Virus record (IMG/VR): IMGVR_UViG_3300030117_002915
Coordinates: 1-33,944 of that record
Length of the DNA: 33,944 nt
Strand: one strand, 5' to 3'
DNA from: a virus
Part shown: positions 1 to 33,944 of the stretch, piece after piece
Position numbering within the stretch: position 1 is the first letter of the stretch
How the letters are laid out: each line of letters begins with the position of its first letter
The notes under the pieces: model-generated
Databases searched by the model: none
Told to the model about the DNA's origin: nothing
Seen by the model: the letters and a program-made list of their open reading frames with translations, nothing else
Program-made: the position numbers and the translations under genes

Positions 1-698
1 CTATTGGAAGAACAACTGTAGCAGTAGCAGATAATTCAGTAACTCTTGGTAATGCAAATGTAACAGCAGTTTATATGGCACAAGATAGTGGTGCTACAGT
101 TCATAGTGCAAAAATTAAATTAGAACATGGAGGTTCAGCAACAGCACCTTCTATATATTTCGGAGATGATACCAATACAGGTATTTACCATTCTAATGAT
201 AATAATTTAAGAATTACAATTAATGGAACTAAAGCTGTAGAAATTGATGCTTCAAGAAATATGGATATAGATGGAGCTTTATCAAAAGGTTCTGGCTCTT
301 TTAAAATAGACCATCCTTTAGAAGCCAAAAAAAATACCCATCATTTAGTTCATAGTTTTGTTGAATCTCCACAAGCAGATAATATATATAGAGGCAAAAC
401 TAATCTTTCAAATGGTTCTGTTGAAATAAATCTTGATACAGTCTCTGGAATGTCAGAAGGCACATTTATTTTATTAAATACAGATATACAGTGCTTTACA
501 TCTAATGAATCTGATTGGGATGCTGTAAAAGGTTCTGTAAGTGGAAATATCTTAACTATTAGCTGTCAAAATACAGATTCAACTGCCACTGTTTCTTGGT
601 TAGTTATAGGAGAAAGACAAGATGACCACATAAAAGAAACTAATTGGACAGATGAAAACGGAAAAGTAATAGTTGAACCAGAAAAACCAGAAGAATAA
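1..698 (+). CDS. Tail fibre protein, C-terminal part (gene runs off the left edge)
   Basis: The reading frame is open from the first complete codon at position 3 to the stop at 696-698, so the ATG at 75 is internal. The visible part holds beta-rich fibre text (DNSVTLGNANVTAVYM, then a GDDTNTGIYHS segment) followed by a domain beginning SFKIDHPLEAKK with HSFVESPQADNIYRG. I know that domain from memory as a common C-terminal module of phage fibre and secreted beta-helical proteins. The tail ends in an acidic VIVEPEKPEE. It is very probably the 3' end of the gene that starts at 31602 and is still open at the right edge. Joining the two edges directly would not keep frame (two extra bases), so some sequence is missing. 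Role: distal tail or side fibre for host recognition. Confidence 0.85.
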   Translation, partial: IGRTTVAVADNSVTLGNANVTAVYMAQDSGATVHSAKIKLEHGGSATAPSIYFGDDTNTGIYHSNDNNLRITINGTKAVEIDASRNMDIDGALSKGSGSFKIDHPLEAKKNTHHLVHSFVESPQADNIYRGKTNLSNGSVEINLDTVSGMSEGTFILLNTDIQCFTSNESDWDAVKGSVSGNILTISCQNTDSTATVSWLVIGERQDDHIKETNWTDENGKVIVEPEKPEE

Positions 699-719
699 TT
701 AACAAACAAGGAGTCAAAA

Positions 720-1004
720 ATGGCGAAAAAAGAAAAAGAAAAGCCAGTCTTACATCTTGATGGTAAAGATTATATCATAGAAGATATGACTGATTTACAA
801 AAAGAAAAAGCAGGTGAAGTCGCTATGTATCAAAATCATGTAGCAGATGTTCAAAATAAACTATCTACAAACGCTTTTATGAGACAACAATTAGTTGAAT
901 GTGAAAAGGTATTTGTAGACAAACATCAAAAAGGTGTTAAAGAACTGAAGCAAATGCTAGATAATGATCACTCACCGCATGATCCGGGAGATGAAAACGA
1001 CTAA
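720..1004 (+). CDS. Small conserved phage protein, DUF6447-like
   Basis: A 94-residue protein with ribosome binding site AAGGAG a few bases before the ATG. It starts with a Lys/Glu-rich segment, then a short LDGKDYIIEDMTDLQKEK stretch and a long amphipathic helix containing Asn, Gln and Val heptads, and ends acidic. The 'DGKxY..dDLsxexk' start followed by a helical hairpin resembles the small DUF6447-type proteins of cyanophages; that resemblance is from memory and not tested. It sits directly behind the fibre gene and one base before the next ORF, so it is co-transcribed with late genes. Function unknown; a fibre-associated or chaperone role is only a guess from position. Confidence 0.6.
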   Translation: MAKKEKEKPVLHLDGKDYIIEDMTDLQKEKAGEVAMYQNHVADVQNKLSTNAFMRQQLVECEKVFVDKHQKGVKELKQMLDNDHSPHDPGDEND

Positions 1005-1135
1005 TGAAAAAATACAAAGCTACATATATAGTACCAACTGGTAAATATGAATCTGATTCACTAATTGGATTAATAGCTGAAGTATTAAAGCATAGATTCT
1101 TTCATCTTTTAAATCATAAAAGGTGGATGGATTAA
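1004..1135 (+). CDS. Small hypothetical protein (43 aa)
   Basis: The ATG overlaps the previous stop by one base (TAATG) and the stop overlaps the next ATG in the same way, which supports real coupled translation. The product begins MKKYKATYIVPTGKY and has a hydrophobic SLIGLIAEVLKH helix, ending in a basic, aromatic HLLNHKRWMD. No family recognised. Confidence 0.55.
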   Translation: MKKYKATYIVPTGKYESDSLIGLIAEVLKHRFFHLLNHKRWMD

Positions 1136-1425
1136 TGGTTATTAGGCAATGCTCCCATGATTATAACATTACTATCCATTTAAATAATAAAAAAGGAATA
1201 GTAAAAACATTTTCTTTAGTTGATGGCACACCTGCTACAATAACATATCCAACTTCTAAACAGTATTTTCTTTTAGTAGATGGAGAAATTGTAAAGCGAT
1301 CTGATTCATTTAAAACTATAGAAGAAGAATATGTAAAAGAAGTTGCTAAAAGAACTTCGGATGGTCATGGGAGAATTGACCTATCAAAACATAAATTAAT
1401 AAATAATAAAGTGGTAAGCAAATGA
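1135..1425 (+). CDS. Small hypothetical late protein (96 aa)
   Basis: Start chosen at the ATG at 1135, which overlaps the preceding stop (TAATG) and has AAAAGG about 11 bases upstream; the frame could also begin at a GTG at 1123. The product is rich in beta-type residues in the first half (MVIRQCSHDYNITIHLNNKKG, FLLVDGEIVKRSD) and ends with a Lys-rich tail. It overlaps the following membrane-protein gene by four bases (ATGA). No family recognised. Confidence 0.6.
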   Translation: MVIRQCSHDYNITIHLNNKKGIVKTFSLVDGTPATITYPTSKQYFLLVDGEIVKRSDSFKTIEEEYVKEVAKRTSDGHGRIDLSKHKLINNKVVSK

Positions 1426-1715
1426 AAACTCCAATATCAAAATTAGTTGCATGGCAGTTAAGAACAGGGCAGTTAGATGGCTGGACTGCTTACCATTTAG
1501 GAGCAGGAGCTTTTTTCTGCAAAATATTTCAATGGCTACACTGGACTGATTTCTGGTGTGTAATGGGCGTTTTTATACTAGGCGTACTATGGGAAATCTT
1601 TGAATGGATTATTGAGGGAGATGAAGAAACTTATGGTACAAAAAAAGCATGGGCGTATAATACCATGTCTGATATAGTTGTAGAAACTGCTATAGCATGG
1701 TGGATGGTATTATGA
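1422..1715 (+). CDS. Small polytopic membrane protein, VanZ/YjdF-like; possible lysis protein
   Basis: A 97-residue, Trp-rich protein coupled to the previous gene through ATGA. It has a hydrophobic hairpin at about residues 25-65 (HLGAGAFF to GVLWEIFEWII) and a final membrane-spanning stretch (DIVVETAIAWWMVL). The arrangement of a His near the first helix, a GVLWExxEW motif and a late DI...E..A segment resembles the small VanZ/YjdF-type membrane folds; this is recollection, not a search. It opens a run of four membrane or secreted small proteins upstream of the M15 peptidase, so a holin or other lysis function is plausible but unproven. Confidence 0.6.
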   Translation: MKTPISKLVAWQLRTGQLDGWTAYHLGAGAFFCKIFQWLHWTDFWCVMGVFILGVLWEIFEWIIEGDEETYGTKKAWAYNTMSDIVVETAIAWWMVL

Positions 1716-1876
1716 ACAAAATAATTAAAGTATTAGATAATGGCGATTTTAAAGTTATTAGTACAACTTATGACATTCCTGTTAAGTATGTCAATAATGA
1801 GTTGCAGTCAGGGGTGGACAATAGCAGGGGTAGAAGTAACCCCAAGCGATACGACAAAAAACACAGTATTTATTGA
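1712..1876 (+). CDS. Small ORF overlapping the lipoprotein-like ORF (54 aa)
   Basis: The ATG overlaps the upstream stop as ATGA, the coupling used by several genes here. The product starts MNKIIKVLDNGDFKVIS and continues TTYDIPVKYVNNEL, which looks like a genuine protein, then turns Arg/Lys/Ser-rich before its stop. It overlaps the 1740-1982 ORF in another frame over 137 bases. Either both are translated (embedded genes, as in some spanin pairs), or one protein is made by moving between the frames, or this is a broken gene. Confidence 0.4.
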   Translation: MNKIIKVLDNGDFKVISTTYDIPVKYVNNELQSGVDNSRGRSNPKRYDKKHSIY

Positions 1877-1982
1877 AATAATAGATACTGATTCTACAGT
1901 GCATTGGTATCATGGCAAGATATACAGCGATGATAATTGGTGCTATAAGCATGAACAATATGAAAATATTAAGGTGAAGTAA
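1740..1982 (+). CDS. Candidate small lipoprotein / secreted protein in the lysis region
   Basis: An 80-residue frame with a short hydrophobic N-terminus (ILKLLVQLMTFLLSMSIMS) ending at a Cys in the context IMSC-S, which could be a weak lipobox, followed by a soluble domain with PSDTTKNTVFIEIIDTD and an acidic, aromatic tail. There is no ribosome binding site before its ATG. It lies inside the end of the 1712 ORF in a different frame and just before a gene for a membrane-anchored coiled coil. That neighbourhood would fit an outer-membrane spanin subunit, but the family is not recognisable. Confidence 0.45.
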   Translation: MAILKLLVQLMTFLLSMSIMSCSQGWTIAGVEVTPSDTTKNTVFIEIIDTDSTVHWYHGKIYSDDNWCYKHEQYENIKVK

Positions 1983-2317
1983 TGGACACTACGGCAATGT
2001 TAGAAGCTTATGGTGAACTAGGTGTAATAGGAATCTGCATGATTCTTTTTGGTTTTATGATTACAAATTTAATAAAGGAAAATAAATCTCAAACAGCACA
2101 CATTGATGAAATACAACAAGATTTATCTACAATGAAAGCGGAGCTAAATAACACTATGAATATTTGTGTAAAGTTAATTGATTCAATTAATGGTTTTAAA
2201 GGCAGTATGCACGATAAGATGGATCGTAGGCATGAAGCATTAATGAAAGATGTGGATGATTTAAGTGATAAAATTAGTTACATGAGTGGAAGATTAAATG
2301 GGGGAAGTAAACATTAA
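1982..2317 (+). CDS. Membrane-anchored coiled-coil protein; possible inner-membrane spanin or holin-like
   Basis: The ATG overlaps the previous stop by one base. The product has one N-terminal transmembrane helix (about residues 13-30, GVIGICMILFGFMITNLI), then a long polar helix with heptad-like spacing (IDEIQQDLSTMKAELN; later DVDDLSDKISYM) predicted to be exported or cytoplasmic. A single N-terminal membrane anchor followed by coiled coil, next to a lipoprotein-like ORF and upstream of a peptidoglycan peptidase, is the layout of an i-spanin. Alternatively it is an unrelated membrane protein. Confidence 0.6.
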   Translation: MDTTAMLEAYGELGVIGICMILFGFMITNLIKENKSQTAHIDEIQQDLSTMKAELNNTMNICVKLIDSINGFKGSMHDKMDRRHEALMKDVDDLSDKISYMSGRLNGGSKH

Positions 2318-2463
2318 TGGATAGTTTAAAAGTAGCATCAATAAGTTTTGCTAACTATGGTGTTTATTTAGCAGAAATTAATTTATTATTGCAATGTATT
2401 GTAGCAATAATGAGTATAATATATTTAGGTATAAAAATAAAAAGGAAAAATAATGGACATTAA
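2317..2463 (+). CDS. Tiny single-pass membrane protein, holin-like (48 aa)
   Basis: The start overlaps the previous stop (TAATG). The product has a central hydrophobic stretch (LLLQCIVAIMSIIYLGI) followed immediately by KIKRKNN, the positive-inside pattern of a type of very small phage holin. It overlaps the next gene by 11 bases. Function inferred from size, topology and position only. Confidence 0.6.
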   Translation: MDSLKVASISFANYGVYLAEINLLLQCIVAIMSIIYLGIKIKRKNNGH

Positions 2464-2677
2464 ATCAATGTTAGTAAAAGTTGCTGAAGAGCAAGCAGAT
2501 AAAATGAAAGAACAAGCCGTAGGATATACTCAATCAGAAGAGTTTGCAGATAAAATGGCTCAGTTAATGAATGACAAAATAAACATTCCTTTCGTTAAAG
2601 AAGAAAAAGAAGGTGAATTATTTAAAGAGTTTGCTGAGGTAGTGCAAGATTTAATTGCAGGTATATTTAAAAAGTAA
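2453..2677 (+). CDS. Small helical hypothetical protein (74 aa)
   Basis: Preceded by AAGGA about seven bases before the ATG. The product is almost entirely amphipathic helix (LVKVAEEQADKMKEQAV, then FADKMAQLMNDKINIP and a closing FAEVVQDLIAGIFKK). It lies between the holin-like gene and the basic-protein block. I recognise the type from marine phage genomes but know no function. Confidence 0.55.
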   Translation: MDIKSMLVKVAEEQADKMKEQAVGYTQSEEFADKMAQLMNDKINIPFVKEEKEGELFKEFAEVVQDLIAGIFKK

Positions 2678-2967
2678 TGCCCAAAAAGCGTGATCCAAGA
2701 TTATCTAGGTATGGACTAAAAGGGTACAATAAGCCGAAGCGTACTCCTAGCCATCCTAAGAAATCCCATGTAGTTCTTGCAAAGGTTGGTAGCAAAGTAA
2801 AGCTTATTAGATTTGGTCAGCAAGGTGCTAAAACAGCAGGTAAACCAAAACGAGGTGAATCTGCTAGAATGAAAGCAAAACGAAGATCATTTAAGGCAAG
2901 ACATCGTAAGAATATAGCGAGAGGTAAAATGAGTCCAGCATGGTGGGCAAATAAGGTTAAGTGGTAA
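2677..2967 (+). CDS. Basic conserved phage protein (SRYG...PSHPxKSH...WWANKVKW family)
   Basis: A 96-residue, strongly basic protein with the sequence landmarks SRYGLKGYNKPKRTPSHP, then KVKLIRFGQQGAKTAG and a C-terminal ARHRKNIARGKMSPAWWANK. I recall homologues with these landmarks in many marine and cyanobacterial phages, always unannotated. Its ATG overlaps the previous stop. It opens a block of five small basic proteins just before the peptidase gene. A nucleic-acid-binding or virion-internal role would fit the charge but is inference. Confidence 0.65.
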   Translation: MPKKRDPRLSRYGLKGYNKPKRTPSHPKKSHVVLAKVGSKVKLIRFGQQGAKTAGKPKRGESARMKAKRRSFKARHRKNIARGKMSPAWWANKVKW

Positions 2968-2971
2968 TATT

Positions 2972-3115
2972 ATGAGAGTAAAAGCACCAAAGGGTTATCA
3001 TTGGATGAAAAAAAAGGGGAGTTACAAATTAATGAAGAATCCAAAATCGGGTTACAAAAAACATAAGGGTTCTTCTTTGTTTGCTAACTTTAGTGTAGCA
3101 AAAAGACATGGCTAG
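2972..3115 (+). CDS. Tiny basic protein (47 aa)
   Basis: Product starts MRVKAPKGYHWMKKKGSYK, with repeated aromatic-lysine pairs (GYHWMKK, SYKLMK, GYKKHK) and ends in a NFSVAKRHG tail. The start lies four bases after the preceding stop and the end overlaps the next gene by eight bases, so it fills the gap exactly. The 'KAPKGYHWMK' opening is one I recall from marine phage small proteins. Function unknown. Confidence 0.6.
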   Translation: MRVKAPKGYHWMKKKGSYKLMKNPKSGYKKHKGSSLFANFSVAKRHG

Positions 3116-3296
3116 AAAAAAAAGAAAAAAATCAAGAGTTAATGAGGCAGGTAATTATACAAAACCTACATTAAGAAAAAGACTTTTTTATCGCATAAAA
3201 GCAGGCAGTAAAGGTGGAAGAGCTGGGCAATGGTCAGCGAGAAAAGCTCAAATGCTTGCTAGGGCATATAAAAAAGCTGGGGGTGGTTATAAATAA
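3108..3296 (+). CDS. Basic protein with GGxxGQWSARKAQ motif (DUF5872-like)
   Basis: A 62-residue protein ending in the conserved pattern KGGRAGQWSARKAQMLA followed by YKKAGGGYK. From memory, this pattern defines a small family (DUF5872-like) found in phages and large eukaryotic viruses, where the motif can be a domain of bigger proteins. The first 20 residues are a Lys/Arg-rich leader. It overlaps its neighbours on both sides by a few bases. Likely binds nucleic acid, on charge alone. Confidence 0.6.
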   Translation: MARKKRKKSRVNEAGNYTKPTLRKRLFYRIKAGSKGGRAGQWSARKAQMLARAYKKAGGGYK

Positions 3297-3541
3297 TGGC
3301 TTTAAAAAAAACACAGAAGAGCTTAAAAAAATGGACAAAACAAAAGTGGGGATACGTTACAAAAGGTGATGAGAAAAAACCAAGAAGAAAGCGTGGGCGT
3401 TACCTACCTAAGTCAGTTAGAAAACGTCTTAGTGCCAGTGAAAAAGCTTATACAAATAGGCAAAAAAGGAAGGCTTCTGCCAAAGGTAAGCAGAGAGCAA
3501 AATACAGTAAAAAAGTAGCAAAACGAGTAAGGAGAGCATAA
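3296..3541 (+). CDS. Basic conserved small protein (KTQKSLKKWTKQKW family)
   Basis: An 81-residue Lys/Arg-rich protein starting MALKKTQKSLKKWTKQKWG, with a central RYLPKSVRKRLSASEKAY and a very basic tail. I recall the 'KSLKxWTKQKW...RYLPexa..LS..EYA' pattern from numerous marine viruses, where it is unannotated. Overlaps the genes on both sides by one base (TAATG). Confidence 0.6.
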   Translation: MALKKTQKSLKKWTKQKWGYVTKGDEKKPRRKRGRYLPKSVRKRLSASEKAYTNRQKRKASAKGKQRAKYSKKVAKRVRRA

Positions 3542-3627
3542 TGCCATATCACTACGGACATAGTTCAAAAAAGAAAAAAAACGGAAAAAAGAAAAAAAAG
3601 AAAATGATGAAGAGGAAAAAGAAATAA
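3541..3627 (+). CDS. 28-residue poly-lysine peptide
   Basis: A frame from an ATG that overlaps the preceding stop to a TAA that overlaps the next ATG. The peptide begins MPYHYGHSS and then is nearly all Lys. Tiny MPxHYG-plus-polylysine peptides occur beside these basic genes in related marine phages as I recall them. The coupling at both ends argues it is translated. Confidence 0.5.
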   Translation: MPYHYGHSSKKKKNGKKKKKKMMKRKKK

Positions 3628-4007
3628 TGTATAAGTTCGGTAGGCGGAGTCGAGAAAGACTCAAAGGGGTTGATGTTAGGCTGGTCAATGTATTAAATGA
3701 ACTAATTAAAATGATGGATGTTACTATTATTGAAGGACTCCGTTCTGCTGAACGTCAAAAAGAACTTTTAGCAAAAGGAGCTACTAAGGTAAAGTATTCT
3801 AAACACATGGAAGGTAAAGCAGTTGATTTAGCACCATACCCAATAGATTGGGAAAATAGAGATGGGTTTTACTATATGGGTGGAATGATCCGTGGTATAG
3901 CTAAACAAATGGGAATAAATGTAAGGTTTGGCGGAGACTGGGATAGCGATGGGGATACAAAAAACAATTCATTTGACGATTTAGTTCATGTGGAAATTAA
4001 AGATTAA
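3627..4007 (+). CDS. M15-family peptidoglycan peptidase (endolysin)
   Basis: A 126-residue single-domain zinc peptidase of the VanY/M15 type. It shows the family's EGLRSAERQ segment near residue 36, the metal motif SKHxxGxAVDL with His60 and Asp67, and the C-terminal DDLVHVEI with His121 as third ligand. There is no cell-wall-binding domain or signal peptide, so it would need a holin to reach the wall. It ends the block of small late genes that includes the candidate holin and spanin-like proteins, which supports a lysis role. The ATG overlaps the upstream stop. Substrate bond (L-Ala-D-Glu or D-Ala-D-Ala type) cannot be told apart from sequence alone. Confidence 0.85.
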   Translation: MYKFGRRSRERLKGVDVRLVNVLNELIKMMDVTIIEGLRSAERQKELLAKGATKVKYSKHMEGKAVDLAPYPIDWENRDGFYYMGGMIRGIAKQMGINVRFGGDWDSDGDTKNNSFDDLVHVEIKD

Positions 4008-4033
4008 AATTTTGTTAAACATTTAACAAAATT
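4008..4033 (+). terminator. Perfect AT-rich inverted repeat after the peptidase gene
   Basis: Twelve-base arms AATTTTGTTAAA and TTTAACAAAATT are separated by two bases and begin right after the stop codon. It is in the right place for a transcription terminator or transcript-end hairpin, but the stem is weak and no T-run follows, so an operator-type palindrome is an equal possibility. Confidence 0.4.
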
Positions 4034-4075
4034 ACTATTGCATTAAAAATATTTAGAAAGTAAGTTAGGAACAAT

Positions 4076-5026
4076 ATGGCGTATTGTACAACAAGAGATT
4101 TAAAAGATGTATTTCCATCTATAGACGAATTTGACACTAAAACTGCCTTATATGGATTTGTAGTTAGTGCTGGCAGTAGATATGTTGCTAATAATGTGGG
4201 TTTAGTTACTCAGTTATTTGCAAATGGTGAAAATTTAGGGGCAGGACAATCAGGCACATCAGATGTAAACGCTAATGGCAAATGGTACTACGATGATTCA
4301 AATGATGCTGTTTACTACTACAACGATGCAACAAACCCTAATGATATGCTGATTGAGTCAGGAGATGATTGGGATACTCTAAGGACACGCTATATATCAA
4401 ATGCCGAAAAATACCTTGATTCTAGGTTAGATGGCAAACTGCCCCGAAAACAGTTTAAAGACAAAGATGGCAATTATGATTACTCTATCGTAAGAACTAC
4501 AGCACTTATTGCTTGCTATTTTCTTATTAGAGCTAATGATCCTACTTCTGAGGTAGGTAATGCTTTATTTGAAGAAGCAGAAAGAAACATACTGTCATTA
4601 AATGATGGTAGCACCAAGTTATCTTGGCAGGTTTCAGGCGATGCTAGTAAGGGAGTAATTAGACAGGTATCTGTAAGTGGTGCTATAAACATAGTAGATA
4701 CAAGAGGTCACTATTACGATGTGTATGATAAAGTAGGAGTTAAGATTACAACTGCTGGAGCTATAGGAACTGCTGTATATTCTGTTTGGCACAAAGATGC
4801 TGACAAACTAGGTTCTGAAAGAATGAACAATGGTGAAACAGCAGATTACACAGAAACCATTAATGGGCAGTATCAACCATTAGCTAATGATGTTTATATT
4901 AGATTTGCAGGTGACACAGCAGATACAGCTACACTAAATGACAAATGGGAAATAGAGTTTTTTGGCAAGAATGAATCAGTAGATGATGCAGGTATGCCAC
5001 ACTCAATTAGGATGACTAGAACCTAA
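4076..5026 (+). CDS. Head-tail adaptor (DUF1320/gp6-like N-terminus with extra C-terminal domain)
   Basis: Preceded by AGGA at a good distance from the ATG. Residues 1-180 have the logic of head-completion adaptors: an opening CTTRDLKDVFPSID, then a helical segment RYISNAEKYLDSRLDG, then YSIVRTTALIACYFLIRAND and NALFEEAERNIL. The C-terminal 130 residues are beta-rich (KVGVKITTAGAIGTAVYSV) and not part of the classical adaptor, so the protein is about twice the usual length. It is followed with one-base overlap by a tail-terminator-like gene, the normal order in siphoviruses. Confidence 0.65.
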   Translation: MAYCTTRDLKDVFPSIDEFDTKTALYGFVVSAGSRYVANNVGLVTQLFANGENLGAGQSGTSDVNANGKWYYDDSNDAVYYYNDATNPNDMLIESGDDWDTLRTRYISNAEKYLDSRLDGKLPRKQFKDKDGNYDYSIVRTTALIACYFLIRANDPTSEVGNALFEEAERNILSLNDGSTKLSWQVSGDASKGVIRQVSVSGAINIVDTRGHYYDVYDKVGVKITTAGAIGTAVYSVWHKDADKLGSERMNNGETADYTETINGQYQPLANDVYIRFAGDTADTATLNDKWEIEFFGKNESVDDAGMPHSIRMTRT

Positions 5027-5460
5027 TGGCAATTACATTTGTAAACATTTGGGAAACAAAGATTTTGGATACTATTAGAACTTTTCTTAATGATGAGTTT
5101 GCAGGTAGTATCCCAGTATATACAGGAAATTTTAAGGATATGGGCAATCAATCAATTCGCCTAAATCCAGTAGGCTCTAATTTAGTTGAAAGAATGACTA
5201 CAGCAGAGTTAAGAGAATACATTGTAGATGTTTCATATACTTTTAAAGAAAAAATGATTAAAAAAGATACTTGGGAGCATATACTTCGTCAAGTATCACA
5301 TATAGAAGCATTGTTTTTTCAAAATCAAAAAAATACATTTTATAATGGTAGATTTGAAACAACTAGAATTAATGAAAAAGAAGAAGCTGAAGAAGCCATT
5401 GATGGTCTTGTAGTAATAAGATGGGAATGGCGAGGTTTATATTTAGGTAACGTATCTTAA
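5026..5460 (+). CDS. Tail terminator-like / tail completion protein
   Basis: A 144-residue protein between the adaptor and the tail tube gene, the standard place for a tail terminator (lambda gpU-like). It has the expected alpha-beta pattern: an N-terminal helix (ETKILDTIRTFLND), a short PVYTG strand, a central AELREYIVDVSYTF strand and a final strand ending VVIRWEWRGLYLG. No motif is decisive; the call rests mainly on position and size. Confidence 0.5.
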   Translation: MAITFVNIWETKILDTIRTFLNDEFAGSIPVYTGNFKDMGNQSIRLNPVGSNLVERMTTAELREYIVDVSYTFKEKMIKKDTWEHILRQVSHIEALFFQNQKNTFYNGRFETTRINEKEEAEEAIDGLVVIRWEWRGLYLGNVS

Positions 5461-5478
5461 AGTAATAAGGAGTAGGAT

Positions 5479-5652
5479 ATGAAAGTAAAACTAAAAAAGG
5501 GGGAAAAGTTGTCATCAAATAACAACTATTGCAACTTACCCTATGATAAATGGGTAATGCTTAATCAAGGTAAAAGCGTTGAATTAGAAGTATTACCAAA
5601 ACAACTAGATGGTAAAATAGATGAACAAAATTCCAAAAAAGGAGATAAATAA
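5479..5652 (+). CDS. Small hypothetical protein before the tail tube gene (57 aa)
   Basis: A clear AAGGAG precedes the ATG and the stop overlaps the tail tube ATG (TAATG). The product starts MKVKLKKGEKLSSNNNYCNL, has a beta-type middle (KWVMLNQGKSVELEVLP) and a Lys-rich end. Small proteins at this spot occur in many siphoviruses; no function is known to me. Confidence 0.55.
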   Translation: MKVKLKKGEKLSSNNNYCNLPYDKWVMLNQGKSVELEVLPKQLDGKIDEQNSKKGDK

Positions 5653-6680
5653 TGGCTAATGCAGTTTTTTCACCGAGAGATTTTAAGGCTTGGGTAATAG
5701 AAGAAACAACAACTGGAAATGGATTTGCTAGTGGGTACACTAACCCAAATGCCCCCGCAATAACAAGTGCATTACATCAATTAGATGTAGATTCTGTTAC
5801 ATTTCCAAGTTTGAGTCCAAACCAAGTAACTGCAATTCGCTCAAGGGGCGGAAGGGTTTTACATAAAAATGATTTTTTTCAAGACAATGAAATGAGAGCA
5901 ATAGAAGTGTCTTTGTCTGGTACTTTTCATAAAGATGTAGGAACAACAATGTTAATGCAAAGTGTCACTGGTACAGATTTAGGCAATGCTGTTGCAGATG
6001 TTGTTTTAGGTGCAACTCCAACTGGAGTAACAGGAAAATATGGAGAATCTGAAGTAAATAAAACATTTAGTTTAGTTTTAGCATCTCCAGATCAAACAGA
6101 TGGATATAATATTATTATTCTTGGTTGTTTGTGTACTAGCTTTTCAATAAACGCTGAGGCTGGAACGGATGGTGGTTTGTATAAATTTGAAGCTACTATA
6201 TCTAGTGGTAAAAATCCAGTAACAAACAATGAACAAACTCCTGCTGGAACAGCATTTGGAACTGGTTTAATATCATTAATTAGTGCTACTTCTGCTAGTA
6301 TTTATGTTGGAGCTGTTCAAGCACCAGTAATAAGCAGTTTTGGAGTAACAATAGAAAGCCCTGCTATATATACAGGATTTTCAGATACAGGATTTCATTC
6401 TTTTGGGAGAGGTTCTGAGTTTACAGTTACAGCAAATGCAACAATAAAGTATGACTCGGTTACAAGAGGGTTGTATAATTCTTTAAATACTCAAACATCT
6501 GCTACAGAGGGAAACTTTTTTGCAATACCTCAAGCTAGCAATAATTGCGGAATATCAATGCCTGATGGAATTTTAACTGATGTTACTTTCAATGAAGGGG
6601 ATGCAATGATGCTTGATGTATCAATGCAAGGCGTTAGTGATGGTAGTGCTAACGTAATTGAATTTGACCAAGCATCATAA
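5652..6680 (+). CDS. Major tail (tube) protein
   Basis: A 342-residue beta-rich protein directly before the tail chaperone pair and tape measure gene, where siphovirus tube proteins are encoded. Residues 1-190 contain typical tube text (LDVDSVTFPSLSPNQVTAIRSRGG, EMRAIEVSLSGTFH) and the second half repeats strand-rich units (SSFGVTIESPAIYTGF, MLDVSMQGV). Length is consistent with a tube domain plus an added C-terminal domain. Family assignment is from context and composition. Confidence 0.7.
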   Translation: MANAVFSPRDFKAWVIEETTTGNGFASGYTNPNAPAITSALHQLDVDSVTFPSLSPNQVTAIRSRGGRVLHKNDFFQDNEMRAIEVSLSGTFHKDVGTTMLMQSVTGTDLGNAVADVVLGATPTGVTGKYGESEVNKTFSLVLASPDQTDGYNIIILGCLCTSFSINAEAGTDGGLYKFEATISSGKNPVTNNEQTPAGTAFGTGLISLISATSASIYVGAVQAPVISSFGVTIESPAIYTGFSDTGFHSFGRGSEFTVTANATIKYDSVTRGLYNSLNTQTSATEGNFFAIPQASNNCGISMPDGILTDVTFNEGDAMMLDVSMQGVSDGSANVIEFDQAS

Positions 6681-6934
6681 TGAAGTTATCTACAGGTAAA
6701 GAGGTAAAGTTAAAAGAAATGTCTGTTGATGACATTGATTACTGCAACGATCTACCTCAGATGAGATATGAAGGCAACGAAGTTGTAGCTATTACTAATT
6801 TAGCAAAAGCAAGAACTGCTTGGATTCGTAAAGGCGTTGAGGGTGCTGATGATAAATTTATCAAGTTACTTTCAGAAGATGAAAAGAATGAATTATCATT
6901 GGCTGTGCAAGAGCATCAACGCTTGGGGGAGTAG
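6680..6934 (+). CDS. Tail assembly chaperone G-like (short product)
   Basis: An 84-residue product whose ATG overlaps the tube gene stop. It opens with a tail-chaperone-like pattern (LSTGKEVKLKEMSVDDIDYCNDLP) and ends in a helical VQEHQRLGE. In siphoviruses two overlapping chaperone frames lie between tube and tape measure genes, with the longer product made by a -1 ribosomal frameshift. That arrangement is present here: the second frame is open from 6892, and a G5 run lies at 6925-6929 just before this stop. Confidence 0.7.
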   Translation: MKLSTGKEVKLKEMSVDDIDYCNDLPQMRYEGNEVVAITNLAKARTAWIRKGVEGADDKFIKLLSEDEKNELSLAVQEHQRLGE

Positions 6935-7371
6935 AATCCCTTACTCTCGAAGCAAACTTCTTACTAGATAAAAGATGTGAGGGGTGTATGTATCACGAGT
7001 ACCCCTATAAGGCTCAAATTCCTGTCTTAATCGAGGGGAAATACACAACTCGCACATTTACATCAAATGATGAAGTTTGGGATGTTATTCGGCTAATAAT
7101 AGACGAAACCAAAGAAGAAAATAAAAAAGGTAGAAGTTTCAATATCGCTGGCTCGGTAATGGCACAACTACCTTTTTTTGCTTGCCCTAATATGATAATA
7201 GACAATAAAGCACAGCAAGATATATCAAGATTTATGTATGCAAGACAATTTAAAATATCTCCATATAAAGGGAGCTATGGAGATCAACCTAAAAAATGGG
7301 TTGAAAAAAGTTTTCTATTAACAAATGTAATAGAAAAGGAAAAAGCAAAGGCAATGAAAAATGGCAGATAA
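6680..7371 (+). CDS. Tail assembly chaperone GT-like frameshift product (about 230 aa)
   Basis: Reading 82 codons of the G frame to 6925 and then shifting -1 gives a continuous frame to the stop at 7371. The junction continues as GGVESLTLEANFLLDKRCEGCMYHEYP, which reads as real protein well upstream of the first ATG of this frame at 6988. The T part has a CxxC near the junction, an EENKKGRSFNIAG stretch and a basic C-terminus. An independently started T product from 6988 has only a poor ribosome site. It overlaps the tape measure gene by 11 bases. By analogy with lambda, GT would coat and recruit the tape measure protein during tail assembly. Confidence 0.65.
6923..6929 (+). promoter_or_regulatory. 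Candidate -1 programmed frameshift site
   Basis: The bases TTGGGGG lie two codons before the G-frame stop, read as TTG-GGG-GAG-TAG. Slipping back one base on the G-run joins QRL to GGVESLTLEANF in the -1 frame, which is open from 6892 to 7371. The heptamer is not a canonical X-XXY-YYZ site, but a G-run allows a GGG-decoding tRNA to re-pair. Position and frame change match the lambda G/GT model. Confidence 0.6.
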
Positions 7372-10048
7372 TGTAGTAAAAATTCATTTTAAACCAGATG
7401 GAGATAAAGGTTTAGTAAAAGCTATACAAGCTTTAGATAAAGAGACTAAAAAGCTTTTAAATACACAAGCAAAAATTATAGACTCCAATAAAAAACATAC
7501 TGTTTCTCAAAAAAAAGGACAAACTCAAGCAGAAAAAAATGCTATAGCTTTAGATAAATTAAGAGTAAAACTTACTGCTTTAGGCTTTGACTATAAAAAA
7601 GTAGTTGTATCTAATAAAAATTTTGGCTCTGCTTTAGCAGGAAGTAGAGTAGCATTAGAAAAAGTTACTCTTGCTACAAAAAAATATATAGCAGAAAATA
7701 CTAAAGCAGATATTAGCACAAGAATACTAGGTGGATCTTTTGCTGTTTTAAGATCACAGCTATTACTTTTTCAATTTGCTATGGCTTTAGGAATAAGGCA
7801 ACTTGTTAAATTTACTCAAGAATCTGCTAAAGTAGAAGTTATGGAAAAAGCTTTTAATACATTATCAGGTGGAACTGAAAATGCTACAAAAGCACTAAAT
7901 CAGCTTAGACAAGCTACAAATAATACTATGTCATCTTTTGATTTATTTCAACAAGCAAATAATGCTATGATATTAGGAGTTGCTAAAAACTCAGAAGAAA
8001 TGGCTGAGATGTTTGACATTGCTCAAAGACTTGGTAATGCTTTAGGTAGAGATACTGCACAGTCAGTTGAATCTTTAGTAACTGGTATTGGAAGGCAATC
8101 TAGGTTGATGCTTGATAATATAGGTATCATGGTAAGAGTTGGAGAGGCTAGCGAAAATTACTCAAGACAAATTGGAAAAAATGCAAGTGATTTAACAGAT
8201 TTAGAAAAGAAACAAGCTTTTACAAATGAAACAATGAAACAAGCTCGTTTATTAGCTAAATTATTAAATCCAGAAGTTGATGATACTCAAAAAGCTTTTC
8301 AAGAATTTGGAGCATCTGTTTCTAATCTTTCTTTTGAAATTGGAAAAGCATTAACTCCTACTTTAGAATTTGCAACTAAATTAACAATAGGTTTAGCAAA
8401 TGCTTTAGAAGCTAAAAATTTTACATTAGCTTTTGACGTTATTAAATCACTTAGTACTGGATTTCTTGCTTATAGAACAGCAGTTTTTCTTGCAACTATA
8501 CAAACAAAAGCTTTTACTATTGCTTTATTAAAAAATCCAATAGGATTAGTTGTAGCTAGTTTAAGCACTCTTGTTTTTGCTGTTCTTAGATATGATGAGA
8601 AATTAAGAGAGTCATCTGTTTTAACAGAAGCACAAACAGATAAATTAACAAAATTAGGTCAAGAAAAATTTAAACTACAAGAAGAAATAAAAAAATTAAT
8701 TAATGCTCAAGAAACAGAAAATGATGTTATTGAAAGAAATAATAAATTAAGAGATCAGCAAATTAACAAAACTAATTCTGTAACTAAATCTTTAGCTGAA
8801 GAATTAATTGCTTTAAAATTAAGAAAAGCTGAAATACTTGGATTTACTGAAGATGAAATTAGAAGGCTTAAGGTAAGTGGAGATTTAAATAAAGGTCAAA
8901 AACAAATATTAGATTCTATTTTAAAAGAAATAAAAATTATCAATGATCTTAAAAATAAAAAACAAGAACAAGAGGATCAAGAAAAAAGATTTGCAGATTT
9001 TAAAAAAGCTAGAAGAGATGCTGAAAGAGTTTTATTTGGAGAAACTGAAGCATTTAAAGTTAGAGAGCTTCAAAATACATTAGATAAATTTATTGAGCTA
9101 GGTTTTACAGAATCTCAAATTGAAGCTTTTAAACAATCAGAATTAACTAAAATTGCAAAAGAAGGAATAGAAAATAGAAAAAAAATAAACAAAGAACTTA
9201 TAGATTCAAACAAAGCTATTTTAAATGCAGAAAAAACTTTATTTAAAGGCAATGTAGAATTTGAAATAAAACAAGTTGAGGCACAAGCTGAAAAATTTAG
9301 ACAAATTTTTAAAAATTCATCTTTAACAAAAGAAGAATTAGCTTTAAAAGAAATTGCTATTACTGAATTTGTTGAAAATCAAAAAAATGAAATACAAGCT
9401 AAAGCATTGAAAGAAAGAATGGATAAAGAAATCCAAACAGCAAATATGATTTTACAATCTATACAATCTGTTACTTCAGAAATACAAAACTTTACCGATC
9501 AAAGAGTTCAAAATGATTTAGAGGCTCTTAGGCAAACAGAGCGTTTTCAAGGAGCATCTGCTGAATCAAGAGAAACAATGGAAAATCAAGTTTTAGCAAA
9601 ACACTCTAAAACTCAATTTGCAATGTTTATGGTAAATAAAGCTGTAAAATTAGCAGATATTGCTATGGCAACTGCTTCTGGTATAGCAACAGTTTCAGCT
9701 TTACCCCCTTTATTTATGGCAAATCCTATGATTGCCTTTCTTAAAGCTATGGGATTAGCTCAAGCTGGAATTGTAATGGCTACTCCACCACCACCTACGT
9801 TTGAAACAGGTGGATTAGTTGGTGGAAGAAGACACTCTCAAGGTGGCACTTTAATAGAAGCAGAGAGAGGAGAGTTTGTAATGTCTAGAAATGCTGTTCA
9901 AAGTCTTGGGGTAGAAACAATGAATCAAATTAATCAAGGAAATGCAGGTGGTATAACATTAAATGTATCTGCTCCATTAGTAGATGAAACAATATTAGAT
10001 ACAATTATACCTGCAATACAAAAAGCACAACGTAATAACTTAGCGTAG
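7361..10048 (+). CDS. Tape measure protein
   Basis: At 895 residues this is the longest gene and follows the chaperone frames, as tape measure genes do. It has a Lys-rich coiled-coil N-terminus, a conserved block around residues 150-330 (KAFNTLSGGTENATKALNQL, RLGNALGRDTAQSVESL), hydrophobic stretches near 370-410 (IALLKNPIGLVVASLSTLVF), about 300 residues of charged helix, and a C-terminal hydrophobic ATASGIATVSALPPLFMANP followed by FETGGLVGGRRHSQGGT. That ending is typical of tape measure proteins from marine siphoviruses as I remember them. It would set tail length and be injected into the envelope. Confidence 0.88.
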   Translation: MADNVVKIHFKPDGDKGLVKAIQALDKETKKLLNTQAKIIDSNKKHTVSQKKGQTQAEKNAIALDKLRVKLTALGFDYKKVVVSNKNFGSALAGSRVALEKVTLATKKYIAENTKADISTRILGGSFAVLRSQLLLFQFAMALGIRQLVKFTQESAKVEVMEKAFNTLSGGTENATKALNQLRQATNNTMSSFDLFQQANNAMILGVAKNSEEMAEMFDIAQRLGNALGRDTAQSVESLVTGIGRQSRLMLDNIGIMVRVGEASENYSRQIGKNASDLTDLEKKQAFTNETMKQARLLAKLLNPEVDDTQKAFQEFGASVSNLSFEIGKALTPTLEFATKLTIGLANALEAKNFTLAFDVIKSLSTGFLAYRTAVFLATIQTKAFTIALLKNPIGLVVASLSTLVFAVLRYDEKLRESSVLTEAQTDKLTKLGQEKFKLQEEIKKLINAQETENDVIERNNKLRDQQINKTNSVTKSLAEELIALKLRKAEILGFTEDEIRRLKVSGDLNKGQKQILDSILKEIKIINDLKNKKQEQEDQEKRFADFKKARRDAERVLFGETEAFKVRELQNTLDKFIELGFTESQIEAFKQSELTKIAKEGIENRKKINKELIDSNKAILNAEKTLFKGNVEFEIKQVEAQAEKFRQIFKNSSLTKEELALKEIAITEFVENQKNEIQAKALKERMDKEIQTANMILQSIQSVTSEIQNFTDQRVQNDLEALRQTERFQGASAESRETMENQVLAKHSKTQFAMFMVNKAVKLADIAMATASGIATVSALPPLFMANPMIAFLKAMGLAQAGIVMATPPPPTFETGGLVGGRRHSQGGTLIEAERGEFVMSRNAVQSLGVETMNQINQGNAGGITLNVSAPLVDETILDTIIPAIQKAQRNNLA

Positions 10049-10050
10049 AT

Positions 10051-12339
10051 ATGGCATACGGAAGCAGTATAAATAATTCAAGCATAGTAGAAAACTGGTT
10101 ATTTCAACTTGGTTTTGCGAATGGAGACTCTGATGGAAGTGGAGATGGTGGGTTTGATCAAGTTTTACAATCAGATGGTAGTGCAAATTTAGTAGATGAC
10201 TCAGGCGGATTTACAGACTCTTCAGGTACATTTACAGTTGATGATGGTTCTGTTTTTGTCGTAGGTGACTATATAAAAATAGATAATGAAGTAATGTTTA
10301 TTGCAGGAAAATCAGGTGATTTACTAGAAATAAATAGAGGTCAGCATGGAACTTCTCCAGCGAGTCACAATGATAATGCTCAAATATTTTGGTATAATTT
10401 TTTACCATTATCTTTTTCAGATACAACCGATTTAGATTTTTTTTACTATGGAGTGGTAACAAATAGACCTTCTATGAGAGAGTCTATAAACCTTGAGCAA
10501 TCAACTGCAAAAACATCTAATATTTCTTTAACTATTCCTGACTTTGAATACAAAGAAGATCCAATTAGTGAAGTATTAGTTTTTGGAACTAAAAAATTTA
10601 TAAACAGACAAGTAAATGTTTTTTCTAAAATTAATGAAGATACTAAAGTTAAAATTGGTGAATTTAGATTAGCAAATGTAGAATACAAAGATTCTACATT
10701 AAGTTTATCTTTGAATGCTCATAGACCATTTAAAGATATAACTTATCCTCAAGATAAAACATCTTTGACAAATCAATATGTTCCTTATGTAGTAGGTTCA
10801 TATACTGCAAATGATAGTTTTTTTAATACACCAGCTTTTTGTGATACTAAGTTATATCCTGTTCCTGTTTTAAATGTAGATGAGGATAGAATAAGAACTA
10901 TAATGCCTAGACAGTTTCTTTCTTCCTCTAGCAGTCAAATTAATATGCATCAAGGTGGAGATGTATTTTTACCAATGATGAGTTCTACTGGAGCAAAAAA
11001 TAATACCACAAAATTAATACAGCAGGTAAATTGTTTAGAAACAAAAACTACTAGATTAGCTGTCGGTAGAGTTTTTGCTACAGAAGGAAGAAACCCAAAT
11101 GATGATAGTTTAACTGAGTTTTCAAATACTCATTTAGCATTTGATAAAGACACTACTACATCATCTACTGCTACATTATCAGGAAGTGATGGAAGCACTA
11201 TATCATTTGCTAGTGTTTCTAGAAAGTTTAATGTGCATACTATTATGGAAGTTAGGATTAAACATAAATTTCAACATACTAATAGTGTAATTGTAAAATT
11301 ATTTATAGGAAATACTGAAGTTGCTTCAAGTAGTTTAAGTTTTACTGCAAACACTTTTAGAACGGATACAATAGATACAACTGCTACCAGCATATCTAAC
11401 CCTAATGTAAGTAGGCAATTTTCACTTGTATATTATAAAACATCTGGTACAGACGGAACAATGTCTATAGGATCAATTAAAGTTGATATTAAAACAGCAA
11501 TAGATGCAACTGACAAAGATGAAATAGATGTTTTAAATAGAACAAAATATTTTTACTCTGGAGGTGGAGCTTTAAAAGAAACCTATAGTGGATCTAGTAA
11601 TTTTATAACGGAAATACATGAAGCTCATAGAGATTTGCTAATAAGATATACTGGCTTATCTACAAGTACTCCAGATGGATGGAGTGATTTAGATACGAGT
11701 AAAAATTGGGTTATGAGATATTGGCAACTAGAACCTATTAGTTTAGAAAAAGGTTTAGAAAATATGCAAAAAGAAGGTGGGTTTATATACTCTCCAAATA
11801 GAGGATATATACATATTAAAGACAGTGAAAGTGCTGATGTAACGCTTACAAAAAATGATTTAAGTGACATATCAATTAGCCATACACCTCTTTCTGAGTT
11901 AAAATCTTTTATGGAAATTAATTATGATAAGCACCCAGCAGAAGATAGATACCAAATATCAACTAATAGCTCTAATACAACTACACAAAAAGAATACAAT
12001 ATACCAGATAAGGAGAACAAATCAAAAGTAGATTTAGATATGTATGTGTCTCCAACTATTCCTACATCTCCATCTTCTAACCCTAATGACGATTATTATA
12101 CTTATTATGATAATATATTTGGATCTGTAAAATCTATTATATCTGCCAATATAGTTAATCCAAAATTTTTTAATCATTCAGATGGAAATAAAATACTGGG
12201 GGTAGGATCAAAAGTTTCTTTTTCAGATATGCACCCTGAAAAGATTTTAGGTAAATCATTTAGTGGTTTAATTTTTATGATAACAAGTTTTAACAGAAGT
12301 CAAGGTAGAATTAGTTTTACCGCAAGGGAGATAGCGTAA
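10051..12339 (+). CDS. Distal tail / minor tail structural protein (762 aa)
   Basis: Starts two bases after the tape measure stop. The N-terminal 150 residues are Gly/Asp/Ser-rich and include a SGTFTVDDGSVFVVGDYI plus LLEINRGQHGTSPASH segment seen in phage tail-tip and baseplate-hub proteins; the rest is mostly beta-rich, with a helical EKGLENMQKEGGFIYSPNRG segment near residue 570. By order (after the tape measure) it should be a distal tail or tail-tip protein. Exact lambda counterpart (gpM, gpL or gpJ) cannot be assigned. Confidence 0.6.
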   Translation: MAYGSSINNSSIVENWLFQLGFANGDSDGSGDGGFDQVLQSDGSANLVDDSGGFTDSSGTFTVDDGSVFVVGDYIKIDNEVMFIAGKSGDLLEINRGQHGTSPASHNDNAQIFWYNFLPLSFSDTTDLDFFYYGVVTNRPSMRESINLEQSTAKTSNISLTIPDFEYKEDPISEVLVFGTKKFINRQVNVFSKINEDTKVKIGEFRLANVEYKDSTLSLSLNAHRPFKDITYPQDKTSLTNQYVPYVVGSYTANDSFFNTPAFCDTKLYPVPVLNVDEDRIRTIMPRQFLSSSSSQINMHQGGDVFLPMMSSTGAKNNTTKLIQQVNCLETKTTRLAVGRVFATEGRNPNDDSLTEFSNTHLAFDKDTTTSSTATLSGSDGSTISFASVSRKFNVHTIMEVRIKHKFQHTNSVIVKLFIGNTEVASSSLSFTANTFRTDTIDTTATSISNPNVSRQFSLVYYKTSGTDGTMSIGSIKVDIKTAIDATDKDEIDVLNRTKYFYSGGGALKETYSGSSNFITEIHEAHRDLLIRYTGLSTSTPDGWSDLDTSKNWVMRYWQLEPISLEKGLENMQKEGGFIYSPNRGYIHIKDSESADVTLTKNDLSDISISHTPLSELKSFMEINYDKHPAEDRYQISTNSSNTTTQKEYNIPDKENKSKVDLDMYVSPTIPTSPSSNPNDDYYTYYDNIFGSVKSIISANIVNPKFFNHSDGNKILGVGSKVSFSDMHPEKILGKSFSGLIFMITSFNRSQGRISFTAREIA

Positions 12340-13442
12340 TGGCAAATATGAATATAAGAACACCTGAATTTTATCCAGATAAAATAAGGCAGTTAAGAAG
12401 CAGAGGTGGAGGTATTGCTTCTATAATTACAGGTACTGATTTAATTGATTTTCAAACAGGCAATATTGCAAGTTTACACAATGGAAAACCTTTAGACTTA
12501 TGCACATTTAATACAAGTGCAGATCAAGATGGTCATGTTTTATTTAATTATAATTTTGGAACTGCTACTTTTAGAACAACTTATATTGCTGTTTTAAATC
12601 ATAATTTAAACAGTTGTAATGGCAAAATCAGAGTATTTGCAGGAAACAGTGCAACTTCAATAGATGATGTTAATGGAACAAATGCTGAGGCAGATGCTTT
12701 TGGTGATTTTAGCGTATTTCAAGTTGTAAATTGTGGAGATATAGACGTAGGGGGATCAGGTTCTGATCGAAAAAGTATTCATGTACACCCATCTAATAAC
12801 GGAACAACTATTTTTAAAATTGTACATGGTACGGATGGAAGTGATTTTACAGGATTTCGTTATATAGGAGTTCAAATTGAAGGAGATCAAGATGGTAGTG
12901 ACACAGGCTCAAGTGGAAACTTTGATGGAACTACTAATCTTTCAATAGGATGTATAGAAATTGGAGAAACATATAAAATGCCATATTCTCCCAACTTAGA
13001 TGTAACTAGGTCTATTATATACGATACAACAACAATACAGCAATCTGTAGGAGGTCAAAGATATGCAAACATGACATCGCTTGGAAGAACATCAACTTTA
13101 ACTAGCAAATCCCCTTTTTCCTTAGCTGATTATCAACAATATGCAAATAGTGGAAGAATAGTTTATGAAATGTCTTTTTCATATTTACAAAGCTCAGATT
13201 TAATGCCTACAGAATATGGGGAAGTAAATAATGCAAATGATTCTTTTATTACTGATGTTTGGGATGTTACACAGGGAAATTTTCATCCTTTTATATTCTC
13301 TATAGACTCAGAAAGTACATCAATGGATACAGAGGCATCATCTGAATTTATATATGCTAGATTTGCTCAGGAATCACTAGAAATGAATCAAGTAGCTCCT
13401 GATGTTTTTAACATATCACTTACGATTGAAGAAGAGTTTTAG
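12339..13442 (+). CDS. Minor tail structural protein (367 aa)
   Basis: The ATG overlaps the preceding stop (TAATG). The product is beta-rich with galactose-binding-like text (FRTTYIAVLNHNLNSCNGKI, GFRYIGVQIEGDQ) and a final repeat of structural strands (RFAQESLEMNQVAPDVF). It is the last gene of the rightward tail operon and its end overlaps the leftward NinB-like gene tail-to-tail by 23 bases. A tail-tip or baseplate component is likely from position. Confidence 0.6.
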   Translation: MANMNIRTPEFYPDKIRQLRSRGGGIASIITGTDLIDFQTGNIASLHNGKPLDLCTFNTSADQDGHVLFNYNFGTATFRTTYIAVLNHNLNSCNGKIRVFAGNSATSIDDVNGTNAEADAFGDFSVFQVVNCGDIDVGGSGSDRKSIHVHPSNNGTTIFKIVHGTDGSDFTGFRYIGVQIEGDQDGSDTGSSGNFDGTTNLSIGCIEIGETYKMPYSPNLDVTRSIIYDTTTIQQSVGGQRYANMTSLGRTSTLTSKSPFSLADYQQYANSGRIVYEMSFSYLQSSDLMPTEYGEVNNANDSFITDVWDVTQGNFHPFIFSIDSESTSMDTEASSEFIYARFAQESLEMNQVAPDVFNISLTIEEEF

Positions 13443-13737
13443 GATCAGGAATAACTATGTTCATCTCTACAGCACTCCATCTAATTAAACGCTCTATAAA
13501 TACTGAAAATTCTTTTGTTGATAGCGTTTTAGTGCTATCTATATTAAAATGATTTTTTATAGTGGAGTGCATTTCTTGTTCAGTGTATCCCAGTTCCTCA
13601 CCCAATATACCTACAATCTTCCAGTAATAGTTATTTTGCTGGGCAGAGCGTACACCAGTTTCTTTTAGTTCAATATAATACTCACCCTGCAACTTAGATA
13701 TAGCATTGTCAAATTCAGTCCTATTTAATAAGGACAT
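13420..13737 (-). CDS. NinB-like recombination protein
   Basis: Start chosen at the ATG at 13737, which has AAAGG upstream and leaves an 11-base gap after the previous gene; the frame extends to 13779. The 105-residue product carries the NinB/Orf pattern: RSAQQNNYYWKIVG, then LGYTEQEMHSTIK and a closing helix ending NIVIPDPKTL. NinB/Orf proteins bind ssDNA and modulate RecA-type recombination in lambda; ours is shorter than lambda Orf. It closes the early operon. Confidence 0.65.
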   Translation of the reverse strand: MSLLNRTEFDNAISKLQGEYYIELKETGVRSAQQNNYYWKIVGILGEELGYTEQEMHSTIKNHFNIDSTKTLSTKEFSVFIERLIRWSAVEMNIVIPDPKTLLQS

Positions 13738-13748
13738 CTTACCTTTCT

Positions 13749-14009
13749 TTATTTTACAAGCAAATCGCAGTCTGGACATATCTTAGCTTCCCATAGTTTC
13801 ATATCAGAGGACTTCCAGAGTTCACCTTCAAATATATTCCATTTCTTGCGACACTCTGGACACCACCAGAGATCTTCATCTGCTCTGATTTCATCTGTTT
13901 TGTGATTTTCCCTAAATCTTGTTTCTACTACATGGCTATCGAGAGCATCAATAACCCATTGAATAGAGCCAAATTTATTTTGGTTTTCCTTTACTTTTTC
14001 TTTCTTCAA
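13749..14009 (-). CDS. Small zinc-ribbon-like protein (CPEC...CPDC)
   Basis: The frame begins at a TTG (14009) with a GGCGG-like ribosome site; no ATG is available. An N-terminal Lys/Glu-rich helix is followed by WWCPECRKKW and, 30 residues later, KICPDCDLL, two CxxC knuckles that should bind one zinc. It overlaps the upstream gene by 35 bases. Function unknown; one of several small CxxC proteins in the early operon. Confidence 0.6.
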   Translation of the reverse strand: MKKEKVKENQNKFGSIQWVIDALDSHVVETRFRENHKTDEIRADEDLWWCPECRKKWNIFEGELWKSSDMKLWEAKICPDCDLLVK

Positions 14010-14301
14010 TTATACCGCCTAGCAATAATAAATAATTTCGTGCATCCTGTATTCTACCAACTATAGGTTCTTCTGATACTTCTTTGCCGTTTAACACATA
14101 GTTTCTTATTGAATCCATATGTTTTAATAAATAAATAAGAGCTACCTGCTCTGCTCTTAAATTCATTCTGTCACCAATGCTTTTAAAGTTTTTAAACTTA
14201 TCCTCATCTGATACTGTATATTCCTCACCCTTAACTAGCATAAGTCTATTCTCTTCATCTTGCATAGATTTTGCCCATCTCATAAAGTGGCTAACCTTCA
14301 T
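13975..14301 (-). CDS. All-alpha phage protein, DUF6378/MazG-like
   Basis: A 108-residue helical protein with LVKGEEYTVSDEDKFKNF, an AEQVALIYLLKHMDSI helix and EEPIVGRIQDARNYLLLLGG. The order 'short acidic/Gly-Glu-Tyr loop, helix with a conserved Lys-His, then D..NY' resembles the small DUF6378-type helical proteins and the wider MazG-like nucleotide pyrophosphatase fold. The assignment is by eye. A ribosome site (AGAGAGG) precedes the ATG, which overlaps the end of the small membrane gene upstream. Confidence 0.5.
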   Translation of the reverse strand: MKVSHFMRWAKSMQDEENRLMLVKGEEYTVSDEDKFKNFKSIGDRMNLRAEQVALIYLLKHMDSIRNYVLNGKEVSEEPIVGRIQDARNYLLLLGGIIEERKSKGKPK

Positions 14302-14428
14302 ACTGAAACCTCTCTATGATTTGTAGGCAGACATGAAAAGTAATTAAAAAAGCTATGGAAAACAAAAGAGAGCTTAAACTAAAAAAAAAGAAAGTTGCAA
14401 CCCATTCCGTAATATTAAACAATATCAT
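14291..14428 (-). CDS. Tiny membrane protein (45 aa)
   Basis: The ATG overlaps the stop of the 14425-14580 gene (ATGA) and is preceded by GGGGAG. The peptide has a long hydrophobic Phe-rich centre (WVATFFFFSLSSLLFSIAFL), consistent with one membrane helix, and a charged tail. It overlaps the next gene by 11 bases. No family recognised. Confidence 0.55.
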   Translation of the reverse strand: MILFNITEWVATFFFFSLSSLLFSIAFLITFHVCLQIIERFQYEG

Positions 14429-14580
14429 TTTACTCCCCTTATTTCATCAATAATATCTTTCTTATCTTTTTTTCTATCCCATCTATCCAGATAGTGATAT
14501 GATATTATTGAAAATATGATAATAGTAACGATGAAAACGTCAAAGGCATTTTCTTGTAGTGATTGTAGCCAATAGCTCAT
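14425..14580 (-). CDS. Tiny membrane protein (51 aa)
   Basis: A strong AAAGGAG precedes the ATG. The product has one membrane helix (VFIVTIIIFSIISY) followed by a highly charged RWDRKKDKKD cytoplasmic tail. It is coupled to the next gene by ATGA. An operator-like palindrome lies 16 bases upstream of its start. No family recognised. Confidence 0.6.
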   Translation of the reverse strand: MSYWLQSLQENAFDVFIVTIIIFSIISYHYLDRWDRKKDKKDIIDEIRGVK

Positions 14581-14596
14581 GATTTCTCCTTTAAAT

Positions 14597-14613
14597 AGTT
14601 AAGGTTCTTAACT
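14597..14613. promoter_or_regulatory. Repeated palindrome AGTTAAG-GTT-CTTAACT (copy 1)
   Basis: Perfect seven-base arms with a three-base spacer, in the gap between the 37-residue ORF and the 14580 gene start. The same palindrome occurs at 20957, 23145 and 24775 and, with one mismatch, at 19052. It looks like the binding site of a dimeric regulator. Confidence 0.6.
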
Positions 14614-14615
14614 TT

Positions 14616-14729
14616 TTAGCATAGGTAGGAAAGGTCAAAGTCTAGCAAAAGTCTTTTACTGTCTCCTACCGCCACTAATTTTTTGCCCCAGTTTTCTTTT
14701 AGTGCCAACCATAAGAAAACATCTGTCAT
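14616..14729 (-). CDS. Possible 37-residue protein
   Basis: A short frame starting MTDVFLWLALKENWGKKL and ending DFDLSYLC. Residue composition looks coding, but no good ribosome site precedes it and a second frame through the same bases (from an ATG about 50 bases upstream with an AGGAAG-like site) is also open for 33 codons. Only one is likely to be real. The area 14730-14820 upstream holds no other convincing gene. Confidence 0.3.
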   Translation of the reverse strand: MTDVFLWLALKENWGKKLVAVGDSKRLLLDFDLSYLC

Positions 14730-14820
14730 TCATTTTTACAAACATACTTAACCACATATCTTCCTGTTTGCTTATGTGTTCAGCTTACAGGTTTAGTTAT
14801 TGATTTATTGGGGCAATTCA

Positions 14821-15042
14821 TTAAATTGATTTTGCCATGTCATCTAAGCAACTTGAACATATATCCTTACTACAAACATGGCAGGTGGTTATTTTGTCTA
14901 AGTCGTTCATAATACTATTAACTATGTAGCTAATAGATGATAATTCTTTTTGTAAACCAATTTTTGATAAATCTGACATTTCTAATTCTGTATGATTCCA
15001 AATCATACTAACTTTATCTCTTATTCTTTCTATATCTTTCAT
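14821..15042 (-). CDS. Small helical protein with CxxC pair (73 aa)
   Basis: AAGGAGAAC precedes the ATG. An N-terminal helical part (MKDIERIRDKVSMIW...) ends in TCHVCSKDICSSCLDD, a compact pair of CxxC motifs likely to bind zinc. Function unknown. Confidence 0.6.
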   Translation of the reverse strand: MKDIERIRDKVSMIWNHTELEMSDLSKIGLQKELSSISYIVNSIMNDLDKITTCHVCSKDICSSCLDDMAKSI

Positions 15043-15053
15043 TTTTGTTCTCC

Positions 15054-15416
15054 TTAAAAATTGAATGATTCTTGAGCTAATCTTGTGATGATCTCCTCAT
15101 AATCATCATCATTAAATTTTACTATTTTATTTTTTCTTTCCTTTAATACTTCGTACCATCGGATGCCACGCTTTTCTACTGCCCATTCAACAAACTCCGC
15201 AGGAGTCTTATGAGCAGAGAATTTTGAGGAGAACACATGGCATCCGACACAGAGACAAAAACCATTATCAATATCCCAACGAACCGAGCGAATAGATCGT
15301 GAATAAAAGTGATGTGCATTTAGGGGTTTCGTCTTGTGGCAATATTCGCACATACCATATTCTTTTATTTTGTCCGACCATACTTTATCTAGCTTTTTTG
15401 ATAATGATTTCTTCAC
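15054..15416 (-). CDS. HNH-type endonuclease / recombination nuclease
   Basis: A 120-residue protein starting at a GTG, six bases after the SSB-like gene. It has the zinc-supported HNH layout: CEYCHKTKPLNAHHFYSR, then DNGFCLCVGCHVFSS, with paired Cys knuckles around the HH dyad. The combination resembles NinG-like or stand-alone phage HNH nucleases. Its place between SSB-like and CxxC genes in the replication operon suggests a recombination or packaging-related nuclease rather than a homing enzyme inserted in a gene. Confidence 0.7.
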   Translation of the reverse strand: MKKSLSKKLDKVWSDKIKEYGMCEYCHKTKPLNAHHFYSRSIRSVRWDIDNGFCLCVGCHVFSSKFSAHKTPAEFVEWAVEKRGIRWYEVLKERKNKIVKFNDDDYEEIITRLAQESFNF

Positions 15417-15422
15417 AGAGAA

Positions 15423-15914
15423 TTAAAATGGGGAATCATCCTCTGTTGATTCAGATGGTGACTTACCTTCTAATACATTCAATAAACTCATCATATTAGC
15501 TTCTATAACAACCAATTCTCCAGTAGTCAGCACCTTGTCTTTTGTACTTATCATATCAACAGCCAACTTCAAACATACCTGCTTGTGAATATCGTGAGTT
15601 CTATTATCTATACTGCTATTTGCAGATGTAGATATAGATTTAGGTTGAGTATCTCCTTGAGGAATAACATTCCATGCAAATTTACCCGGGGCATACTCAT
15701 CTTTCCTAATATTAACTTTAGCACCTCTACCAAATGTACTTAGTTTCTTATGCAGGTTCTCGGTTGCAAAAAAGCTAGTCTCTCGACCTTCTTTATTTAC
15801 ACCATATAAATACCAAGCACCATAAGAATTTTGACCTTGTTTTGGCTGATCATAAAGTAACTCTACAATGTTATCTTTATCTTTTGACAATTTGAATGAA
15901 TCTTTATTTTCCAT
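15423..15914 (-). CDS. Single-stranded DNA-binding protein-like
   Basis: A 163-residue protein preceded by AAAGGAG. The N-terminal 75 residues are beta-rich (NSYGAWYLYGVNKEG, RGAKVNIRKDEY) as expected of an OB fold, a low-complexity Ser/Asn linker follows, and the last residues are ESTEDDSPF. An acidic tail ending in D-x-PF is the hallmark of bacterial-type SSB proteins, where it recruits partners. The middle helical segment (GELVVIEANMMSLLNV) is not typical of SSB. Position among replication and recombination genes supports the call. Confidence 0.65.
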   Translation of the reverse strand: MENKDSFKLSKDKDNIVELLYDQPKQGQNSYGAWYLYGVNKEGRETSFFATENLHKKLSTFGRGAKVNIRKDEYAPGKFAWNVIPQGDTQPKSISTSANSSIDNRTHDIHKQVCLKLAVDMISTKDKVLTTGELVVIEANMMSLLNVLEGKSPSESTEDDSPF

Positions 15915-16167
15915 GTTTCTCCTTTGCTTTTAATATGGTTTTAACTGATTCTGTAATATCTTTCCATTTCTCGACATCATGCCCTTCATAGGTTTCAAAT
16001 GATGCACATTCCAAATATGGATCACGAGCTTTGAAAAGTAAAAGATACTCACTAACTCCTTCAAGAAGATCGTCTATGCTATATCTGACTATTGTTTGTT
16101 CTCCATCTGTATTTTCAAAATACCTGCCATCATCATCAACATATCCATCCCAACAAATAGTAGCCAT
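15904..16167 (-). CDS. Small acidic hypothetical protein (87 aa)
   Basis: Start placed at the ATG at 16167, where an AGGGAAG lies at good distance; a longer frame to 16218 overlaps the upstream gene. The product is acidic and aromatic (TICWDGYVDDDGRYFEN, LLEGVSEYLLLF) and ends Lys-rich. It overlaps the SSB-like gene by 11 bases. No family recognised. Confidence 0.55.
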   Translation of the reverse strand: MATICWDGYVDDDGRYFENTDGEQTIVRYSIDDLLEGVSEYLLLFKARDPYLECASFETYEGHDVEKWKDITESVKTILKAKEKHGK

Positions 16168-16180
16168 ATAAACATCTTCC

Positions 16181-16315
16181 CTATTCAACTGGAACAACCT
16201 TACAGTTGTTACGCTCAAGAAGTTTTACAACCATCATTCTGATAGCATCAATCTCCTCTTGAGTTAGTTCTTCTGGAAATTCTACCCTGAATTTTCCTTG
16301 TGTTATTTCTTTCAT
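16181..16315 (-). CDS. Small hypothetical protein (44 aa)
   Basis: AAGGAG precedes the ATG. The peptide (MKEITQGKFRVEFPEELTQ...) is a strand followed by a helix (EEIDAIRMMVVKLLE) and a short basic/hydrophobic tail. Likely first gene of the segment driven by the promoter at 16334-16363. No family recognised. Confidence 0.55.
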   Translation of the reverse strand: MKEITQGKFRVEFPEELTQEEIDAIRMMVVKLLERNNCKVVPVE

Positions 16316-16333
16316 ACGTTCTCCTTATGTTTG

Positions 16334-16363
16334 AATATAATAAATTGAAATAATATAAATCAA
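16334..16363 (-). promoter_or_regulatory. Candidate sigma70-type promoter inside the early operon
   Basis: On the minus strand a TTGATT lies 18 bases before TATATT in the gap after the phosphoesterase gene, with the start codon of the 44-residue gene downstream. It would give the SSB/HNH/NinB-like genes their own transcript. Spacing is slightly long and the -35 matches four of six consensus bases. Confidence 0.45.
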
Positions 16364-16365
16364 GT

Positions 16366-17130
16366 CTATCCCTTAATTAATTCACCCCACAACGATGTTT
16401 TACCATTCACTATTTGAACTAAGTGAACTGTAAAAAATCCTGAATAATAAAAATCAACGATAGCAAAAGCGTGTTGCCAATTATGTTGCCTATTACCTAA
16501 CCACTCATTTGATTCTGCACTCATATCTTTTAAGCAACCTATTGACCAAGCCGATTTGACTCCATCAATATGGGTAACGGAAGATTGCTGTATATCGTGA
16601 TGGTGTCCATACATAACATTACCACCAAGACGAAGCAGATGGTTGCGAGTGTGATTAATACCAGCGAAATGATGTCCATGATAAAAGTTGAGCTTTCCAA
16701 TTTTAAGCATCTTGCCCAATGGGTGGTATTTATAACCACGCTGTCCCAATTTAATAGCATTTTTAACCAAAAAATCCTTAGCAAGGTAGGGATTTTCTTC
16801 AACAAATCTGTTAAGCCAGTCCTCATGGTTTCCTTCAACAAAATGTTTCTCCTTTACGTTTACTTTATCTAATGATTCATCAATTATATCCATTCCTTTA
16901 TTTACCTCTTCAATCTCTTTTGCAACGAATGGTAATTGATATTCTAATGGTGGTCTTTTCTTTTTCTTCCATTGCCAATGGGAAACCGATTCCCATTCTC
17001 CAGTATCCCCAAGATCAATATAACCATCAGGTTTTATAATCTCGATAGCCTGACATACAACACTTATAGCTTTCATATCAGCCATAGGAAAATGTTTATC
17101 AGGTGTTACTATATACCTTTTAACTTTCAT
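16366..17130 (-). CDS. Calcineurin-like metallophosphoesterase
   Basis: A 254-residue protein with all the landmarks of the family: TPDKH (Asp11, His13), DLGDTGEW (Asp42), EGNHED (Asn101, His102), FYHGHH (His151) and YGHHHD (His176-178), which together hold two metal ions. Phage members act on nucleic acid ends or nucleotide phosphates; the exact substrate is unknown. It lies in the replication operon between a small helical gene and the SSB-containing segment. Full length, no missing motif. Confidence 0.85.
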   Translation of the reverse strand: MKVKRYIVTPDKHFPMADMKAISVVCQAIEIIKPDGYIDLGDTGEWESVSHWQWKKKKRPPLEYQLPFVAKEIEEVNKGMDIIDESLDKVNVKEKHFVEGNHEDWLNRFVEENPYLAKDFLVKNAIKLGQRGYKYHPLGKMLKIGKLNFYHGHHFAGINHTRNHLLRLGGNVMYGHHHDIQQSSVTHIDGVKSAWSIGCLKDMSAESNEWLGNRQHNWQHAFAIVDFYYSGFFTVHLVQIVNGKTSLWGELIKG

Positions 17131-17144
17131 AAACGCTTACCTCT

Positions 17145-17375
17145 TTATATTTTTTGTGATACATATTCTTGAAATAAATCCCATTGAGCAACAGAATCAA
17201 CTCCAAAATGTTTTTCCTCTAGTTTTTTTACAAAATCTTTTTCAGAAAGATTATTTAATTTTTTCTTTAAATGTTTTGTACAAATCTTTTTTAATCTCCA
17301 GTAAGGTAAACAATGAATATATAAATCTATAAATTCTTTTGTAAGTTTTTTTCTAGTTATGTTTTCTTTTTTCAT
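17145..17375 (-). CDS. Basic helical hypothetical protein (76 aa)
   Basis: Rich in Lys and aromatic residues (KKLTKEFIDLYIHCLPYW, KHLKKKLNNLSEKDF) with a final VAQWDLFQEYVSQ helix. The ATG overlaps the upstream gene's stop by four bases. No family recognised; charge suggests nucleic-acid contact. Confidence 0.5.
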   Translation of the reverse strand: MKKENITRKKLTKEFIDLYIHCLPYWRLKKICTKHLKKKLNNLSEKDFVKKLEEKHFGVDSVAQWDLFQEYVSQKI

Positions 17376-17593
17376 ATTAACTCCGAATTAAGCCACATAT
17401 CAAGTGCTTTTTCCCATTGCTGATAAGTAGCTTTATTATTATTATAATTAACCCATACTTGGTCAAATTCTTTCCAGTATCTATTTCTCATATGTCTTAT
17501 GTGTCTTTCCATACTTTGATTGTTCCATTTATTTATATCCATATCTCCTAACCTATTCAAAAAGATTTTCTTTAGGTTCTTCGATGTATTCAT
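17372..17593 (-). CDS. Helical hypothetical protein (73 aa)
   Basis: GAGG lies about nine bases before the ATG at 17593, so the 41-base overlap with the primase-helicase gene is probably real. A second ATG (MDINKWNN) has an AGGAG only two bases away, too close to use. The product is Trp/Asn-rich helix (HIRHMRNRYWKEFDQVWVNY). No family recognised. Confidence 0.5.
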   Translation of the reverse strand: MNTSKNLKKIFLNRLGDMDINKWNNQSMERHIRHMRNRYWKEFDQVWVNYNNNKATYQQWEKALDMWLNSELI

Positions 17594-19241
17594 AATATTT
17601 TCCTCTAACTATATCGTATTTTAATTTAATGGGGGAATTTTGATTTGGCTTTCCATTTTTATACTGAAATCTAATCTTATGAACATGAATACCTGCATAA
17701 TCTTCCTCATCACTTCTGTGTCTATGCACAGTAATTGCATTGTCACATTTATTAAACCAGTTAGCTGATCCAGAAATATCATATGGTGTAGGCACAACTG
17801 GTTTACGATCAACCCCATTCTCCATCTTTCTAGGGTGTGCTACAACCCATATGTGCATCTCATTAACTTTGGAAAATGCACTTAGTTGAGCAAGTACCCT
17901 TGAAACATATAAAGTCTCATTCTCACCATCTCCAAACTTATGTTCTAATGTATTCCACGGATCAATAATTAATCCATTTAAACCAAATCTAAAATTTAAA
18001 ATCTTAGCTTGTTCTATAATGGATTCTATTGTAACGGAATCTTCCTGAGTTCCAATAAATTTTATATGCTCATTTAATATTTTCATTGAACTTCTGGCTG
18101 TATCTTCATCTAACTTTTCATCTCCCCAAAATGGCTTTCCAGTAAATTTACCAACCAGTTTTAATAAGTGGTGTTCAACTGGAAAGTTCTCTGCTGAAAA
18201 AACACCAAACTTCCACCCATAAGATTGTATCATGTTAATCATAACAGAATCCATCCATTCAGACTTCCCCATATTTGGCACACCAGTTATAACAGTAACC
18301 TCTGATGGACTTACTAAATAATGAGGATCAACACTAGACCAACCAGTAGATAGACCTTGAACTTGTGGCTTTAATAATAAATCAATGGCATCATCTTCAA
18401 TGTCTTGAATCATAACAACACCATCAATAGGATATGGATGTGCATTACTTACAATATCCTGAACCGCATCTTCTCCATGCTTTATAAGTACATCATTCAT
18501 GTCCTTACATCCATCTGGATATACCACTCTAAAGCATTTTTCCCTACCTATACGCCTAGATAATTCATCTCTCAGGTGTTTACCTGCCCCATCGGAATCT
18601 GTGCATAATATAATAGTATTTGCACTCATTAAGTGATCTTCTGCCGATATAAGGTAGCTAAATTTTCTATCACTAGGTTTTGAATTTGGGGCGGTTGCAC
18701 CATCTGGAACAGATACAACATTCATAAATCCAGATTGAACTAATGCTAGTGCATCCATCTCGCCCTCAGTTATAATAATTGTCTCCATTCCTTTCATGTG
18801 GTCAAATCTATAAAAACATTTTTCAGCATTTTTAGATTGCATAAATTTCTTATCAGATGTCCTAGATTTTATATTAACAACTTCACCATCCTTATAAAAG
18901 GGAAATTGTATCCATCTATTGTTATATCCAATTTTTTCAGAATCTACAACAACCCTAGAAATTCCACGATCCTCAAACCATTGATAGACTTTTTCAGGAA
19001 TATTTGTTTTTGGCGGATCAGGTAATGTCGGTATTGGAACTACATCAGAAAAGTTATGCTCCTTAACTTTTTTCAATGTTCCCTTCCACCCACAATGATG
19101 GCAATTCCAAACTCCCTCATCTATATTAACAGACAAGCATGGATCAGATGTTTTCTTTCTACTACTAGAACACTTTGGGCATTGTATTTTTTCTTGCCCA
19201 GATGTTCCCTTTACAAAAATCCCATTCTCCTCAAATGTCAT
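17553..19241 (-). CDS. Replicative primase-helicase (T7 gp4 / Twinkle-like)
   Basis: Start chosen at the second ATG (GGAG seven bases upstream) rather than the ATG four codons earlier, which has no ribosome site. Domains: a zinc finger CPKC...CHHCGW at about residues 21-50, an insertion, a Toprim core with TEGEMDAL (about 159-165) and CTDSDGAG (about 213-220), then a RecA-like helicase with Walker A GVPNMGKSEW (about 320) and a Walker B-like LNGLIIDPW. It should make RNA primers and unwind DNA at the fork. Length (562 residues) suits the family. It sits between the initiator and small genes. Confidence 0.9.
   Translation of the reverse strand: MTFEENGIFVKGTSGQEKIQCPKCSSSRKKTSDPCLSVNIDEGVWNCHHCGWKGTLKKVKEHNFSDVVPIPTLPDPPKTNIPEKVYQWFEDRGISRVVVDSEKIGYNNRWIQFPFYKDGEVVNIKSRTSDKKFMQSKNAEKCFYRFDHMKGMETIIITEGEMDALALVQSGFMNVVSVPDGATAPNSKPSDRKFSYLISAEDHLMSANTIILCTDSDGAGKHLRDELSRRIGREKCFRVVYPDGCKDMNDVLIKHGEDAVQDIVSNAHPYPIDGVVMIQDIEDDAIDLLLKPQVQGLSTGWSSVDPHYLVSPSEVTVITGVPNMGKSEWMDSVMINMIQSYGWKFGVFSAENFPVEHHLLKLVGKFTGKPFWGDEKLDEDTARSSMKILNEHIKFIGTQEDSVTIESIIEQAKILNFRFGLNGLIIDPWNTLEHKFGDGENETLYVSRVLAQLSAFSKVNEMHIWVVAHPRKMENGVDRKPVVPTPYDISGSANWFNKCDNAITVHRHRSDEEDYAGIHVHKIRFQYKNGKPNQNSPIKLKYDIVRGKYYEYIEEPKENLFE
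19052..19068. promoter_or_regulatory. Palindrome copy with one mismatch, inside the primase-helicase gene
   Basis: AGTTATG-CTC-CTTAACT matches the early-operon palindrome except for one base in one arm, and the AAAA/TTTT flanks are kept. It encodes KVKEHNF near residue 60 of the primase. See the perfect copies at 14597, 20957, 23145 and 24775. Confidence 0.4.
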
Positions 19242-19242
19242 T

Positions 19243-20037
19243 TTATCTCCCATTTAAATATTTATGTTGAATGTTCTGAAACTTAGTAAATCCATTTTCA
19301 GATTTTTTTCTCAGTGACTTTATGCTGAGTAAAGTCTTGCCCCAAAACTTATCATGTACTGCCCAGCTTATAACATTCTTAATATCATCATACTCAAAAC
19401 CATCTTTTTTAATTAAATCATAAAGTATATTTATACTGCCATTTACAATATCAAGGTTATCATCCCAATTTTTTTCTATTATGTTTGGGTATCTCGATTC
19501 TTGTATATTATAAAAATCTTTTACAATTTTATACAAAGCATTTTTCTGCTTTCCGCTGATCTGATTATTTAGCTTAGTATCTTTAGAATTGCCATTGGTA
19601 TATACTTTTCTTATACTATTATTATTATATAATAATGATTGGGTATTTTGACTAAGCATATTGCCATTTAATTGTAATTCACCCTCGTTATTATTATTAC
19701 CCCCTACGTTATTTTGCACATAGGGTAATTTAGAATTGTTATTTAGATATAGGCAATTTTGTATAGGGGTAATATATCTTTTCTTAAATTTTTTAGTATT
19801 TTCTTCGTACTCATATACTATGTTTATAAACCCATATTTTCTCAAGCTAGATATACTTCTTGAGGCTGTGTCTTTGCTCATGTCAAACACCCTGCTAAAA
19901 TAAGAATTGTTCTTAACACAAACCCCATCTTTTTCTAAGCAAGCCATAATCTCTGCAAAAATTAATTTGGCATTTGCTGTTAATTCAGTATGGTATCTCA
20001 CATCACTAGGCATAACTGCATAATAACTACTTTGCAT
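19243..20037 (-). CDS. Replication initiator / replisome organiser with winged helix
   Basis: A 264-residue protein. Residues 1-75 form a winged HTH (LTANAKLIFAEIMACL, then FSRVFDMSKDTASRSISSL) of the HTH_36 kind common in phage replication proteins. A long Asn/Ser-rich linker follows (about 95-165), then a helical domain ending in FWGKTLLSIKSLRKKSENGF, the kind of C-terminal end seen in DnaD/lambda O-like organisers. It lies one base before the primase-helicase gene, a pairing like O/P or initiator/helicase modules. The linker DNA could hold an origin, as in lambda O; I see no clear iterons there. Confidence 0.75.
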   Translation of the reverse strand: MQSSYYAVMPSDVRYHTELTANAKLIFAEIMACLEKDGVCVKNNSYFSRVFDMSKDTASRSISSLRKYGFINIVYEYEENTKKFKKRYITPIQNCLYLNNNSKLPYVQNNVGGNNNNEGELQLNGNMLSQNTQSLLYNNNSIRKVYTNGNSKDTKLNNQISGKQKNALYKIVKDFYNIQESRYPNIIEKNWDDNLDIVNGSINILYDLIKKDGFEYDDIKNVISWAVHDKFWGKTLLSIKSLRKKSENGFTKFQNIQHKYLNGR

Positions 20038-20057
20038 TTATTTCTTCTCCTTTTTGA

Positions 20058-20089
20058 TTGGGTAGGGTAATTTATAAAACCCCACCCAA
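20058..20089 (-). other. GC-rich hairpin before the initiator gene
   Basis: Arms TTGGGTAGGG and CCCCACCCAA pair over nine of ten positions around a 12-base AT loop, 20 bases upstream of the initiator start codon. Such a stem is unusual in this AT-rich genome. There is no T-run on the coding strand side, so an ordinary terminator is unlikely; a transcript-stabilising or attenuating structure is possible. Confidence 0.5.
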
Positions 20090-20103
20090 CCTATTGCCTT
20101 ATG

Positions 20104-20322
20104 TTATTTATTACCTTGTACTGGTTTTAGGCATAGTTCAAAATATTCACATTTCTTCCCATCTAAAACAGCACACTTTTTATAAGCATATTCTTCATTG
20201 ATCCATTGATTAAGTTTCTCACCTATCATTATACCAGAACATTTAAAACCGACATTATAATTGGCACATTCTTTTTTTATGAATGTCTCTATATTGTTTT
20301 TTTCTCGGTTCATTCTTAGCAT
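20104..20322 (-). CDS. Cys-rich small protein (CxYFExCLKP type)
   Basis: GAGG precedes the ATG. The 72-residue product has six Cys in the pattern KKECANYNVGFKC ... KKCAVLDGKKCEYFELCLKP. The 'kC...g..C.YFE.CvlP' ending is one I recall in small phage and mobile-element proteins of unknown function; it should bind zinc or an Fe-S cluster. Confidence 0.6.
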   Translation of the reverse strand: MLRMNREKNNIETFIKKECANYNVGFKCSGIMIGEKLNQWINEEYAYKKCAVLDGKKCEYFELCLKPVQGNK

Positions 20323-20349
20323 TGGATTATCCTCTATCTCTTACGATTT

Positions 20350-20613
20350 TTAAAAAAGAATGGCATCTTTGATCCAGAATTTTATTGGAACCACTAGCTT
20401 GTTTTCGCCACCTAATAATTTAGTCCATCCATATTCAATCGCCCATTTTTTTGAAATGCTATACCTATACCGATTGGTAATATAAACAATTTTAGTTAAA
20501 GATTCAAGAGAAACCTCATCTAAATTAATTGTCCATGATCCACCGCCCATCCTTAATTTACTAGATTCTTTTTCATATTTAGTTAGTACACCATCTTTTA
20601 TAAATTGCTTCAT
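20350..20613 (-). CDS. Small basic hypothetical protein (87 aa)
   Basis: Coupled to the upstream gene by ATGA. Text such as MGGGSWTINLDEVSLESLTK and VYITNRYRYSISKKW suggests an alpha-beta fold. No family recognised. Confidence 0.5.
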   Translation of the reverse strand: MKQFIKDGVLTKYEKESSKLRMGGGSWTINLDEVSLESLTKIVYITNRYRYSISKKWAIEYGWTKLLGGENKLVVPIKFWIKDAILF

Positions 20614-20942
20614 GATACACCATGCTCCGTGAATTTTCCAAAGGGATAATCTTCTTTCATTTTTTCATCTGCCATTCTTCGGATTTTTTCTCCATGTTTT
20701 TCATAAATAGCCTTTCTTATAAAGTCTAGGTATTGATCTATACTTTCTTGATTGACTACAAAATGATGTATGAAGTGACTTGCTAAAAATTCATGAAACA
20801 CCATAGGAACAATTATTTCTGTTGAATCTAATTCTTCGTGGTTTGTTTCTTGCCATTCTGTTATAGCATCTTCAACTAAGTCAAAAAGATCGCTATAATC
20901 TTGTTTTAGCATCTCATTATTCTCTTTATCATGTTTACACAT
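20610..20942 (-). CDS. Acidic helical hypothetical protein (110 aa)
   Basis: AAAGGAG before the ATG and an operator-like palindrome just upstream. Predominantly helical (YSDLFDLVEDAITEWQE, then FHEFLASHFIHHFV and IRKAIYEKHGEKIRRM). The His-rich middle is notable but matches no metal motif I know. No family recognised. Confidence 0.55.
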   Translation of the reverse strand: MCKHDKENNEMLKQDYSDLFDLVEDAITEWQETNHEELDSTEIIVPMVFHEFLASHFIHHFVVNQESIDQYLDFIRKAIYEKHGEKIRRMADEKMKEDYPFGKFTEHGVS

Positions 20943-20954
20943 ACTGTTCTCCTT

Positions 20955-21227
20955 TTAGTTAAGTTCCTTAACTTTTATTCTTCTTGTGTAGAACTTATTT
21001 ACAAACTCTTTCTGAGATAAGTTTGAGCAATGTAAACAAGTTACTTTTTCTTTTCCATAGCTAGGAAAATTTTTATAATAATATACATTTTTCAATGATA
21101 CTTTTTTGCGATCTATTGACGTTATTCTCCTTACTACCTCCCAACATTGCCTACAGCTAGTACAATACCTGATGGTTTTATCCGCCAATTTTGCTTCAAA
21201 TTCATAATCTATATTTTTTTGTCTCAT
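20955..21227 (-). CDS. Small zinc-ribbon-like protein (CTSC...CLHC)
   Basis: Start placed at the ATG at 21227 (GGAG seven bases upstream); the frame could extend four codons to a TTG. The 90-residue protein has RYCTSCRQCWE and TCLHCSNL, two CxxC knuckles separated by about 40 residues, plus a basic C-terminus. Its last codons coincide with palindrome copy 2. Function unknown. Confidence 0.6.
   Translation of the reverse strand: MRQKNIDYEFEAKLADKTIRYCTSCRQCWEVVRRITSIDRKKVSLKNVYYYKNFPSYGKEKVTCLHCSNLSQKEFVNKFYTRRIKVKELN
20957..20973. promoter_or_regulatory. Repeated palindrome AGTTAAG-TTC-CTTAACT (copy 2)
   Basis: Perfect seven-base arms, 15 bases upstream of the 20942 gene start. It also forms the last codons of the 20955-21227 gene, encoding its KVKELN end. 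Confidence 0.6.
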
Positions 21228-21229
21228 TA

Positions 21230-21406
21230 TTATCTCCAAATTGCTATGTTGCTTAGTTTAAGAATGCGATTCTTAATCAGAGCTTGATCTCTGTAAAAAT
21301 CTAGCTTATGATTCATAATATTAAGGTCTGTTTTAAGTTTTGCCACCCAAATCATAGGTAGGCAAAATATAAGACCTAATATAATTTCTAATATAAAACT
21401 AATCAA
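21230..21406 (-). CDS. Small membrane protein with TTG start (58 aa)
   Basis: Begins at a TTG preceded by AAGGGGG. An N-terminal membrane helix (ISFILEIILGLIFCLPMIW) is followed by a positively charged helix. It overlaps the previous gene by eight bases and ends two bases before the next ATG, so it fits the operon exactly. No family recognised. Confidence 0.5.
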   Translation of the reverse strand: MISFILEIILGLIFCLPMIWVAKLKTDLNIMNHKLDFYRDQALIKNRILKLSNIAIWR

Positions 21407-21539
21407 CGTAACCCCCTTGTTTTTTATCCTTCATTATAGATTCTAAAAACTGCTTGATTTCTACAAGTTCGGAATAGTACAAAACATCCCTAATTAAATA
21501 CATAATGCCTTCTACTAAACTCATTCTATCTTTTTTCAT
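21399..21539 (-). CDS. Small hypothetical protein (46 aa)
   Basis: AAGGAG precedes an ATG that overlaps the upstream stop. A single amphipathic helix-rich peptide (MSLVEGIMYLIRDVLYYSEL...) ending KDKKQGGYVD. No family recognised. Confidence 0.55.
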   Translation of the reverse strand: MKKDRMSLVEGIMYLIRDVLYYSELVEIKQFLESIMKDKKQGGYVD

Positions 21540-21703
21540 TTGTTCTCCTTTATTGTAAATACCCAATTACCACCATTTTCTACAAACATACTTGGGTTAT
21601 CTTTTACTGTTTCTTTTACGCTATCAATATGATAGTAATATTCATAGCCTACAATATCACTTTCATATTTTCCAAGATTTACATTAAATAGTATAAAATT
21701 CAT
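21536..21703 (-). CDS. Small hypothetical protein (55 aa)
   Basis: GAGGAG precedes the ATG. The product has an opening MNFILFNVNLGKYES, a Tyr-rich GYEYYYHIDSV segment and NGGNWVFTIKENK at the end. Overlaps the upstream gene by 20 bases. No family recognised. Confidence 0.55.
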   Translation of the reverse strand: MNFILFNVNLGKYESDIVGYEYYYHIDSVKETVKDNPSMFVENGGNWVFTIKENK

Positions 21704-21914
21704 TATTTATCTCCTCTTTATGTTTTTTAAATCTGCTATTTAAACATGGATCGCATAACCAATCATCCTCAGTAAATAAATCATTCATCCATTTATCATC
21801 ATAATCATGTACTTTATTTAAACTGCCATATAATTCATCCATATCTTTTATCTCAAAGCAATCTGTACATTTTGCTTTATGATATTCATATAAATAAACA
21901 TCTGTTTCTAACAT
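21684..21914 (-). CDS. Small acidic zinc-ribbon-like protein (CTDC...CDPC)
   Basis: Start placed at the ATG at 21914, which follows AGAGGAG; the frame runs back to 21965 without a ribosome site. The 76-residue product contains AKCTDCFEIKDMDE and, after an acidic stretch, WLCDPCLNSRFKKH. Two CxxC pairs about 35 residues apart should bind zinc. This layout resembles small phage proteins with a ribbon and acidic insert; function unknown. Confidence 0.6.
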   Translation of the reverse strand: MLETDVYLYEYHKAKCTDCFEIKDMDELYGSLNKVHDYDDKWMNDLFTEDDWLCDPCLNSRFKKHKEEINNEFYTI

Positions 21915-21968
21915 ATTTTCTCCTCTAGTTAATTTGAAATTATATATATTGAATATAAAAGTCAACCT

Positions 21969-22532
21969 CTATTTTTCCATTCTGGATTGTATTAATTTAT
22001 CCCAGCCATTTTTAGGTTTTGGTGTTGGTAGATCATACCATTTTTTTGCCCATCTGCGAGGGTTTTGGTTTTTATATTTTGATTCAATATGTTTTTCCTT
22101 AAAAGAAAATTCTCTAACGTGCCTAACCCCCTTATTTTCATTGGGATAATAAATAATATGATCATAATCATCTATAAAACCACGATCAATAGGTACGGCA
22201 ATCCAATCAGCATAATTCTCAGTAATATTTACTTTTAAAGATTTTCCATAGGAAGTATTATAAGCTATGGTATGATACTTTACTTGGATCGTTATTAAAT
22301 CAATTTTCCATTTATTTTTCCATAGTTTCGGTTTAAAACAAACTAAATCAATTCCCCAAGTATCTGCGGATTGATTAAATACTTGATAATCATTCTCAAG
22401 CAAATGATTTTCTACCCGATTTTCCCCTATTTTACCAATGATTGCCGTATTTAGATGTGCGATCTTAGTATCATCTTGCAATCTGGTAGATTTATAAGGT
22501 GCGTGTTTACCCCCTTGACGTTTTTTTCTCAT
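21969..22532 (-). CDS. PD-(D/E)XK nuclease, resolvase-like
   Basis: A 187-residue protein. Residues 30-90 carry the core of the fold: IIGKIGENRVENHLLE (Glu37), DTWGIDLVCFKP (Asp62) and ITIQVKYH (Gln83, Lys85). The arrangement GxxGE, then GID, then QVK is that of archaeal-type Holliday junction resolvases and related Mrr-like nucleases. A basic N-terminal tail could contact DNA. In this operon it could resolve recombination or replication intermediates before packaging. Aromatic C-terminal region is not assigned. Confidence 0.65.
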   Translation of the reverse strand: MRKKRQGGKHAPYKSTRLQDDTKIAHLNTAIIGKIGENRVENHLLENDYQVFNQSADTWGIDLVCFKPKLWKNKWKIDLITIQVKYHTIAYNTSYGKSLKVNITENYADWIAVPIDRGFIDDYDHIIYYPNENKGVRHVREFSFKEKHIESKYKNQNPRRWAKKWYDLPTPKPKNGWDKLIQSRMEK

Positions 22533-22795
22533 TATATTTCGCCCTTTATAATTTGTGAAATAACCTCTAATTTATAAAGTAGCGTTTTAGCGTTGCCGGT
22601 TATACCGAAATATTTTCTAACGTCTTTTAATCTAAATTTTCTATTTGCTACACCTATAATATTTTTATTCCAAAGTTTTAAAGCACCTTTAGTAGTTATC
22701 AAATTATAAACACCTAGTGATACCCCATTATAATTTGGCTTCGATTCAATATCTTTTAAAAATTGGCAGTCCTGATCTATTTCTATTTTTTTCAT
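22532..22795 (-). CDS. Small hypothetical protein (87 aa)
   Basis: Start placed at the ATG at 22795 after GGGGGT; an upstream TTG also fits the frame. Contains SLGVYNLITTKGALKLWNK and KFRLKDVRKYFGITG, a helical pattern that could be a small DNA-binding domain. Stop overlaps the nuclease gene's ATG. No family recognised. Confidence 0.5.
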   Translation of the reverse strand: MKKIEIDQDCQFLKDIESKPNYNGVSLGVYNLITTKGALKLWNKNIIGVANRKFRLKDVRKYFGITGNAKTLLYKLEVISQIIKGEI

Positions 22796-22796
22796 T

Positions 22797-22886
22797 TTAT
22801 TTACCCCCAAATATTTTTAAACCTATATATCGGAATAATAAAAAAATTAAAGCCATATATAATAATTCTATGATAGTAATTAACAT
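22797..22886 (-). CDS. 29-residue membrane peptide
   Basis: An ATG preceded by GGGGGT, product MLITIIELLYMALIFLLFR followed by a short basic end: one membrane helix. It exactly fills the gap between two genes. Function unknown. Confidence 0.4.
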   Translation of the reverse strand: MLITIIELLYMALIFLLFRYIGLKIFGGK

Positions 22887-22887
22887 T

Positions 22888-23103
22888 TTACCCCCTTTTA
22901 CCAATGTTTTTAATTACAGAAACCTCTAGCGTAATGTCTTCTATTTCTTCAATTTCTTCTTGACTTATCTTATGCCCGAATAGATCTTGTAAAATATATT
23001 CAAATTCAATTCCGTTTTTTCTTTCAAAGTCTGATTTATATAAAGTTATTTCCTCTTTATAAAAACCCTCTTTTAATTCCTTTGCTCTTTTTTTACTTAA
23101 CAT
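22888..23103 (-). CDS. Small charged hypothetical protein (71 aa)
   Basis: AAGGGGG precedes the ATG. The product starts MLSKKRAKELKEGFYKEE and continues with an acidic helix (SQEEIEEIEDITLEV) and a basic end. No family recognised. Palindrome copy 3 lies upstream. Confidence 0.5.
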   Translation of the reverse strand: MLSKKRAKELKEGFYKEEITLYKSDFERKNGIEFEYILQDLFGHKISQEEIEEIEDITLEVSVIKNIGKRG

Positions 23104-23115
23104 TTTAAACCCCCT

Positions 23116-23622
23116 TTAAAATTTTGAAAAATCAAATTTTGAAAAGTTAAGTTCCTTAACTTTTTTATTTGATTCAACTTTAATTATTTCTGTTATCGGT
23201 TTTTTTCTGTCGGCTGTCCAATCATGCACAATATTATTTTTAACGGCTAAGACATGGTTTTTAACCCCTAGTAAATAGTTGCCCTTTGGTAAATAGTTGT
23301 CAAAATTATTTACTGTTAGTCCGGTTCTTGAATTAACAAAACACAAGGATTGATTTTCTCTATTTTTCCAAGTCCATGTATTTTTATTAATGTATGATAG
23401 TTTATAGGTGTATAGCTTAAAGCCGTATTTTTCAGCCAAATTCCGCATTAAATTCTTGTAGGTGTACCACCCCAAGCCTTTACCATTTTTCCGCCCATTT
23501 TGGGCGAAATACGAATGAATTTCGTTATAGTCTTTATTGAATATGATACTAGCACTAATCACAGTACAACAGTTATTATCATTCTCAAAAGCTATCTTTT
23601 TAATATCTTTATAATTTTGCAT
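23116..23622 (-). CDS. Papain-like fold protein (possible cysteine peptidase)
   Basis: A 168-residue early protein preceded by GAGGGG. It has DNNCCTVISASIIFNK with tandem Cys18-Cys19 at the start of a helix, and later LLGVKNHVLAVKNNIVHDW with His123 and Asp134. The order N-C-helix, then H-V-x-A-V, then D-W matches the Cys/His/Asp layout of a group of small papain-like phage proteins I recall in which substrate is unknown. Palindrome copy 3 encodes its KKVKELNFS segment near the C-terminus. It might act on host proteins early in infection. Confidence 0.5.
   Translation of the reverse strand: MQNYKDIKKIAFENDNNCCTVISASIIFNKDYNEIHSYFAQNGRKNGKGLGWYTYKNLMRNLAEKYGFKLYTYKLSYINKNTWTWKNRENQSLCFVNSRTGLTVNNFDNYLPKGNYLLGVKNHVLAVKNNIVHDWTADRKKPITEIIKVESNKKVKELNFSKFDFSKF
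23145..23161. promoter_or_regulatory. Repeated palindrome AGTTAAG-TTC-CTTAACT (copy 3)
   Basis: Perfect arms, extended here to ten bases by AAA/TTT flanks, inside the 3' end of the papain-like gene and about 42 bases before the next start codon at 23103. Confidence 0.6.
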
Positions 23623-23659
23623 TTATTCCCCTCATTGATACCTAGACCTTTGCGGTTTC

Positions 23660-23683
23660 GGGGGGATCAATGAAAATCCCCCC
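23660..23683 (-). other. Very stable GC-rich hairpin between early genes
   Basis: GGGGGGAT and ATCCCCCC form a perfect eight-base stem around CAATGAAA in the 74-base gap between the 24314 gene and the papain-like gene. It has no T-run in either direction, so it is not a classical terminator. It may stabilise or process the polycistronic early RNA, or partly terminate transcription. Confidence 0.55.
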
Positions 23684-23696
23684 TCATCAGTAGGAT

Positions 23697-24314
23697 TTAT
23701 AAGCCGTTTTTTTCTATGCTTTCAATCACAGCTTTTAAAGATTCAAAATCATACATCTCTAAATTTTTTGAATCTGCTTTCGTACCATTAAATAAACCCT
23801 CTCTTTTTTCTGATCGCATCCATTTTAATAATCTTTCTTCTAGTCTGTCAGCTTTCTGTTCCTTGTACATTCTCACAAGTCTATATTTTCCGATATCAGT
23901 CTCATTAAAATTATCAACGTATTTCCCCTCTTCATTTTCAACCATTGGCTTATTTACTTTTTTTAATGTTGCTGTCATTGTCTTGTGATCGTCTTCTAAA
24001 ATTGCCAACTGTGTAGGCTTTTCCTTTACTAGGGTTTGGATCTGATTTTTTACGAACCTCTTTAACTGTTTTCTAACTTCTAATAATTCTTGAAGTTTCT
24101 CGCCTTTGATTTTATCGTCTTTTGAGGTGTTCATGATATTGTCAAATTTTTTAGTTAACTGGGTTTCGTTGTTTTCATCCGCATGATGTAAATCTCTAGT
24201 AATTACATCTGTTACCGATTTACTTTTCTCAACCAATACCAGACCATCATTCAAAACTTGATCAATTTCTTTTTTGGTTGGTTTTTTCATTGTTACGTTA
24301 GTGTTACTTTTCAT
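23697..24314 (-). CDS. Charged coiled-coil hypothetical early protein (205 aa)
   Basis: AGGAG precedes the ATG. A Lys/Glu-rich, largely helical protein with EKLQELLEVRKQLKRFVKN and EQKADRLEERLLKWMRSEK, opening MKSNTNVTMKKPTKKEID. No family recognised. Second gene of the leftward early operon, so it is among the first phage proteins made. Confidence 0.55.
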   Translation of the reverse strand: MKSNTNVTMKKPTKKEIDQVLNDGLVLVEKSKSVTDVITRDLHHADENNETQLTKKFDNIMNTSKDDKIKGEKLQELLEVRKQLKRFVKNQIQTLVKEKPTQLAILEDDHKTMTATLKKVNKPMVENEEGKYVDNFNETDIGKYRLVRMYKEQKADRLEERLLKWMRSEKREGLFNGTKADSKNLEMYDFESLKAVIESIEKNGL

Positions 24315-24318
24315 GGTT

Positions 24319-24675
24319 TTATTTCTCCTCTATTAGTGTTCTTAAAAAATTGTTTAGTAGTTTTTTTCTTTCTTCCTTTGCTTGTTCATAGTTTAAACCA
24401 CTATTAAACGCTGTTAATTTTGAAGCTACTGTGTCGTATTCTCTGACTGTTTTATAGTCTATTCTTTTTCCTATCGGTGAATATCCGGTCGAAATTATCA
24501 CCCTTTGACCATTGACACTTAATTGATAATAATCACACGCCCAGCCATTGACACCGCTTGAATATGCGAAAGGGTTTTCATCCCTTAATAGATACTGTAG
24601 TTCACAATACCCGACAGCATACAAGTTACCCCTTGTATTTTCTCGGATTTGTTTCTTGGTTGTTTTTAACTTCAT
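24319..24675 (-). CDS. First gene of the early operon; conserved hypothetical protein
   Basis: Two starts are possible. The ATG at 24675 gives 118 residues beginning MKLKTTKKQIRENTRG, the way I recall homologues starting, with GGAG 12 bases upstream. The ATG at 24732 gives 137 residues and sits seven bases after a -10 box (24740-24745), which would make a leaderless mRNA. The body has a conserved YAVGYCELQYLLRDENPF, SGVNGWACDYYQL and ISTGYSPIGKRIDYKTV. Similar proteins occur in Gram-positive phages and plasmids by my recollection; function unknown. Confidence 0.6.
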   Translation of the reverse strand: MKLKTTKKQIRENTRGNLYAVGYCELQYLLRDENPFAYSSGVNGWACDYYQLSVNGQRVIISTGYSPIGKRIDYKTVREYDTVASKLTAFNSGLNYEQAKEERKKLLNNFLRTLIEEK

Positions 24676-24739
24676 TTTGTTTTGTTTCTCCTCATGGCTA
24701 ACGCCATTGTTATTTAAATCAATATTTAACATGATGAAA

Positions 24740-24767
24740 ATCTTACACCCTTTAGGTTAATAATCAA
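24740..24767 (-). promoter_or_regulatory. Candidate promoter of the leftward early operon
   Basis: On the minus strand TTGATT is followed after 16 bases by TAAGAT. Palindrome copy 4 lies seven bases upstream of the -35, a position suited to activation or repression. Transcription would start at about 24733, next to the ATG at 24732. Confidence 0.45.
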
Positions 24768-24774
24768 GTAAAAA

Positions 24775-24791
24775 AGTTAAGTTTCTTAACT
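24775..24791. promoter_or_regulatory. Repeated palindrome AGTTAAG-TTT-CTTAACT (copy 4)
   Basis: Perfect seven-base arms, extended to ten by AAA/TTT, directly upstream of the early operon promoter in the non-coding control region. This is the copy best placed to be a true operator. Confidence 0.65.
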
Positions 24792-24837
24792 TTTATTTAC
24801 TCCTTATATATGGAAGAGGAAAAAACTCTGGTTTTTT

Positions 24838-24865
24838 TATTGAATTGATGTCAATTAATTCAATA
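24838..24865. repeat. Inverted repeat in the control region
   Basis: TATTGAATT and AATTCAATA are perfect nine-base arms around GATGTCAATT; an inner AATTGA/TCAATT pairing is an alternative fold. AT-only-like composition makes it weak as a terminator; protein binding or origin structure is possible. Confidence 0.45.
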
Positions 24866-25195
24866 GTCTATACAATTATTTAGAATGGTGTTTATTGGGG
24901 TTATTTAGTACCTTAAACCAATTATTTTAAGTATTCATACATTTGCATTAAAAAATCTTTTTATGGCTTTCTAGGCTATGTTTACGGCTTTTACTCTCAA
25001 AGAAACGCTCAAAAAGTGCGACCTAAATCCTCATACAACTAATTAAGGACATATGCAAGTAAAACCTTTATAGGATAGCAATATTTAATTGGAATAATTT
25101 GGCATAATGCAAGTTATTTCTTTTCTGGTTGGATTTTAATTTACATACGCCCACCCACCGCACAAAAGCAAGTACAGAATAAAATTATTTTAATT

Positions 25196-25276
25196 TGAGC
25201 GATATGAGCGTTTAATATATTATATATATGAGCGTTTTGAGCGTTAGGGGTGTAGGGCGGATGAGCGTTATGAGCG
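25196..25276 (+). repeat. TGAGCG iteron array with 33-base period
   Basis: Six copies of TGAGCG start at 25196, 25205, 25229, 25238, 25262 and 25271. Spacing is exactly 9, 24, 9, 24, 9, that is three tandem pairs of TGAGCG(A/T)T(A/T) repeated every 33 bases (about three helical turns). The first spacer is entirely A/T after the second copy, like an unwinding element; the second is G-rich. One copy in reverse lies at 25016. Candidates: replication origin iterons, or the recognition site of the small terminase encoded 130 bases downstream. Confidence 0.8.
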
Positions 25277-25367
25277 ATTGCGTTATTACGTGTTCCCCAT
25301 AAAATAAATAAAAACAAAGTCCTACAGGCTGTTCCGTAAAAAAAGTCAAAAGAAAGTCCATAAATCC

Positions 25368-25396
25368 TTGCACTAAAGTAATAAAGTCCGTATAAT
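25368..25396 (+). promoter_or_regulatory. Strong sigma70-type promoter of the small terminase gene
   Basis: TTGCAC, 17 bases, then a perfect TATAAT (25391-25396). The ATG at 25405 begins eight bases after the -10, so transcription would start at or within two bases of the start codon; no ribosome binding site is present. This implies a leaderless mRNA. Confidence 0.65.
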
Positions 25397-25404
25397 ATAC
25401 CATA

Positions 25405-26043
25405 ATGAGTGTTGTCCTACCAGATAAATTAAAGCCAGCTATGGGTATTGCCATAGATATGTTAGTTACTGATCCAGAGGCTAAAATGAAAGATGTAGCT
25501 GAGAAATCAGGTGTTAATGTTTCTACTTTGCGAAGATGGATGAAAGATCCTGAGTTTGTAGAGGTGTTCTATCAGAAGTATATGGTTACTTTTGGTTCTA
25601 GGTTGCCAACTGTGCTTAATAGTATGGTTCGTGAGGCTGAGGCTGGCAATGTGCAGGCTGGTAGGTTGGTTTTGGAACATTCAGGTAAACTTATCAAACG
25701 AGTTGAGGTAAACAATCATCAAAGTCCCTTTGAAAAGTTCCTTAATTCACAAGTATCAGACATGGAAGAGGTTGAGGTTTTAGAAGCTGACTATGAGGAT
25801 ATTGAGGTTTTACCTCAGCGACCTATTGTGCCAGAAAAACCCCCTACTAAAAAAGAGTTATCTACTCAACAAAAGAAAGCAGACAGAAAGAATGAAAAGC
25901 GTAGAGAGGCTAGGCGTTGGAGACAGAGAGCTGAAGCCGTAGGTGTTGCAAGACCAAATAAAGGCAGGCAAACCCCAGCACAAAGAAAGGCTTGGCAGGA
26001 ACAAATAATAAAAAGAGAAAAAGCACTCAATATTGCTTTTTAA
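25405..26043 (+). CDS. terS: Small terminase subunit (TerS)
   Basis: A 212-residue protein. Residues 20-60 hold an HTH (EAKMKDVAEKSGVNVSTLRRWM), followed by the oligomerisation-type segment LNSMVREAEAGNVQAGRLVLEHSGK and the NNHQSPFEKFL stretch often seen in HTH_23/phBC6A51-like small terminases. The C-terminal third is acidic and then very basic (KADRKNEKRREARRWRQR), longer than usual. It would bind the packaging site and hand DNA to the large subunit. Unusually, the large subunit gene is on the other strand and ends facing this gene. Confidence 0.75.
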   Translation: MSVVLPDKLKPAMGIAIDMLVTDPEAKMKDVAEKSGVNVSTLRRWMKDPEFVEVFYQKYMVTFGSRLPTVLNSMVREAEAGNVQAGRLVLEHSGKLIKRVEVNNHQSPFEKFLNSQVSDMEEVEVLEADYEDIEVLPQRPIVPEKPPTKKELSTQQKKADRKNEKRREARRWRQRAEAVGVARPNKGRQTPAQRKAWQEQIIKREKALNIAF

Positions 26044-26167
26044 AAATTTTAACATCGTATGATTTACATTCAGGGCATTCCTGTTCTTTATCAACTGTGA
26101 CAGCTAATACTTCCCACACCCAATAACAATTCATACATATACAGTTTACAAGTGTAAACTTTTTCAA
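26027..26167 (-). CDS. Small rubredoxin-like zinc-ribbon protein (46 aa)
   Basis: Starts at a TTG preceded by GGGGA and placed one base after the upstream gene's stop. The peptide carries CICMNCYWVWEV and ECPECKSYDV, a complete two-knuckle zinc ribbon. Its end overlaps the terS end tail-to-tail by 17 bases. Too short for usual gene-calling cutoffs but well supported by the motif. Confidence 0.55.
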   Translation of the reverse strand: MKKFTLVNCICMNCYWVWEVLAVTVDKEQECPECKSYDVKIFKKQY

Positions 26168-26168
26168 A

Positions 26169-26423
26169 TTATGCTTTTCCCCATTGTTCTAGCTCTGCTG
26201 AATATTTTATCAACTCTTCCCATAATTCTTTGCTAAATGGAATATTAAAATTAACAATAGGACTATCTGAGGAATTTTTGGCTAAAAATCCCAATAAATC
26301 ATTATTCATTAGAGATAACTCTTGTAATCCCTCTAATTTTTTATTTAATTTTTCTATTGAGGACTCTTGAGCAGATAAACATTCAAGCAATAAGCGTAAT
26401 AAATGATCTTCTATTCTATTCAT
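26169..26423 (-). CDS. Helical hypothetical protein (84 aa)
   Basis: Product starts MNRIEDHLLRLLLECLSAQ and has a coiled-coil-like SIEKLNKKLEGLQEL and a helix ending SAELEQWGKA. No ribosome site is seen; a TATATT lies five bases before the ATG with a weak TTGTAT 18 bases further up, so a leaderless transcript is possible. No family recognised. Confidence 0.5.
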   Translation of the reverse strand: MNRIEDHLLRLLLECLSAQESSIEKLNKKLEGLQELSLMNNDLLGFLAKNSSDSPIVNFNIPFSKELWEELIKYSAELEQWGKA

Positions 26424-26464
26424 ACTCTAATATAACTTGAGTATGTTCTTTAATACAATGTTTA

Positions 26465-26875
26465 TTATTTTTTTAGTGCTTTATTTATGTCTTGAATAAG
26501 TTTTTTACTCATTTTATCTACTTCTTTTATATCAGTAATACTTAGTCCAGAGATAAAAGGTCTAGCAACAGTAGTTGGAACTTTGCCATCATTGTGATAT
26601 TTACCATATTTTAGCAAAGACAGCTTATTACCCTCTGCTTTTATACTGTCATACATTTTACCAGATGCTTTTAGCGGTGGAGATGCAGGAAAACCCTCTC
26701 TCTTTCTCCATTTTTTAGTAGATTCTTTTAATGGAGCAAGCCTACCACTATCTATATTAGCTTTTGATATTTTTTCTGAATTTAAAGCTACTTTTTCTAC
26801 GAAATTATTAGATATTTTTTCTATTTGACTTGCCAGTTTACTAAAACTAAAGTTTGTTGTTATTTTTATGTCCAT
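26465..26875 (-). CDS. Head-tail / virion morphogenesis protein (HK97 gp10 or Mu gpG-like)
   Basis: A 136-residue protein with the family pattern: LNSEKISKANIDSGRLAPL, then SPPLKASGKMYDSIKAEG, LLKYGKYHNDGK and ARPFISG. Members complete the tail-side connector or tail. It follows the portal gene directly (stop of portal one base away), but the other connector genes are at 4076-5460 on the opposite strand, so this member is separated from its usual partners. Confidence 0.7.
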   Translation of the reverse strand: MDIKITTNFSFSKLASQIEKISNNFVEKVALNSEKISKANIDSGRLAPLKESTKKWRKREGFPASPPLKASGKMYDSIKAEGNKLSLLKYGKYHNDGKVPTTVARPFISGLSITDIKEVDKMSKKLIQDINKALKK

Positions 26876-28156
26876 TTAAGATTGCTCTGGTTGCTGAGGA
26901 GCTTCTAAGTTATTTACAGCTTTGTTTCCCTCTATAATCATTTGAGCTTGCTCTACTGTAAGATCTTTATTGTCACGAACCATTATTTTAGCTCTAGTTG
27001 TAAGATTGTTTTGAATGTCAAACTGATCTTTTAGTATCTGATCCTGTACTGTTTTAGGATAATCAATCTCTTCAAAGTCTACTCCGAATTGTTCTGGCAG
27101 TTCAATTCCATTGTATCCTGCTATTACACGCTCAACATTATAAAAATCTTGCTCATACATTCTCCAGAGAGCAATATCGTCATAGTAATCTTCTTTTCTC
27201 TCCATATCCTTAATCATTAGTGATATTCCACTAGGAACTTCACCACCAGACTCAGCAAACTGTATCCATAAGTGATTATTGATAGCTACAAGCTCCATTT
27301 GGAACTTTATATTCTCTATAGCTTCCATAATGTTGCCTGATGGACTTGTTATATTATAAGCACCATCTTCCCCCATATCTAAGATCGTATTAGAACCTGC
27401 CCTGAGCATACTTTGATCTGCTCTAAGTCCTGTAACCCACGGCTGACCAAACATATTAAACCTCATACCTAAGTTCATTTCAGTAAGAGCTATATTTACC
27501 TGCTCATTGCAATTTACAATATCTGATGCTCCTTCAACAAAAAAAGAGTCTATTTGATCTTCTCTATGAGTAAAAACAAAAGGAATAATCCCATAAGGAT
27601 TTTCAATTTCAGTTAGCATTTTACCTTCTGCATCCATCATTCCATAAGACTCATTGCTCCAATACTCCCACTGCATATTATCTGTATTTGATAGATCTGC
27701 TGTGCTGTGCAGTAAAGGGTAAACAATAGAACTAGGAACAAATGGATCTTCGTCAAAGTATGCCTCAAAATAATAAATAGGTCTATAGTCAAAAAACTCA
27801 CCTTTCCAGTGAACTCTGTTTGCAACAGTTCCAAGCAACCTAGTCATTCTTTCTGAATGTTTCATGCGAACATTTTTTGTTGGTATTAATTGCTCATAGC
27901 GTTCCGTAGCATCTCCTACGTTTCTTTTTGCTCCTAAACTGTAAATACGGCTTATTTTATTAATAAATTTTCTGGTAAAGTTGGTTACACTTGGTGGTAT
28001 TTCCCTAAAAGCATCTCCGTTAAAGTAGTTGGTTATATACTGCTCTACTGAAACGCCAGAATAGTAATCTAAGTGCTTTCTTATTTCATTTCTTCTAGCA
28101 TGGGAAATCATTAGCTTTGTTTCTAGCAATTTGTCTTTTAACACTCTTTGAATCAT
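26876..28156 (-). CDS. Portal protein
   Basis: A 426-residue protein overlapping the large terminase gene by four bases (ATGA), the standard terL-portal arrangement. The N-terminal part has RNEIRKHLDYYSGVSVEQYI and FNGDAFREIPPSV; the middle carries IIPFVFTHREDQ, then CNEQVNIALTEMNLGMRF and an ESGGEVPSGISLMIKDME segment that fits a portal crown/wing region; the end is Gln-rich. Portal rings form the DNA gate of the capsid and the dock for terminase. Specific portal subfamily cannot be chosen. Confidence 0.8.
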   Translation of the reverse strand: MIQRVLKDKLLETKLMISHARRNEIRKHLDYYSGVSVEQYITNYFNGDAFREIPPSVTNFTRKFINKISRIYSLGAKRNVGDATERYEQLIPTKNVRMKHSERMTRLLGTVANRVHWKGEFFDYRPIYYFEAYFDEDPFVPSSIVYPLLHSTADLSNTDNMQWEYWSNESYGMMDAEGKMLTEIENPYGIIPFVFTHREDQIDSFFVEGASDIVNCNEQVNIALTEMNLGMRFNMFGQPWVTGLRADQSMLRAGSNTILDMGEDGAYNITSPSGNIMEAIENIKFQMELVAINNHLWIQFAESGGEVPSGISLMIKDMERKEDYYDDIALWRMYEQDFYNVERVIAGYNGIELPEQFGVDFEEIDYPKTVQDQILKDQFDIQNNLTTRAKIMVRDNKDLTVEQAQMIIEGNKAVNNLEAPQQPEQS

Positions 28157-29466
28157 CTTTGAATCCTCTTCATTTCGTTATTTCTCATAGGAAACCTGTT
28201 AATAATAAAATACCTAAAAGCATCATTTCCGTGGTCATGCGTACCATCTTTTAATGGTTCTTCCTTTATTGGTTTCCCATCTTCACTTTCAGGGTATCTG
28301 TACTCCTCAAAATCTTCTATCAAATCTTTGCATTTTCTATCCACATGAACTCTCCTTACTCCATCTGCACTTTCAAAAAATCCTCTAGTATATGCAATAC
28401 TAGCAACAAGGTTTCTGCTCATTCTGTCCCTTGCAGATATAATCCTAATGCCACTACGTCTAAAAATCTCCATATCTCCAGCACCACTTTGACCTTGAAC
28501 ATTGCTACCAGCAGGATCGCCATAGTAAGACATAATAGGGTAGCCTTTGGTTTTAATCATTTTAATTAAATCTTCTGTTTTAATGTTTTGCTTGTGTAGG
28601 ATAGAGTCAAAAACACGAATATGCTCTAGTTCTCCATCCCAATAGGTTTGCAAAAATAAAACTGCTGGCATTCTAAAGCCAAAGTCAATAGAACAATATG
28701 TGGGTAAATTTTGATCGTATGGAAAATCACCAGTATCTAAATCTCTGTTAAAATCCCAAACTTTACCCTCAAATACAGAAAACTCTGCTCCGAACTCTTG
28801 ACCAAAAAGTTCTTTTGACATATTTCTCTTTCTTTCTATGATAGCAGGATCACTCAACCCCAGTGGGAACTCATGTTCATTTATCCACGATGGCGATGTA
28901 TGGCTTTCCCACATTGGATCATCTGCACCTAGTTTAAACAAATCATATATCCAGTTTCTGCCTTCTGGGGTTGTTATAAAAATAACTTTACCTTTTCTAC
29001 CTGCTACTGTTGGGGATAGATACATATCCCAAATTTTTTTATTCATCTTGGCAACCTCATCAATTACCAAGAGGTCTAAACCTTCACCAACAAGACTTGA
29101 TGGATTGTCTGCCGACATTCCTTCTACGATTGTACCCCATTTAAAACGAATGTACATATCTTTTTCTGATGCCTTATCTATATCATCTGCATGACCAACA
29201 ACCATACGTTGCCAAATCTCACGAAATATCAACCTAGCTTTCTTGTATGACATCCCCACTACCCAAATTCTTTTGTTTGGCTGAGATGCTACATAAGTAG
29301 CTTCCATTGCACTTGCCCAAGTCTTACCAAATCTACGCCCACATACTACCACTTGAAATCTGGCATCTTGTTTTGTAGGGTAATGCAAAGGGATTTGCCC
29401 ACTATGAGGTTTGTAACCTAAGTAGTCAAACCATTTTTTCTTAAATTCGTAATTTTTTTCTTGCAT
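28153..29466 (-). CDS. terL: Large terminase subunit (TerL)
   Basis: A 437-residue motor-nuclease. ATPase: Walker A GRRFGKTW (about 43-50), Walker B LDLLVIDE (about 130-137), coupling motif FITTPEG (about 163-169). Nuclease: SIDFGF (Asp261), YYGDPAGS (Asp317) and DHGNDAFRY (Asp415), the RNase H-like metal cluster. Complete. It starts 22 bases after an extended -10 box and lacks a clear ribosome site. It runs opposite to the scaffold and capsid genes with which it shares an intergenic region, unlike the co-directional order usual in tailed phages. Confidence 0.92.
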   Translation of the reverse strand: MQEKNYEFKKKWFDYLGYKPHSGQIPLHYPTKQDARFQVVVCGRRFGKTWASAMEATYVASQPNKRIWVVGMSYKKARLIFREIWQRMVVGHADDIDKASEKDMYIRFKWGTIVEGMSADNPSSLVGEGLDLLVIDEVAKMNKKIWDMYLSPTVAGRKGKVIFITTPEGRNWIYDLFKLGADDPMWESHTSPSWINEHEFPLGLSDPAIIERKRNMSKELFGQEFGAEFSVFEGKVWDFNRDLDTGDFPYDQNLPTYCSIDFGFRMPAVLFLQTYWDGELEHIRVFDSILHKQNIKTEDLIKMIKTKGYPIMSYYGDPAGSNVQGQSGAGDMEIFRRSGIRIISARDRMSRNLVASIAYTRGFFESADGVRRVHVDRKCKDLIEDFEEYRYPESEDGKPIKEEPLKDGTHDHGNDAFRYFIINRFPMRNNEMKRIQR

Positions 29467-29487
29467 TAGATTACTTTACTAACTTAC

Positions 29488-29496
29488 ATTATAGCA
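29488..29496 (-). promoter_or_regulatory. Extended -10 promoter of the terL-portal operon
   Basis: Reading the minus strand, TGCTATAAT is a perfect extended -10 element (TGnTATAAT) ahead of the terL start codon; the hexamer 17 bases upstream (TTATCC) is a poor -35, which extended -10 promoters do not need. Confidence 0.55.
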
Positions 29497-29552
29497 TATC
29501 TTTAATGCAAGGATAATTCTTGCATAATTCATAACTCACTGAAGAGGTAAAA

Positions 29553-30056
29553 ATGTCTGAAGAAACGACCATCGAGCCAGATGTAAAACAGGAAAACGTC
29601 ACTAAAGACGAAAACAATGTACCAATTTCAAGATTAAATGAAGTTATTTCAGAAAGAAATGAACTCCGTGAAATGCTTGAATCATTTAAAAGTAAGGAGG
29701 AAGAAGGCAAAAGAGCAAAGCTTCAAGAAGAAGAAAAATGGCAAGAACTCAATGCAGAGCTTGTCAAACAACTTGATTCCTATAAGCCCTATAAGGACAG
29801 ATGGGATTCAATGGATAAAAGACTTCGTGAAGGTGCTTTAGCTCAACTTCCTGAATCAAAAAGAGAAAAATTTGCCAATGTTGATACCGAAGTTCTTTTA
29901 AGTATTGTTGAAGAGTTTACAGAAATAGAAAAAGTAAATCCACCAGACACTAAAGGAACAATACCTACTGAAAAAATAGGCGATTGGACTGAAATGTCAA
30001 GTGAAGAACGTAGAAGAAACTGGGGTACGATATTGGAGTCATACGTTAAAAGGTAA
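29553..30056 (+). CDS. Scaffold-like protein
   Basis: A 167-residue acidic, helical protein directly before the major capsid gene. It has NNVPISRLNEVISERNEL, then a coiled coil (FKSKEEEGKRAKLQEEEKW), and a C-terminal helix ending in NWGTILESYVKR. Acidic N-terminus plus coiled coil plus position are those of capsid scaffolds. No protease domain or gene is visible, so scaffold removal may not involve cleavage. Confidence 0.65.
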   Translation: MSEETTIEPDVKQENVTKDENNVPISRLNEVISERNELREMLESFKSKEEEGKRAKLQEEEKWQELNAELVKQLDSYKPYKDRWDSMDKRLREGALAQLPESKREKFANVDTEVLLSIVEEFTEIEKVNPPDTKGTIPTEKIGDWTEMSSEERRRNWGTILESYVKR

Positions 30057-30061
30057 AATAA

Positions 30062-30967
30062 ATGTCTAAACATTATCAAGGTAGTGCTGTAACTAACACG
30101 ACTGACCAACATTTTATACCAGAAATTTGGGCAGATGGAATTTATAAGTATTTTGAAAGAAAATCTGTATTTCGTGGATTAGTAGATGATTATTCTGCTC
30201 TTTTTGCTGGAAAAGGCTATGGAGATGTTCTTCATATTCCAGAAATGAGCTTGATAAGTGCATCTGATAAATCTGCTGGTGCTGATGTATCTTATGATGC
30301 AACTGCAACTACAGAAACTCAACTAACTGTTAATAAACACAAATATGTCGCTAAATTATTTGAAGATTTGACTTTAATCCAATCTGAAGCTGATTTAGTA
30401 GAAAAGTATTCAAGAATGATGGGTGAAGCTCTTAGCCGTCAAGTAGATGCTGATATATGGACTGAGCTACAAAGCTTAGAAGATTCATTGAACTTAGCTG
30501 ATGATGATACTTTAACTGCTGGAAAATTTGAAGAAGCTTTGGCTACTTTAGGTGAAGCAGATATTCCTTACATGGATGGAGAGTGTGCAATGGTTGTTAA
30601 TCCAACACTATTTGCTGACATCTTAAATCCTTCTGCTGGTATTGCACAATACTTTATCAGAAATGATGCTGTTGGTGAAGGAAACAGAGGTTTACGCTCA
30701 GGTCTTGTTGGATCACTTTACGGAATTGACGTTTATATGTCAAATACTGTAGATACAGCTAACGAAGGTGGAGCAGGTGCTAACACAATTAGTGGAGCTA
30801 TTTTCCATAAATCAGCCGTAGCTTTTGCTTCTCAGCAAGATGTTAGGGTGCAAAGCGAATATTCGATTGATGCTTTAGGTACTAAAGTAGTCGCAGATTT
30901 GCTTTATGGTGTAAAGAGAATAGACGATACAGATAATAAGAAAGGTCTTAAAATCCGTAACGCTTAG
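30062..30967 (+). CDS. Major capsid protein (HK97-fold, P22-coat-like)
   Basis: A 301-residue protein following the scaffold with a five-base gap. Sequence landmarks: FIPEIWADGIYKYFERKSVF (N-terminal helix), GYGDVLHIPEMSLIS (E-loop-like), then VNKHKYVAKLFEDLT, LSRQVDADIWTEL, CAMVVNPTLFADIL and GIDVYMSNTVDTA near the C-terminus. This order is the common layout of P22-coat-like major capsid proteins in marine phages. The ending VADLLYGVKRID is typical. Confidence 0.85.
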   Translation: MSKHYQGSAVTNTTDQHFIPEIWADGIYKYFERKSVFRGLVDDYSALFAGKGYGDVLHIPEMSLISASDKSAGADVSYDATATTETQLTVNKHKYVAKLFEDLTLIQSEADLVEKYSRMMGEALSRQVDADIWTELQSLEDSLNLADDDTLTAGKFEEALATLGEADIPYMDGECAMVVNPTLFADILNPSAGIAQYFIRNDAVGEGNRGLRSGLVGSLYGIDVYMSNTVDTANEGGAGANTISGAIFHKSAVAFASQQDVRVQSEYSIDALGTKVVADLLYGVKRIDDTDNKKGLKIRNA

Positions 30968-30982
30968 TTAGTATTCTTAAAA

Positions 30983-31013
30983 TATTGGGGGTGTATTTAT
31001 TATGCCCCCAATA
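30983..31013 (+). terminator. Hairpin after the major capsid gene
   Basis: TATTGGGGG and CCCCCAATA make a nine-base stem with a 13-base loop, 15 bases after the capsid stop. No T-run follows, so termination may be partial; such hairpins after capsid genes commonly set high capsid mRNA stability relative to downstream genes. Confidence 0.5.
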
Positions 31014-31026
31014 ACATGAGGTTAAT

Positions 31027-31200
31027 ATGCAATATTGGAAACATAAAAAATCAGGTAAAGTAGAAAGAATTGAAGCAACAGTTGTATTTCAACATCCTGA
31101 AAAATTAGAAGAACTCAAGAAAGATTATGAACAGGTAACTGGAGCAGATAATTGGACTCCATACAAAGAATCAGTTGAGGAATCTTCAGAAGAAGAATAA
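31027..31200 (+). CDS. Small acidic protein downstream of the capsid gene (57 aa)
   Basis: ATGAGG lies before the ATG. Product starts MQYWKHKKSGKVERIEATV and ends in a run of Glu/Ser (ESVEESSEEE). Resembles small head-associated proteins found after capsid genes; no specific family. Confidence 0.55.
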   Translation: MQYWKHKKSGKVERIEATVVFQHPEKLEELKKDYEQVTGADNWTPYKESVEESSEEE

Positions 31201-31255
31201 ATAAATAATCACAAGTCTCGTTCACGCTTGTGTCATAGCTTAGAGAGGGAGAAAA

Positions 31256-31600
31256 ATGGCAGACCTACATACACATTCAGTACAAGAAGCAGTAAATGCT
31301 ACAGTTGGGGGTAAATGGACAGTATCAACAGCAGGAACAGCAGGAAGTTCAGCAGACGTAGCAAACACATCACATAAACTATTATTAGGTAGCACATCTA
31401 CATTAGGTGTATATTCAGCAGTAGAGATATATTATAATTTTACTACATCTGAAACAAACGTAAATGCTAGTAACGATTTACTAATACCAGCTAATACACA
31501 ATTTTTTATTACAGTACCTAGAGGGTTAGGTAATACTGTATATTTTAATTTTAACTCTACTAGCACTACTACAGGTGCGGTAAGAATGGTGGAGATTTAA
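31256..31600 (+). CDS. Ser/Thr-rich beta protein, probable virion (decoration-like) protein
   Basis: A strong GAGGGAG precedes the ATG. The 114-residue product has MADLHTHSVQEAVNATVGG, then many Ser/Thr/Asn strands (VYSAVEIYYNFTTSE, FFITVPRGLGNTVYF) and an ending GAVRMVEI. The strand-rich build and location between capsid and fibre genes suggest a capsid decoration or fibre-adaptor protein. A CACAAG/CTTGTG hairpin lies in the leader. Confidence 0.5.
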   Translation: MADLHTHSVQEAVNATVGGKWTVSTAGTAGSSADVANTSHKLLLGSTSTLGVYSAVEIYYNFTTSETNVNASNDLLIPANTQFFITVPRGLGNTVYFNFNSTSTTTGAVRMVEI

Positions 31601-31601
31601 T

Positions 31602-33944
31602 ATGTTTGGATCAATGGGGCAAACCAATGTCAAGAATCTTGGCAATGGTGGAACAATGGATGGAGATGTCACGATTACAGGTGACCTCACTGTATCTGGT
31701 GGAATAGCATTAACATTAAATGAGGTACTTCAAGGCACATCAACAATAGACATAAATAGCACAGAAGCACTACTGGTTAGAAAAGATGGAGATGGTGGTG
31801 ATGTATTTACAGTAGACACAAGCAATATGGATGTGACTGTAAATGGTGCAAAAAATACTACTACTTTTTCAGTTACTAATAATTGGTCTACTACAAACGA
31901 TTACATAAGAATAGCATTAAATGATGCAACAATACGTTCTACAGTATTAGATAGTGGAGCAAGAAATTTAATATTAGCACCTTTAGGTAATGATGCTTTG
32001 ACTCTTCATTCTACAAGCGGTGGAGTAGTTTCGGCTGGTATAGGCATTGCTTCTGGAGATGGAACTCTTCATGTGCATACTGCTTCTGCTGGAAGTGTAA
32101 CTGCTCATGCTGATGCAGATGATTTGGTTGTAGAAAATAGTGGTAATGCTGGAATATCAATTTTAACTCCAGCTTCAAGTTTCGGTGGAATATTTTTTGG
32201 TTCACCTGATGATAACATTGGCTCTTCTATTACCTTTCAAGATTCATCTGCAACCATGTTTGTAGGTACAAGATTATCAGGTGGTATTCTAAAATTAAGG
32301 TCTGGAGATGGAACAGATGCTATAGTTATAGATGCAAGTCAAAATGTCGGCATTGGTACTTCAAGTCCTTGTTCTGTAAGACCAGATGGTTCAACAGACC
32401 CTGTAGTTGGATTGCAAATTACTAATTCTATATCTGGCAATGATGCAGTTTTATCTCTTCGCAATGATAACAATACTCAAGGTCTTGATATATGGTCAGA
32501 CACAAATGCTGGTACAGCTTATATTGATAATATATATGATGGAGCTGGAGCAGATATAAATTTTAGAGTACGAACATTAGGCACTACAATTCACGCTATG
32601 ACTATAGATGGAGCTGGCTCGGTTGGTATTGGAACTGACAGCCCCACACAAAAGATTGATGCAAGAGGTGGTCTAAATAGTGTTCATGCTATGTTTTCTG
32701 GTCAAGCTAGTAGAGGTTTGTTAATAGAAACACAAGCCACTACAAACAATGATGATACAGTTGTTTTAAATGCTCAAACAAGTACAGGAGAAATAGCATT
32801 TGAGGTTAATTCAAATGAAAAAATGAGGATAGATGACTCTGGCAATGTTGGTGTTGGAAATTCAACTCCCTCAAGTTTTGAAAGTTCTGCAAGTGATTTA
32901 GTTATTGGTACAACTACTGGAGATAATGGAATAACCATTGTGTCTGGAACTTCTAGCAAAGGTAAAATACATTTTGCAGATGGTACAAGTGGTGATGAAT
33001 CTTATCGAGGATACATATTTTATGACCACAATAGTGATGCTGGTATGGGTTTTGGAGTAGGAGCAAGTGACGTAATGAAACTTACCTCTACAGGCTTGGG
33101 TATTGGAACTGCAAGTCCTTCAGAGGCTTTACACATTTCATCAAGCGAAGCATCTGCTACGCCTGTTCTTTTATTGGAAAATACGAATGCCAATAATTTA
33201 CCAGCACAGATAAATTTTTATAAAAACACTTCTGATGAAGCTGATGATGATTTTCTTGGTCAAATAGACTTTGAAGGTAATGATTCTGCTGGGAATAGAA
33301 CTCAATATGCTAGAATTATATCACAATCAACTGATGTAACAAATGCGAGTGAAGATGCAAAGATAACTTTTCAAACGATGGATGCTGGTACGTTAAAAGA
33401 CAATTTAATACTTCAACGTGGTTTTGTTGGCATTGGAGAATATGTACATGGACACATATTAAACATTAATTCTGCTGATACGGTAATATCAGTTACTGAA
33501 ACTGGTGGAAATAGTGGTGCATATTTAGACTTAGGAAGAGCTAAAGGAAGTGTTGCAAGTCCATCAGATTTAGATGAGGCTGATTTACAATTAGGTATGA
33601 TTAGATTCATGGGAAGAGAATCAAACTCATTAAGACATTTTGCAAGTATTCAGGCATTCACAGGTGGTACACCAAATGGGTCTAGTTATCCATCGTATCT
33701 TACATTTAGCACAAACGCTACAAGTTCTACTACTCCTACTGAACGGATGCGTATTGATAAAGATGGCAATGTAGGTATTGGAGGAACAGCATCTTATAAA
33801 CTTGACGTAAATCATGGTGCGCCAAGTTCTTCAGATGTAACAATAGCAAGATTTATGGCAGAATCATCAAGGCAGTTAGGTTTAGTTTGGGATGACTCTG
33901 AAAGTACACTTGGGTTGGCAACTTTAACTTCACATAATTTAGTT
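31602..33944 (+). CDS. Tail fibre protein, N-terminal part (gene runs off the right edge)
   Basis: Starts at the ATG two bases after the preceding stop and stays open for 781 codons to the right edge. It begins MFGSMGQTNVKNLGNGGTM and DGDVTITGDLTVSGGIA, the usual opening of marine fibre/spike proteins, then shows degenerate repeats ending in VGIGTxSP-like units (NVGIGTSSP, SVGIGTDSP, LGIGTASPSEALHI, NVGIGGTASYKLDV) interleaved with ERMRIDKDGN-type text. Its C-terminal domain is in the window's first 698 bases. Host-range determinant. Confidence 0.8.
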   Translation, partial: MFGSMGQTNVKNLGNGGTMDGDVTITGDLTVSGGIALTLNEVLQGTSTIDINSTEALLVRKDGDGGDVFTVDTSNMDVTVNGAKNTTTFSVTNNWSTTNDYIRIALNDATIRSTVLDSGARNLILAPLGNDALTLHSTSGGVVSAGIGIASGDGTLHVHTASAGSVTAHADADDLVVENSGNAGISILTPASSFGGIFFGSPDDNIGSSITFQDSSATMFVGTRLSGGILKLRSGDGTDAIVIDASQNVGIGTSSPCSVRPDGSTDPVVGLQITNSISGNDAVLSLRNDNNTQGLDIWSDTNAGTAYIDNIYDGAGADINFRVRTLGTTIHAMTIDGAGSVGIGTDSPTQKIDARGGLNSVHAMFSGQASRGLLIETQATTNNDDTVVLNAQTSTGEIAFEVNSNEKMRIDDSGNVGVGNSTPSSFESSASDLVIGTTTGDNGITIVSGTSSKGKIHFADGTSGDESYRGYIFYDHNSDAGMGFGVGASDVMKLTSTGLGIGTASPSEALHISSSEASATPVLLLENTNANNLPAQINFYKNTSDEADDDFLGQIDFEGNDSAGNRTQYARIISQSTDVTNASEDAKITFQTMDAGTLKDNLILQRGFVGIGEYVHGHILNINSADTVISVTETGGNSGAYLDLGRAKGSVASPSDLDEADLQLGMIRFMGRESNSLRHFASIQAFTGGTPNGSSYPSYLTFSTNATSSTTPTERMRIDKDGNVGIGGTASYKLDVNHGAPSSSDVTIARFMAESSRQLGLVWDDSESTLGLATLTSHNLV

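Follow-up and report, generated by a model that had tools for sequence, protein, structure and literature searches.

Only a few groups of phages are known to have dispersed operators that extend into operons and coding sequence. In switches of the ImmR/ImmA type, ImmR is a helix-turn-helix (HTH) repressor and ImmA is a metalloprotease. The stoperators of the cluster A mycobacteriophages (L5, TipsytheTRex) are asymmetric 13-mers, which occur more than 20 times per genome; the repressor binds them as a monomer and has an HTH at its N terminus together with a stoperator domain (PMC9283540, PMC6550527). In the Bacillus phage SPbeta the master repressor, MrpR, has a tyrosine-recombinase fold, and the SPBRE element is found in promoter regions (PMC10516654).

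The DNA described here, called the window, is the whole 33,944-nucleotide stretch of IMG/VR record IMGVR_UViG_3300030117_002915. Copies of a palindrome, AGTTAAG-N3-CTTAACT, are scattered along it. We put at about 0.68 the probability that these palindromes serve as dispersed DNA operators for a regulator encoded by the phage, most probably P205, an orphan protein of 205 residues; this is apparently an independent case of dispersed operators, in uncultured phages. As in cluster A, one phage regulator apparently has many dispersed sites, which are found at the early promoter and in the short gaps between genes; one putatively autoregulatory site lies at the regulator's own gene, and the site motif differs from genome to genome in step with the regulator (partial Mantel r 0.40 for P205). 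Unlike the asymmetric 13-bp site of cluster A, the site here is palindromic with a core spacer of 3-5 nt. Furthermore, there are about five to nine sites per genome, some of them in coding sequence, and no HTH was recognised in the candidate P205, which has a protease gene next to it. The resemblance to SPBRE and MrpR is that one master repressor of unexpected fold would act through a short element repeated at several promoters of the phage. However, P205 gave no tyrosine-recombinase match, and most of the sites described here are located at gene junctions. A regulator gene adjoining a protease gene is also reminiscent of the ImmR/ImmA-type switches, but the protease in this case is papain/C39-like and its action on P205 is putative.

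The palindrome in the window and in related phages

Exact copies of the palindrome, for which no strand is assigned, are found at four positions. The first (14597-14613) is 18 nt before the start of gene 14425-14580. The second (20957-20973) covers the last codons of gene 20955-21239 and is 16 nt before the start of gene 20610-20942, and the third (23145-23161) is in the C-terminal codons of a gene encoding P168, the next gene being 43 nt further on. Both of these lie within coding sequence, in the final codons of the upstream gene (KVKELN). The fourth, operator-like copy (24775-24791), the lead site, is upstream of a putative early promoter. A copy with one mismatch (19052-19068) is at about codon 62 of the primase-helicase gene, in the stretch encoding the linker that follows the zinc ribbon. 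The positions and sequences of these five copies in the original prediction were correct, and so were the A-tract ahead of the left arm on the minus strand and the location of four of the five sites 15-45 nt before a start codon, the fifth being that inside the primase-helicase gene.

The AGTTAAG palindrome is the only inverted repeat with 7-nt arms that is seen four times in the window. No palindrome with arms of this length recurred more than twice in 60 third-order Markov simulations, and the recurrence of the exact palindrome is not due to chance, as had been predicted. A scan of the window at three mismatches counted 5 palindromes compared to 4.1 expected by chance; therefore the signal resides in the near-exact copies. 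An Rfam search of the window gave no match. The prediction that the motif is restricted to the early half turned out to be wrong. A copy of a type that differs from that of the early sites of this genome, TGTTAAA-N2-TTTAACA, is present at 4013-4028 (again without strand), in the gap that separates the endolysin-like gene 3627-4007 from the late gene 4076-5026. In most relatives that bear palindromes the equivalent position is occupied by one, usually of the early type of the same genome.

More than 250 related loci were collected by an exact scan of IMG/VR and by protein searches with the primase-helicase, the terminase and the product of gene 4076-5026. Recurring palindromes were sought blind in each locus, and the search repeatedly returned variants of one element, either GTTAA[A/G], the spacer being 1-3 nt, or TTTAAG-N2. 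The core, GTTAA-N3..5-TTAAC, is conserved, occurring 121 times in 25 palindrome-bearing relatives (489 kb) compared to once in 28 others (405 kb), and the next best arm among permuted controls gave 29 copies. The palindromes are an all-or-none trait among the relatives. They occupy shared places: upstream of the early promoter, the last P168 codons, the junction before 20610-20942, the primase linker after the zinc ribbon, the vicinity of 14425-14580 or the end of 15423-15914, and the region before the late gene. The junction palindrome at 20957 is found at the corresponding junction in most relatives, and in many relatives the C-terminal codons of P168 bear a palindrome of the local type. Site-bearing relatives have a palindrome in the primase linker; the linker of site-free relatives is ordinary, similar in length and devoid of a palindrome. 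The purine-only spacers of the original prediction are not a general property, because the relatives do not conserve them.

Several minor observations and discarded candidates belong here. Half-palindrome remnants (AAAGTTAAACATTAC and similar) are located upstream of the 4076-5026 homolog in L340, L339, L287 and L303; L340 is a genome without seen sites, yet it has this late-site remnant, as if the site had decayed. The sequence TTTAAAAACTTTAAA in gene 13975-14301 was set aside because it is found at the same place of this gene in relatives, including site-free ones. An internal start of a helicase-only form, driven by the primase copy, was considered and dropped, since no conserved in-frame Shine-Dalgarno (SD) sequence with ATG was seen by eye. 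No cultured relative was found by DNA searches, and literature text searches found no earlier report of the palindrome motif. One contig of a Flavobacterium metagenome-assembled genome, with an 84% terminase match, was too weak a clue to the host to be used.

P205 and its protease-like neighbour

P205 (23697-24314, minus strand) was singled out by clustering all open reading frames of the relatives with and without the palindrome, and its co-occurrence with the sites makes it the candidate operator-binding regulator. It is encoded by 25 of the 26 chosen site-bearing relatives, the lone exception being a truncated contig, and by none of 28 others. Among the loci with enough sequence upstream of the primase, all 25 site-bearing ones contain P205 and all 11 site-free ones lack it. 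Three independent state changes can be placed on the primase tree, with palindromes and P205 concordant in all of them, although three changes are too few for a significant sign test alone, and independent gains or losses number only about four. Taken together with the concerted change of the sites described below, the all-or-none occurrence and the co-occurrence with one gene family strongly support the dedicated regulator that was originally proposed, acting in trans, and P205 is probably the protein that acts on the palindromes.

It had been noted that no obvious repressor gene is present. A candidate does exist, but it is a member of no known family: P205 gave no family match in Pfam, NCBIfam, PHROGs or the Protein Data Bank (PDB) and no match among phage records, and neither a recognisable HTH nor an HTH family match was found. 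The AlphaFold2 model has a pLDDT of 90.6. Compared with the PDB, it had no fold match at E below 2, the tyrosine-recombinase fold of MrpR included. The one clear structural match is to an unnamed viral protein, A0A516M4L5.

The partner gene of P205 encodes P168 (23116-23622, minus strand), in which Cys19, His123 and Asp134 are invariant. Its structure resembles the PCAT1 peptidase domain (Z 8.2), Josephin (Z 7.3) and other papain-like proteases as well. With an invariant Cys and His and a papain-like predicted fold, P168 is classified as a putative papain/C39-like cysteine protease. It is present in 23 of the 26 site-bearing relatives, where it usually adjoins P205. L125 and L131 have P205 and the sites and are devoid of P168. 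Loci with P168 and no P205-like gene (L402, L405, L406 and L407) showed no recurrent palindrome; for the Pseudomonas and Acidovorax phages among them (PaGz-1 and ACP17) this applies to the 8 kb around the P168 homolog. The proteins of L406 (NC_073603.1 gp086) and L407 (NC_041997.1 gp016) are distant P168-like proteins, annotated as hypothetical or peptidase; these two loci are from cultured Pseudomonas and Acidovorax phages and have neither P205 nor recurrent palindromes nearby.

Concerted change of the sites and their recognition

The type of a site is defined by its spacer and by three of its bases, namely the flanking one, the first and the sixth. Within one genome, two sites have an identical type in 0.62 of the pairs, compared to 0.14 after shuffling (maximum 0.26 of 5000). 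The late site stands on the other strand, several kb from the early sites, and its type matches the early type of the same genome (p = 5e-5, 13 genomes, two of which are represented by near-identical contigs). Site types differ even between closely related phages. In the lineage of L126, L148 and L243 nearly all early and late sites read GTTAAA-N2-TCTAAC. The window itself is an exception, having A-GTTAAG-N3 early and T-GTTAAA-N2 late, unlike nearly all of the relatives compared; this is most simply explained if the late module was exchanged recently or if the assembly is chimeric. When corrected for primase distance, the partial Mantel correlation with site type is 0.40 for P205 and 0.46 for P168, compared to 0.23 or less for eight other genes and 0.38 (n = 16) for 20610-20942. 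The association of the latter gene and the slightly higher value of P168 argue against P205 specifically.

These data bear on three other explanations. The sites might belong to a host regulator and have been adopted by the phage; such half-sites are typical of bacterial repressors, but the presence of the sites follows a phage gene, and their types vary among close phages while matching between early and late sites of one genome, which makes this origin improbable. Spreading of a mobile palindromic repeat (REP or RPE-like) in these genomes would account for the copies inside coding sequence. It is hardly credible, however, because the copies are few, occupy conserved places without a larger repeated unit, change in sequence together and are absent where P205 is absent, and because the primase linkers of site-free relatives are similar in length. 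Several dispersed palindromes under one phage protein would also look like the parS-like, DNA-organising sites of a partition or condensation protein. No ParA-like gene was seen among the annotated genes, and the sites cluster at promoters and gene starts, so that a centromere function is very improbable.

The RNA hairpin, which was the other half of the original prediction, fared less well than the regulator. According to it, a phage protein would bind or cut a stem before the ribosome-binding site and set the ends, stability or translation of the mRNA. Many sites do end close to a following Shine-Dalgarno sequence (for 41 of 105 an SD with ATG follows at 8-50 nt, where 15% is expected), and 5-bp stems with 3-5-nt loops are possible. 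Furthermore, a sense-strand A-tract precedes most sites in both operons, giving them a direction, for which an RNA element would account and a mere palindrome does not. Nevertheless, the stem GTTAA is invariant in sequence and not merely paired, whereas the 3-5-nt loops vary freely. Predicted hairpin energies range from about -1 to -12 kcal/mol across the sites, and the GTTAAA-N1 type is nearly unstable at about -1.8 kcal/mol. In L126, L148 and L243 the sense stem has an A-C mismatch at nearly all early sites and a G-U pair at the late one, and the lead site is upstream of a canonical promoter. Recognition of DNA is more likely than that of RNA because base identity is kept while the length and sequence of the spacer vary, and because of the A-C mismatch lineage; the hairpin reading as a whole is unlikely. 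Intrinsic terminators were rejected separately: the stem is AT-rich, the mean minimum free energy is -3 to -6 kcal/mol and a downstream U-run is not conserved.

The putative early promoter (24740-24767, minus strand) consists of TTGATT at 24767-24762, a 16-nt spacer and TAAGAT at 24745-24740. The layout is alike in most relatives, with TTGACA, TTGACT or TTGCAT and TAnnnT boxes, and a sigma70-like promoter follows the lead site in nearly all lineages where a lead site is seen. A promoter-like element, TTGCAT-N17-TAAGTT (4038-4066, plus strand), is positioned directly upstream of the late gene 4076-5026. The boxes of both elements end only about 7-10 nt before the ATG, similarly to several relatives, and therefore the mRNAs of the first early gene and of 4076-5026 may be translated as leaderless or nearly leaderless messages, judging from the sequence. 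In many lineages the lead palindrome is closely preceded by a block, CATATATAAGG[A/T]GTA (24797-24812 in the window).

P205 could instead be an activator, the palindrome by the -35 box recruiting RNA polymerase to early and late promoters. The lead palindrome is usually 8-15 nt upstream of a TTGACA-like -35 box in the relatives that show it, and late sites are mostly 7-10 nt upstream of TTG-type boxes, which would suit such a role. On the other hand, this distance is not fixed, reaching 21-31 nt in some relatives, and most sites are within the primase gene or at junctions too tight to hold a promoter. Relatives conserve the late promoter-like element whether or not they have the palindrome, so the regulator would modulate promoters and not create them. 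Activation is thus rather doubtful.

Preference is therefore given to the operators of P205. From the observed motif, its conservation, its co-occurrence with P205 and its concerted evolution, we infer that P205 would bind half-sites of about 7 bp, [A/T]GTTAA[A/G], as a dimer or as two monomers, with the two half-sites about one helical turn apart. It would be mainly a repressor. One operator, which precedes the -35 box of the early promoter of the regulator itself, would provide autoregulation, another would precede the promoter-like element of the late gene, and the rest would be at gene junctions and within the primase-helicase gene. Initiation might be damped at the promoter sites and elongating RNA polymerase hindered at the internal ones, in a stoperator-like manner. 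The neighbouring C39-like protease may remove or modify the regulator. The spacing of the half-sites, which varies by 2 bp and sometimes does so in one genome, is unusual for a rigid dimer and argues against this arrangement.

Similar pairs in otherwise unrelated phages

A search with a P168 profile added phages that otherwise have nothing in common with the window; of these, L395 served as a held-out test. It encodes both P168 and P205 (hhalign E 9e-19 for P205) and has four GTTAAG-N1-CTTAAC sites: before P205, between P205 and P168, after P168 and at another junction further downstream. In L400 and L396 the position of P205 is taken by two proteins that are 31% identical to each other. They were not accepted as relatives of P205, since the similarity is suggestive only (hhalign E 0.0041, probability 8%). 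The recurrent sites of these two phages differ: there are six copies of TTACAG-N-CTGTAA and five, slightly variable ones of AGTTTTACAG-N-CTCGAAAACT, again at junctions and in the C-terminus of P168. In L396 the copies of the site retain two internal mismatches, a further point against an RNA stem.

It may tentatively be proposed, as something rather less than an even chance, that P205 founds a new class of sequence-specific DNA-binding regulators, outside the known folds, and that, together with a C39-like partner, it constitutes a transferable switch in unrelated phages, the specificity of which has diversified. If so, the switch specificities would include GTTAAG, GTTAAA and TTTAAG with spacers of 1-3, and TTACAG in other phages, and the switch would exert dispersed control over early and late genes, possibly with superinfection exclusion by type. 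Across about 20 genomes the orphan protein and the site, the spelling of which follows the protein, form a matched pair; this makes the code between site and protein directly testable and offers a candidate function for two unannotated gene families.

Another type of repeat, TGAGAATGA, is found upstream of P205 or its analogue in L131 (about 5400-5500), L395 (about 5185) and L400 (5000-5070). These repeats resemble host Fur-type boxes.

Follow-up and report, generated by a model that had tools for sequence, protein, structure and literature searches.

Phased TGAGCG doublets upstream of the small terminase gene of an uncultured phage family: a possible optional arm of a packaging-initiation site

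To our knowledge, the manner in which a small terminase chooses its own DNA has been settled at the atomic level for only a few phages. Opinions differ on whether the DNA wraps round the ring of this protein (TerS) or is threaded through it. In TerS rings, neighbouring helix-turn-helix (HTH) domains are separated by roughly one turn of DNA, and DNA segments of about 100 bp, the length TerS is thought to wrap, would suit wrapping (PMC4737164), whereas the TerS of HK97 threads the DNA through its channel instead (PMC11331095). The SPP1 packaging site pac (pacL-pacC-pacR) lies beside and upstream of terS, with repeat boxes flanking one side of the cut region (PMC6316719, PMC4856287, PMC4737164), and as it covers the promoters PL1 and PL2 as well as the start of gene 1 (PMC6316719), packaging and transcription signals can overlap. 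In lambda cos (cosQ-cosN-cosB), whose cutting leaves cohesive ends, the three R sites of cosB are located between cosN and terS, while the TerS site in HK97 cos lies 15-29 bp from the cut and needs an A-tract (PMC11331095). Direct repeats that precede late operons including terS also serve as binding sites for late activators of the Ltr/RinA/Alt kind (PMC13123087); these repeats are required and are found at -107 to -42 from the start.

The locus considered here is part of a complete linear IMG/VR record of 33,944 bp, the whole of which was analysed and is referred to as the window. Its features are as follows, where position 0 is the conserved TTCC of the motif TTCCYC-AWAAAW.

25196-25210, plus strand: distal doublet TGAGCGATATGAGCG, at -97 on the lattice counted from the TTCC of the core
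25229-25243, plus strand: middle doublet TGAGCGTTTTGAGCG, lattice position -64
25246-25261, plus strand: left core half AGGGGTGTA with GGGCGGA, conserved in relatives
25262-25276, plus strand: proximal doublet TGAGCGTTATGAGCG, at -31 on the lattice, directly adjoining GGGCGGA of the core
25268-25291, no strand: interval between the core halves in which contig ends and a scaffold gap cluster, a weakly indicated candidate cut region
25293-25322, plus strand: right core half TTCCCCATAAAATAAATAAAAACAAAGTCC (TTCCYC and an A-rich tract)
25316-25389, plus strand: three AAAGTCC copies (at 25316, 25353 and 25383), conserved in the stretch between core and terS
25368-25396, plus strand: promoter-like TTGCAC-N17-TATAAT of terS, ending 8 bp before the ATG
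25405-26043, plus strand: terS, small terminase of 212 aa with an N-terminal HTH

A search of the whole window places TGAGCG on the plus strand at 25196, 25205, 25229, 25238, 25262 and 25271, i.e. with spacings of 9/24/9/24/9 and doublet-to-doublet distances of 33/33, and these positions and spacings are exactly those of the original prediction. The array is far beyond chance: the window holds 11 matches on both strands against 3.35 expected (sd 2.0), a count obtained in 0 of 100 shuffles, and first-order Markov simulations (n=3000) of the intergenic region (672 bp) never gave six copies of a G+C-rich 6-mer, the maximum being five, seen once. The predicted distances of about 130 bases to terS and about 460 to the early operon are likewise borne out, as the terS ATG at 25405 lies 128 bp past the end of the last copy and the early-operon start codon at 24732 lies 464 bp from the first, and the AT-only stretch is found in the 18 bp separating doublets 1 and 2, which consist of A/T only. 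The 18-mers separating the doublets are identical at just 5/18 positions, and due to this the 33-bp period does not derive from a recent tandem duplication. However, the 9/24/9/24/9 arrangement, although correct for the window, is not a general rule and is typical only of its closest kin; similarly, of the proposal that the doublets recur every 33 bp on the same face of the helix, the 33-bp lattice stands but not as a strict rule, as interstitial and reversed members are present in relatives.

A scan with TerS yielded 72 loci with TerS 57-100% identical, and scans for two doublets in register yielded 17 contigs when exact and 43 when gapped. All of these relatives are uncultured contigs, many of them fragmentary, and the counts given are of contigs as records, near-duplicates being merged only where they are called distinct. 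The A+T-rich non-coding arrays found by the exact and gapped scans all belong to the terS family of the window, in which the array adjoins terS in relatives with TerS 63-100% identical. Other doublet arrays from the scan of 2.9 million contigs were rejected, these being G+C-rich repeats of a type common in coding sequence and belonging to unrelated phages. Within 30 whole related contigs, every TGAGCGNNNTGAGCG doublet is upstream of terS and none is elsewhere, the reversed-pattern control over the same contigs giving zero, and in a degenerate scan of 0.77 Mb the terS-upstream site accounted for 63/69 doublets and the equivalent site in L054 for 2 of the remaining 6. The doublets thus adjoin the small terminase gene, occur essentially nowhere else in these genomes and are particular to the phage genome. 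Neither a DNA similarity search with the region nor a protein search with TerS gave a match among 50,697 phage records. Judged from the sequences of the relatives, the doublet array is real and functional-looking.

The number of doublets per relative varies from 0 to 4, on either strand, and their consensus is TGAGCG-WTW-TGAGCG, in which the spacer T is invariant among 47 distinct 30-mers chosen to contain an exact doublet. Forward doublets start at -30/31 (22), -63/64 (14), -79 (5), -96/97 (14) and -129/130 (2). One clade has an extra doublet half-way (spacing 17/16/33), the variant half-sites TGCACG and TGGGCG occur in relatives, and inverted doublets occupy lattice positions in L028, L029 and L045, with a reversed arm in the L044 group. 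In every clade with forward doublets the distance from doublet to TTCC is constant at 30-31 bp, whereas that from TTCC to the terS ATG ranges from 109 to 215 bp, and hence it is the core, not the terS promoter, that the array goes with. The core itself is present even in relatives whose terS identity is as low as about 60%, and is missing only from the most distant ones. Its left half, GG(G)CGKA at -36/-37, is found in 41/52 relatives with or without doublets, and its right half is common to nearly all terS relatives whose contig extends far enough; the GGGCGKA and TTCCYC plus A-tract halves are 36 bp apart, and the AAAGTCC copies then follow. An Rfam search and RNA folding of the region and core gave no match, and RNAalifold found zero conserved base pairs in the core, i.e. 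no sign of a structured RNA leader.

Based on these observations, our preferred reading, which we hold at slightly below an even chance of being right, is that the doublets form an arm, optional and on the upstream side, of an element for DNA recognition which precedes terS throughout the phage family and serves as the cos/pac packaging-initiation site. A TerS ring with outward HTH domains would bind the core and also the additional phased half-sites of those relatives that have them; the DNA would be bent or wrapped, three doublets of 33 bp making 99 bp or about one turn per subunit of a nonamer, and TerL would be positioned for cutting in the interval that separates the core halves. The 99 bp is close to the length of about 100 bp suggested for TerS wrapping (PMC4737164). 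TerS as the binder, the cut at this place and the wrapping are all inferred; that TerS binds the doublets is probable. What the sequences themselves establish is the grammar of the doublets, their conservation, the fixed register to the core, the position before terS, the near-absence of doublets elsewhere and the lack of any RNA-structure sign.

The candidate cut region is suggested by contig edges. In several clades, left contig ends or N gaps precede TTCC by 2, 9, 10, 10, 17, 17, 18 and 25 bp, and two contigs coming from the left stop 3 and 9 bp before it; the clustering at -2 to -25 comprises 8/22 edges within 400 bp (p = 0.002). However, a junction of conserved and variable sequence could cause part of this pile-up, as shown by a second, smaller cluster of five contig edges or N gaps at -157 to -185, at a conserved TTTAATTTGTATA-CCACCC element. 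One full-length contig ending at the site (G031) has its other end elsewhere, and the near-complete contigs have ends that overlap or share a 99-bp k-mer overlap, which fits a circular map and leaves cos and pac unseparated; as indications of physical genome ends, the contig ends are suggestive only.

The locus resembles SPP1 pac in its position beside and upstream of terS and in having repeats that flank one side of the presumed cut region, and it resembles lambda cos in that recognition repeats precede the small terminase gene together with a candidate cut interval that has conserved sequence on either side. However, no sequence relation to SPP1 pac was found; here the half-sites are near-invariant, set on a 33-bp lattice and optional among close relatives, and the cut is only a candidate. 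The layout also differs from that of cosB, as, seen from terS, the doublets lie beyond the candidate cut interval, upstream of it or at its left edge, and only the AAAGTCC copies are located between this interval and terS; in place of the cohesive ends of lambda, the cut interval here is a candidate drawn from contig sequences. If the cut were near -15, the TTCCYC and A-tract would correspond to the short conserved HK97 site with its A-tract about 15 bp from the cut (PMC11331095), a likeness of description in which the distance here rests on the inferred cut.

The N-terminal HTH of TerS is of the Pfam HTH_Tnp_1_2 kind, and although its predicted model is of low confidence (pLDDT 69, pTM 0.32), the best structure match of this model is to nine chains of 2AO9 (E 0.013, probability 1.00), which is a nonameric phage TerS (PMC4737164, PMC7672466). 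Recognition helices of the VSTxxRW group go with array-rich loci, L034 being an exception, and those of the xATxxNW group with few, inverted or no doublets. However, L011 and L012 have identical TerS HTHs, and a doublet is present in L012 but absent in L011, so that doublets are not indispensable for TerS. Absence of the array from relatives that keep the same terS had been named beforehand as grounds against the prediction, and this pair of loci is partly such a case. Further, the presence of the array requires 4-5 changes on the TerS, initiator, TerL or early-gene trees, and when trees of TerS, initiator, TerL, helicase and early gene were compared with array presence no gene stood out. The predicted partnership with terS is therefore upheld by context, viz. 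the position beside terS and the locking to the core, but not by the terS trees, which are no better than those of other genes.

A strong rival reading, which we consider somewhat less likely than packaging, is that the doublets are sites of a phage or host regulator which replace a sigma70 promoter, the core serving as leader or operator for transcription that runs rightward into terS. Its chief support comes from the array-less relatives, in which TTGACW-N17/18-TAWATT occurs with its -10 element at -24 to -32, i.e. exactly at the site of the proximal doublet: near-consensus sigma70 promoters (>=9/12 matches, i.e. at least nine) are found at 20/30 distinct array-less loci and 0/24 array-bearing loci (Fisher p = 1e-7), and GGGCG falls within the spacer of these promoters, like an operator. 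This replacement suits transcription at least as well as packaging. Upstream of terS in L035, L038-L042 and L063-L067, the near-consensus promoter just before the core has CCCC/GGGG in its spacer, and at times there is a second promoter further upstream. Helical phasing of the kind seen in the array is usual for the sites of activators and repressors, and the late activators provide a precedent of several direct repeats before terS-containing units (PMC13123087). However, whereas the repeats of the latter are required and have a set distance from the start, the doublets are optional and their distance to the terS promoter (-35 at 25368) is not fixed, varying by about 100 bp between clades. This concerns the promoter of terS only, and a promoter at the core itself may still be involved. 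In addition, terS stands alone on the plus strand, the early operon to its left running leftward and the genes to its right (for a neck-like protein, a 426-aa protein and terL) being on the minus strand, so that the transcript would serve terS alone. The arm can also be reversed (L044 group), the doublets are at no other promoter of these genomes save for a weaker copy in L022-L024, and no small basic regulator could be recognised nearby among the early-gene products, although several of these are unassigned to a family. A promoter scan of the window region gave no more matches than shuffles did. The terS mRNA in the clade of the window is apparently nearly leaderless, going by the TATAAT that ends 8 bp before the ATG; in distant relatives the terS leader is about 20 bp and contains AAGGA. 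The packaging reading is preferred over transcription control because the interval of contig ends falls between the core halves.

The arm is made differently in some relatives. L147 and the L044 group have copies of GGCGTA/TACGCC, partly as 11-bp doublets, where 0.1 would be expected per 220 bp; in L147 (reverse complement) the GGCGTA doublets are 11 bp apart, on both strands, 60-105 bp before TTCC. As GGCGTA is the core's own motif, the arm of L147 resembles extra copies of the core-bound sequence, as if one protein read both core and arm, while between TGAGCG and GGGCG there is only a resemblance. An unlikely extension of the preferred reading is that of a packaging-initiation site with an exchangeable arm, which could consist of a sigma70 promoter, of doublets of TGAGCG (with a 9-bp step) or GGCGTA (with an 11-bp step), or of both doublet types, each of them in register with the core shared across the family. 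If true, such an arm would tune or re-specify which genomes are packed, e.g. by keeping out DNA that belongs to satellites or to co-infecting kin. Array and promoter replacing each other at one position would illustrate how packaging signals and promoters trade places, and close relatives with zero to four identical phased sites and one core offer a natural test of wrapping versus threading and of helical phasing. Repeats of GGCGTA/TACGCC are found instead of or alongside TGAGCG doublets in L044, L048 and L052.

It is improbable that the doublets bind a host DNA-bending or DNA-structuring protein which merely helps another complex at the core. Such a role would account for a half-site that is constant across phages while phage proteins diverge and for doublets that are optional and reversible, and IHF is used in this manner in lambda cos (PMC4856287); however, the site of a bending protein would not be expected to look like a direct-repeat doublet whose 6-bp half-site is sharply defined, and no candidate motif is available for comparison. 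The sole host hint is L235 (JALRGT010000068.1): this contig of 3.3 kb, assigned to a Flavobacterium MAG by binning, encodes a TerS 86% identical; its coverage is low and it is possibly a stray phage contig.

The other predicted partner of the array was the replication initiator, for which two features are relevant.

19243-20037, minus strand: replication initiator (winged helix, disordered linker and DnaD-like C-terminal part), rejected as partner of the array
19518-19797, minus strand: ACCCY/RGGGT repeats in the stretch of the initiator gene that encodes the linker, a likelier site for the replication origin

That the doublets are iterons of this initiator, marking the replication origin, is very improbable, although their geometry beside an A+T-rich stretch is iteron-like and RGGGT, a motif of the initiator gene, is also found directly upstream of the core at 30/52 loci. 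The initiator genes hold origin-like repeats of a different motif, present in 18/18 of them: the linker-coding parts of the 18 relatives' genes contain 78 ACCCY/RGGGT motifs against 24 +/- 4 under synonymous shuffling, with inverted pairs spaced 21-23 bp (two turns) in the window, L006, L012, L063 and others. From this pattern the origin probably lies inside the initiator gene, a layout matching the lambda-O type, to which the array bears no likeness, and there is therefore no reason to seek initiator iterons at 25200. Further, within one initiator clade the array is present in L006/L007 and absent in L011/L033. Array iterons were accordingly rejected, and this part of the original prediction did not hold. 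A chance or assembly origin of the array, for which the A+T-rich, low-complexity surroundings are the only point, has a negligible probability, being refuted by the recurrence of the same register in independent contigs from many samples.

Elsewhere in the window, NinB/Orf-like and NinG/Rap-like recombination proteins (minus strand; 13420-13779 and 15054-15416) and an endolysin-family protein (3627-4007) are encoded. Off the main site, weaker lone doublets TGCACGATATGAGCG are located near the early-operon start (L022:72, L023:9434 and L024:5233), and another weaker lone doublet, TGAGCGTTTTGCACG, is found at L043:4981.
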